Shown piece by piece: positions 1-43,191 of a DNA stretch of 43,191 bases (positions within the stretch are counted from its first letter, which is position 1; every line of letters starts with the position of its first letter). The translations under genes were made by a program, and so were the position numbers. Origin of the DNA: a virus; IMG/VR virus record IMGVR_UViG_3300042691_017769, positions 1-43,191 of that record; one strand, 5' to 3'. The notes beneath the pieces were generated by a model. It had not been told where the DNA came from. It did not search any database and saw nothing but the letters and a program-made list of their open reading frames with translations.

Positions 1-47
1 GCCCTGCTGCTGATCGGATGCAGCATGGAAAAAAGACTAAATTATGA
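1..47 (+). other. 3' end of an upstream reading frame, frame uncertain
   Basis: Two frames stay open from the window edge. Frame 3 stops at 45-47, and its TGA overlaps the ATG at 44 as ATGA, the coupling used throughout this block. Frame 1 runs to about 63 and contains LLLIGCS, which resembles a lipobox. The first 28 bases are richer in GC than what follows. The ATGA overlap slightly favours frame 3, but too little is visible to assign a product. Confidence 0.25.
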
Positions 48-295
48 AACGCTGGGAAACTAAGTTAATTGACACAAAAACTGTATTGGCTGCTTGTGAA
101 AAATTTCATGAAGGCAACGATGGGCGAGCACCGTGGCAAATAATAATGGAAGAAACTGGAGCACCTGAGAAAGTTGTTTATGCAGCTATGGAAAGAGAAG
201 AAAGAAAAGGGTATTTAGAATATGGAGTTAGTTTACGAACTGCATGGCTTACCGATAAAGGCAAAGATTTTCTTCATAAAAATAACATAACATAA
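44..295 (+). CDS. Small winged-helix-like protein, 83 aa
   Basis: Charged protein with the layout of a small winged-helix domain: helices over residues 10-55, including an APEKVVYAAM helix, then a short hairpin and a final helix containing LTDKGKDFL. The LTDKG segment is common in single-domain wHTH proteins. No other domain is visible. The stop overlaps the ThyX start as TAATG, so the two are probably translated together. It could be a phage transcription or replication accessory factor. The fold is inferred from sequence pattern only, and no target is known. Confidence 0.6.
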   Translation: MKRWETKLIDTKTVLAACEKFHEGNDGRAPWQIIMEETGAPEKVVYAAMEREERKGYLEYGVSLRTAWLTDKGKDFLHKNNIT

Positions 296-951
296 TGAAT
301 AACAACACAGTAGAACTATTAGGATATTACGGCGGCGATGAAGCTATTGCCTGTAGTGCATGGACGAGTACATCGAGAGACCTTACAAATGAAAAAAGAG
401 CACGTATTCCAGCTCTTTTAAAACAATTATGGAGTGCTGAACCTGTACCACACGGTTCACCATTTGAAAAGGGAGTAGTACATTTTCTTGTAAACTGCGA
501 TATAGCCTCGCATATTCACTTACTCAAACATCGAATCGCATCTATTAATGCTGAATCCGCTAGATATAAAGAGTTGAAAGAAGATAAGTACTATCTACCT
601 AATGATTGGCTTGGTGTCCGTGATAATGCTACAGGACAAGATTGGATATTTACTTTAGAACAGTTTAGTAAAGAGTCTAATGAATTGTATCACAGAGCTT
701 TAAGAGATTTAACTCCTATTTTAGGTAGAAAAAGAGCTAAAGAATCTGCTAGATACTTTAAAAATTATAACTCGCAAATTCAAGCTGATGTGATGTTTAA
801 CATGAGGGCATTTCACAACTTTATTACTCAGCGTATGGATGACTATGCTCAATTAGAAATACAAGACATAGCAAAACAAATGTTAGAATTAGTAAAAAAT
901 ATTGAAGGTAATCCATTTGAACATACACTAAAGGCATTTAACTTTACATGA
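295..951 (+). CDS. thyX: Flavin-dependent thymidylate synthase ThyX
   Basis: ThyX makes dTMP from dUMP using methylene-tetrahydrofolate, with FAD and NADPH as redox partners, and supplies thymidylate for phage DNA synthesis. The signature is clear: KHRIASINAESARY at residues 78-91 matches the ThyX motif RHRxxSxNxxSxRY. H79, R80, S83, N85, S88, R90 and Y91 are present; the only change is K in place of the first R. The length of 218 residues is normal for the family. The C-terminal NPFEHTLKAFNF is also ThyX-like. The start overlaps the preceding stop (TAATG) and the stop overlaps the next start (ATGA). ThyX is unrelated to ThyA and is frequent in phages of AT-rich hosts. Confidence 0.93.
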   Translation: MNNNTVELLGYYGGDEAIACSAWTSTSRDLTNEKRARIPALLKQLWSAEPVPHGSPFEKGVVHFLVNCDIASHIHLLKHRIASINAESARYKELKEDKYYLPNDWLGVRDNATGQDWIFTLEQFSKESNELYHRALRDLTPILGRKRAKESARYFKNYNSQIQADVMFNMRAFHNFITQRMDDYAQLEIQDIAKQMLELVKNIEGNPFEHTLKAFNFT

Positions 952-1124
952 ACAAAACACAAACATATTGGCATCTATTTCAAACAGCAGACCCTTCGTG
1001 GATAAAAAATAACCCCGGAAAGTGGGCTGAAATTTGCGAGCATATCAAAAAATATGGTAGGTTTGTAGGCCTTAGAAAAGCAAATCACATAAGAAGAAGA
1101 ACAAATCAAGCAACTAACTTTTAA
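948..1124 (+). CDS. Small basic protein, 58 aa
   Basis: A 58-codon frame starts at the ATG whose last two bases begin the thyX stop (ATGA). It reads MNKTQTYWHLFQTADPSWIK and continues to a TAA at 1122-1124. The protein is rich in W, K and R, with a basic C-terminus containing RKANHIRRRTNQ, so nucleic-acid binding is possible. It fills the whole gap between thyX and the next gene, and the coupled start supports translation. No family is recognised. Confidence 0.6.
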   Translation: MNKTQTYWHLFQTADPSWIKNNPGKWAEICEHIKKYGRFVGLRKANHIRRRTNQATNF

Positions 1125-1127
1125 ACC

Positions 1128-1340
1128 ATGGGAAATAAAAAAGAAGCAGTTTTCGCACTCGTAAACAAATTCCAAGGAGTAATCTACTCTAATTATTACG
1201 CCACTACAGGAATTACAAAAATCAAAGTAATCTTCAACAACGAGAATGAAGAACAAGAAAAGTACACCGTTATGTCTGCAGATGAAGAGCTTTCGTACTC
1301 ATTAATGTACGATAAGATTAGCAGATTCCGAAGCATTTAA
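1128..1340 (+). CDS. Unknown protein, 70 aa
   Basis: Begins 3 nt after the preceding stop. The N-terminal half alternates hydrophobic residues (VFALVNKFQGVIYS) in a pattern suggesting a small beta-rich domain. The C-terminal half is acidic with a final short helix. No motif or family is recognised. TAACTTTT lies 5 nt before the ATG, one base off the TAnnTTTG element found elsewhere in the window, but it falls inside the preceding gene, so an independent promoter is uncertain. It is the last gene before the terminator at 1365. Confidence 0.6.
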   Translation: MGNKKEAVFALVNKFQGVIYSNYYATTGITKIKVIFNNENEEQEKYTVMSADEELSYSLMYDKISRFRSI

Positions 1341-1364
1341 CCCCTACAATCTCCTATGAATAAG

Positions 1365-1389
1365 AAAAAGGCCTCACAAGGGCCTTTTT
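1365..1389 (+). terminator. Rho-independent terminator
   Basis: The arms AAAAAGGCC (1365-1373) and GGCCTTTTT (1381-1389) form a 9-bp stem with a 7-nt loop, and the 3' arm ends in the T-run. It lies 25 nt after the 1128-1340 stop and closes the first plus-strand unit. Confidence 0.85.
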
Positions 1390-1417
1390 CCTTTTCTTTC
1401 CTGTAACATTATTATCT

Positions 1418-1633
1418 ATGAAAAACAATACAGAAGTAAGCGTAAAATCATCTAAAGAACTCTTAGAAGACTTAGACAAGTTAATCGAAGAGGAAATTGC
1501 AAGACTGTCTCAGTTAAACGTATCTTCGATTCATGAAGCAAAGATTCCAACTTTTGAAGAACCTTTGGAAGAAAATTTGGAAGTTATTACCCAAAAAGAA
1601 GATGAAATTTTCACAGACCTCTTTGGTGAGTAA
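1418..1633 (+). CDS. Small acidic protein, 71 aa
   Basis: First gene after the terminator at 1365. It is strongly acidic, with a helical N-terminal segment (KELLEDLDKLIEEEIARLSQ) likely to form a coiled coil and an acidic tail ending DEIFTDLFGE. TAACATTA lies 6 nt before the ATG. That is a poor match to TAnnTTTG but sits at the spacing seen at other starts. No family is recognised. A protein-binding adaptor is possible given its acidity and helical content, but this is only inferred. Confidence 0.6.
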   Translation: MKNNTEVSVKSSKELLEDLDKLIEEEIARLSQLNVSSIHEAKIPTFEEPLEENLEVITQKEDEIFTDLFGE

Positions 1634-1658
1634 ACCTCAAAAATCTTTAATTGGAGAA

Positions 1659-1796
1659 ATGAGCAGTGATTTTATTGATTACTGCAATGAGAAAAACTAT
1701 TCTTTGGTAGAATGGTATCAGTGGAGACTTCACATAATAAAAGAAAGAAAAAAACTAGAAAATGAATCAAATAGAACTGACCCCAGAAAAGATTGA
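1659..1796 (+). CDS. Unknown small protein, 45 aa (start uncertain)
   Basis: Reads MSSDFIDYCNEKNYSLVEWY and continues with a basic stretch. Upstream codons in the same frame run back to 1533, but that part is antisense-like composition over the acidic 1418 gene and is unlikely to be translated. The ATG at 1659 is 25 nt after the preceding stop. A GTG at 1626 that overlaps that stop is an alternative start. The 3' end overlaps the next gene by 35 nt. No family is recognised. Confidence 0.4.
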   Translation: MSSDFIDYCNEKNYSLVEWYQWRLHIIKERKKLENESNRTDPRKD

Positions 1797-2022
1797 AGAG
1801 GGAATTGCGCCTCATTACCAAGTGTTTCTTGAAGAACTTGTAGAGCCTCGTGCTGCCTATCAAGGGTTAAAAGCCCACTACATTATTCAGCGAAGCCAAT
1901 ACAATGAGTCGTTAAATACGATTCTTAAAGGCGTAAACGACCCTGCTGTGAATCTAGTAAAAGACTTCTTTGATAAAGTTATTGAACACATTGATGCAAA
2001 ACTCAAAGAATTTAGAGTTTGA
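1762..2022 (+). CDS. Unknown protein, 86 aa
   Basis: Starts MNQIELTPEKIEEGIAPHYQ. Mostly helical with mixed charge and no transmembrane segment or recognisable motif. It overlaps the short upstream frame by 35 nt and the downstream gene by 29 nt, in keeping with the tightly packed run of small genes ahead of the helicase. Position suggests an early or replication-associated accessory role, but nothing in the sequence shows function. Confidence 0.55.
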   Translation: MNQIELTPEKIEEGIAPHYQVFLEELVEPRAAYQGLKAHYIIQRSQYNESLNTILKGVNDPAVNLVKDFFDKVIEHIDAKLKEFRV

Positions 2023-2188
2023 AAACTTTGGAGAAAATACTGAACACCTTTTAGAGTTTAACCAACTGTACTGGGAATGGAAGACTGAGATGCTCCAAAA
2101 AGATTTGGAAAGTATTCTAGTCAAAGATAATTTCGAGCCTTCCACTATACAAGAAGTAAAGATACATGAGCAAAAAATCATTCTATGA
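1994..2188 (+). CDS. Unknown acidic protein, 64 aa
   Basis: The ATG at 1994 gives MQNSKNLEFENFGENTEHLL and a mostly helical acidic protein. An in-frame ATG eight codons earlier (1970) is possible but would deepen the overlap with the preceding gene from 29 to 53 nt. The 3' end overlaps the next gene by 23 nt. The WEWK segment near the middle may sit in a hydrophobic core. No family is recognised. Confidence 0.5.
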   Translation: MQNSKNLEFENFGENTEHLLEFNQLYWEWKTEMLQKDLESILVKDNFEPSTIQEVKIHEQKIIL

Positions 2189-2663
2189 CGTGCTGTGGAT
2201 GCTGTGCGTCAAAAACAATCAAGTAGAACAATGGATAGAAGAAGGTGTTCTTGGTAAATCTAAGAACACTTTCTTTTTCACCCCTAAAGCAAAAGAAATC
2301 CTTGGCATAAGTGATGTCATAGGTAAAAAAGTAGAAGTGATGGATTTTGAATGGGTGGCTTCTTACAATGAAGCTTTTGACAAAAAGAACATTGGTATAG
2401 CCGGTAAGAAGTCAGATATTGCTGCAGTAAAGGCAAAAATGGAAAAGTTTTGCTCTAAATATGACTATACTCCAGAAGAAATCATAGCTGCATCTCAAAT
2501 CTACACTAAGTATGCTTGTGATACTTATGGATCTGATAAAGTGCAACAATCACACTATTTCATCTCTAAAATACAAGACGGGGTAGAAGTCAGCAATCTT
2601 GCAATGTGGTGTGAAGAATGGCGTACTAACGGCCAGAAGTACACAAGCAAAAGAGTCCTTTAA
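2166..2663 (+). CDS. Unknown protein next to the helicase; candidate helicase loader
   Basis: 165 residues with two regions. The N-terminal half (residues 1-90) contains a compact SKNTFFFTPKAKEIL segment. The C-terminal half (about 95-165) has EEIIAASQIYTKY followed by GVEVSNLAMWCEEW, a pattern reminiscent of the small helical domains in phage replisome organisers and helicase loaders. The stop overlaps the start of the DnaB-like helicase gene as TAATG. The loader idea is inferred from position and a weak pattern. No ATPase motif is present, so it would not be a DnaC-type loader. Confidence 0.55.
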   Translation: MSKKSFYDVLWMLCVKNNQVEQWIEEGVLGKSKNTFFFTPKAKEILGISDVIGKKVEVMDFEWVASYNEAFDKKNIGIAGKKSDIAAVKAKMEKFCSKYDYTPEEIIAASQIYTKYACDTYGSDKVQQSHYFISKIQDGVEVSNLAMWCEEWRTNGQKYTSKRVL

Positions 2664-3799
2664 TGAACTTTAAAGAAGTAATTTCCAAAATAGAAAGCCA
2701 GAAAGCAATCAAAGAAAACGGAGGGATTACTTCTATACTCCCTCCGTTTCCTCGATTAGCTGAAGAATATGGCGGGTTTACAAAAGGTTCAATCACAGCT
2801 ATAACTGCAAACTCAGGGGTAGGAAAGACAAAGTTTGTAAAGTACCTCTGTGTAATCTCCTATCTTAAAACAGCCCTTGCAAACGGATTAACTCCTAAGA
2901 TTTTTTATTTTGCTTTAGAAGAATCAGAGTCAGATTTTTGGCTCTCCTTTGTTTCCATGTACTTATATGAGAAGTTCAAAATATCTGTATCAGTAAAAGA
3001 ACTTCTATCAGTAGGAAAGTTTACAGTAAACAATGAGCTTATGAGTAAGATTCATCAAGCTGAACAGTTTATTGAAAAGCTTCAAAAGTACGTAGAGGTA
3101 ATAGACTACATACGAAGCCCTACTCGTATTGTAGAGTATGTTTCTAAGTACTTTGCATCACCAGAAATAGGAACTCAATTTTATTCTGTCTCAGGAGATA
3201 AGAAGATTCCCACTACTTATAAGTACAAATCAGATAATCTTTGGGTGATGGGAATTTACGACCACCTTAGTCTAATGTCTAACGACATTATCCCCGGTAC
3301 AGTAAATCGCATGAGCCAATATCAGACTTTTGATTACTTTGTGAAAGATTGTACTCTTTCTGTGTTTGCTAAAAGGTATCAGATGATTAACGTAATCGTT
3401 CATCAACAAACTCCAGCATCAGAAAAAGTTGTGTTTACTCACAAAGGAGGAAAACTAGAAGAAAAGCTAGAACCTAGCTTGGAAGAACTTCACGTCAATA
3501 AAGGCGTACAACAAGATTACGAAACTGTCATAGGGCTATTCAATCCCTCACGTTACGACATCGAAACCCATAATGGATACGATATTTCCTTACTTGGAAA
3601 CAACTATCGTGCTTTAAAATTCCTTAAAGACAGACATTATGGGTTAGAAAATACTAGTGTAGGGTTGTATTGGAACGGTGCAGTAGGTAACTTTGAAGAA
3701 CTTCCTCGAGCAGAAATAATGACAACTGCTCACAAATACCAAGAAATATTAGACAGAAAAACTCAACTTGCCTCTAGTAGGCTTACTTATCTATCATAA
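2663..3799 (+). CDS. DnaB-like replicative DNA helicase (SF4, RecA fold)
   Basis: A ring helicase of the DnaB/SF4 type would unwind the replication fork using NTP hydrolysis. The Walker A motif is TANSGVGKTK, with K55 and T56 at the nucleotide-binding positions. FYFALEESE, about residues 80-95, fits the catalytic glutamate strand, and GIYDHLSLM around residue 195 is the Walker B strand, with YDH in place of the usual IDYL. The protein has 378 residues and lacks room for a full DnaB N-terminal domain, so it is mainly the motor domain. Neighbours are the candidate loader upstream and an AAA ATPase and SSB-like protein downstream, which together form a replisome module typical of crAss-like phages. 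Confidence 0.82.
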   Translation: MNFKEVISKIESQKAIKENGGITSILPPFPRLAEEYGGFTKGSITAITANSGVGKTKFVKYLCVISYLKTALANGLTPKIFYFALEESESDFWLSFVSMYLYEKFKISVSVKELLSVGKFTVNNELMSKIHQAEQFIEKLQKYVEVIDYIRSPTRIVEYVSKYFASPEIGTQFYSVSGDKKIPTTYKYKSDNLWVMGIYDHLSLMSNDIIPGTVNRMSQYQTFDYFVKDCTLSVFAKRYQMINVIVHQQTPASEKVVFTHKGGKLEEKLEPSLEELHVNKGVQQDYETVIGLFNPSRYDIETHNGYDISLLGNNYRALKFLKDRHYGLENTSVGLYWNGAVGNFEELPRAEIMTTAHKYQEILDRKTQLASSRLTYLS

Positions 3800-3800
3800 C

Positions 3801-4130
3801 ATGCACAAATCAAGCGTAGAGATTTTAAAAGTGTTATGTTCTTATGTACATTGCTCCCTTTCAGCAAGCATTTTTGAAAACAAAAATTGGTTCACTACTT
3901 ATACATGGAGCATAAACGAAGAAAAGAAGTTTCAGTCTTTTCTTTATAAGTACATTCAAAACGACAGAAGTTATCAAGAAATAGCTGAAGATTTTCCAGA
4001 AGCCCAAGCAGAATCAAAAGAAGCCTTTGTAAAAAGATTTACTTTGTTTTATGGATGGGACTTAGAGGAAATGATGCAACGAATAGAAGAACATAAAAAC
4101 CAAGAACTAACCTTACAACCACATGAGTAA
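3801..4130 (+). CDS. Unknown protein, 109 aa
   Basis: The ATG at 3801 (MHKSSVEILKVL) immediately follows the helicase stop. A TTG 33 nt upstream would read into the helicase gene and is less likely. The protein is helical with aromatic residues (NWFTTYTWSI) and a sequence resembling a small helix-turn-helix (RSYQEIAEDFPEAQAESKEA) at about residues 55-75. DNA binding is therefore possible but unproven. It overlaps the ATPase gene by 8 nt. Confidence 0.6.
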   Translation: MHKSSVEILKVLCSYVHCSLSASIFENKNWFTTYTWSINEEKKFQSFLYKYIQNDRSYQEIAEDFPEAQAESKEAFVKRFTLFYGWDLEEMMQRIEEHKNQELTLQPHE

Positions 4131-4797
4131 ACTTATCGGGATAGTAGGAGATACCGGAACCGGAAAATCTACCTCAGTCAAATCCTTAGACCCAAAAACA
4201 AACTTCTACATTAACGTAGCATCAAAAGAATTGCCTTTTAAAGGCTCTTCTAAAATCTACAACACGGACTCTAAAAACTACATTGAAATAGAGAATGCTC
4301 GTCAAATTGAGCAAGTTCTTAGCCAAATCAATGAGAAAGCTCCTCACATCAAAACAGTAGTTATTGACGATGCCAACTATTTGATGGGGTTTACTCTTAT
4401 CAAAAAAGCCACTGAAGTAGGATTTACTAAGTTTTCTTTGATGGCACAAGACATGTTAAACATGTTAATGAAGTGCAAAAAACTCAGAGATGATTTGGTG
4501 ATTTTCTATATGTGCCATCCTGAGCCAGTATTTGACGATGAAAAAATCGTAGGGTACAAAATGAAAACAAGTGGCAAAGCAATTGACACTCAGATTAAAT
4601 TAGACGGATTATTTTCTACTGTACTTTACACAAGTGTAGAAACAGACAAAGATGGAAAAAGCACTTATCAGTTTCTTACAAATCGAAAAGACTTGTTCCC
4701 GGCAAAAAGCCCAGAAGGAATGTTTGAAGACTTGTTAATTCCAAACGATTTATCTATTGTATTAAACAACGTAAACCAATACTACAACGAAATATAA
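4123..4797 (+). CDS. AAA_24-type / Sak4-like phage ATPase
   Basis: A RecA-fold ATPase of the phage AAA_24/Sak4 group, associated with recombination and replication and conserved beside SSB in crAss-like phages. Walker A is GDTGTGKSTS with K15 and S16. Walker B is TVVIDDANYL with D82 and D83. A later strand (DDLVIFYMCHPEP) carries the sensor-like position. The C-terminal part (ATTG-free, residues about 155-224) contains TSGKAIDTQIK and FLTNRKDLFPAK, both typical of this ATPase group. Length is 224 residues. It follows an 8-nt overlap and lies 5 nt before the SSB-like gene. A direct role in annealing or strand exchange with the SSB is inferred from the family. Confidence 0.78.
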   Translation: MSKLIGIVGDTGTGKSTSVKSLDPKTNFYINVASKELPFKGSSKIYNTDSKNYIEIENARQIEQVLSQINEKAPHIKTVVIDDANYLMGFTLIKKATEVGFTKFSLMAQDMLNMLMKCKKLRDDLVIFYMCHPEPVFDDEKIVGYKMKTSGKAIDTQIKLDGLFSTVLYTSVETDKDGKSTYQFLTNRKDLFPAKSPEGMFEDLLIPNDLSIVLNNVNQYYNEI

Positions 4798-4802
4798 AAC
4801 CT

Positions 4803-5657
4803 ATGAACGTAGACAATTTAGAATCAGGAAACTCCGTAAGCCGTGACTTGTACACGGGATTGGCAACAATCCAAATTCAGTTGGTAAATCCAACTAAAAA
4901 CGAAATTGTAGCTTTTTTGGCTACCGAAGACGACAAAGTAAAAGACCCTAATTATCTTATTTCAAAAGATGATAAGCCGGACACTTACAGGTTGGACTTT
5001 TGGTATGTAAACCACAATACCTTTGGAACTCCTCTTAAAGGGAAGTTTTCTCTGTTTGTTGGATTAGATGACCGAGATGTTTCTAGTACTGGCAAATATC
5101 AGTGGATTGATGACCATGCTAATGTAGTTTGGGGAGAAAACATTGACGCAATTAAAGAAGCCGATAAGTCTAAATCTTTTGAAGTTTATACAGATTATGC
5201 AAGTCTTCGTCGAGCTAAAATCGGAGAAGAAGATTTGTACAAACTACTGAAGGCATACGGCAACGTAGATACTCGCAAGTCAAAGTTCCGACTTGATGAT
5301 TTTGCCAAAGCAGTAACTAACAAATCAAACGAACTGCAGAAATACTTTAAAGACTTTAACGACAAAAAGAATCGTGGTCTTAAAGTACTTTTGACTATTC
5401 GTGATGGGCAATATCAGTCTGTATGGACTAGAGATTTTCTGCCTTTAGAGGCTACTCAATACAAGTATCTTGAGAAGAGTGTGCGTAACGACCAGTATGG
5501 ATGCAAAGACTATTTTGCTGACAGCTTGCGCTTTACTAAATTCACAGGAGAAATGTTTGAGCCTGCGCCTACATCTAAAGTAAACATTGATTTTGGTGCA
5601 CCTCCGTCAAGTGTCCCTGCAGCAGCCCCTGCTGTAAACCCAGAAGATTTATTCTAA
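4803..5657 (+). CDS. Single-stranded DNA-binding-like protein
   Basis: 284 residues in the position held by the SSB of crAss-like phages, directly after the AAA ATPase. The N-terminal two-thirds is beta-rich with aromatic residues (RLDFWYVNHNTF; YQWIDDHANVVW) that could stack on bases. A helical segment follows at about 150-200, then another beta part (LLTIRDGQYQSVWTRDF). The C-terminus is a low-complexity Pro/Ala linker ending NPEDLF, which resembles the acidic, aromatic-tipped tail that bacterial SSBs use to recruit partners. The call rests on layout, context and the tail. No OB-fold signature can be proven by eye. Confidence 0.65.
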   Translation: MNVDNLESGNSVSRDLYTGLATIQIQLVNPTKNEIVAFLATEDDKVKDPNYLISKDDKPDTYRLDFWYVNHNTFGTPLKGKFSLFVGLDDRDVSSTGKYQWIDDHANVVWGENIDAIKEADKSKSFEVYTDYASLRRAKIGEEDLYKLLKAYGNVDTRKSKFRLDDFAKAVTNKSNELQKYFKDFNDKKNRGLKVLLTIRDGQYQSVWTRDFLPLEATQYKYLEKSVRNDQYGCKDYFADSLRFTKFTGEMFEPAPTSKVNIDFGAPPSSVPAAAPAVNPEDLF

Positions 5658-5671
5658 CCAACAAAAGATAT

Positions 5672-5700
5672 AAAGGGGAGGACGTATGTTCTCCCCTTTT
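5672..5700 (+). terminator. Rho-independent terminator
   Basis: The arms AAAGGGGAG (5672-5680) and CTCCCCTTT (5691-5699) make a 9-bp stem with a 10-nt loop and a T-rich end. It lies 14 nt after the SSB-like gene. An ATG at 5686 lies in the loop, which argues against that start for the primase. Confidence 0.85.
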
Positions 5701-5715
5701 GTATCTTATTACGCA

Positions 5716-6684
5716 ATGGATATTACCCAACTAAACTCTTTTATGTCTTTGTCCGAAGTAGTAGAATATTATGGACAAGAATCCATAATGGAATACTATT
5801 TTGGTGCATCTATTGTTCTAAATAAACCTCATTGCAATCCCTTTAGACGAGATACTAGCCCAGACTGTTATTTTCATTATACCAAAACAGGGAAACTTAT
5901 CTTTAAGGACTTTGCTTATGGCTCTATGGATTGTTTAGATGTGGCCTCTAAAAGAACTGGCGTATCTGGAGTAGACCTTATAGTAAAAATCCAAGAAGAC
6001 TTTTCTAAGTTTACAGATTTGACCTGTCCTCATCCTCAAATGTCCTTTGAAAAAGCAGTTAAAGAAATTAATGAAACTGCAATAGGGTGCAGATTTGAGC
6101 CCATGACACAAAAGGATTTTGATTATTGGAATTCTTACGGAATAACCAAAGAGTCCTTAGAAAAATACTTAGTAAAAAAAGTAAGCAGGGCTCAGATAAA
6201 TGGAAGAGACTGGTATTTGAAAAACAACATAGATGTTTGCTATCAATACATCAATGAAGGAAAAGTAAAACTTTATCGGCCTTTTGCCAGCAAACTGAAG
6301 AAGTTCCGCAATAATTACAATGAAACTATTTTGCCCGGGTACGAGTATCTCCCTCAAAAAGGAAAAAGTTTATTCATAACTAAAGCAGAAAAAGACATGA
6401 TGACTTTAGATAGTCTGGGCAAAACAGCAATATGTCTAAGGTCAGAAACTTCTTGGGATTTGCCTAAAGACAAAATAGAAAGTCTAAAACAAAGATTTGA
6501 AAGGATTTATGTGTGGCTAGATGCCGATAGGACAGGGAAACAAAGCACAGAAAAAATTACTTCTACTTATGACTTTATCGGTTTAGAACATGACTATGCT
6601 CTAGGTAAAGACTTAAGTGACATTTACAAAAACCATGGAAAGACAGAATTTAAACGAATTGCAAACGCTATTCTCAGTAAATAA
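5716..6684 (+). CDS. DNA primase with TOPRIM domain
   Basis: A DnaG-type primase lays RNA primers for the phage polymerase. The N-terminal region contains HCNPFRRDTSPDC, the layout of the CHC2-type or zinc-less DNA-binding module. The TOPRIM domain shows the catalytic glutamate in TKAEKD (E225) and the metal-binding pair in WLDADRTG (D269, D271). The ATG at 5716 (MDITQLNSFM) is preferred because the in-frame ATG at 5686 sits in a terminator loop. This gives 322 residues, with no helicase domain; the helicase is the separate gene at 2663. TATCTTAT lies 6 nt before the ATG and is only a weak match to the promoter element seen elsewhere. Confidence 0.85.
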   Translation: MDITQLNSFMSLSEVVEYYGQESIMEYYFGASIVLNKPHCNPFRRDTSPDCYFHYTKTGKLIFKDFAYGSMDCLDVASKRTGVSGVDLIVKIQEDFSKFTDLTCPHPQMSFEKAVKEINETAIGCRFEPMTQKDFDYWNSYGITKESLEKYLVKKVSRAQINGRDWYLKNNIDVCYQYINEGKVKLYRPFASKLKKFRNNYNETILPGYEYLPQKGKSLFITKAEKDMMTLDSLGKTAICLRSETSWDLPKDKIESLKQRFERIYVWLDADRTGKQSTEKITSTYDFIGLEHDYALGKDLSDIYKNHGKTEFKRIANAILSK

Positions 6685-6685
6685 T

Positions 6686-7294
6686 ATGTTGTCAGAAATA
6701 ACACGAGGAAGAACAAAAGAACTAATAAAAGATGCCTCTTCATTAGAGTTGGCAAAGAACACATTTATTAGCCATTGGGCCTCTAATGATTTGTGGAGAG
6801 AAACTCTTGAAGCTACATGCGAAGTGTATGATATTCCGGTATTGCTACCTTTAATTCCTCGAAGATGTCAAATACAAGTGACTCCTAAAACGCACATTGC
6901 TCGGATTCTCTACGTTTTTTCTCCAAATATTACGTACATGAAGTTAGCTTTGGCCACTAATAAAAAAGACCATAGCTCAATAATTAACTTATTGACTTCT
7001 TTTGAAGACCAGCTTTCAATAAGTAAATCCTATAGAGAAACCCATAGAAGAATACTTGAAAAGCTAGTAGGAAAAATCCCACACCTTCTTAATACTACTA
7101 TTTATCTTAATAACGTATACAGGTTTTATACTCCAAATACAGAAAAGAATATTTACAATCATGACGAATACACATTGTTATATTACGCCCAGATGGGATC
7201 AAGTGTTATCCGACCTATTGAAGTCCCCGAAATTCCAAGAAACAGGATTGGCAATAGCCAAAGAGAGATTGAACTATCCGGTATTTCCGGATAA
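6686..7294 (+). CDS. Unknown protein, 202 aa, with long overlap into UDG gene
   Basis: The ATG at 6686 follows the primase stop by one base. Alternative in-frame ATGs at 6617 and 6635 would overlap the primase gene. The protein is largely helical with basic patches (RRILEKLVGK, ETHRR) and no recognised motif. Its last 44 codons overlap the uracil-DNA glycosylase gene in another frame for 134 nt, the longest such overlap on the plus strand. Because the glycosylase N-terminus aligns well with its family, the overlap looks real rather than a start error. Function unknown; replication context only. Confidence 0.6.
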   Translation: MLSEITRGRTKELIKDASSLELAKNTFISHWASNDLWRETLEATCEVYDIPVLLPLIPRRCQIQVTPKTHIARILYVFSPNITYMKLALATNKKDHSSIINLLTSFEDQLSISKSYRETHRRILEKLVGKIPHLLNTTIYLNNVYRFYTPNTEKNIYNHDEYTLLYYAQMGSSVIRPIEVPEIPRNRIGNSQREIELSGISG

Positions 7295-7877
7295 ATCAGA
7301 AATCTTTCAAGCCTTTAAGCTAACAGATTTTGATAATATCAAGGCTGTTCTTATCGGGATGGATCCTTATCCTAACAGGTATAAAGGACTTCCAGTAGCT
7401 TGCGGACTAGCTTTTGCCCCACGAAACAACGAATATCTCCCTCCAAGTCTAAAACAGATTTACAATCAGATTGTCAGAAGTTTTTATTCTGACCAAGAAA
7501 CTGACTACCGGCAACTTGATTTATCTTATTGGGCAGAACAAGGAATACTTTTATTGAACACTGCACTTACTGTAAGAGAAGGGCAGGCTGGGTCGCATCT
7601 TAGCTATTGGCAATGGTTTACTACTGAAGTTATTCAAAAAATAAACGAACTTAGTACTGGAGTAGTATTTTGTTTATGGGGCAAAGAAGCACAAAAATTA
7701 GAAACCTTTATTGAATCCCACAACATCATTCTAAAAGCCCCACATCCGGTATCTGCTTCTTATTCAGGTAAATCTTGGGAGTGTAATCACTTTGAATACA
7801 TCTCAAAACATCTAAAAGACGTAAACAACATTGAATTTGAATGGTTAAAACAGCCCAACCCCGCTTCGAGAGCTTAA
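7161..7877 (+). CDS. ung: Uracil-DNA glycosylase (family 1-like)
   Basis: UDG removes uracil from DNA by cutting the N-glycosidic bond. Motif A reads LIGMDPYP, with the catalytic-water aspartate at D68; the usual GQDPYH has Q replaced by M and H by P. ACGLAFAP, PPSLKQIYNQI, LLLNTALTVREGQAGSH and the histidine-containing APHPVSAS follow in family order. The N-terminal WDQVL and ERLNYPVFPDKSEIFQAF match the conserved start of the family, supporting the ATG at 7161 although it lies 134 nt inside the preceding gene. 238 residues, close to the bacterial enzyme. UDG is a frequent component of crAss-like replication modules and pairs logically with ThyX here. Confidence 0.92.
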   Translation: MTNTHCYITPRWDQVLSDLLKSPKFQETGLAIAKERLNYPVFPDKSEIFQAFKLTDFDNIKAVLIGMDPYPNRYKGLPVACGLAFAPRNNEYLPPSLKQIYNQIVRSFYSDQETDYRQLDLSYWAEQGILLLNTALTVREGQAGSHLSYWQWFTTEVIQKINELSTGVVFCLWGKEAQKLETFIESHNIILKAPHPVSASYSGKSWECNHFEYISKHLKDVNNIEFEWLKQPNPASRA

Positions 7878-8164
7878 TAACTCTTGCTCTTAAATACATA
7901 GATTCCTACAAAAGAATCTTTGGAAATGAAGAATTTGAAATCCTTAATAACTACCAAACAATTATTTTAGCTACTCACTCACAACTTAAAGGGCAAAGCC
8001 TCACTAAATACGAGTATGAATACTTAAAAGGAAAGTGTGAAGGCTATTGTGAATTTATAATTGAACTTATAAATTTCAATGTGGTAAAATTGTCTACTCA
8101 AGATGAAACAGTAGGAAACTACGAACTTTTTAACAACCTTAAAACAACTAAAACACTAAACTAA
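7841..8164 (+). CDS. Unknown helical protein, 107 aa
   Basis: Starts MVKTAQPRFESL with a 37-nt overlap with the UDG gene and ends in a TAATG overlap with the DUF932 gene. It is strongly helical (ITLALKYIDSYKRIF; KYEYEYLKGKCEGYCEFIIEL), with no signal or transmembrane segment and no recognised family. Tight coupling on both sides indicates it is translated with its neighbours. Confidence 0.6.
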   Translation: MVKTAQPRFESLITLALKYIDSYKRIFGNEEFEILNNYQTIILATHSQLKGQSLTKYEYEYLKGKCEGYCEFIIELINFNVVKLSTQDETVGNYELFNNLKTTKTLN

Positions 8165-9099
8165 TGAACATCGAATCATTCCTCGACCCACAAGAAACCC
8201 TGTTGGTAGAACAACCTGAGTCTTCTATTGACTTAGTAAAAATCAAAACTCTCTTAGACAAAAGCAACACAAATTGGCAAGTAGAGAAGAAAGAACTTTT
8301 TGGCCCAGATGGAGAACCTACTGATTTGTTTGGCATTTTCCGTCAAGACACGAAAGAATGTTTTGGCGCAGTAAAAAGCAAATACGTTCCAACTCAGAAT
8401 TGGGAAATAGTAGAATTGCTCTTAGAAGCCGGAGAGAAAGTAAAAATTAATGCAGAGCGTGGGGGTCTCTTAGACGGAGGACGTAAAGTGTATTATCAGT
8501 TTAAGCTCGAGCCTGTAAAGATTGCTAACTCTGAAAATTTGCGTTATCTCACAGGATTGAGTTCGCATGACGGCAGCGTAGGTATTGGCTTTGGCACTAC
8601 CAACGTAACTGTAGTATGTCAGAACACATTTTACCGCGCACTCAGCGATGTAAGTAAAGTAAAGCACACTATGAACTCTCGAGAAAAGCTAAACCAAATT
8701 GTTGCTAGTCTTCAAATTTCAATGCAGTCAGAATATACACTGATTGAGAATCTAATTGAAATGAGCAAAATGAGTATCCCTTCTAAACTCAGCGATGAAG
8801 CAATTATGAAGCTCTTTGGTCTTACCGGCGAACCTTTGACTGCTTCTACTCGTACTAAGAATGTCTTTGAACAAGTAAAAGATGCTATTCAAATTGAACA
8901 AAACACCCACGGAGAAAATGCTTATGCTCTCTTTAGTGCAGTAACTCGCTACACTAACCACATTAAAAAGTACCGGAGTATAGATACTAAGCGAAGTGCT
9001 ATCATGTTAGGGGCTTCCCGAAACATTGTAGACCAAGCTTATGATTGGCTGTATGAAGGTGCTAAATCTGAAAGGATTGAAGAACTTATCTTAGGATAA
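8164..9099 (+). CDS. DUF932 / phage-plasmid-like protein (TIGR03299 type)
   Basis: 311 residues matching the DUF932 family, widespread in phages and plasmids and of unknown biochemical role. Typical features in order: FRQDTKECFGAVKSKYVPTQ near residue 60-80, GGRKVYYQFKL around 105, a glycine-rich SSHDGSVGIGFGTTNVTVVC around 130-150, and the C-terminal RTKNVFEQV...TNHIKKYRS segment. The family often sits next to recombination and replication genes, as here. It closes the primase-UDG unit; a terminator follows 18 nt after the stop. Confidence 0.85.
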   Translation: MNIESFLDPQETLLVEQPESSIDLVKIKTLLDKSNTNWQVEKKELFGPDGEPTDLFGIFRQDTKECFGAVKSKYVPTQNWEIVELLLEAGEKVKINAERGGLLDGGRKVYYQFKLEPVKIANSENLRYLTGLSSHDGSVGIGFGTTNVTVVCQNTFYRALSDVSKVKHTMNSREKLNQIVASLQISMQSEYTLIENLIEMSKMSIPSKLSDEAIMKLFGLTGEPLTASTRTKNVFEQVKDAIQIEQNTHGENAYALFSAVTRYTNHIKKYRSIDTKRSAIMLGASRNIVDQAYDWLYEGAKSERIEELILG

Positions 9100-9117
9100 G
9101 ATTGGCACAGAAAATCA

Positions 9118-9148
9118 GGGGTAGGGTTGTCCTACCCCTTTTTTTCTT
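9118..9148 (+). terminator. Rho-independent terminator overlapping a promoter
   Basis: GGGGTAGG (9118-9125) pairs with CCTACCCC (9131-9138) around a 5-nt loop and is followed by seven T. Its loop contains the TTG that can serve as the -33 element of the next promoter. Confidence 0.9.
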
Positions 9149-9157
9149 TTATTTTTG
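9127..9157 (+). promoter_or_regulatory. Bacteroidota-type promoter for the ninG-polymerase unit
   Basis: TTG (9127-9129), a 20-nt spacer and TATTTTTG (9150-9157), a full match to the TAnnTTTG consensus. Only 6 nt separate it from the ATG at 9164, so the transcript should be leaderless or nearly so. The -33 element lies inside the terminator hairpin loop. Confidence 0.7.
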
Positions 9158-9163
9158 GCCCTA

Positions 9164-9730
9164 ATGTTTGAAAAGAAAAAATATACCCAGAACCCTAACG
9201 CATGCTCAGTTTGCCATAAAGAAAAGCTTTTTGCAGTTAAGTCTAAGAAGATATGCGTTACTTGCAACAACAAGGCAAAACAAGAGAAAGTCAAACAAAA
9301 AAGATTAGAAAAGAAACAAAAAAAGGCTCTATCACATAAAACGTTAGTAACGCAATTAGATAGAATTTTTAGTCAATATGTTCGCATTTCTAACATTGAA
9401 AAAGACGGATTGGTAAAATGCTATACTTGCGATAACCGTCTTCCTTACAAACAGATTCAATGTGGGCATTTTCAGTCAAGACGATATATGTCTACACGAT
9501 TTCATGAAGGGAATTGTAGGCCACAATGCTATGCTTGTAATGTAGGAAAATCTGGAGAACAGTTTAGATTTGGGCTTAATCTAAATGAAGAGATTGGCGA
9601 AGGCCATGCAGAATCTATGGAAAGACTTGCCCAAGAAGTCAAAAAATTTACTCCTGAAGAAATGTTAGAACTAATTCAATACTTTGATAAAAAGCTTGCC
9701 CAAGTAAAAACAGAAAAAGACGTTTGGTAA
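9164..9730 (+). CDS. ninG: NinG/Rap-like recombination nuclease
   Basis: Resembles lambda NinG (Rap), a structure-specific recombination endonuclease. An N-terminal zinc ribbon (CSVCHKEK ... CVTCNN) is followed by a lysine-rich helix (about 45-65). The core is CYTCDNRLPYKQIQCGHF, then SRRYMSTRFHEGNCRPQC and YACN, giving the paired Cys and His residues of the NinG HNH-like centre. 188 residues from the ATG at 9164; a TTG nine bases earlier is not needed. It lies directly ahead of the DNA polymerase gene with a TAATG overlap. Role in resolving replication or recombination intermediates is inferred from the family. Confidence 0.85.
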   Translation: MFEKKKYTQNPNACSVCHKEKLFAVKSKKICVTCNNKAKQEKVKQKRLEKKQKKALSHKTLVTQLDRIFSQYVRISNIEKDGLVKCYTCDNRLPYKQIQCGHFQSRRYMSTRFHEGNCRPQCYACNVGKSGEQFRFGLNLNEEIGEGHAESMERLAQEVKKFTPEEMLELIQYFDKKLAQVKTEKDVW

Positions 9731-11748
9731 TGAACATATACTTACTAACTAGTAACCCCTATGTAGTCAAGTTAGTAAGTGGTACTAACTTGCTATTAAC
9801 TACTCTTAATGAAACATTAGACTTTTTAAATTCTCGAGAATCACTAGACTTTGACATTGAGACTACCGGATTAGATCCTCACACAGATGAAATAAAAACC
9901 TTGCAGTTCAGAAATGGAACTGATTGTTATCTTATTGATTGTTTTAGTTACCCGGCTCGAGTATTTAAAGAGCCTTTAGAAGCAAAGCTTATCATTGGGC
10001 ATAACCTCAAGTTTGATTTACAGTTTCTTTATTCTGCCGGAGTAATACCTACTAAGATTTACGACACTTACGTAGCAGAAACAGTTCTTTATTTGGGAGA
10101 AGATACTCGAAGAAAAAGTCTGGCAAGTTGCGTAGAAAGATATTGCGGAGTAATTCTAGATAAGACTGAACAATCTAACATTCAAAAAACATTTACTCTC
10201 CCTTTTCTGAAGTATGCGGCTACTGATGTGTTTTATTTGTCAGAGATTAAAGCAGAACAAGAAAAACGAACAGAAGAAAAAAAATGCAAAGTAACTATTG
10301 AACTTAACAATAGGTTTGTAAAAGTTCTTGCCTACACTGAATGGTGCGGCCTTAAACTAGATTCCTACAAATGGACACTAAAAACTGAAAAGTACAAAAA
10401 AGAACTTACTGAAATCAAAAAAGAACTTGATAATTTTATTGTTGAGAACAAGATTAACAAGTTCATTAGCCCCCAGACTTCTATGTTTGATTCTAACTTG
10501 GTTACTATTAATTGGAATTCATCCGACCAAGTTATTCAAATCTTTAATCATTTAGGTTTAGATATTAAGACCAAAGTAGATGGAGAAATAAAAGAAAGCG
10601 TAGCAGAGACAGTAATAGGAAAGTATGCAAAAGATAACAAGTTTGACAAGTTTGTAAAAACATACTTGCACTATAAAGAACTTCAGAAAGATATAAGCAC
10701 GTACGGAGACAACTGGCTAACTATGCTTAATCCTTCTACAGGCAGAATACATACTAGTTTTAAACAGTTGGTAAACACAAGCCGCATGGCTTCTGGCAGC
10801 AAGTCTGAAAAGAACAAACCTAATCTTCAAAACATACCTAGTGATGAAGAAACAAGAAGCTGTTTTGTAGCAGAAGAAGGGAATGTAATTGTAGGGTGTG
10901 ATTATAGCCAACAAGAACAAGTAGTGCTTGCTAATAAAAGCTTAGATGCAAACTTGCTTGAGTTCTTTGATAAAGACATTGGAGATATGCACAGCTTTGT
11001 AGGCAGCAAGATGTATAGCAACCCTGATTCTTCCTTATATGTAAAAGAAACTGAAGGTTTAAGTCTTACTGAATTCAAAAAGAAGTTCCCTGATTTAAGG
11101 AATAAAGCCAAGATGGCTGGGTTTACTATTAACTATGGTGGCACAGGGGAAGGTATGGCCAGTAAGCTAAATATTCCTGTAGAAGAAGGTGTGGCTATTT
11201 ACAATTCTTATTTTGATGTGTTTCCTAAAATGAAGCAATTCTTTGATGATGCCAAAAAGAAAGGTCTAGAAAAAGGTTACATTTTGATATCAGAGATTAC
11301 CGGCTTGAAATATTATATCCCTGATTGGGAAAAACTAGTAGCTACTAAAAAAGCTATGACCCCTGAATTTTGGGAAAGGTATAAAAAACTAAAAAACGAA
11401 AAAACTCCAACAGCAAGAGAACTTCAAAACAAAGTAAGAGACTACTTTAAAAGTATGTCTAGCATAGAAAAAGCATCTCTTAACTATCCTATCCAAGGAG
11501 AGTCTGCAGAGATGACTAAACTAGCTGGGATTTATTTCTTTGACAAGTACATACTCCCTAACAATCTTTTTGGCATAGTTAAGATTGTGAATTTTATTCA
11601 TGATGAAATCTTAATAGAAGGCCCCGAGACTATGAAAGAAGAACTTGCAGAAAACTTAAAAAAGGCCATGCTTGATAGTGCAGACAAGTTTTGTAAACGT
11701 GTCCGTATGAAAGCAAGCCCAACTATTTCAACACATTGGCAAAAATGA
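9730..11748 (+). CDS. polA: DNA polymerase, family A, with 3'-5' exonuclease
   Basis: The replicative polymerase. The proofreading exonuclease is intact: DFDIETTGL (D42, E44), GHNLKFDLQF (about residue 93) and KYAATDVFYL. The polymerase motifs follow: motif A DYSQQEQ starting at D391, motif B with R457 and K461 in RNKAKMAGFTINYGG, and motif C HDE at residues 624-626 holding the second catalytic aspartate. 672 residues from the ATG at 9730, which overlaps the ninG stop as TAATG; there is no 5'-nuclease domain. Family A polymerases occur in one part of the crAss-like phages and family B in others, so this is a useful lineage marker. The stop overlaps the helicase start as ATGA. Confidence 0.95.
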   Translation: MNIYLLTSNPYVVKLVSGTNLLLTTLNETLDFLNSRESLDFDIETTGLDPHTDEIKTLQFRNGTDCYLIDCFSYPARVFKEPLEAKLIIGHNLKFDLQFLYSAGVIPTKIYDTYVAETVLYLGEDTRRKSLASCVERYCGVILDKTEQSNIQKTFTLPFLKYAATDVFYLSEIKAEQEKRTEEKKCKVTIELNNRFVKVLAYTEWCGLKLDSYKWTLKTEKYKKELTEIKKELDNFIVENKINKFISPQTSMFDSNLVTINWNSSDQVIQIFNHLGLDIKTKVDGEIKESVAETVIGKYAKDNKFDKFVKTYLHYKELQKDISTYGDNWLTMLNPSTGRIHTSFKQLVNTSRMASGSKSEKNKPNLQNIPSDEETRSCFVAEEGNVIVGCDYSQQEQVVLANKSLDANLLEFFDKDIGDMHSFVGSKMYSNPDSSLYVKETEGLSLTEFKKKFPDLRNKAKMAGFTINYGGTGEGMASKLNIPVEEGVAIYNSYFDVFPKMKQFFDDAKKKGLEKGYILISEITGLKYYIPDWEKLVATKKAMTPEFWERYKKLKNEKTPTARELQNKVRDYFKSMSSIEKASLNYPIQGESAEMTKLAGIYFFDKYILPNNLFGIVKIVNFIHDEILIEGPETMKEELAENLKKAMLDSADKFCKRVRMKASPTISTHWQK

Positions 11749-13184
11749 TATTAACAGAAGAACAACAGATAGCAATTTATGCAGCAAAAGAATTCATAAT
11801 GAACGGTAAGCCAGATGAGTACTTTCTCATTGATGGAAAAGCCGGTACAGGTAAGACTACTATTGCATCAGAAATTGTAAAACAATTCAAAAACAAAAGA
11901 TGTGCAGTGGCCGCATTAAGCCACAAAGCGAAGTTTGTCATTATGGATAAATTTCAAGCCCAACAGATTGATGCAGAGTTTTTCTCTTTGGCTGGGTTGC
12001 TAGGGATGAAATATGATTTTGATACAGGCACATTCAGCGCACGAGCCAGATACATTCCTATCTTAGATTATGACCTCATTATTATAGATGAAGCATCTAT
12101 GATTAACGAAGAGGCACTGGAAATGATAATGAATGAAAAGAGAAAAACCGCTAAAGTATTATTCTTAGGAGACATTGGGCAGTTGCCTCCAATAAGAGAT
12201 TCAAACTCTCCCTATTATCACGAAAAAAGCGATTTGTTTGGACTGAAGTCTCCTGTGTTTGCAACTAAAAACAAAGCAACTTTGCATACACGCATTCGTC
12301 AAGGAGAAGACTCTCCAATACTTCCTTATGCAGATTATTACTGGAATAACTCAGTTAAAGAGTTTATGCCGGTATTAGAACCTTGTACTGATGCCACTAA
12401 CATTATTACAAACAAAGGCGCATTACTCTTTAGTAAGACAATTAAAGAGCTTAGTGATATCCTCGTAAAGGCATATCAAAATGCAGTTGAAGCCTCTAAT
12501 CCTAATCATGTCAAAATAATTGTGTATAGGAATGAAGTAAGAGAGGCTCTTAATCAAGCTATCCACAAAAGAATATTTCCAAACAGCGAAGGACTATGTG
12601 CCGGAGACTTAATTATCTTCAATGGAAGATGTGGAGATATTGAGAATGCTACTGAAGGCCAAATAACTAACGTAGGTAATATCACAAAAGATGATTACGG
12701 AGTCTATTATGTCCCTCTTTCTATTCGTATTCCAAGAATCAAAGACCTACAAATTGTAGATTATGCACTTCCTCAATCTAGGGCTACTCATAAACGTATT
12801 GTCTCTGGACTGTTTTCTCAAGCAAAAAAGTTGCAAGGAAGTTCAGATTATTATTCAGCAATAGAAGCAGCTACTAAGTACAAAGAAAGGTATGCTAATA
12901 TTGATTTTGGGTATGCAATATCTTCCCATAAAAGCCAAGGATCTACATACGATATTGTAGTAGTATTTAAAGATGATATTACTCAGGTCAAGATGATTGG
13001 AAATAAAGAGAAGAGCGAATCTATTTATACCGCACTTACCAGAGCAAGGAACATTGCTATTATCATTTACGAAAAGTCCGAAGCAACTTCAAACTTTAAA
13101 GAGCTGGATTTAACGGCTCTGTGTAATACAATAGACGAACAGAAAGATGTCAAAGCAAATATCAATCCCGGCTCAGATAACTAA
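11745..13184 (+). CDS. SF1 DNA helicase, RecD/Dda-like
   Basis: A superfamily 1B helicase (5'-3' type) that would help with strand displacement or recombination. Motif I is DGKAGTGKTT (about residues 30-39), motif II LIIIDEASM, motif III LGDIGQLPP, a later YRNEVREALN, motif V YAISSHKSQGSTYD and motif VI YTALTRARN. The order and content match Dda and RecD2-type enzymes. 479 residues from the ATG at 11745 (ATGA overlap with the polymerase). An in-frame TTG at 11736 is less likely. It overlaps the next gene by 38 nt. Confidence 0.92.
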   Translation: MILTEEQQIAIYAAKEFIMNGKPDEYFLIDGKAGTGKTTIASEIVKQFKNKRCAVAALSHKAKFVIMDKFQAQQIDAEFFSLAGLLGMKYDFDTGTFSARARYIPILDYDLIIIDEASMINEEALEMIMNEKRKTAKVLFLGDIGQLPPIRDSNSPYYHEKSDLFGLKSPVFATKNKATLHTRIRQGEDSPILPYADYYWNNSVKEFMPVLEPCTDATNIITNKGALLFSKTIKELSDILVKAYQNAVEASNPNHVKIIVYRNEVREALNQAIHKRIFPNSEGLCAGDLIIFNGRCGDIENATEGQITNVGNITKDDYGVYYVPLSIRIPRIKDLQIVDYALPQSRATHKRIVSGLFSQAKKLQGSSDYYSAIEAATKYKERYANIDFGYAISSHKSQGSTYDIVVVFKDDITQVKMIGNKEKSESIYTALTRARNIAIIIYEKSEATSNFKELDLTALCNTIDEQKDVKANINPGSDN

Positions 13185-13593
13185 GAATCATTTAGATAAA
13201 TGCGTAATAAAAGTAGACCCTAAACTTTCTCAAGAATACCTTTCAGAGATTTTAAAGAATGACGTAATTGTAGATGTGCAGCTCTCTATTACCAAGATAG
13301 ATACTTTAAAAACAAATGCACAACTCAGATACTTTTTTGGCGTAGTATATCCTATTATTAAGTTAGGACTTGAAGACATAGAAGGGATAACCCTTAAAAA
13401 GTCTGAAGTCATGTCTATTCTTAAAGAAAGATTCTTTTCAGAATTTTCTTTTGACAAAAATCAAGAAATAGAAAAGTCATTAGCTGATGCCTCTAAAGAG
13501 GAACTGTCTAAATTTATTGAGGCAGTAATCAAATTTGGCGAAGACTTTCTAAATGTAACAATTCCAGAACCCGAAAACCTAAACGAACTGTAA
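13147..13593 (+). CDS. NinB-like or related recombination accessory protein
   Basis: 148 residues. The segment TNAQLRYFFGVVYPIIKLGL at about residues 56-75 resembles the N..Q..Y..G.V.P pattern in phage NinB-like recombination mediators, followed by a helical part with a KSEVMSILKERFFSEF stretch. It lies in the same operon as ninG, the polymerase and the SF1 helicase. The NinB assignment rests on one pattern and context, so it is tentative. It overlaps the helicase gene by 38 nt. Confidence 0.45.
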   Translation: MSKQISIPAQITKNHLDKCVIKVDPKLSQEYLSEILKNDVIVDVQLSITKIDTLKTNAQLRYFFGVVYPIIKLGLEDIEGITLKKSEVMSILKERFFSEFSFDKNQEIEKSLADASKEELSKFIEAVIKFGEDFLNVTIPEPENLNEL

Positions 13594-13596
13594 ATC

Positions 13597-13860
13597 ATGG
13601 TAGAAATCTATCAAGTAATCACTCCTGAATTTGTTAAACAACTTGCCACTGAGGTTAAAAACTCAGGGGGCAGTTGGGTTAACATCAAAGCATGTCCTCA
13701 GTGTCAAGTAGGCTACACTGTTACTCCGTTTGATAACGGAGACGTGATAGCTAAGTTTGACCGGCCTGTAACCGACGGCAAGTTCACTGCCCGACGTTGG
13801 AAAATTTTGCCTGTATCTAAAAGAAAGCCTGAAGGAGAAATGTTAGCACTTCGTAAATGA
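13597..13860 (+). CDS. Unknown protein with CPQC motif, 87 aa
   Basis: Starts 3 nt after the preceding stop. It contains a single CPQC knuckle near residue 28 followed by beta-type sequence (VGYTVTPFDNGDVIAKF) and a basic C-terminus (RRWKILPVSKRKPEGE). With one Cys pair, zinc binding would need a dimer or other ligands. No family is recognised. The stop overlaps the next start as ATGA. Confidence 0.6.
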   Translation: MVEIYQVITPEFVKQLATEVKNSGGSWVNIKACPQCQVGYTVTPFDNGDVIAKFDRPVTDGKFTARRWKILPVSKRKPEGEMLALRK

Positions 13861-14102
13861 AAGCTAATCTTAAAATAGGCACTCAAATCGTAGAAGTAGA
13901 AGTAAAACGAAAACCCATATGGTGGCAATTAAAAAATCTTTCTTTTAGTGCTACCGGCTATGGAAGTCGTATTCCTACTGAATACATGGTAAAACACAAC
14001 AAAAGATGGAAAAGAGTTTACTGCAGAATTTATAGTAACTCTGGAACTCTTTTTATTGAACAAGACAGAAAACCTTTTGCAATCGTAACAATATACACAT
14101 GA
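13857..14102 (+). CDS. Unknown small basic protein, 81 aa
   Basis: Basic, beta-rich protein (VEVEVKRKPIWWQLKN; RWKRVYCRIYSNSGTLFI), possibly a small barrel binding nucleic acid. Its start and stop are both coupled to neighbours through ATGA overlaps. No family is recognised and no catalytic motif is visible. Confidence 0.6.
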   Translation: MKANLKIGTQIVEVEVKRKPIWWQLKNLSFSATGYGSRIPTEYMVKHNKRWKRVYCRIYSNSGTLFIEQDRKPFAIVTIYT

Positions 14103-14194
14103 GCATATTATCCGCACTTGGCATTATTGCCTTTATTGTATTGATTATAAATATTTACAAAGATTCTAAAAACAACGAAGATGGAAATTCCTAA
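14099..14194 (+). CDS. Small single-pass membrane protein, 31 aa
   Basis: A 31-codon frame whose ATG overlaps the previous stop (ATGA) and whose end overlaps the nuclease gene by 14 nt. It reads MSILSALGIIAFIVLIINIY followed by a short charged tail, giving one clear transmembrane helix. It fills the gap between the two flanking genes exactly. A membrane protein inside a replication operon is unusual; it might be a small inhibitor or anchor, but nothing shows this. Confidence 0.55.
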   Translation: MSILSALGIIAFIVLIINIYKDSKNNEDGNS

Positions 14195-15173
14195 AACATA
14201 CAAAAACGACGAAAGCTTAAACCAAAGCAAACTAAAGAGGATATTAGAACATCCTCGTTTATTTATTGAAGAATCTTTTGAGTCAGAATTTGACGAGCCT
14301 AAAGACCATCTTGACATTGGAGACGCAGTAGATTTACTTCTTACTGGAGCAGAAAGAGAATTCCACGAAACTTTTGCTGTATCTAAAGTGCCGCGACCGG
14401 GAGGAAATATGGGGGATTTTTGCTGGGCAAAGTTTAAGTATCGTGACTTTGATACTGCAGACAAACTTGCTTATGACGAAGTAGGAATCAAAAGACCCGC
14501 CACTGTAGAGGCATATCTTGAAAAGTTTGAAGTAGAAGGAAGAGCGTATTATGATGAACTTGTAGGAAACGCAAGTAAACGACTATTGACTCCTTCTAAA
14601 TATGAGACAATTACTCGTATAGTAGAGAGCATCAAAAATAACCCTGACGTTTACAAACACATTAATCCAGAAAACGAAGAATATGAAATACATTTTCAAG
14701 TACCTCTTTATTTTCAGCTTAATGGGGTGAAATGTAAAGGATTGTGTGATGCAATCAAGATTCATAAGCAAACAAGAGAAGCTACAGTCCTGGATGTTAA
14801 GACTACCCGATATTCAGTAAGTAACTTCCCTTTGTCATTCTTTCAGTTCAGATATGATTTTCAGGGAGCGTGGTATTGTTATGGGCTTGATTACGATGTA
14901 GAAACCAGAACACGTTTAAACATCAAAGATGTAGCTTCAAAAGTAATTTTTGTCGTAGGCAGTTCTAAGTTTCCTGACCAATCTCTTGCTTATCATATGG
15001 AGGCTAATCTTGTTCATGCTGCAATGATTGGATATCCCTATAACGGAAAGCCAAAAGAAGGAATATACCGAGCATTAGAAAGATTTAGGTATCATTCTAA
15101 GATAGATAAGTGGGATTATAAAATGGAAGAATATGAAGAGGGGTTTAATTTACATTTGAAACTAAATGGATAA
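14181..15173 (+). CDS. PD-(D/E)XK exonuclease (RecB/Cas4-like fold)
   Basis: A phage exonuclease of the PD-(D/E)XK superfamily, probably supplying single-strand ends for recombination. The active site is visible as CKGLCDAIKI with D190, then VLDVKTTR with D205 and K207 (D-x14-DxK), followed by the QxxxY-type RYDFQGAWYCYGL segment characteristic of the exonuclease clan. 330 residues. The N-terminal NQSKLKRILEHP is common in this group. It corresponds to the conserved PD-(D/E)XK gene of crAss-like replication modules. It overlaps the small membrane protein before it and the unknown gene after it. Confidence 0.88.
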   Translation: MEIPKTYKNDESLNQSKLKRILEHPRLFIEESFESEFDEPKDHLDIGDAVDLLLTGAEREFHETFAVSKVPRPGGNMGDFCWAKFKYRDFDTADKLAYDEVGIKRPATVEAYLEKFEVEGRAYYDELVGNASKRLLTPSKYETITRIVESIKNNPDVYKHINPENEEYEIHFQVPLYFQLNGVKCKGLCDAIKIHKQTREATVLDVKTTRYSVSNFPLSFFQFRYDFQGAWYCYGLDYDVETRTRLNIKDVASKVIFVVGSSKFPDQSLAYHMEANLVHAAMIGYPYNGKPKEGIYRALERFRYHSKIDKWDYKMEEYEEGFNLHLKLNG

Positions 15174-15621
15174 TCTTTCAACTAAGTACCTAAGTAAATT
15201 CATATTCACTGCTGATTCCTTAGAAGAATTGTTTGATACCGGACTTAACAAAGTCTACGTAGACGACTACGGAACAAAAGTAAAGTATGAGAATTGTCTT
15301 TTGTTTCTATTTTCGCCAGTAAGGTATCAGGCGGAACGAGAGCGCACAAACAACTTTGATTCGTTAATGGCTAAAATGTCTGAGTTTGATTCTTTTTACG
15401 ATTATTACGAAGTCAAAGACCCATTTGACAGTACTATGGTAGTCTTTAATGTTCCTCCTACATTGATTACTGACTTCTTTCGATTCAAGAAAAGTGCCTA
15501 TCAATCTTTAAGTGAACCTTGTTTAGACTTGTTAGGACTTAGTTCTATTGACACCTATACTGTTCCTACTTTTCATATTGAGGAAGAAGTATATAGGTTC
15601 TCTCTTTTAAGCACTAAATAA
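15166..15621 (+). CDS. Unknown protein, 151 aa
   Basis: Last gene of the replication block. It starts in an 8-nt overlap with the nuclease gene. A TACATTTG element ends 7 nt before the ATG but lies in the nuclease coding sequence and has no TTG at the right distance. The protein is rich in F, Y, D and S with no known motif. The stop lies at the edge of the bidirectional terminator. Confidence 0.6.
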   Translation: MDNLSTKYLSKFIFTADSLEELFDTGLNKVYVDDYGTKVKYENCLLFLFSPVRYQAERERTNNFDSLMAKMSEFDSFYDYYEVKDPFDSTMVVFNVPPTLITDFFRFKKSAYQSLSEPCLDLLGLSSIDTYTVPTFHIEEEVYRFSLLSTK

Positions 15622-15651
15622 AGAAGGCTTCCTAAATAAGGAAGCCTTCTT
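15621..15651. terminator. Bidirectional hairpin terminator
   Basis: AAGAAGGCTTCCT (15621-15633) pairs perfectly with AGGAAGCCTTCTT (15639-15651): 13 bp with a 5-nt loop. It ends the plus-strand replication unit and also the minus-strand gene 15632-16168, whose last codons and stop lie in the hairpin. T-rich sequence follows on both strands. Confidence 0.85.
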
Positions 15652-16168
15652 CATTTTCATCAATTTTGTTATGTAGGTTAGCCTCTTGCACTATTTCTGT
15701 TAAAGTAGGGCTTTCATGCTCAGGGATATCTCCAAGATAAGTAGGAGGCTCTGGAGTATCTGAAGATTCTGAAGATTCTTCAGTAATAGAAATTTCTCCA
15801 AACTCAGCTACAGCTTCAGCATAGTCAGGAGCTTCTTCAATAACTTTATCAACGTCATAGTCACCCCCCAATTTAGATACTGTTGGACTTTCTATCGGTT
15901 CTTCTTTAAGAGATTCTTGCATTACTGGAGAATCTACTGAAGGCGAAACTGGAGCGTTAAAAATTTGATTTGTTTCTTGTAACCTTTTAAGTATTTGCCC
16001 TCGTGCTTCTTGAGCCATTGCTACCAGAGTCATCATGTCTCCAAGAGAGTAGCTGCCCATAGGACTAAGCACTAAATCTAAAATCTGGCTAAAGGCGCCA
16101 AACTCTGCCCCACTGATGTTTATCTGCGCATCAGGATTCCAATAAACTTGTTGTTGGGATTGTTCCAT
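15632..16168 (-). CDS. Isolated antisense acidic protein, 178 aa
   Basis: The only minus-strand gene inside the plus-strand half. The N-terminal 70 residues form an ordered domain (NPDAQINISGAEFGAFSQIL; MMTLVAMAQEARGQILKRLQ) of a type recalled from other Bacteroidota phages but unnamed. The C-terminal 100 residues are disordered, acidic and rich in P, E and S. Residues 101-108 read GGDYDVDK, almost the same as the catalytic loop GGDYDIDK of the RNA polymerase at 38772. The ATG at 16168 is preferred over a TTG at 16177 because TACTTTTG ends 6 nt before it. It may be a virion or scaffolding protein, or an RNAP partner. Function unknown. Confidence 0.7.
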   Translation of the reverse strand: MEQSQQQVYWNPDAQINISGAEFGAFSQILDLVLSPMGSYSLGDMMTLVAMAQEARGQILKRLQETNQIFNAPVSPSVDSPVMQESLKEEPIESPTVSKLGGDYDVDKVIEEAPDYAEAVAEFGEISITEESSESSDTPEPPTYLGDIPEHESPTLTEIVQEANLHNKIDENEEGFLI

Positions 16169-16174
16169 ATCGCA

Positions 16175-16182
16175 CAAAAGTA
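16175..16182 (-). promoter_or_regulatory. TAnnTTTG promoter element of the antisense gene
   Basis: TACTTTTG on the minus strand, a full match to TAnnTTTG, ends 6 nt before the ATG at 16168. No good TTG is found 17-23 nt upstream. It lies in the 39-bp gap shared with the divergent gene at 16208, whose own start is preceded by TAATATTG and CCCC. Confidence 0.5.
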
Positions 16183-16207
16183 AAAAAACAATCTGTAATA
16201 TTGCCCC

Positions 16208-16588
16208 ATGAATTCAACCAATCACCCAAATTTGTTTTACTACACGGTAGTAGTAAAAAGCCAGCATGAAGACGAAGTTGACATTGATTACCTTAATGGT
16301 AACAGTTTCAATTTATCTGATGTGCTTATGACCAGTCGTCCAAAAAATGACCCTGAAAAACTTGAAGTAATTCTTCGACACAACTTTGAAGAAATTGTTC
16401 CAGTTGACTACAAATACGAACCTTATATCAATCCTCAAACTAAGAAAAAAGAAATGAGGCCTGTAAAAGCTACTAAGTTTGAAGTAGTAAGCCAACCGGT
16501 AACAGTAGTGCTTACCTTAAAAGAAGATATTGAGCGATTCTTTAAAGCAACCTCAGCTCATTTTCTTCCGAGAGAAAACGCTTTCTAA
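16208..16588 (+). CDS. Unknown protein, 126 aa
   Basis: A single-gene unit between the bidirectional hairpin and the terminator at 16606. TAATATTG, one base off the consensus element, ends 4 nt before the ATG. The protein begins MNSTNHPNLFYYTVVVKSQH, has a beta-rich N-terminal half, a basic middle (NPQTKKKEMRPVKATKF) and a C-terminal VVLTLKEDIERFFKA segment. No family is recognised. It runs divergently to the antisense gene. Confidence 0.6.
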   Translation: MNSTNHPNLFYYTVVVKSQHEDEVDIDYLNGNSFNLSDVLMTSRPKNDPEKLEVILRHNFEEIVPVDYKYEPYINPQTKKKEMRPVKATKFEVVSQPVTVVLTLKEDIERFFKATSAHFLPRENAF

Positions 16589-16605
16589 GCTCCCCCTACT
16601 TTCAT

Positions 16606-16633
16606 AAAAGCTCCTTCGGGAGCTTTTTTTTTG
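16606..16633 (+). terminator. Rho-independent terminator
   Basis: AAAAGCTCC (16606-16614), a UUCG-type loop and GGAGCTTTT (16619-16627), followed by more T. It lies 17 nt after the 16208-16588 stop. Confidence 0.92.
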
Positions 16634-16662
16634 TTGTTCGGCATAATTCTAATTTATCTTTG
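16634..16662 (+). promoter_or_regulatory. Bacteroidota-type promoter for the fibre unit
   Basis: TTG (16634-16636), an 18-nt spacer and TATCTTTG (16655-16662), a full consensus match. It begins at the end of the preceding T-run and ends 5 nt before the ATG at 16668, so a leaderless mRNA is expected. Confidence 0.75.
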
Positions 16663-16667
16663 AATAA

Positions 16668-17036
16668 ATGTCTGATTTTCTTACACAAGAAGAGCTGTTA
16701 TATTGGGTGAGGTTTTATGCCAAAAAAGGCATGACCCCTCAGCTTCCAGCCGGATATGTCTTGGCATCTCCTCATGATGTTCAAGGAGTAGTTGCTTGGA
16801 GAAAATTAGATGCCGGATACATTTCTACTGGCGTAATAGACCCAGACCGTTTAGGAACTGGAGGAGATGGAAGTGGAGGATTAGTACTTCATGACGATGG
16901 AACATGGAGACCTGCTGTAGGATGTCTTGAAATTGACTGGGGATTACGAAGTGATGCTACAGTTCAATATGACTTAGGAAATAGGTTTGGATGTCTGTAC
17001 ATGGATTTTTGCAATCGTCTAAGCGGGTGTCCTTAA
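16668..17036 (+). CDS. Putative fibre- or tail-associated protein, 122 aa
   Basis: First gene of the structural unit. The N-terminus is helical (TQEELLYWVRFYAKKG). The middle holds GVIDPDRLGTGGDGSGGLVL followed by HDDGTW, a turn-rich segment common in phage tail fibres ahead of knob domains. The C-terminus is Cys-containing (CNRLSGCP). It has its own promoter and precedes the long coiled-coil fibre. A fibre adaptor or accessory role is inferred from these points. Confidence 0.55.
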   Translation: MSDFLTQEELLYWVRFYAKKGMTPQLPAGYVLASPHDVQGVVAWRKLDAGYISTGVIDPDRLGTGGDGSGGLVLHDDGTWRPAVGCLEIDWGLRSDATVQYDLGNRFGCLYMDFCNRLSGCP

Positions 17037-17044
17037 AATGGCTT

Positions 17045-17052
17045 TATATTTG
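17045..17052 (+). promoter_or_regulatory. Possible -7 element before the fibre gene
   Basis: TATATTTG matches TAnnTTTG and ends 21 nt before the fibre ATG at 17074, in a 37-nt gap. No TTG is present at the expected distance upstream, so it is a weak candidate. Confidence 0.3.
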
Positions 17053-17073
17053 AAAAACTTTTAATCTTTAAAG

Positions 17074-19947
17074 ATGGGTTATTTAAAAGCTCCTAAGATA
17101 AACACCTCAGCAAGGTTAACAAGTGCTTGGGCTGCAAGTGAGCTTTTGTACGATACCGACTTAAATGTCTTCTTTAAAGGAGACGGAGTTACAACAGGAG
17201 GAGTAAGACTAGCAGAAGGAGATTTAGCAAGTGTTTTAAGTATCATAAGTGCGTTGGAAGCCAGAGTGAGTGCATTAAGTGCCACTCCTGCAGGTGTTTC
17301 AGTTACTTCTAATGAGCTTTCTATTGTTGTAGCAAATGCTTCATCTAATCTTAGGTCAGTAATTAACGTAGTTTCTAATGCTGTTAGCGCAAATAATGCG
17401 GCACGAGTATCAGCAGACAATGCATTATCTAATGCTATTAGTGTGGTATCTAACGCACTTAGCGTAGAAACACAAACTAGATCTGGACAAATTGCATCAA
17501 TTAACTCTGTAGTTTCAAATCTTAAATCTATTGTAAGTTCATTAGCCGGAGCATCTGTTACTTCCGCAGAACTTGTTTCAGTTTTATCTATAGTAAATAA
17601 TAATCAATCTGTTTTAGGAACTCAAGTAAGTCTTCTTTCTCTTCAAGTTGTTTCTGCGATTAATGTAGTTAGTAACGCTATCAGCGCAGAAACAGCCGCT
17701 AGAATATCTGCAGATAACAATCTTTCAAATCAAATAAGTAATGCGCTTTCTATACTTAACGCTCTTAATCTTAGCAAAGTAGCAAGTGTTGGAGCATCAA
17801 CAAGTTTAGAAATTCAAACAAGTGGAATAAAAACTCCACACGTTCAGTTTAACCCTGCAGTAAGTTCCCCAACAACTTCTATTTATAGTCTTACAAAAGA
17901 CCCTGACTTTAATCTTTTAAACTACCAAGTACTTAGTGTATTAGGAGTAAAACTTGCGTTGGATGATGTTTGGACTGTAAAAAACCAAACTGGTGTAAAT
18001 ATTCCTAAAGGCACTCCTGTAATGTCAGTTGGTACTTTAGGCTCATCAGGAAGAATCTTAATTGATAAAATGGTGGCAGATGGAAGCGTCAGCCCTATTT
18101 ATCTTTTAGGAGTAACCGCAGAAGCTATTCCTAATGGAGCAGATGGAATATGTTTACGAAAAGGTAAAATTATAAAACATAATACTTCTACTTGGCCAAA
18201 TGGTACGGTATTGTATTGTGACCCAGCTACTCCAGGAGGATTTACTTCATCTGTTCCAACAGCCCCTAATCTTAAACTTCCTATTGCTTTTGTAGTTAAT
18301 TCTGATACTACTAACGGAGTACTAGCAATTAGAATTACAGAAGGAGCAAGATTAAGAGATGACCATGATGTTCAGTTTACTTCTACAATCTCAAATGGAG
18401 ATTTAATTGCTTATAACCTATCAGCAAATAGGTGGGAAAATTTTAGTCCTAATTACGCCACTTCTAATCAATTAAGTGCTGTATCAGCTCAGGCAGCCTC
18501 AGCAATTAATGTAGTATCAAATGCATTAAGTGTAGAAACACAAGCTAGAATATCTAGTCATACTGCTCTTTCAAATACTGTATCTAATTTAGCCTCTGCA
18601 GTTAATGCTTTATCTGCGGCTGCAGGAAACTCAGTAACTTCTGCAGAAGTTGTTCAAGTACTAAGCAATGCGCTGTCTGCAGTAAATGTAGTTTCTAATG
18701 CTCTCTCTTTAGAGATTGCTAGCCGAATAAGCGCAGATAATGCAATATCTAATGCTGTTTCTGTAATAAGCGTAGCTCTTGCAAATGAAACATCTGCTCG
18801 AGCCGCTGCAGATACAAACATACTTAGTATCATTTCAGTACTAGAGGCAAGAGTAAGTGCAAACTCAGGAACCGGAGGATCTGGCTCAGTAACTTCTACT
18901 GAGTTAAGTGCTGTTAGTGCCCAAGCACAATCTGCCATTAACGTAGTTAGTAATGCAGTTTCAATTGTTAGTGTAGCTGCAGCAAATGCTTTATCTGTTG
19001 CTAACAATGCTTTAAATCAAACTAGTGTTTTATCTGATAGGATTTCTCAAGAAATTTTTAATAGAAATTCTGCTATAAACGCACTTAGTGTTCAAATTGC
19101 TAATACCCTTTCTATAGCCAATGCTGCTTCTAACGCAGCAAGTATTGTTAGTGTTGCTCTGGCTAATGAACTTTCAGTAAGAGCCGCTGCTGACAACAAT
19201 ATTCTTAGCATTATTTCGGTGCTTGAAGCTAGAGTAAGCGCAAACTCTGGGACTGGAGGAATAGCATCTGTTACCTCTAATGAGCTTTCAATCGCTTTAA
19301 ATATTTCTGTATTTAATACAGCCGGAACATCAGTCCGAGGATTACAAAGTGTAATTAATGCGCTCTCTAATAAAATTTCTACTCTCTGTGCGCTAGCTAG
19401 TAACTCAGTTACTTCGGCAGAAGTAGCACAAGGATTAAGTGTAGTATCTGCACAAGCAGCTAGTGCCATCAGCGTAGTAAATTCGAGACTTAATATTGTT
19501 TCCGCAAGAAATACTTCTGCAATTTCAGTAGAAGGACTTCAAAGTGTCATTGATGCTCTTTCAAATAGAATTTCAGTAGTTTCTAGTTTAGGAGGCGGCG
19601 GTAACACCCAAATATACATTGACCAAACGCCAGACAATGGGGCTTATGGGTTATTGAGCGGCTCAATAAATGGCACGAATACAGTATTTACTGTCTCGCA
19701 ATCCGTGTATATTAGTGGCACATTAGTAGTGGCATTAGATGGAATCGTTCTGACGCAAGGCACATCGCAGGATTTTACGGAAACCACGCCCGGATCCGGC
19801 ACGTTCACTCTAAGTTTTGCCCCGCCTACCGGTTCAGTCCTTACGTGCTGGTATAATAAAACAATAGTGGTAGGGGCCAACTTCACAGCAGGCACAGCCG
19901 CACCGTCAGGCGGAAATGACGGAGACATATATCTTCAATACACATAA
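17074..19947 (+). CDS. Long coiled-coil tail fibre, chimeric C-terminus
   Basis: 957 residues. Residues 1-45 form a conserved fibre attachment-type start (GYLKAPKINTSARL). Long stretches of short helical repeats follow (variants of SVVSNALS and SAQAASAINVVSN), expected to make a trimeric coiled coil. Residues about 300-430 are a globular insert beginning VKNQTGVNIPKGTPVM, known from many phage fibres. A second coiled-coil stretch with a duplicated 33-residue module follows. From about residue 840 (nt 19.6 kb) the DNA becomes GC-richer and the protein changes to a beta-rich domain ending GNDGDIYLQYT. The gene therefore looks like a fusion of a native fibre shaft and an imported tip. Receptor binding or adsorption is the likely role. 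Confidence 0.85.
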   Translation: MGYLKAPKINTSARLTSAWAASELLYDTDLNVFFKGDGVTTGGVRLAEGDLASVLSIISALEARVSALSATPAGVSVTSNELSIVVANASSNLRSVINVVSNAVSANNAARVSADNALSNAISVVSNALSVETQTRSGQIASINSVVSNLKSIVSSLAGASVTSAELVSVLSIVNNNQSVLGTQVSLLSLQVVSAINVVSNAISAETAARISADNNLSNQISNALSILNALNLSKVASVGASTSLEIQTSGIKTPHVQFNPAVSSPTTSIYSLTKDPDFNLLNYQVLSVLGVKLALDDVWTVKNQTGVNIPKGTPVMSVGTLGSSGRILIDKMVADGSVSPIYLLGVTAEAIPNGADGICLRKGKIIKHNTSTWPNGTVLYCDPATPGGFTSSVPTAPNLKLPIAFVVNSDTTNGVLAIRITEGARLRDDHDVQFTSTISNGDLIAYNLSANRWENFSPNYATSNQLSAVSAQAASAINVVSNALSVETQARISSHTALSNTVSNLASAVNALSAAAGNSVTSAEVVQVLSNALSAVNVVSNALSLEIASRISADNAISNAVSVISVALANETSARAAADTNILSIISVLEARVSANSGTGGSGSVTSTELSAVSAQAQSAINVVSNAVSIVSVAAANALSVANNALNQTSVLSDRISQEIFNRNSAINALSVQIANTLSIANAASNAASIVSVALANELSVRAAADNNILSIISVLEARVSANSGTGGIASVTSNELSIALNISVFNTAGTSVRGLQSVINALSNKISTLCALASNSVTSAEVAQGLSVVSAQAASAISVVNSRLNIVSARNTSAISVEGLQSVIDALSNRISVVSSLGGGGNTQIYIDQTPDNGAYGLLSGSINGTNTVFTVSQSVYISGTLVVALDGIVLTQGTSQDFTETTPGSGTFTLSFAPPTGSVLTCWYNKTIVVGANFTAGTAAPSGGNDGDIYLQYT
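18781..18879 (+). repeat. Fibre module copy 1 (33 codons)
   Basis: Encodes fibre residues about 570-602, ANETSARAAADTNILSIISV and LEARVSANSGTGG. A near-identical module occurs at 19162-19260, but the codons differ at many positions. Confidence 0.7.
19162..19260 (+). repeat. Fibre module copy 2 (33 codons)
   Basis: Encodes fibre residues about 697-729, ANELSVRAAADNNILSIISV and LEARVSANSGTGG, 127 residues after copy 1. Protein identity is high while synonymous positions have diverged. Confidence 0.7.
19651..19669. repeat. 19-bp near-perfect palindrome in the fibre gene
   Basis: TTATTGAGC (19651-19659), one base, then GCTCAATAA (19661-19669). It is in the coding sequence about 60 nt downstream of the composition change. 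It may be coincidental (it encodes GLLSGSI) or a recombination or regulatory site. Confidence 0.6.
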
Positions 19948-19950
19948 GCA

Positions 19951-20805
19951 ATGGCAGCAATAACAGATTTATCCGACTCGATTAACCGCTTAACCGGCGG
20001 CAATAGCGGTACGCCTGAAAGCCTATTTTTCCACAAGGTTCCCCGTGTGTCTGGAGCGGTTGCCACCGCTCCGATTGCGGGGCGGGCCGCATCACTATGG
20101 ACATACGATGGCTATCCGGCGGGAGGTGCTGTGCCAACTTCTGCGGCTATCCCTACGCTATCAACACAGGGATCATTGCCATTTACAGCACCCGGCGGGA
20201 GCCGCGAGAAATTTATGCTGTCGGCTGGGATTGCTCCCAATGTGGGAGGCGTGTTCCTGCTATACGACCGGTTGTTTCATATAGGCGGGCTGAGTGGATC
20301 GCTTAACACAGCGCAGACGGTGCAGGGTACTACACCTACACCAGCACTGACACGTAACACTGGCGGCGTAGGTAATTTCGCGTTTTACGAAATTTACACC
20401 ATAATAGGTACGACAGCTGCAACCCTGACGATGACCTATACTGACCAAGACGGAAACACGGGCCAAACCTCGACAATCAACATAGGCGCTACAGGCTTCC
20501 GCGAAGTTACGCGGGCACAACGCATTCCTTTGGCGGCTGGCGATAGCGGACTAAGGGCTGTTGCATCTGTTCAATTATCAGGAGCCTCAGGCACAGGCAC
20601 AGCAGGAAATTTCGGAATAACAATCGCCCAGCCCATTGCGTGGATTCCTATCGGAACAGGCGGTGCAGGTGGATGGCGAGATTATACGACCGGGTTGCCG
20701 GGTATTCCGTCAATAAATCCTGACGCCTGCCTTTCTCTGCTGTTTATCCCATCTACCGGAACCGCTCCTGAATTGTGGGGTGCTGCAACCTTTATCGAAA
20801 AGTAA
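19951..20805 (+). CDS. Structural (tail/decoration-type) protein, paralog A
   Basis: 284 residues rich in G, T, A and S, with beta-strand-like sequence and no membrane segment. From about residue 105 it aligns with the protein of the next gene: shared GLSGSLNT..., PALTRNTGGVG / AALTRYTDGVG, ATLTMTYTDQDG / TVTATYTNQSG, RIPLAAGDSGLRAV / RLPLQAGDTGMRSV, and a GTAGNFGI / GTAGNIGI element. Starts 3 nt after the fibre gene inside the GC-rich cassette. Likely a virion surface or tail-tip component. The family is not recognised. Confidence 0.7.
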   Translation: MAAITDLSDSINRLTGGNSGTPESLFFHKVPRVSGAVATAPIAGRAASLWTYDGYPAGGAVPTSAAIPTLSTQGSLPFTAPGGSREKFMLSAGIAPNVGGVFLLYDRLFHIGGLSGSLNTAQTVQGTTPTPALTRNTGGVGNFAFYEIYTIIGTTAATLTMTYTDQDGNTGQTSTINIGATGFREVTRAQRIPLAAGDSGLRAVASVQLSGASGTGTAGNFGITIAQPIAWIPIGTGGAGGWRDYTTGLPGIPSINPDACLSLLFIPSTGTAPELWGAATFIEK

Positions 20806-20806
20806 C

Positions 20807-21613
20807 ATGGCATTCACGGACTTTGACGCATACCTTTCCGCGCTCAGTGCAAACCAAGGCGCAGACTTTCAGTCGGGGGCGATAGCCTCGCGTAACGCGC
20901 TTCGATATTCCGCGCTGCCACTGCTTCCAACTCCCACCACTCCGACTACATCAGTGGCCTGCGATAAGACATCAACTTTCGCAATCAATGCATTCATTGC
21001 AGATGGGGGTAGCGGCAGGCTGTCTGTGCTGGGTGCGAGTATAAGCCCAAGCGGAGCATCCGGTGTGATGCTGATGCTTGTGGACATCCTTAATATCAGC
21101 GGCGGCATGAGCGGAACAGTTACCGGCTCACAAACGACAGGTTTGCCGACCGCTGCTCTGACACGCTACACAGACGGTGTCGGTGTTCATGCGGCGATAA
21201 TTGGACACGTAGGCGTTGGGGCGACAGCAACAACCGTCACGGCGACTTATACCAATCAGTCCGGTACTGGTTCTCGCATTACAACGGCCACGGAGATCGG
21301 AGCCAACTATCGAGACCCAGGCTTTTTGATTCGCCTTCCATTGCAGGCCGGCGATACAGGTATGAGGTCTGTTGAAAACATAAACATCGTAGCAACAACA
21401 GGCACTGCCGGAAATATCGGCATTGTCATGTACAAGCCACTGGCGATGTTCTTTGCAAACGATGTTGAAGGTGCCAATATAATTGACTGCATTTCAACAG
21501 GTCGCATGGTAGGTCAATTTAACGAGGTATTGGACAATGCCTGCCTGTCATTGTTCGCTGTTACACCGAGCGTACAGGCCGTGTCCGGGGCTATAATTTT
21601 AGGAGAAGCGTAA
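20807..21613 (+). CDS. Structural (tail/decoration-type) protein, paralog B
   Basis: 268 residues from the ATG at 20807, one base after the preceding stop; a GTG at 20780 would overlap and is less likely. It is homologous to the preceding gene over its C-terminal 170 residues (see paralog A) but differs at the N-terminus (MAFTDFDAYLSALSANQGAD). Tandem duplication followed by divergence is the simplest explanation. GC-rich like its neighbours. Probably a virion protein that co-assembles with or replaces paralog A. Confidence 0.7.
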   Translation: MAFTDFDAYLSALSANQGADFQSGAIASRNALRYSALPLLPTPTTPTTSVACDKTSTFAINAFIADGGSGRLSVLGASISPSGASGVMLMLVDILNISGGMSGTVTGSQTTGLPTAALTRYTDGVGVHAAIIGHVGVGATATTVTATYTNQSGTGSRITTATEIGANYRDPGFLIRLPLQAGDTGMRSVENINIVATTGTAGNIGIVMYKPLAMFFANDVEGANIIDCISTGRMVGQFNEVLDNACLSLFAVTPSVQAVSGAIILGEA

Positions 21614-21811
21614 ATGGCGAGCAGGAGATTATTTGACGGTGCGCAAATCGAGATAAAATCAATCCCGATTGTAGGTCAGGCCGCTGCACCATCCGCTGTA
21701 TTTTACATCAAAGTATCAGGGGTGTGGAAACAAGCAATCACATGGATAAAAGTATCGGGTGTTTGGAAACAAGCAACACCTTACGTTAAAATTGGAGGAC
21801 AATTCAGATGA
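21614..21811 (+). CDS. Small repeat protein, 65 aa, tail-associated type
   Basis: Immediately follows the preceding stop. The C-terminal half has two copies of IKVSGVWKQA (residues 32-41 and 45-54) and a third degenerate copy VKIGGQFR. Such VWK-type repeats occur in short linker or tip proteins of phage tails. The stop overlaps the next start as ATGA, so it is probably made with the LamG-like protein. Confidence 0.6.
   Translation: MASRRLFDGAQIEIKSIPIVGQAAAPSAVFYIKVSGVWKQAITWIKVSGVWKQATPYVKIGGQFR
21707..21775 (+). repeat. Tandem IKVSGVWKQA repeat
   Basis: Two 30-nt units at 21707-21736 and 21746-21775 encode the same decapeptide, with a few synonymous differences. A degenerate third unit follows. 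Confidence 0.75.
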
Positions 21812-22983
21812 GCTTATTTTCACGCATAAAACCTTGGGCACTTTATCAAGTGCAAGAAGCCAGACTATTAGGACGAGGTGCAGGCTCAGGCACAGGCGAT
21901 GCCGTGCCAATAGAGCTTGGCACAGGTCTGAGCATGACTGGCAATACTTTGAATGCGAGTTCCGGCGGCGGTACGGTACTTTCACCTGCGCAGCTGACCG
22001 CTTGGCAGAATGACTACAACCCCTCGTCATGGGGCAGCGGTGTGCAGACACTTCGCATAGACAGCAACAGCAGTTATAACTTTCTAACAGGTTTGACCGC
22101 AACAACGGGCGGCCATCGTGTAAAGCTGCTGAACATCGGTACGTATTCATTCGGATTGCAAGATGATGAGGATGCCAGCACAGCGGCTAACCGCTTCGCC
22201 TTCGGCGGACAGGATATTGTGGTATTGCCCGGTCGCATGGTGGAACTTGAATACGATGGAACTTCCTCACGATGGCGGCTGGCTTCAGCGTACCACATCA
22301 GCTTTGAGGAGCCGGAATATGTCACCAACATCGAACTGCGTTACCCGCAGACAATGAGCGGTATTTCTAATGCCCTGAACGCATGGCCATTCTATGTGGA
22401 CGGCGCGGGAACACGTACTATTCAAAGTGTTGAAACAACAGGATTCCGCGGGCGGTGGGGTGTCATGGCCCTCGGAATATCCAATGCGGACAGGAGTGGG
22501 TATTATTCCGACAACACCTCATTCAGTTTTAACGATGGCACGTCGTTCGGCTATCACTTTTACGAAACAACTGTACGATTTGAGGATTTAAGCACCTCAA
22601 CAGAACGTTACATTGCGCTAATCGGCTTCCTCGACAGCACGACAGGCACAATCGGTGACGGTGTGCATTTGGAATATTCCGACAACATAAACTCAGGACA
22701 ATGGGCATTTTACGCGACCGATAACACCAGCGTAACGACTGCCAACAGCACATCGGCGGTTGCGGCTGACACATGGTATCGGATACGCATTGTGGTGTAC
22801 CCTAACGGCACGGCGAAGGCTTATGTGAACGGAACTATGATTGCGGAAATCACATCAGGATTGCCCGGTGCAGGACGCGGATTCGCTGTGTACACAGGAT
22901 TTCGCAAGACAGCGGGAACAACCGCTCGCATCATGTATTTGAATTACATTAAAGCCACTAATGTTGCATCATCTGGTAGATAA
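21808..22983 (+). CDS. Tail protein with C-terminal LamG/ConA-like lectin domain
   Basis: 391 residues. The N-terminus (MSLFSRIKPWALYQVQEARL) resembles a short tail attachment region; a GSGTGDAVPIELGTGLSMTG stretch of fibre type follows. Residues about 185-391 have the jelly-roll pattern of a LamG or concanavalin-A-like fold, with YHFYETTVRFEDL, YIALIGFLDS, TWYRIRIVVYPNGTAKAYVN and a final MYLNYIKATN strand. Such domains bind glycans, so a receptor-binding role is likely. GC-rich and in the transferred cassette. Confidence 0.7.
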   Translation: MSLFSRIKPWALYQVQEARLLGRGAGSGTGDAVPIELGTGLSMTGNTLNASSGGGTVLSPAQLTAWQNDYNPSSWGSGVQTLRIDSNSSYNFLTGLTATTGGHRVKLLNIGTYSFGLQDDEDASTAANRFAFGGQDIVVLPGRMVELEYDGTSSRWRLASAYHISFEEPEYVTNIELRYPQTMSGISNALNAWPFYVDGAGTRTIQSVETTGFRGRWGVMALGISNADRSGYYSDNTSFSFNDGTSFGYHFYETTVRFEDLSTSTERYIALIGFLDSTTGTIGDGVHLEYSDNINSGQWAFYATDNTSVTTANSTSAVAADTWYRIRIVVYPNGTAKAYVNGTMIAEITSGLPGAGRGFAVYTGFRKTAGTTARIMYLNYIKATNVASSGR

Positions 22984-22988
22984 AAAAA

Positions 22989-23246
22989 ATGAGCAAAATC
23001 AATATAACTCCGGTAAAAATGGGCCTTTCGCTCGGCGAGGCCACATCGATTTCCATCAGCGTAAATTACACCCTGACCACGACCGATGTAACGCTGCAAT
23101 GCCATGTGTATAATGCACACGGCGCGGTGTTGAATGTGTCACCTATTCACCTCGATGTGCCTCCGGATGTGCTGGCAACATGGGGTATGGACTTCAGTCC
23201 GGTGATTGAGTGGGTTTTTGAAAAACTGAACTTGACAAAGGCATGA
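22989..23246 (+). CDS. Unknown protein, 85 aa, fibre-holin junction
   Basis: Starts 5 nt after the lectin-type gene. Mostly beta-rich (SISISVNYTLTTTDVTLQCH) with a C-terminal helix. Similar short proteins occur between fibre and holin genes in phages of Bacteroidota, but no named family is recognised. The stop overlaps the holin start as ATGA. Probably a small virion component. Confidence 0.6.
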   Translation: MSKINITPVKMGLSLGEATSISISVNYTLTTTDVTLQCHVYNAHGAVLNVSPIHLDVPPDVLATWGMDFSPVIEWVFEKLNLTKA

Positions 23247-23719
23247 CTAGCGAAAGCAAAGTACTGGCATACATTGCCCTGCCTCCGATCGCGGTGTACC
23301 TAACAGCGGCGGGAATTGAACTGAAGTTAGTGTACGGATTGGCTGCGGTCATGTTCCTGGACATCCTCACGGCAATTATCATGTGGCTACGCATTGACCC
23401 TAGCAAGATTAAAAGCCGGGTATTGAAGAACGGATTAACCGAAAAGTTTGCATCGCTGATACCTGCGATAATTTGTTTTATCGTGCTTTTGAGTATCGAT
23501 CGGGACGCATCGGCCTTGGTTAATGGCTACCTTACCATCCTATTAATTGCTGAAGGTTACAGCGCAATAAGCAACGCTCACAACGCCTACACGCGGGAAC
23601 ACAAAGAGGAATTTGATGCAGTCAGCGCGGTTCTTGCAGCGGCAAGGAAAAGGATATTTAATCTGCTTCAGAAATTAATACGTAGCTTTGTTGATGATGA
23701 GCAGCCTCCGAAAAAATAA
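23243..23719 (+). CDS. Phage holin (holin 4/TcdE-like family)
   Basis: 158 residues with about four hydrophobic segments: residues 6-25, 29-50 (LVYGLAAVMFLDILTAIIMW), 72-90 and 95-110. FLDILTAIIMW followed by KSRVLKNGLTEKFASLI is the typical signature of the toxin-secretion/phage lysis holin family. A charged, helical C-terminus ends DDEQPPKK. The holin would permeabilise the inner membrane and release the endolysin. It is GC-rich and the last gene of the cassette; the endolysin after it is AT-rich, so holin and endolysin may have different origins. Confidence 0.85.
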   Translation: MTSESKVLAYIALPPIAVYLTAAGIELKLVYGLAAVMFLDILTAIIMWLRIDPSKIKSRVLKNGLTEKFASLIPAIICFIVLLSIDRDASALVNGYLTILLIAEGYSAISNAHNAYTREHKEEFDAVSAVLAAARKRIFNLLQKLIRSFVDDEQPPKK

Positions 23720-23806
23720 AAGCCACAAACGGGGCAGGCAGCGGGAGTATAGAATTAGGCTGCTGATGATGAAGAACAATCGTAAATTTATTGAACTTTT
23801 AAAGCG

Positions 23807-24244
23807 ATGGACAATATAACTCTTGAACGCATTAAAACTTTGCATCTTAAACTTCGTAGTGAGGCAGAAGAAATCTACAAAAAGATTTGCGAAGAAATGC
23901 CTACAGGGACTATCTGTAGGTTTACTCATACTCTTCGTACAAATGCAGAGCAAAATGAACTTTATGCTCTAGGAAGAACAAAGCCTGGCAAAATTGTGAC
24001 TAATGCTAAAGGTGGAGATTCTTATCACAACTATGGATTAGCAATTGATTTTGTTCTCATTGTTAATGGAAAAGCTTCTTGGACAATAAATAAAGATTGG
24101 CTAAAAGTTATTGAGGTATTTCAATCTTATGGATGGGAAAGTGGGCATTATTGGAAATTTAAAGACAGCCCCCACGTGCAGAAAACCTTTGGAAAAACCA
24201 TAAAACAACTTAAAGAACAAAAAACACAATACCCAGAACTATGA
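23807..24244 (+). CDS. M15 peptidase endolysin
   Basis: A zinc peptidase of the M15 (VanY/L-alanyl-D-glutamate) type, which cuts peptide cross-bridges of peptidoglycan during lysis. SYHNYGLAID gives the first zinc ligands H74 and D81, and SPHV gives the third ligand H123. FTHTLRTNAEQNELYALGR is the usual region ahead of the active site. 145 residues, a single catalytic domain with no signal sequence, so export depends on a holin. AT-rich composition matches the phage backbone, unlike the preceding holin. The stop overlaps the next start as ATGA. Confidence 0.9.
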   Translation: MDNITLERIKTLHLKLRSEAEEIYKKICEEMPTGTICRFTHTLRTNAEQNELYALGRTKPGKIVTNAKGGDSYHNYGLAIDFVLIVNGKASWTINKDWLKVIEVFQSYGWESGHYWKFKDSPHVQKTFGKTIKQLKEQKTQYPEL

Positions 24245-24453
24245 GCAAATTTACCGATAGCACTGCAGATTCTCTGACTGCTGTAAGCGGGCTTAGCGCT
24301 GTTGCACATCTTGCAACCCAATGGCAACCCATTATTTCTTTTTTAGCTGGATGTGTTGCTATCCTTAGTGGGTGCGTTGCAATCTGGTACTACCTTAAAC
24401 AAGGTCAAAAAATTTCTCAAGAAGAAACTTGTGATGGAAACGAAGATAAATAA
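24241..24453 (+). CDS. Small membrane protein, candidate holin/antiholin
   Basis: 70 residues with a long hydrophobic segment at about 28-51 (PIISFLAGCVAILSGCVAIW) and a charged cytoplasmic-type tail. Coupled to the endolysin gene by ATGA. Its size and position suit a holin or antiholin, but a holin of another family already exists at 23243. Function is inferred from topology and location only. Confidence 0.55.
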   Translation: MSKFTDSTADSLTAVSGLSAVAHLATQWQPIISFLAGCVAILSGCVAIWYYLKQGQKISQEETCDGNEDK

Positions 24454-24625
24454 CTACTGGCAACCTACTCCTAAAAAATGGAGAAGGTTAGGAGACAGTT
24501 TACTTGCTGCCGGTACAGCAGTAACAGGATGGGCAATCCTTGATGAACACAAATACATCGCAGTTACTGCCCTGCTTATGACAGTAGTAGGAAAATTCCT
24601 TACTAACTTCTTTAAAGACGAATAA
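24434..24625 (+). CDS. Small two-helix membrane protein, candidate holin
   Basis: The ATG at 24434 gives 63 residues (METKINNYWQPTPKKWRRLG) and overlaps the preceding gene by 20 nt. Two hydrophobic segments at about 22-36 and 42-58 flank a short polar turn, a hairpin topology like class II holins. Together with the 70-residue protein before it, it forms a second possible holin set next to the endolysin. Family not recognised. Confidence 0.55.
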   Translation: METKINNYWQPTPKKWRRLGDSLLAAGTAVTGWAILDEHKYIAVTALLMTVVGKFLTNFFKDE

Positions 24626-24626
24626 A

Positions 24627-24851
24627 ATGATTCCCAACATAAGATGGTTTCCAATTAATGCTCTAAAAGGACTAAAGTCCCAAGATGGATTAGTAGCAGT
24701 AGTCTTATGTTGTTATCCTACTAAAGTTGTAGAGTTAGGATATTGGACAGGAAAAAGATTCGTCAATCAAAACAAAAATCCTTTTAAAACTAAGTTTACT
24801 CATTTTGCTGTGTTAGAGCTTCCTTCGGAGCCTAGTCAGGATAATGAGTAA
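24627..24851 (+). CDS. DUF551-like small protein, 74 aa
   Basis: Resembles the small DUF551 proteins of phages: starts with RWFPINALKGL (in place of the usual W-IPV start), has a central VVLCCYPTKVVELGYWTGKRF and ends FTHFAVLELPSEP. The pattern of tyrosine-glycine hairpin and final hydrophobic-proline tail fits. Function of the family is unknown. Starts one base after the preceding stop. Confidence 0.5.
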   Translation: MIPNIRWFPINALKGLKSQDGLVAVVLCCYPTKVVELGYWTGKRFVNQNKNPFKTKFTHFAVLELPSEPSQDNE

Positions 24852-24858
24852 ACTTTTT

Positions 24859-24889
24859 TTTGAGCATACGAGGTTGTGTAGTTACTTTG
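24859..24889 (+). promoter_or_regulatory. Promoter for the DUF115-methyltransferase and glycosyltransferase genes
   Basis: TTTG (24859-24862), a 19-nt spacer and TTACTTTG (24882-24889), one base off TAnnTTTG. The element ends 6 nt before the ATG at 24896, the same spacing as other promoters here. It supports the ATG at 24896 over the upstream TTG at 24860. Confidence 0.6.
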
Positions 24890-24895
24890 CCTTGT

Positions 24896-26209
24896 ATGTC
24901 AGAACCAATCTTAAACTTTGACGAGAAGTTAAAAGTGGACTATTGTATTCCACTTGAACTTAGAGATGCTCAAGTCCTTCATGCTATTTCTAAAATAAAA
25001 AACAGAGTAGCTCCAGATACTGCAAAAGGAGAATCTATTGCAGTAGTGTGTTACGGACCATCTTTAAAAGATAATTGGCCAGATGTACTAAGATACAACT
25101 CAATCATTACTTGCTCTGGAGCACACAAGTTTTTAATCGAGAACGATATTAGCCCTACTTATCATTTGGATGTAGACCCAAGAGAGCATAAAATAGAACT
25201 TATGGGCACTCCTCATCCAAGAGTTGAGTACCTAATGGCTTCTTGCTGTCATCCTAAAATGTGGGAGCATTTAGAGGGGATGGATGTAAAACTTTGGCAT
25301 GTATTTTCAAATGAAGAAGAATCAAAACGCATTCTGCCTAAAAATGAATACGCTATTACAGGCGGCTCAAGTGCAGGACATAGAGCAATAATGATGGCTT
25401 ACTTCTTAGGGTATAGAGACATTCATGTATTTGGAATGGATGGGTGTGTAAAAGAAACCTCTCATGCCGGTAAACATCCTAATGCTATTGAGAAAACTAA
25501 AAGTATAACATACAACAGAAAGGAGTTCCAAACTACTACTTCGTTGTTGTATTGCGCTAAAGAACTTCATAACGAACTTAATCAAATGCCCGGGGCTAAA
25601 TTCCATTTTCATGGGCAAGGATTAACTCAAGAGATATTTAGGAATTGGAAACCTGAATACAAAAAAGTAAAAATAGCTTACGCCAAACCAGAAACTATTT
25701 CTCCTTTACATGTAGAGCGGAACGCTAAACTACATTTAGAAAACCCTGCTTATGGAATTGGAGGAAAAAAACATGCAGAAACAGTAATACAAATTGCAGA
25801 AAAACTAATAAGCTCGACTAATAAGTTTGTAAGCATTTTAGATTATGGATGCGGCAAAGGCACATTAGCTGCAGCTATTCCTTTTCCTATTTGGGAATAT
25901 GACCCTGCTATTCCCGGTAAAGATAAAGACCCTCGTGCTGCAGATCTTGTAGTATGTACTGATGTTCTTGAACATATAGAACTTGAGTTGCTAGATAATG
26001 TAATGAAAGACTTACAAAGAGTAACTAAGTCTATTGGGTATTTTGTCATTTCAACCCGCTTGGCTGGGAAATCATATTTTGATGGTACAAACACTCACTT
26101 TATAGTAAAAGATAAAGCATGGTGGGAAGGAAGACTTGCGAGATTTTTTACAGTTGCCAAAGTATTTGAAAAAAATTCTGAACTCCACGTAGTAGTATCG
26201 AAGAAATGA
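24896..26209 (+). CDS. DUF115 (MptE-like) Rossmann domain fused to a SAM methyltransferase
   Basis: 437 residues in two domains. Residues about 45-245 resemble DUF115/MptE-like Rossmann proteins linked to surface glycan or pterin chemistry (VVCYGPSLKDNW; TCSGAHKFLIEN; TYHLDVDPREHK; ITGGSSAGHRAIMMAYFLGY; VFGMDGC). Residues about 285-437 form a class I methyltransferase, with the SAM-binding DYGCGKG at 316-322, a later DLVVCTDVLEHIE and GYFVISTRLAGK. The ATG at 24896 lies 6 nt after a promoter element; a TTG 36 nt upstream is possible. The stop overlaps the glycosyltransferase gene as ATGA. The pair may decorate a virion protein or a host surface molecule; the substrate is unknown. Confidence 0.78.
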   Translation: MSEPILNFDEKLKVDYCIPLELRDAQVLHAISKIKNRVAPDTAKGESIAVVCYGPSLKDNWPDVLRYNSIITCSGAHKFLIENDISPTYHLDVDPREHKIELMGTPHPRVEYLMASCCHPKMWEHLEGMDVKLWHVFSNEEESKRILPKNEYAITGGSSAGHRAIMMAYFLGYRDIHVFGMDGCVKETSHAGKHPNAIEKTKSITYNRKEFQTTTSLLYCAKELHNELNQMPGAKFHFHGQGLTQEIFRNWKPEYKKVKIAYAKPETISPLHVERNAKLHLENPAYGIGGKKHAETVIQIAEKLISSTNKFVSILDYGCGKGTLAAAIPFPIWEYDPAIPGKDKDPRAADLVVCTDVLEHIELELLDNVMKDLQRVTKSIGYFVISTRLAGKSYFDGTNTHFIVKDKAWWEGRLARFFTVAKVFEKNSELHVVVSKK

Positions 26210-26916
26210 AAAATCTAAAAATATTCATAGGATATGACAGCAAAGAACCTGCTGCTTATCATACTTGTGTTCAATCTATTATTGAACATTCTTCTAAGCC
26301 TTTAAGCATTACTCCGCTTAAACTTAGCCAACTAAAAGAATACAAACGAACTGATGTAAAAAGCACTGTAGAGTTTTCTCTTACTCGCTTTTTAGTTCCA
26401 TATCTTTCAGAATTCCAAGGATGGTCTTTGTTTATGGACTGCGATATGATAGTTCAAACGGACTTATCAAAACTTTTAGATGAGATTCATGAACCCGGGT
26501 TAATATCTTGGAATATGCCACCTGTGTACATTTGCCCTCATGACTATGTAACTAAAGTAGAAACAAAAGCTACTGGAAAAAACGAACACTACCCTCGCAA
26601 AAACTGGTCTAGTTTTATGTTGTTTAACAATATGCAATGCGTAAGTTTATCCCCAGAGTATGTTAACTACGCAAGCCCTGCAGAACTACACCGGCTTCAA
26701 TGGGCTAAAGAAATTGGAGAACTTCCTTTAGAATACAACTGGCTAGTAGGGGAGTATAAAAAGAATGCCGATGCTAAAGTTTTGCATTATACTTTAGGAA
26801 CTCCTTGCTTTAAAGGATATGAAGATGGGGCCCATAGTGATATATGGTATAAATACTTTAAGAAGGCTATTCACCCTCTTACGCCAGAAACTATATCTAG
26901 GAAACTAGAAGATTAA
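26206..26916 (+). CDS. GT-A fold glycosyltransferase
   Basis: 236 residues. The N-terminal LKIFIGYDSKEPAAYHTCVQ is the nucleotide-sugar binding start of GT-A (GT8-like) enzymes. DCD at residues 78-80 in LFMDCDMIV is the metal-binding DxD motif. TLGTPCF and a final helix follow, as in small phage glycosyltransferases. No signal sequence or membrane helix is seen, so it would act in the cytoplasm. It is the last gene of the plus-strand block and coupled to the methyltransferase fusion. The stop TAA shares bases with the stop of the converging minus-strand gene. Acceptor unknown: virion proteins or host envelope glycans are both possible. Confidence 0.75.
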   Translation: MKNLKIFIGYDSKEPAAYHTCVQSIIEHSSKPLSITPLKLSQLKEYKRTDVKSTVEFSLTRFLVPYLSEFQGWSLFMDCDMIVQTDLSKLLDEIHEPGLISWNMPPVYICPHDYVTKVETKATGKNEHYPRKNWSSFMLFNNMQCVSLSPEYVNYASPAELHRLQWAKEIGELPLEYNWLVGEYKKNADAKVLHYTLGTPCFKGYEDGAHSDIWYKYFKKAIHPLTPETISRKLED

Positions 26917-27179
26917 ATCCTTAGAACTTTTGGGGACTCAAGGTGATTAGTAATAATCACTTTGAGTCCACAAATAAAGGTAACGCTATGAACCATTTCT
27001 TCGTATGCTTGCTTATCTAAGCCAGTAAGCTTAAACATATTTTCAAGCAAGGTTTTATTTTGGTCTTCAGTAATCAATAAACTATTAGGATAATGACCTT
27101 CATCTCCATTTAGTTTAGAAGCTTCGTGGTAATCTTCAATAAGATTAACTATGTACGCGAGATTGAGTTCTTTTTCCAT
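26913..27179 (-). CDS. Unknown protein, 88 aa
   Basis: The ATG at 27179 overlaps the upstream stop (TAATG), so it is preferred over a longer frame starting at 27230. Helical protein (MEKELNLAYIVNLIEDYHEA) with the C-terminal TFICGLKVIITNHLES encoded in the large hairpin. No family is recognised. It is the last gene of the minus-strand block and its stop codon overlaps that of the glycosyltransferase gene. Confidence 0.6.
   Translation of the reverse strand: MEKELNLAYIVNLIEDYHEASKLNGDEGHYPNSLLITEDQNKTLLENMFKLTGLDKQAYEEMVHSVTFICGLKVIITNHLESPKVLRI
26934..26969 (+). terminator. Long hairpin at the convergent junction
   Basis: Two 16-base arms (26934-26949 and 26954-26969) pair at all positions, one as G-U on the plus strand, around a GUAA (GNRA-type) loop. 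It lies 18 nt after the glycosyltransferase stop and inside the end of the minus-strand gene. On the minus strand the G-U becomes an A-C mismatch, so the plus-strand RNA hairpin is more stable. No T-run follows, so it may act as a 3'-end stabiliser or need a factor. Confidence 0.65.
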
Positions 27180-27544
27180 TAGAGAAGATATAGTATAACT
27201 CCAGTCAATATAGCAGAAATAGTCTGCCACCGTTTCATTCTACGATGAGAAACGTAAGCAGTGTTACTCAAAATCACTGCGTTTTTTTGAAGTGACTCAA
27301 TCTCCAAGTTTTTTAAAGGAATAATACTATCTCGATAATAAGAGATAATCTGTTGGTCTTGTGCTTTTAACTGTTTTAATAGTTCTACTCGTTCTCTTGC
27401 TTGAATACCTTTAAGAAACTCATTATTCAATTCCTTTAACGGTAAGCTGTCTAGACTTTGAGAGTAAGAAATATAAGGCGTCAGTATCAGGCATACTGTC
27501 AATAATAAGACGGATGGTATCGTAGTGAAGCGTAGTAGTTTCAT
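27179..27544 (-). CDS. Secreted, C-terminally anchored protein overlapping the i-spanin-like gene
   Basis: 121 residues. An N-terminal signal sequence (residues about 7-28, ending SYSQS) is followed by a charged helical region likely to form a coiled coil and a C-terminal hydrophobic segment (ISAILTGVILYLL). There is a Cys at 18, but its context (LTVC) is not a good lipobox. It starts 122 nt inside the upstream i-spanin-like gene in another frame, the way Rz1-type partners are nested in Rz genes. The lack of a lipobox and the C-terminal anchor do not fit a classic o-spanin, so the call is tentative. Confidence 0.5.
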   Translation of the reverse strand: MKLLRFTTIPSVLLLTVCLILTPYISYSQSLDSLPLKELNNEFLKGIQARERVELLKQLKAQDQQIISYYRDSIIPLKNLEIESLQKNAVILSNTAYVSHRRMKRWQTISAILTGVILYLL

Positions 27545-27749
27545 ATTTAGTAACTAAGCGAGTACGAATTACGCTCAAAGAATCTATTTTATGAAATAGT
27601 TTTTGTTCTTCTGCTTTAATAGAATCTAGTTTTTTTGCAATCAAGTCAGTATTGGTCTCTTTTACTACTACAGGCTCTTTAAAAAAAAGAAGAAGACCTA
27701 AAATAATAAAGACCAAACTTAACATAATATCTAATCCTTTTTTTATCAT
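27423..27749 (-). CDS. i-spanin-like (Rz-type) membrane protein
   Basis: 108 residues. One N-terminal transmembrane segment at about residues 9-26 (MLSLVFIILGLLLFF) is followed by a periplasmic helical part with heptads (LIAKKLDSIKAEEQKLFHKI), the topology of inner-membrane spanins that help disrupt the outer membrane at lysis. Starts in an ATGA overlap with the LamG-like gene. A second gene is nested in its 3' half. In this phage the endolysin is on the other strand, at 23807, so lysis genes are split between the two blocks. Confidence 0.6.
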   Translation of the reverse strand: MIKKGLDIMLSLVFIILGLLLFFKEPVVVKETNTDLIAKKLDSIKAEEQKLFHKIDSLSVIRTRLVTKYETTTLHYDTIRLIIDSMPDTDALYFLLSKSRQLTVKGIE

Positions 27750-28615
27750 AGCCCAAATCTTGCTTTGAAAAAGTTAAAGTTATCTGTCATTTCTTGAATA
27801 GTGAGAGAGTCTGTATACTGAGTGTATGCAGAGATTCTTCCGTTAAAAAAGTTCCTTCCATTACCATTGTCGCCAAACAAAGCTCCTAATCCTAATTGTA
27901 CTTGTGGCATAGTGTGTTGTTTTACGTGCCCTGAATATGAACCAGTACTAGCTATATATCCAGAACACTCTACGTTATTCACAAAGATATTATACCTTGA
28001 ATTCACTAAATCCCAATTTATTGAAATATTTACCCATTGGTTTCCTGTCAATGCCCCTCCTGTGGTAACTCCAGTTCTACGATTAGTTCTTGGACCTCCT
28101 CCTCCTTCAGTCTCATAACCGGTGTCTACAATAGTAATGTATTCATCGGTAAGAAGTCCTGTGGCTGATCCTAATCCTAAATAAAGACATCCATCGTTGT
28201 TTGGGTTATACTCAAATAAAAGCGGGACTTGTAGAGTAGTTGTTTTGTCAATAGTAGAATAAGGCTTAATCCAAATAGAAGCATGCCCTAATACTACAGA
28301 AGTTAGACTTCCTTCTCCAAAATAGTAATACGGAGATATTGCTTCAATACTTGCTCCGCCATCTGAATAATACTTAGTGGGTAAAGTATAAAGATTGAGA
28401 CTGCCTGAAGGGCTTTCTGAAGGATATAAGGTTAAATCATTTCCGGGGACAATACAGGGGTATTTTGAATCGGAAATATCTGTACCGCTAATATTCCCTC
28501 TATACCCATCTGGATGATATGGGTCAATATAAGTACCTAAAGCACGTGTGACTATACCTAAGTCTTCTGGCTTTTTCTTAGGATAGATGCTATTTAGGTA
28601 ATTAACAAAGAACAT
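27746..28615 (-). CDS. Virion protein with LamG/ConA-like domain
   Basis: 289 residues. The N-terminal segment (YLNSIYPKKKPEDLGIVTRA) is followed by an aromatic, turn-rich region and a jelly-roll domain with VVLGHASIWIKPYS, QVPLLFEYN, YNIFVNNVECSG, and the terminal FNGRISAYTQYTDSL then MTDNFNFFKARFG, the usual end of LamG folds in phage appendage proteins. Coupled by TAATG to the 100-residue gene upstream and by ATGA to the i-spanin-like gene. Likely a head or tail appendage that binds glycans. AT-rich, so it does not come from the GC-rich cassette that has a different LamG protein. Confidence 0.72.
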   Translation of the reverse strand: MFFVNYLNSIYPKKKPEDLGIVTRALGTYIDPYHPDGYRGNISGTDISDSKYPCIVPGNDLTLYPSESPSGSLNLYTLPTKYYSDGGASIEAISPYYYFGEGSLTSVVLGHASIWIKPYSTIDKTTTLQVPLLFEYNPNNDGCLYLGLGSATGLLTDEYITIVDTGYETEGGGGPRTNRRTGVTTGGALTGNQWVNISINWDLVNSRYNIFVNNVECSGYIASTGSYSGHVKQHTMPQVQLGLGALFGDNGNGRNFFNGRISAYTQYTDSLTIQEMTDNFNFFKARFGL

Positions 28616-28917
28616 TACAAATAAGCTATTACAGAGCCAGTAGCTATAGTAATGTCAGTAATATCTCCCCCTCCCGGTAAATAAACAAATGAAGGGAATA
28701 CTACTCCTGACATATTTCGAGCGGTAACTTGTTCAACCCCCTCTACTTTAAATACACTAATAGTAGTATTTTCTAAAGGCACTACTGCTCGGTATTTAAC
28801 ATTTGTATATGTACCAGCGGCAAGAATTACAAACCCGCCATTACCTGAAATTAATCCTAGTGTCCGGGCAATTTTTTCTGTAAGGCCGTAGGATTTTTTT
28901 GTTACTTGGAAGCTCAT
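28615..28917 (-). CDS. Small structural protein, 100 aa
   Basis: Beta-rich with G, T and V (GNGGFVILAAGTYTNVKYRA; GGGDITDITIATGSVIAYL), the pattern of a small virion barrel. No membrane segment. It has its own promoter element 5 nt upstream and forms a unit with the LamG-like and spanin-like genes. Similar 100-residue proteins occur before fibre or appendage proteins in Bacteroidota phages, but no named family is recognised. Confidence 0.6.
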   Translation of the reverse strand: MSFQVTKKSYGLTEKIARTLGLISGNGGFVILAAGTYTNVKYRAVVPLENTTISVFKVEGVEQVTARNMSGVVFPSFVYLPGGGDITDITIATGSVIAYL

Positions 28918-28922
28918 GTGTA

Positions 28923-28930
28923 CAAAGTTA
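28923..28930 (-). promoter_or_regulatory. TAnnTTTG promoter element
   Basis: TAACTTTG on the minus strand, a full match, ends 5 nt before the ATG at 28917. CTG with a 19-nt spacer is the nearest -33 candidate. It lies in the 24-nt gap after the giant gene. Confidence 0.55.
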
Positions 28931-28941
28931 ATGTCTTTTGA

Positions 28942-31900
28942 TTAAAAGTCAGATTTAAATCCAGAACTAAAGTCCGACTTAAAGTCAGAACTGAAGTCAG
29001 AACCTTCTATTTTTTTAGACTTTCCTTTTTTGGGTTTCGAGGGAGTTGGAACATAATTTGGGTCTTTAGTTCTTAAAGGAATCATAGCTTCGACTTTCAA
29101 AAATCTTTCTAATTCATCTACTACTTCTACTAAATTTCTTTCCTTTCTAAATGTTTCTCTAAATTTAGAAAAGTCGTTTTTCAGTTTCATAGTGGACGCG
29201 TCAGTTGTTATTGCTTCTACAATATTCCGAATAGATGAAGAAGCATAGCTTTGGTCGGAAAGAGAAGCTATTTGTTGTTGAATTGCTTTATTTCCTGAAA
29301 TAATATCATAAAGTTCTTTATTAAGAGGTCTGGATTTTTCTGCCAACTTTAATAAATCAGGAGTTATTTCTTTTACTTTTTCAGAGTTAAATACTAGTTG
29401 GTCTCCTTCTTGAGTAATTACTTTAGCTAAAGTTTTATTAAGTTCTTTTTTCAAATCATCTATTTCTCTAGTTACTCGGCGAACTTCTTGAAATTCGTTT
29501 GTAGCTAATATTTTTACATCTCCATACATTAATGCCATTTGGGATTGTCTTTCTGGATTAAAAATATGATCTACAGGAGCAAGATTAAAAAATGTTGTAA
29601 GGGCAACTAAAAGTTTTGGAGGAGCTTCATCTATTGATTTGCCTCTAAGAGTATTTAATCTTCTTGCTACCCCAAATTCTTTACCCCCAAACTTTGGTAT
29701 AAAGCCTCTTTCTGAGTACTGAGAAGTGCCAGAAGTAGGATCTCCCCAAGTAGCAGAGTCAAAAAACATAGCAAATTTATTATAAGCTGCTCTGGCAGTA
29801 GCGTCAATAGTAGTATCTAAGATAAAATTGACCCCTCTTCGCCAAAGATCTGGAGAAGATTGCATTTTATAGTTAGCGTATTTTTGGTACGTGTAATAAC
29901 TATCTGCTGCTTTTATAACTGGGTTTGTTATAGTAGTTACTTCAGTATCGGCTTGAAGTAAAGTAAGATAAAAACTAAATTTTAGATACTTTTGAAGAGC
30001 TTCATCCCATTCATCGTCTCCTGATGCAAGAGCACCAGCATAATGAATTAGTAAAGCGTTTAGTTTAAACTGAGCAACATAAGCAAGAGCTCTGATACCT
30101 AAAGCAATAGTAGTATCTAAAACCATTGGATTTCCTGCAAGGTTTTTAGCGGCTCCCGCTACAGTGTTGGAATCCCCTACACTTCGGGAACTACTTAAAA
30201 ACAAAGCTTTCCCTAATTTTTTTTCTTTGAGAAGATTAAGGCGAATATTCCTGTCAGAAAAATAGATACTATGATGAACTTTACCTGAATTCATAGAAAC
30301 GCGAGACCCTCCATAATGGTTAGCAACTGATGGCATAAACCATTTTCCTTTTAAGAAAAATACTGTTTGAAGGAATTCACTTTCCATCCAACTAGCCTGA
30401 CTTCGTTTATAGTATTGTCCTGAACCTGAATAGTTAATGTCGTATATCTGATTTCGTAAATTGAGAGTAAGTGCTCTGACTCTTTGTTCTTTTGGCCCTC
30501 CATCTCTGAATCTATCTACAATAACTAACTCTCCGTCTTTTACAGTATACAAATCATTAAAGCGAACCATTTCTCCATTTATATCATACTTGCGGTTAAA
30601 CAATACTTCTGCAGTTGTTGCAGCCGGTACAAAGTCTGCGTAGCCTACTGTGGCAGCAGAAAGAGTATTTAAAGTAGCCCATTTTTCAAACTTGGACTTT
30701 AGCCCCTTAGAGGCTACGTTAGAATACTCAGACCCGGGAATAGCATTCATATGCATATACATAAGAGTAGTTTTAGACATAGAGTCTTTGTCTACTCCTA
30801 AGTGAAAATTAAAATTGGTTTGAAACTTAGTAAGGGCTTTAAAAAATCCTAAGAAGGCTTCTCTTCTAGATATTCCGTTTTGCCTTAGAACAAGATAAAT
30901 TTTGCTGTTCTGAGAAATAAACTGTTTGAAAGCACGTCTGTAGTTAAAAGATAAAACTGCGCTGGCAGTCATCTTTCTAACCCCACCTATCCACTTGTTG
31001 AATAGCCGTATAAATTGGTTTTTGGCGTCCTCACGGTAGTTCAAATTACCGCTTCCTAAAAATATTCTACTTATGAATCGGTCTAATTCTTGTCTTTCTG
31101 TTTTATTAAGTCTTCCTTTTTCGGCTTCTGTCTTTTTATCAATTTCTTTAAAGAAGGCTGTTTGAGGAATTATATCTATGAGGTTTTTTGTTGCAGAAGA
31201 ATGTGCGGCAAATTCTAATAACAGTCTATTTAAGTTAAGAGACTGGTCAGCAATAGCCATGTTTCTGTTTTTGAAAAGGCGACGTGGAGCCATTTCTCCA
31301 GAAGATAAATCATATTGCTCTAATGCTGAGTATTCAGAATCCCGATCATAATCTTTATTAGATACAAACTCTCGAATGAATCTCATTATGGGGTTTGCTA
31401 AAATGCCTTTAAACCTATCCCATTTGCTTAAATCTTGCAAAGGAGTAGTTTGCTCCATATACGTTTTTTGCCGAGTAGGAATAGCATAATTTTCTAATTG
31501 ATAGTAAGAAGGAAGCCCTTCATTTAATTCATCAAAAATCTTCTCATATTCTTTTGCTATGCTTTGCTCTTCTGCAGTTAGTTGAGAAAATCCTGTGTTT
31601 ACATACAGAGATTTTTTAGGACTAAGCTTTTTATCTTGGTAATTAGGGTTTTTAAACCTTTCATCTATTTGCCCTCTTTTCCAAATTCCATTAGGAGATA
31701 TATCTATATACTGAGGGTCAGTAGGCAAGGTATGTTCCCATATCATTAAAGGCGTACCTTTTGTTCTTTGTATATATACTTCTACTCCAAATATGTCTTC
31801 TTCTGCCATAGTAGGAGTATCTATAAAGTGATGCAGTTTATACCATGGGTCAGATTCATACATTGCTTCCATACCTAAGTGTTTTAGGTATGCTTCTATC

Positions 31901-34900
31901 ATAATCTTTTTTGCTTGGTTTGGATTGTCTTCAATATCTAAGGCATCATATATGTCTACGTTTTGTGTGAATATTGGGTTATCTAAATGAATCCGTTGTT
32001 CTCCCGCTTTTACTCGTGCTATGTCTGCCCAAGCTTGGTCTACTATTTCATTTATTTCTTTTAATTTCCCGGGGGTGTTACGTATCTTTTCTTTGTATTC
32101 AGAGATTCGATTATCTAGTTCTGCATAGTAGTAACTTGTTTTTGTTCTTTCTTGTACTTCGGATAGCCGAGAAAATAAATCAGAGAGTTGGTCTCTTTGG
32201 TCCTGTGTAAGGTCAAGGCTATCTTTTAATTGTTTAAGCTCTTCTATTTTTTCCTGTAATTCTCGAACTTTTTTTACTTCCGGTTCAGTAAAGTTTGTGC
32301 CTACTGGTATTCCGTCTTCATCTTTTTTTGGAGCGATTATTCTTCGGAGAAGGTCATTTATCTCTTTTATGTTTTCATCTCTTTCCCCTAAAATACTCTG
32401 CATCTCTTCAAAGATGGGAGTAAGTACCTCAGTATAAAATTCAGGCTTTATTTGAGTTTGAGTGTTTTGACGTATCCACTTTTTATATCTCTCTTCTGCT
32501 TGTTTTAATTCTTGTTTTGTCTCAGCTATTCTTTTGTCAAGATTTTGTCTGTTTAAATCAGTTCTATTAGGGTCGGATAAAAGCTGTAAATAGTCAGATT
32601 GGAGATTTGACAGATTAGTTCGTACTCTAGATATTTCTCCTTCGAATTTCTTTTTTACAAAATCGAATCGGTCTAAAGGCTCTTGCTCTGTTAACTGAGT
32701 ATATACCTTAGCATCACTAATAGCCTGATAGTATTTATTGAGTCGTTTAGCCCATTCTAATTCTATTCCGGTTTTTAAGTTTCCTTCTCTGTCAAAAAAG
32801 TTTCTAAGCTCTTTTATTTCTGCTCTTTTGATTTTTGCTTCAGAATAAGCATAATCTTCAATTAAGTCGTCTTCTACTAAGCCTTTAAAAGATTCGAAAG
32901 TATCTGCTTCTCTGTTAAGGAAGTCTAATCTTTCTCTAAGTTGTTTTCCAATTTCATCTTTTACTCCGTTTTCATCTTTATCAATTATATCCTGAATAGC
33001 ATAATACTCATCAGTAAACTGAAGTTCAGTATTGTTTTCTATGAAATTGTTATAAGCTTCTTCTGCTCCTTCAAGAGCCGTCTCTAAATCAGCTATTTGT
33101 GCAGGGTCAACTCCTTCAGAAAGTGCGATGCTTAATTTCTTTTCCGCTTCTTGTTTTGCAAAAAGCAAATCTGTGTATTCATTATGGAACTTTACATAAT
33201 CTACCTCAGTATTAAGAAATGCTTTTTTGATTGTTTTAAGTTCTCCATTATCTATGTAGTTGTATTCTCTGGAAACTATAATGTTTTTATAGTACTTAGC
33301 AGTAAGAGTAGTTCCAATTAAACTCTGTATAGGACGTATTTTGTCTAATCTTCCTTTTAGGTCAGTTATTTGATTGACTACTTTTTGGAAATTCTGGTTT
33401 TCTAAAGAAGCATTCTCCAAATAAGCAGCAAACAACTGAACTATCGGCCTTCCAGATTTAAATAAAGGCTCAAGTAAAGACAGCCCTGATGTCTGAGAAG
33501 TTCCGGTATATACGTTGTTAATGAATAAATCTCCAATAACTTTTGCTTTGTTCTCTCCAGTAGTAGCTTGTTCTAAGGTATCTATTAATTTAGATAGATT
33601 TTTGTAGGTTGTATGTTTCCCTTCGTTTTCACCATCATTTTGTAAAAGGTCTGCACGAGATTTTTTAAACTCCTTTTCTAAGTTTGCTTGCTGTATCTTT
33701 AAATTGTGGATTAAGTCATCTACAAGTTTTCCATCTTTTAACTGAGGAATAAGAGCATCGTAAACAGACTCTTTTATGTAATCGTATATCTTTTCTTCTG
33801 AGTCAGTAGTTAATCCTACAAAGTCTCCAATGCTTTTAACTTGATTGTTAAATATTTGAAGCGGAGTCTTTTCTCCTTTTTTTAGTTCTTCTTTTGCTTT
33901 TTCATTTATCTGAGCTACTTGGGGAACATTTTCAAAAGCCTTATCGAAAACTTCAGTAAAGACTTTTGCTAGTTCCTCTTTGTCTTGAGCAGTTAAAGTA
34001 GTATCACTATTTAAAACGTCTAGATAATCAGAAAACCTTTTAAAGTCTTGTTTAAGTTTTGGCAGTATGTGGAACTTGATTTCAAATACAAGTTTGTATT
34101 TTTTTTCTGGGGTTAATCTGTCTATGGAATTGTCTGAGACAATAGTATTTAAGGTTTTAGAAAGTCCTATACCGGCAGCGTAGTATTGAGCAGCATTTAG
34201 AATAGTCTCACTCATTGTCCTTTGAGACAATAAGTCCATAGACATATTCATTAGGTTTTTATACTGAGCCGCGTAATCAGGGATAACATTCTTTAAAAAT
34301 TCTCTATCTACAAACTTGGTTTTTTGTTGAACGGAAGAAGGTCTCAGTTGTAAACTTCTATCTTCTACTGGCTTGCTTAATAATGCATTGAATCGAAGAT
34401 GAAACTCACTTACGTTATTCGGAATGTCTTGTTGAGTCTCTAAATAATCAAGATATTCTTGAATGGCGTTTTCAATATCTGTCTTAGTGTCTACTGCTTT
34501 AAATCCAAATATGGTTCGGAATAAACTGCTTAATGCCTGTAGGATAGATTGAATGAAGTTTTTGGGTTGGGCAAGTTCTAAGTCTAAATTTTCTAAATGC
34601 TCCCTAAAATAAGGGTTAGACATAAACTCCGCGACAAACTCTTCTACGTTAGTAAATCCATACGAAAAGTCTGGATGAAGAACAGAACTTGTATAGTCTG
34701 AGAACGCCTTTTCCATTTTTGCTTTAAAGGCTCTTTCTTCTGCAGTCCTTGGATTGTTTAAAGCAGATAAGGTATAAGCATGAGCTAACTCATGGACTAA
34801 ATCACGAATTAATCTTTCAGTAGACTGAGGTTCGTATGCATCTTTAGAAATATAAATAGTGTTTGATTTAGGATCATAGAATGAATTATCAATAGGAGTA

Positions 34901-35565
34901 TCTGTCTGGTCAGGCATTACTATCTGCAGTGTAGGATTCTTTGCGCTTAAATCCCTAAATGCAGTAAGCATTGACCTTTGAAAATCTTTCAGTTCTTCTA
35001 ACTCAAGAACATTGTCAATAAGAGAGTTTAAGAATCCTTTTCCTTTGTTATCTACTGCGCCTATAACAACAGGATGGAACTTAAACTTGGATAGATGGTT
35101 TTTGTTAATGAGTCTTTCTTGAGTGCCTTTAGTAGCTTTCGCTTTAAGATAAAAGCGTCCCTCTCTTTCTTCTACTTCTAAAGAAACAAACTGTAAACGA
35201 GGATTAAGATTAGTAGCAGAGATAATAGTATCTGCCATTTGTCGGGTAGGCAAAGCTGCACCTACCTTTCCATCATTAACCATTTCTTCAATAAGAGAAA
35301 GCCCTTCTTTTAACTCTGGGTCTAACTCAATGTTATTGATGTTAAGAATGCTTTTTATAGTAGGCTCTCCTAACTTATTGAGATACGGAGAGAACGAAGG
35401 TTTGTTTTCAGTCCAATCAAATCCTACTACGTTTTCATATCGTTCTGATAGTGTAGATTCATAGAGGGCTTTGCCACCTAAAGCACCAGCTAAGTTTGTA
35501 GCGGCATAGTACGCACCTGATACTTTAAACCCTTCAGCAGTCTGAAATTTAGTAATACAAGACAT
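28942..35565 (-). CDS. Giant virion cargo-type protein with N-terminal zincin metallopeptidase
   Basis: 2207 residues. The N-terminal 330 contain a metallopeptidase-like domain: HELAH at 258-262 in LVHELAHAYTLSA and a likely third ligand in NVEEFVAEF (about 308-315). A connecting hydrophobic helix pair (FIQSILQALSSLFRTIFGF) follows. Residues about 560-1200 are long charged coiled coil. The C-terminal half has hydrophobic segments around 1870-1960 (ALGIRALAYVAQFKLNALLI), which may insert in a membrane or form a shaft, and a KSDF-type repeat tail. Size, order and strand next to the RNA polymerase gene match the giant cargo proteins packed in crAss-like virions. Ejection into the host with the RNA polymerase is inferred. 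Confidence 0.75.
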   Translation of the reverse strand: MSCITKFQTAEGFKVSGAYYAATNLAGALGGKALYESTLSERYENVVGFDWTENKPSFSPYLNKLGEPTIKSILNINNIELDPELKEGLSLIEEMVNDGKVGAALPTRQMADTIISATNLNPRLQFVSLEVEEREGRFYLKAKATKGTQERLINKNHLSKFKFHPVVIGAVDNKGKGFLNSLIDNVLELEELKDFQRSMLTAFRDLSAKNPTLQIVMPDQTDTPIDNSFYDPKSNTIYISKDAYEPQSTERLIRDLVHELAHAYTLSALNNPRTAEERAFKAKMEKAFSDYTSSVLHPDFSYGFTNVEEFVAEFMSNPYFREHLENLDLELAQPKNFIQSILQALSSLFRTIFGFKAVDTKTDIENAIQEYLDYLETQQDIPNNVSEFHLRFNALLSKPVEDRSLQLRPSSVQQKTKFVDREFLKNVIPDYAAQYKNLMNMSMDLLSQRTMSETILNAAQYYAAGIGLSKTLNTIVSDNSIDRLTPEKKYKLVFEIKFHILPKLKQDFKRFSDYLDVLNSDTTLTAQDKEELAKVFTEVFDKAFENVPQVAQINEKAKEELKKGEKTPLQIFNNQVKSIGDFVGLTTDSEEKIYDYIKESVYDALIPQLKDGKLVDDLIHNLKIQQANLEKEFKKSRADLLQNDGENEGKHTTYKNLSKLIDTLEQATTGENKAKVIGDLFINNVYTGTSQTSGLSLLEPLFKSGRPIVQLFAAYLENASLENQNFQKVVNQITDLKGRLDKIRPIQSLIGTTLTAKYYKNIIVSREYNYIDNGELKTIKKAFLNTEVDYVKFHNEYTDLLFAKQEAEKKLSIALSEGVDPAQIADLETALEGAEEAYNNFIENNTELQFTDEYYAIQDIIDKDENGVKDEIGKQLRERLDFLNREADTFESFKGLVEDDLIEDYAYSEAKIKRAEIKELRNFFDREGNLKTGIELEWAKRLNKYYQAISDAKVYTQLTEQEPLDRFDFVKKKFEGEISRVRTNLSNLQSDYLQLLSDPNRTDLNRQNLDKRIAETKQELKQAEERYKKWIRQNTQTQIKPEFYTEVLTPIFEEMQSILGERDENIKEINDLLRRIIAPKKDEDGIPVGTNFTEPEVKKVRELQEKIEELKQLKDSLDLTQDQRDQLSDLFSRLSEVQERTKTSYYYAELDNRISEYKEKIRNTPGKLKEINEIVDQAWADIARVKAGEQRIHLDNPIFTQNVDIYDALDIEDNPNQAKKIMIEAYLKHLGMEAMYESDPWYKLHHFIDTPTMAEEDIFGVEVYIQRTKGTPLMIWEHTLPTDPQYIDISPNGIWKRGQIDERFKNPNYQDKKLSPKKSLYVNTGFSQLTAEEQSIAKEYEKIFDELNEGLPSYYQLENYAIPTRQKTYMEQTTPLQDLSKWDRFKGILANPIMRFIREFVSNKDYDRDSEYSALEQYDLSSGEMAPRRLFKNRNMAIADQSLNLNRLLLEFAAHSSATKNLIDIIPQTAFFKEIDKKTEAEKGRLNKTERQELDRFISRIFLGSGNLNYREDAKNQFIRLFNKWIGGVRKMTASAVLSFNYRRAFKQFISQNSKIYLVLRQNGISRREAFLGFFKALTKFQTNFNFHLGVDKDSMSKTTLMYMHMNAIPGSEYSNVASKGLKSKFEKWATLNTLSAATVGYADFVPAATTAEVLFNRKYDINGEMVRFNDLYTVKDGELVIVDRFRDGGPKEQRVRALTLNLRNQIYDINYSGSGQYYKRSQASWMESEFLQTVFFLKGKWFMPSVANHYGGSRVSMNSGKVHHSIYFSDRNIRLNLLKEKKLGKALFLSSSRSVGDSNTVAGAAKNLAGNPMVLDTTIALGIRALAYVAQFKLNALLIHYAGALASGDDEWDEALQKYLKFSFYLTLLQADTEVTTITNPVIKAADSYYTYQKYANYKMQSSPDLWRRGVNFILDTTIDATARAAYNKFAMFFDSATWGDPTSGTSQYSERGFIPKFGGKEFGVARRLNTLRGKSIDEAPPKLLVALTTFFNLAPVDHIFNPERQSQMALMYGDVKILATNEFQEVRRVTREIDDLKKELNKTLAKVITQEGDQLVFNSEKVKEITPDLLKLAEKSRPLNKELYDIISGNKAIQQQIASLSDQSYASSSIRNIVEAITTDASTMKLKNDFSKFRETFRKERNLVEVVDELERFLKVEAMIPLRTKDPNYVPTPSKPKKGKSKKIEGSDFSSDFKSDFSSGFKSDF
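28945..29001 (-). repeat. Tetrapeptide repeat tail S-[DG]-F-[SK]
   Basis: The last 19 codons of the 2207-residue protein read SDFSSDFKSDFSSGFKSDF, five 12-nt units. The DNA units are similar but not identical. Confidence 0.8.
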
Positions 35566-35567
35566 TA

Positions 35568-35592
35568 CTCACAAAAATACACCATTTGTGAG
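35568..35592 (-). promoter_or_regulatory. Promoter element and overlapping hairpin before the 2207-residue gene
   Basis: TATTTTTG (35572-35579, minus strand), a full TAnnTTTG match, ends 6 nt before the ATG at 35565. CTCACAAA (35568-35575) and TTTGTGAG (35585-35592) form an 8-bp inverted repeat with a 9-nt loop across the same spot, so an operator or RNA hairpin is possible. No clear TTG is seen upstream. Confidence 0.5.
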
Positions 35593-35607
35593 AATTAGGT
35601 ACTCACA

Positions 35608-38600
35608 CTAGAGGTCGCACGCTTCTTCTATAAATCCTAAGTCTTCAATGTCTTTTGTAAAAGGAGGTAAGTTATCAATGATGTCTTCCATTTCATTTAT
35701 AGGAATGATAGGTTGAGCTTTTTGTACATTAGAAACAGAACCGATAAACTCTTTAAATCCTTCTATATCTTGTTTACCTGTATCTAAGTATTGAGAGTAT
35801 AGTTGTAGAGCTTGTTGTTTTTGTTGTGGGGGTATTGTAGAGGTAACTTCAAAGTAATCCCCTTTATCTATAGCAATACCTTTATCTATTAAAGATTTCC
35901 AAACTCTACTTGCAGAATCATTTATATCTTGTTTGCCAAAAGCTTCTGATTTTAAAGTTTTGCCTTCTTCTGCTAATTTATTTGCAAGAGCTAAATAAAC
36001 TTTTGTACCAAATCCTTTACCTTGAAATTCTTTTTCTAATTCTACTCCAGCTATTCCTATAGAAGATGATATATAGCCTTCATTATCTACAGAGATAATT
36101 CCTGCATATTTACCATTTATTTTAATAGGATAAGATATTGCTTCTGGATTATCTGGATTAAATCTTGGTTTATCTAAAGTGACATTAGAAACACTTTGAA
36201 ACCCTAAAGCTTCATACACTTGATTAGCTAATTCAGGATTAGAATCAAATAGTTCTTCTACTCCGGGTTTTATTTTAGAAACAGATTCAGTATAAATTTT
36301 AGTTCCATATTGAACAAATCCTCCTACAAGTTCATCTACTTCCGGTTCTGTTAAATCTTTTCCTGTGAATTTTTTAATCCAATTTTTTATTGAATTTATG
36401 AGTTCTTTCCACCAAGAAGGTTTAGGTTTGTCTGTTAAAGTTTCTGCCCATCTTGCCGCAAGTTCCATTAACAATTTTGCTTTACCCTCTTGACTATCTA
36501 AAGTAAAGCCATAGTCAAACATTAACTTTTCTAAAGATTTATGCCCAGTACGCCCAAGTAACTCAGGCAGTTTTTTCATTAGTTGAGATTCTGCAGCAAA
36601 AAGAACATCTTTTAATTCTTGTAATCCTCCAAGTTCTTTAGCCATTCTAATCATTCCTCTGTGAGCAACTTCATGAATAGCTACTTTGCCAGCTTCTGGT
36701 ATTGGAGTATTAGAAGAAACCACTACTACTTTATCTGTTCTTGGGTCATAATATCCTTGTATTAATGCTGTATTAGTTAAAGAAAAAGGCAAATCTGCAA
36801 GGTATGTTGGATTTTCATTAACCCATTGCTCATAAATAAATTGGAGGTCTGGAAATTCTACTTGTACTAAATCGTCAAGATATTTAAAAACTCTTGGGTC
36901 TTTTGTTACTGCTTGTCTAATTAATTCATGATAGTAATCAGTTCCAAAAGGAGTAACTTCAGTTATATTGAAAGGTCTATGGTTAACAGCTAAAGTAAGT
37001 ATTTGCTCATTTTGTTGCATTTCTAAAGGGAAATATTCAAAAAAATTAAATACTTCATTTCCACTAAGATGTACTTCTTCTAAAACTTTTTCTACTGTAT
37101 CAAGTGAGGTAATGCGGCGTTGTATATCATAATAATAGTCTGGGGCATCCTCAAAATATAAGTCATTGTCTGGCCTCATACCTTCTAAGTAATCTAGATA
37201 TCCTTCGTCTTCTATTTGATCTATATCAGTTTCATTTCTACTTTTTGCCGCTATTGCTCTATCTAAACTAGGATTGTTTTTATCTAAATTGTGTTTTTCG
37301 AAGAAAGCAAGAGTGTCCTCTAAATGGTCAATAGATGCCATTCCATTGTTTGCTCGAGAAGTTACTTCTTTTACTTTACGAGGTTTACCGGAAATTTCTT
37401 CTGGTTCTACTTCAATTCCAGCTACAGTTACCCCATTAACAATAAGAAGATAGTTATCATAGTTTGCGACGTAATAATCTGACATAGCGCCAGATGTGCA
37501 CCAAGTATGAGGAGAAAGTTTTTTAAGTAAGTCTATATTCCTAGTATATTCTTCTGAATTTTCAAAAGAAGTTTTTGGAATATGTATCCAATAACCTGTA
37601 TTACTTGCAGAAGGTTCATGTGTTACTGAATCTGAAACTGAAGCAACTGCTTCTAAATCATATAATTTTCCTAGTCTATTCGCCTCATGTGGCTTATTCA
37701 TTAATATACCATAGGTATTTTCTAAAGCTAAAGGCGAAAGTTGTAATACATATTTTGATTTTCTATTAGGGTTTGTAAGATACTTAACAGCATGAGCTAA
37801 CATAATATCTCGAAATACTATTGGGTATTTTTCTAAAGCAGACTTCCAATTACGAAAACTTTCTAATGCAAGTTTATTACTCTTAAATTCCACATATTTA
37901 TTTTCATCTGCTTTCCTATCATAAGATTTTTTTAAAATCTGTTCTAATTGTTCGTTGCTTTTAATTCCTTTAATATTCGCTAATCGGTCTTTGTTAATAC
38001 CTACCCAATTGACTAATAATAAATCAGTAATGCCGTTTTCTGCCAAAATATCCTTAATGGCAAAAAAGATATTTGTATTTCCTAATACATAACTAGGAAC
38101 TTCTTCTACAATTTCAATGCTGTTATAAATTTCAATGGGAAGTTTTTTAATTTCATTTCTGAATTGAGTATCTCTATTAGATTTTTCTTCATAAGAATCT
38201 TCTTTTTGGGCTGCTAATGCATCGGCATAACTAGGATATACTTCTCCTCCGTAAATAAACTCTGAACTGCTCCTTTTTTCTATTCCCTGTTCTACATCAA
38301 ATGTAGGCTGAGTTAGTTTTTTACTTGGACTAAGAGGAGGCAAAAAATCTTCAATAGCAATTTCAGATTTATCTGTTCTTTGAGAGAACATATCTAATTG
38401 AGTAGGAGCGTTAGGAAATGCTTGCTCTAAACTTTTTTCGTTGTTCTTTACTTGGTATGCCTTTAAGAGGCTAGGACTTACAGTCACTTGTATAGCTCCC
38501 CCATCATTATACCTTTGGTATCCAAACGTATCCCAAAACTTCTTTTTATTTATACCTAATTCTCGGTAGATAGCAGATATTGTTTTATCTATTATTCGTT

Positions 38601-38766
38601 TGAGTTTATAAGGTTCATTTTTAGATTCTACGGAACTGTTTACCGGCAAAAAGATTTCACCTATCCTACTTATAGAAAAACTAGAATCAAAAGATTTAGC
38701 TATAGGGAGAGCTTTTTCTAGTAAAGCTTTTTTTATTTCACCGGGGGTAATGTTACATCCAGACAT
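35608..38766 (-). CDS. Large multidomain cargo-type protein: metallopeptidase and GNAT domains
   Basis: 1052 residues from the ATG at 38766, 5 nt after the RNA polymerase stop; a TTG at 38784 is possible. Domains in order: a helical N-terminus; a region around 330-500 with SPHTWCTSGAMSDYYVANYD and a following beta segment, of unknown fold; a zincin motif HEVAH at 698-702 with nearby MELAARWAETL; then a GNAT acetyltransferase domain (about 890-990) with the acetyl-CoA loop EFQGKGFGTKVY. The metallopeptidase part is built like that of the next giant protein. Likely packed in the virion with the RNA polymerase. Substrates of both enzymes are unknown. Confidence 0.72.
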   Translation of the reverse strand: MSGCNITPGEIKKALLEKALPIAKSFDSSFSISRIGEIFLPVNSSVESKNEPYKLKRIIDKTISAIYRELGINKKKFWDTFGYQRYNDGGAIQVTVSPSLLKAYQVKNNEKSLEQAFPNAPTQLDMFSQRTDKSEIAIEDFLPPLSPSKKLTQPTFDVEQGIEKRSSSEFIYGGEVYPSYADALAAQKEDSYEEKSNRDTQFRNEIKKLPIEIYNSIEIVEEVPSYVLGNTNIFFAIKDILAENGITDLLLVNWVGINKDRLANIKGIKSNEQLEQILKKSYDRKADENKYVEFKSNKLALESFRNWKSALEKYPIVFRDIMLAHAVKYLTNPNRKSKYVLQLSPLALENTYGILMNKPHEANRLGKLYDLEAVASVSDSVTHEPSASNTGYWIHIPKTSFENSEEYTRNIDLLKKLSPHTWCTSGAMSDYYVANYDNYLLIVNGVTVAGIEVEPEEISGKPRKVKEVTSRANNGMASIDHLEDTLAFFEKHNLDKNNPSLDRAIAAKSRNETDIDQIEDEGYLDYLEGMRPDNDLYFEDAPDYYYDIQRRITSLDTVEKVLEEVHLSGNEVFNFFEYFPLEMQQNEQILTLAVNHRPFNITEVTPFGTDYYHELIRQAVTKDPRVFKYLDDLVQVEFPDLQFIYEQWVNENPTYLADLPFSLTNTALIQGYYDPRTDKVVVVSSNTPIPEAGKVAIHEVAHRGMIRMAKELGGLQELKDVLFAAESQLMKKLPELLGRTGHKSLEKLMFDYGFTLDSQEGKAKLLMELAARWAETLTDKPKPSWWKELINSIKNWIKKFTGKDLTEPEVDELVGGFVQYGTKIYTESVSKIKPGVEELFDSNPELANQVYEALGFQSVSNVTLDKPRFNPDNPEAISYPIKINGKYAGIISVDNEGYISSSIGIAGVELEKEFQGKGFGTKVYLALANKLAEEGKTLKSEAFGKQDINDSASRVWKSLIDKGIAIDKGDYFEVTSTIPPQQKQQALQLYSQYLDTGKQDIEGFKEFIGSVSNVQKAQPIIPINEMEDIIDNLPPFTKDIEDLGFIEEACDL

Positions 38767-38771
38767 AATGT

Positions 38772-41700
38772 TTATCCTTGACAATCAGGGTTAATATCAG
38801 TTAAGTTATCTACGTCGCCTTGAGTAGGAGGTTGAATTTTGGGATTAACAAATTTAGCAACCTGTTCTATAATAGTTTCAAGAGTTACTAAGTTTTTTTC
38901 ATCTGAGGGCATTCCTGCAAATCCTACACTAACAGCAAACTGTTTTTGTAATTCTCTTAAAATATTTTCAACAGTTTCTTGAGTTGGAACTGAACTTAAA
39001 TAACTTGTTGGGCCGTTAGGGTAAGAGTTAATAAATTCTTCTATTTGTTCTGCAGTTACTGTCGTCCTGTATTCGTTTGTTATTTGTTCTGCAGCCAATT
39101 CTAAATCAGTGCCTTTTTTATCTTCTGTTGCTTGGTAAAAACGAACTCCGGGAAAATCAGCTATCCTACTTGCGCCAACAATTCTACTTATTTCTTTTTT
39201 GGAAATCTTACCTCCTTCTTTAAAAAATCTAGCTATTACATCGTTAGTTCCCTCTAAGTAAATTTCGTCTATCGGGAATCCCTCTTTGCTCTCTTTTAAA
39301 CCTATGTATGCATTAGCTATTAAACCGGGTTTTTGAGAGTTACTTAAAAGAAGGCTCTCTGCATATTCAAGATAAGATTCTGCACTATATCCAGATTCTT
39401 TTAAAAACGCTTCCATGTCTTCAAAGTCTGCTTTTGAGTTTTCGTAAAAGACAGTGTGAAGATTGTTATCATAAGTAAAATAGCCTTTAATCACAGCTAT
39501 CTTTCTTTCAAATGTTTTAGCTTTTGTTCCAGATACTTCAGATTGTAATTTAGACAAATTGAATACTGTGCCGCTTCTTTCTATCTCGTAAGCATATTTG
39601 TATTCATCAGTAATAACTGGAGGAGAAGTAGGCTTACTTGTAGATTCAGACGAAACAATGGGCTCAGAAGATTCAAAAGTCTTTTTATAAACATCTCGAA
39701 TTGCTTGCATAGCTTTTTGAGACTTAATATCTCCTACGTATTGTTTCCTAGGTTCCCATTGTTTAGTCTCTTTATTTTGTACGTTATAGAGTTCAATATC
39801 TCGTGTTCCTACTCCGGCAAAATTCTTTGTTAGTACAGGGATATCTATAGGGTCAAACCATCCGTCATTATACTTAGTCCACCTTTCGTTCTTTGTGTCC
39901 CAAACATATACAGGTTTTCCTAACTTTATTCCTAATTGAACTGCTGTATTTGTCCCGCCTTTTACTACCCATTTGTAAGAGTTTACTGATTTAGTACTAT
40001 CAGTGAGATTTTTAGGAGCATCCTTATCTACTACTTGAACAAGTTCTCCAATGGCAAATACAGCATCTGCATTAGCTACTTGATAATAATTACGAACCTG
40101 AAGATTGCCTTCTAGAGTGTCTGAATATTCTATGCCAAGTATGTTTTTTATTTCTGCTCGGGCAGCATCCATTTGCTCTTTAGATAGAACAGTTGCTGTA
40201 ACTCCTTTATCTCGTAGTTTTTTAGAGAGAGATTGATTTTTCTCTTCTCTATAATGACGATGTTGAGTTACTCCAAATTCTCTTCCAATTAAATCCCAAA
40301 AAGTATCTCCGCCATAAGCACCTCCAGAATGATTTACATACTCTTTAGGATTCCTAATAGGCTCATAAACTACACTAGGAGCAGTAGGTGCTTGTGGAGG
40401 TTGTTGGGGAGTAGGTTGAGCAGGGGGAGCAGACTGAGTACGTTGAGAAGAACCCTTTTCTATATAGCCGTGTACAAAAAGTCTCTTATCTGCATCAGTA
40501 GTAACATATAGTTGATTTCCTATTGCCGTTAAATAAGATTCTCCGGTATATTTTCCCGGAGTAGGTTTTCTTTCAAATGTGGTTTTTACTCTTTCATATG
40601 CAAGTTGAGAGTTTTCCGCCCATAGGTCTACCGGAACAAGGTCAGCTCCTTTCAAACTAAACGGAGAAAAAGGAGCTCCCAAGTTAAAATAATGCGACGC
40701 CAATAAAATGTCTTCTACTATTCCTTTTATTCTTGAATCTCCAGAGTTTCTTAATTCTTCTATAGCTATTTTGATAGCAGACTTTGTTTCATCCTCTACT
40801 TTATCAGTAAGACGAAATTCTGTAAACCTTGATTTTTTATCTGGATTAAATGGGTCTAAAGGGTCTGATAGTTCTACAGAAGTAGGCTTAATCATAGAGA
40901 TAAAAAGATTGTTCCTCAATAAATCAGAGAATTCGTCTTTTAATTCTTCTAGGTCTTTTACTATCTGAGATTGTCCGTTGACTTCAAAAAACGTCCCAAC
41001 TTTATTAAGATTAGTAGAGAAAAAATACCTTTGGTGATTCCCTCTAAAACTATCTTCATTTAAAAGTTGAGCATAAGAAATCATTATCTCTTGGTTTTTC
41101 TTGTTGAGATAGTTTTTTCTTTTTGTTGAAATGTCGGGTATTGCCCTTCTCTGATAAACTGTTTTTGCAAATTCTGGGCTAAAAGTTATTGGGAACATAA
41201 ACCTAAACAAAGAGTTTATATACTCAACTTGATTGAATTTATTCAGTACATTGTCTTCCCTTGGATTTATTAGCTTGTTAACATTTGTAAAGGCTTGGCT
41301 TAATTCCTGTAGTTCTTCTTGGATTGAAATTACCTCAATAGGGTCAGGATATCTAGCTGTGTTAAAATCTGTTCTACTTGTCAGTTTTCTAATTGAGTCT
41401 TGAAAATCTAATACTACGGCAAGTTGATGCATAGCTAACAACTGTTTAATTGGGTTTATAAACTGTTGGTTTTCATTAAAAAGATTTTTTAAATCAGAAA
41501 AAACTTCTTCCGTATTTAGATTAGGGCTATTGTTTAAAGCATTACGTACAATAGCATTCAATTCATTTAGAGTTCTAACAGGTCTTATTTTTGAAAAGAA
41601 CTCAATAGTTTCTGCATCTTTTATTTCTCCCGCTGTTATAGCTCCTTTTATTGTAGATATAAAATCTGAAACTTGGTTAATTATCTTTACTCTGTCTCTT

Positions 41701-43191
41701 CCGAATAGTCTTCCTTCTGTAGTTCTGGTAATCATTGATACTACCAAAGGATTATTTAAAAACTTAAAGACTATCTCATGATTTGTCCCCTTAAGAAGCA
41801 TAGCATGAGCAGTCGGAGTAAGCAAGTCAGACATACCTAATCTTAAAAGGTAGTCTTCATTTCCAGCATCTACGTGACCATTGATAAACTGATTTAGTAT
41901 TTCAGAGATGGTAACTTCTTTTCCATCTTTGAAATGAATCATTCCAATAGGGATATTTCCATTTTCTTTCTTATTTGACGGGAACAGATAAGCATCTCCT
42001 AGTACAGTTTGTTCGTCGCCAGTGTATCCTCTTATTTCTATACCGGCTTGTTGGAACATTTTATGCATAGTATTCATTTTTGCATCAATGCCCAAGGCAG
42101 AACGTGCTAATATGTTTTCACTGAATATCCGGTAAGATGTAGTAGGACTGAATACATCCATTGCAGATATTGGAGCAGACTTAGTTTCTTTAGCTAGGTC
42201 TTTTAAATTGGGGCTGTCATTAGGCTTAACAAGATTTAAATAGTTTTCTTGTAAAGAAAGCATAGTATGCATTACTTCCATAATCTGGTTTTCGTAATGC
42301 AACGGAAGATTATTATTTGCGATATAACTATCTAAAGCTCGTGGGGTCAAACTAAGAATCTGGTCTGCAGTTTCAGATATAATATCTTTACCTGATGCTG
42401 ATTTTTTTGGAAGCTCTCCTAACTTTGGATTAGCAAGAGTACCATTAATAAGTGACAGACTCTCGTATAAGTCTTGAAGCTTTTTCTTTTTTTCCTCTGG
42501 ATAACTTTCAGGAAGTATGATAAGAATCTTTTTGAGTTTCTCTCTATCCGCTAACAAAGTATTCTTTTTAACTTCTCCTTCTTTTTTTAACAGAGAAAGA
42601 TAATCTTTTGTAGTAGCGGTAGACTTAATTACTTTTCCATTTTTATCTAAGTTAGGATAGTAGACAGTAAGTTTATCAATGTCGTAATCTCCCCCAGACT
42701 TAGTTACAATCTGAGGAGGAAGCACAATCAAGTTACCGGCAGAAGAAGGTAAGAATTTTTTTACCCTCATACTTTCCATACTTGGAGCTCCTTGTACTGG
42801 AATCCTTACGCCGGTATAAGATAACTGAGCATCATGTTCTTCTACCCATTCAATATCTTGGGGGTTCTTGCTAGATAAGATTCTATTTAAAAGAGTAATT
42901 GGGTTTTCGTAATCGCCTAGTTTCTTTTCTCCATATTTAAGATTCAAAAGAGGCCCGTGTTTTTTTGGATCCCACGCAACCATTATTTCCATTTTCTGTA
43001 CTTTCCCATTTACAAGTTTGTAAAACTGTAACGTAGGGTCATACTTTATTCCCTTTCCTTCTTTTGTAAATTCCTTTACGTTTCTTTTTCCTAAATACGG
43101 AGTGTTTGCCGCTTGAATAAGAGAATCTCCACGAATAGAAAGAGAGATTATATTTTTGGTGACAGCATTAAGTACTGCTTGATATACTCTT
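38772..43191 (-). CDS. Virion RNA polymerase (crAss-like), 5' end outside window
   Basis: At least 1472 codons; the frame is open to the window edge, so the N-terminus is missing. The catalytic loop GGDYDIDK (aspartates at 42675-42689) is preceded by RIPVQGAPSMESM...FLPSSAGNLIVLP, the same order as the conserved RxP...P...DxDxD strand of beta'-type double-psi barrels. DxDID loops are known from the crAss-like virion RNA polymerase, which transcribes early phage genes after ejection. A Pro/Gln-rich linker (about 40360-40455) then leads to a SLOG-like domain (about 39665-40345; SGGAYGGDTFWDLIG, NADAVFAIG, VKGGTNTAVQLG, NFAGVGTRDIEL). The beta-type barrel should lie upstream of the window. Confidence 0.85.
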   Translation of the reverse strand, partial: RVYQAVLNAVTKNIISLSIRGDSLIQAANTPYLGKRNVKEFTKEGKGIKYDPTLQFYKLVNGKVQKMEIMVAWDPKKHGPLLNLKYGEKKLGDYENPITLLNRILSSKNPQDIEWVEEHDAQLSYTGVRIPVQGAPSMESMRVKKFLPSSAGNLIVLPPQIVTKSGGDYDIDKLTVYYPNLDKNGKVIKSTATTKDYLSLLKKEGEVKKNTLLADREKLKKILIILPESYPEEKKKKLQDLYESLSLINGTLANPKLGELPKKSASGKDIISETADQILSLTPRALDSYIANNNLPLHYENQIMEVMHTMLSLQENYLNLVKPNDSPNLKDLAKETKSAPISAMDVFSPTTSYRIFSENILARSALGIDAKMNTMHKMFQQAGIEIRGYTGDEQTVLGDAYLFPSNKKENGNIPIGMIHFKDGKEVTISEILNQFINGHVDAGNEDYLLRLGMSDLLTPTAHAMLLKGTNHEIVFKFLNNPLVVSMITRTTEGRLFGRDRVKIINQVSDFISTIKGAITAGEIKDAETIEFFSKIRPVRTLNELNAIVRNALNNSPNLNTEEVFSDLKNLFNENQQFINPIKQLLAMHQLAVVLDFQDSIRKLTSRTDFNTARYPDPIEVISIQEELQELSQAFTNVNKLINPREDNVLNKFNQVEYINSLFRFMFPITFSPEFAKTVYQRRAIPDISTKRKNYLNKKNQEIMISYAQLLNEDSFRGNHQRYFFSTNLNKVGTFFEVNGQSQIVKDLEELKDEFSDLLRNNLFISMIKPTSVELSDPLDPFNPDKKSRFTEFRLTDKVEDETKSAIKIAIEELRNSGDSRIKGIVEDILLASHYFNLGAPFSPFSLKGADLVPVDLWAENSQLAYERVKTTFERKPTPGKYTGESYLTAIGNQLYVTTDADKRLFVHGYIEKGSSQRTQSAPPAQPTPQQPPQAPTAPSVVYEPIRNPKEYVNHSGGAYGGDTFWDLIGREFGVTQHRHYREEKNQSLSKKLRDKGVTATVLSKEQMDAARAEIKNILGIEYSDTLEGNLQVRNYYQVANADAVFAIGELVQVVDKDAPKNLTDSTKSVNSYKWVVKGGTNTAVQLGIKLGKPVYVWDTKNERWTKYNDGWFDPIDIPVLTKNFAGVGTRDIELYNVQNKETKQWEPRKQYVGDIKSQKAMQAIRDVYKKTFESSEPIVSSESTSKPTSPPVITDEYKYAYEIERSGTVFNLSKLQSEVSGTKAKTFERKIAVIKGYFTYDNNLHTVFYENSKADFEDMEAFLKESGYSAESYLEYAESLLLSNSQKPGLIANAYIGLKESKEGFPIDEIYLEGTNDVIARFFKEGGKISKKEISRIVGASRIADFPGVRFYQATEDKKGTDLELAAEQITNEYRTTVTAEQIEEFINSYPNGPTSYLSSVPTQETVENILRELQKQFAVSVGFAGMPSDEKNLVTLETIIEQVAKFVNPKIQPPTQGDVDNLTDINPDCQG

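Follow-up and report, generated by a model that had tools for sequence, protein, structure and literature searches.

Gene content of the fragment

The virus contig IMGVR_UViG_3300042691_017769 is probably a fragment, and its 43,191 bp are referred to here as the window. On the minus strand, a reading frame open at the window edge encodes the C-terminal part of an RNA polymerase (RNAP) related to those of crAss-like phages, with a SLOG domain placed behind the RNAP core and a Pro-rich linker, and two further large genes follow it (Table 1). A crAss-like replication block lies on the plus strand; the replication and transcription blocks are convergent, as in named crAss-like genomes, and the primase, which matches crAss-like and Flavobacterium phages, is of the crAss type. 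The structural block of the Crassvirales (MCP, TerL, portal, tail proteins) was not found among the scanned proteins of the 43-kb fragment, so that membership of this virus in the order Crassvirales is probable rather than proven.

The protein encoded directly after the RNAP, of 1058 residues, is a mosaic. Over its first ~137 residues it matches the product of a ~210-aa gene located after the RNAP in relatives, and its C-terminus holds a GNAT-like domain. Parts of giant gp65-like proteins at two other loci (L062 and L071) match residues 210-829 with 49-59% identity, identity to relatives being about 25-30% elsewhere in the RNAP block; this stretch is possibly another exchanged module, in addition to the SLOG domain described below. 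The next gene encodes a gp65-like protein, whose presence in the RNAP's own block is a membership feature of gp66-type RNAPs.

Several other properties of the fragment were recorded. DNA polymerase A (9724-11748, plus strand) is closest, at 46%, to that of cyanophage Lbo-JY46 of Leptolyngbya, where the gene is interrupted by a LAGLIDADG gene, and the primase and helicase also match this cyanophage. The whole of Lbo-JY46 was searched for the RNAP or SLOG and gave no match above chance; a cyanobacterial host was therefore not inferred. Positions 20001-24000 have a G+C content of 0.48-0.52, compared with about 0.35 elsewhere, and adjoin the gene of a 957-aa protein whose C-terminus resembles tail fibres, which suggests an acquired cassette. 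PADLOC returned nothing.

Table 1 Features of the window and the evidence for each.
Feature	Position	Strand	Evidence
crAss-like replication block: thymidylate synthase, DnaB, Sak4, primase, UDG, PolA, Dda helicase, exonuclease	295..15173	plus	profile/sequence matches
gp65-like 'RNA polymerase associated protein', 2207 aa	28942..35565	minus	phi14:2 gp65, E 4e-17
Zincin motif HELAH in the gp65-like protein	34794-34780	minus	sequence
Mosaic 1058-aa protein, overlapping the RNAP stop	35608..38784	minus	Pfam, comparison with relatives
Zincin motif HEVAH, centre of the 1058-aa protein	36675-36661	minus	sequence
Putative virion RNAP polyprotein, C-terminal 1472 aa, 5' end open at window edge	38772..43190	minus	crAss-like matches, 6VR4
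C-terminal region of the polyprotein, aa 1181-1472	38775..39650	minus	without recognised family
SLOG (DprA/YpsA-like) domain, aa 950-1172	39675..40343	minus	phrog_768, E 7e-7; blast
Pro/Gln-rich linker, aa 913-941	40368..40454	minus	sequence
Segment matching gp66 3' of the barrel (6VR4 aa 1395-1773)	41211..42518	minus	profile domain 5, i-E 1e-6
beta'-type double-psi barrel region (DPBB-A), aa ~22-177	42660..43127	minus	alignment, 6VR4 profile match, model strands
DYDID catalytic loop, aa 168-172	42675..42689	minus	aligned with D1361-FDID-1365 of phi14:2 gp66
FLPSSAGNLIVLP	42755-42717	minus	sequence
RIPVQ	42806-42792	minus	sequence

A crAss-like RNA polymerase core

An earlier sequence-only reading had described RIPVQ, an SM helix, FLPSSAGNLIVLP and GGDYDIDK on the minus strand in the spacing of a beta'-type barrel, with an intact DxDxD triad. 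All of these motifs are where it placed them, with the spacing seen in phi14:2 gp66, tikkala, cr4, cr55, cr118 and others. An alignment of the window protein with eight crAss-like RNAPs showed G21, Q26, R129, P131, S137, L147, G152 and G166 to be invariant together with the three aspartates of the triad (D168, D170 and D172), which are likewise invariant across the aligned crAss-like RNAPs. In the structural model described below, the barrel region comprises strands 22-28, 58-72, 124-147, 154-157 and 173-177. From its position, we infer that the matching segment 3' of the barrel is the bridge helix/trigger loop region. Profile searches (Pfam among them) with the C-terminal residues 1181-1472 gave no significant match.

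We compared the RNAP core with 50,697 phage records by tblastn. Matches were obtained in 109 records, and the 60 matches listed all come from crAss-like phages or their close allies; the match to phi14:2 gp66, the enzyme of crystal structure 6VR4, covers 77 residues at 40% identity (E 1e-5). The window protein alone was a poor query: a scan for close relatives found nothing, phmmer against PDB found no relative, and a Pfam scan returned weak matches only and no RNAP domain. When an alignment was used as the query, 80 IMG/VR relatives were fetched, with at most 39% identity in the best segment. A profile built from the window and 20 of the IMG/VR relatives, without gp66, matched 6VR4 with an E-value of 7.9e-14, in the region of the DxDxD loop as well as further downstream; an E-value from a profile that contained gp66 was set aside for that reason, and gp66-free profiles were used. 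An AlphaFold2 model of window residues 1-880 gave 6VR4 as its sole significant PDB match in Foldseek (E 1.4e-13, prob 1.00), with a mean pLDDT of 67, below 50 in the DYDID segment, and low global TM-scores. The low TM-scores and loop confidence are likely due to the lack of the N-terminal half and to uncertainty in how the domains pack.

Direct sequence matches, the PDB profile search, the fold search and the gene neighbourhood thus all bear out the proposal of a phi14:2 gp66-type virion RNAP, and the suggested comparison with gp66 led to 6VR4 by profile and by structure prediction alike. A fold lacking a double-psi barrel around DYDID, named in the same reading as grounds for abandoning it, was not seen, insofar as the model there matches 6VR4. 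A relation to YonO-type enzymes, its other suggestion, found no support, as nothing YonO-like scored among the Pfam, PHROG, PDB or phage matches. The description of the core as divergent holds with respect to cellular RNAPs but not within the crAss-like RNAP family, where such divergence is ordinary. The sequence-only reading recognized the core correctly but overlooked the SLOG domain and the mosaic make-up of the downstream proteins.

Other polymerase types were also considered. QDE-1, P23-45 gp96/gp64 and YonO share the two-barrel single-chain plan according to the literature; none gave a significant match in PDB searches with the window RNAP. Profile and fold searches with the window protein found no match to the T7-like single-subunit polymerase domain of N4 vRNAP, and an identity as cellular-like beta/beta' pairs was not supported.

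The window protein resembles gp66 of Cellulophaga phage phi14:2 in barrel sequence and spacing, in the DxDxD triad, in the downstream segment and in the gp65-like protein that comes after it. It differs in that overall identity in the shared region is about 20%, the loop reads DYDID instead of DFDID, an extra C-terminal part of ~600 aa carries the SLOG domain, and the 1058-aa mosaic gene separates the gp66-like and gp65-like genes. The IMG/VR crAss-like RNAPs L014-L030 have the same following genes and at most 39% identity in the best segment. Their full-length proteins have 2242-2874 aa, L028 being the best full-length match to the window; unlike the window protein, most are without a SLOG, and that of L028 belongs to another subtype (35% identical). 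Two variants were noted among crAss-like RNAPs. In the L098 frame (2-12103, plus strand), a crAss-like barrel contains GSDFDGDK, which has the DxDGD pattern known from cellular RNAPs. The RNAP gene of crAssphage cr4_1 (L002:4134-17609) has 38 in-frame stops under table 11, and its core segment was aligned with TAG read as Gln, in agreement with known recoding.

The frame is indeed open to the window edge with its true start outside, as had been proposed: 167 residues precede the DxDxD loop in the window, compared with 1468-1833 in full-length relatives, and the ATG at 42992, the ORF start listed by the program, is internal to the frame, since relatives extend far upstream. Accordingly, the window would lack roughly 1300-1450 N-terminal residues if the protein is like its nearest kin, and somewhat more if it resembles longer relatives. 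Upstream conserved columns, which include gp66 K1027, S1029, K1065, Q1100 and Q1116, are common to 23 full-length proteins (20 IMG/VR relatives and three named crAss-like RNAPs), and a profile of full-length relatives without gp66 matched 6VR4 (E 3.6e-12). In a model of L028 residues 860-2000 (mean pLDDT 71, low global TM-score), strands cluster at 307-407 and at 557-709, and DYDID lies in the latter cluster. The sole significant match of this model was again 6VR4 (E 8.4e-18); cellular beta' chains and AR9 nvRNAP came next but did not reach the threshold. A second barrel, which the sequence-only reading expected in the full-length protein, is thus supported for the family by homology and by the model of a relative; for the window virus, a second barrel beyond the end of the fragment is an assumption based on relatives that are about 30% identical.

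A SLOG domain on virion polymerases

The SLOG assignment is based on one PHROG match, weak Pfam matches and conserved loops. The profile match (PHROG 768, DprA-like, E 7e-7) spans residues 950-1100 and was extended to 1172 by blast. The loops NHSGGAYGGD and GGT are intact in the window, SGGAxGxD and GGT being conserved in members of the family and shared with the YpsA/DprA-like superfamily; Pfam cpYpsA matched 6 of 17 family members weakly, below the Pfam cut-offs, and PDB sequences gave no match to the domain. In contrast to that superfamily, the window SLOG stays below the Pfam cut-offs and is fused to an RNAP rather than standing alone.

Scanning IMG/VR with the SLOG domain alone retrieved 14 loci, 13 of which have a crAss-like RNAP in the same frame; three loci (L099, L100 and L106) seem to represent a single virus. 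Of the GenBank phages, cr113 encodes a SLOG together with the RNAP motif in a single CDS. The family also occurs within N4-type virion RNAPs of Schitoviridae, i.e. in Klebsiella phage Pylas, where the SLOG lies at 974-1169 and the N4 vRNAP match starts from 1392 (E 9e-166), and in Alteromonas phage PT15-A5. These are likewise virion polymerases fused to the same SLOG family, but they are N4 vRNAP homologues with a T7-like single-subunit fold and no two-barrel core. Vibrio phage VH-8 has a standalone copy. The domain is C-terminal in most carriers and ~2200 residues upstream of the core in L099 and L106; none was seen in close relatives such as L014-L027. We found no published description of a SLOG-virion polymerase fusion among the open-access papers searched.

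The window SLOG is 52-65% identical to those of 13 other crAss-like RNAP polyproteins, whose barrels are 27-49% identical to its own, and SLOG and barrel identities are uncorrelated over 14 proteins (Spearman -0.005). L028, L043 and L066 have RNAPs close to that of the window (48-54%) and SLOGs only 33-35% identical; L094, L097 and L104 have barrels 27-30% identical and SLOGs 56-61% identical. An RNAP tree joining the window to carriers of its SLOG subtype was rejected (p-AU 1e-31) and a SLOG tree joining the window and L028 was weakly rejected (p-AU 0.026), both values being tempered by long branches and by groups chosen after the data were seen. Because the SLOG and RNAP trees conflict, the SLOG looks like an exchangeable module; the plain reading of these sequence comparisons is that it would have passed as a unit between polymerase lineages, apparently including the crAss-like and N4-type virion RNAPs.

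Discussion

The frame very probably encodes roughly the C-terminal half of a gp66-type crAss-like virion RNAP, as known from phi14:2, with a tethered SLOG module. Homology, the intact triad, the fold match, the neighbourhood, and the fusion and exchange of the SLOG underlie this reading, and from these we infer polymerase activity, virion packaging and early transcription for the window protein, as well as a ligand and a role for the SLOG. For phi14:2 and crAss001, published accounts describe an active polymerase, early transcription that resists rifampicin and the occurrence of the polymerase proteins in virions, and model ejection via the tail by partial unfolding (PMC10136315, PMC10172136, PMC7886860). 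By homology, the window RNAP would enter the virion along with the gp65-like protein, be ejected before the DNA or together with it, and refold to transcribe early genes without the host RNAP. Its active site would be formed by two double-psi barrels in one chain, with the other barrel supplied by the off-window N-terminal half and the catalytic Mg ions held by the DYDID loop.

Non-virion two-barrel enzymes exist, e.g. in Thermus phage P23-45 (PMC10770324), and the window RNAP could similarly be made during infection and not packaged. We consider this very unlikely, as the nearest members with data are virion proteins (phi14:2 gp66/gp65 by annotation; crAss001 gp47/gp49/gp50, PMC10172136), and the giant size and zincin-bearing neighbours fit ejected cargo. 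It is still less probable that the protein is a degenerate, inactive polymerase retained as a structural polyprotein: the window does sit on a long branch of the RNAP tree (1.76), but the triad is preserved, as are R129, P131, G152, G166, K173 and the other positions invariant in the family, and no stop interrupts the frame over 1472 codons. Short acidic motifs are common, yet the spacing and flanks of DYDID match crAss-like RNAPs and 6VR4 was recovered by sequence profile and by fold, which refutes the idea that the motif arose by chance in an unrelated phage protein and leaves that reading a negligible probability.

The recurrent SLOG fusion is the part that specialists might not expect, and the function considered here is a hypothesis. 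Viral SLOGs have been surveyed as mostly standalone, with other fusions listed, and were proposed to counter ADPR-type immune signals (PMC9503650). Tethered behind the core by the Pro-rich linker, the SLOG would most likely be an independent, exchangeable module, probably injected cargo, that may bind or process a signal derived from a nucleotide (of the ADP-ribose type) just after a cell is infected; a counter-defence role is plausible. As a full proposal, a mobile, virion-delivered counter-defence module carried on whichever RNAP is injected and neutralising an ADP-ribose-type immune signal before phage gene expression, we hold it only tentatively. The domain might instead be a regulatory sensor of the polymerase itself, reading e.g. 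a host alarm nucleotide and tuning early transcription. Its covalent attachment to virion polymerases of two unrelated folds is in keeping with this, and Iyer et al. proposed SLOGs as sensors controlling fused nucleic-acid enzymes (PMC9503650). A sensor nevertheless seems unlikely to us, given that the position of the domain in the chain varies, that SLOG identity varies independently of polymerase identity, that close relatives have no detected SLOG and that VH-8 has a copy on its own.

In summary, the RNAP is a divergent member of an already known family, which it widens to a divergent, mostly uncultured clade. One small domain occurs fused to virion polymerases with two folds that are unrelated and, on the plain reading, was exchanged between lineages, suggesting that such polymerases also serve to deliver other cargo, and the SLOG is a concrete candidate for a counter-immune activity that would be delivered before phage gene expression.
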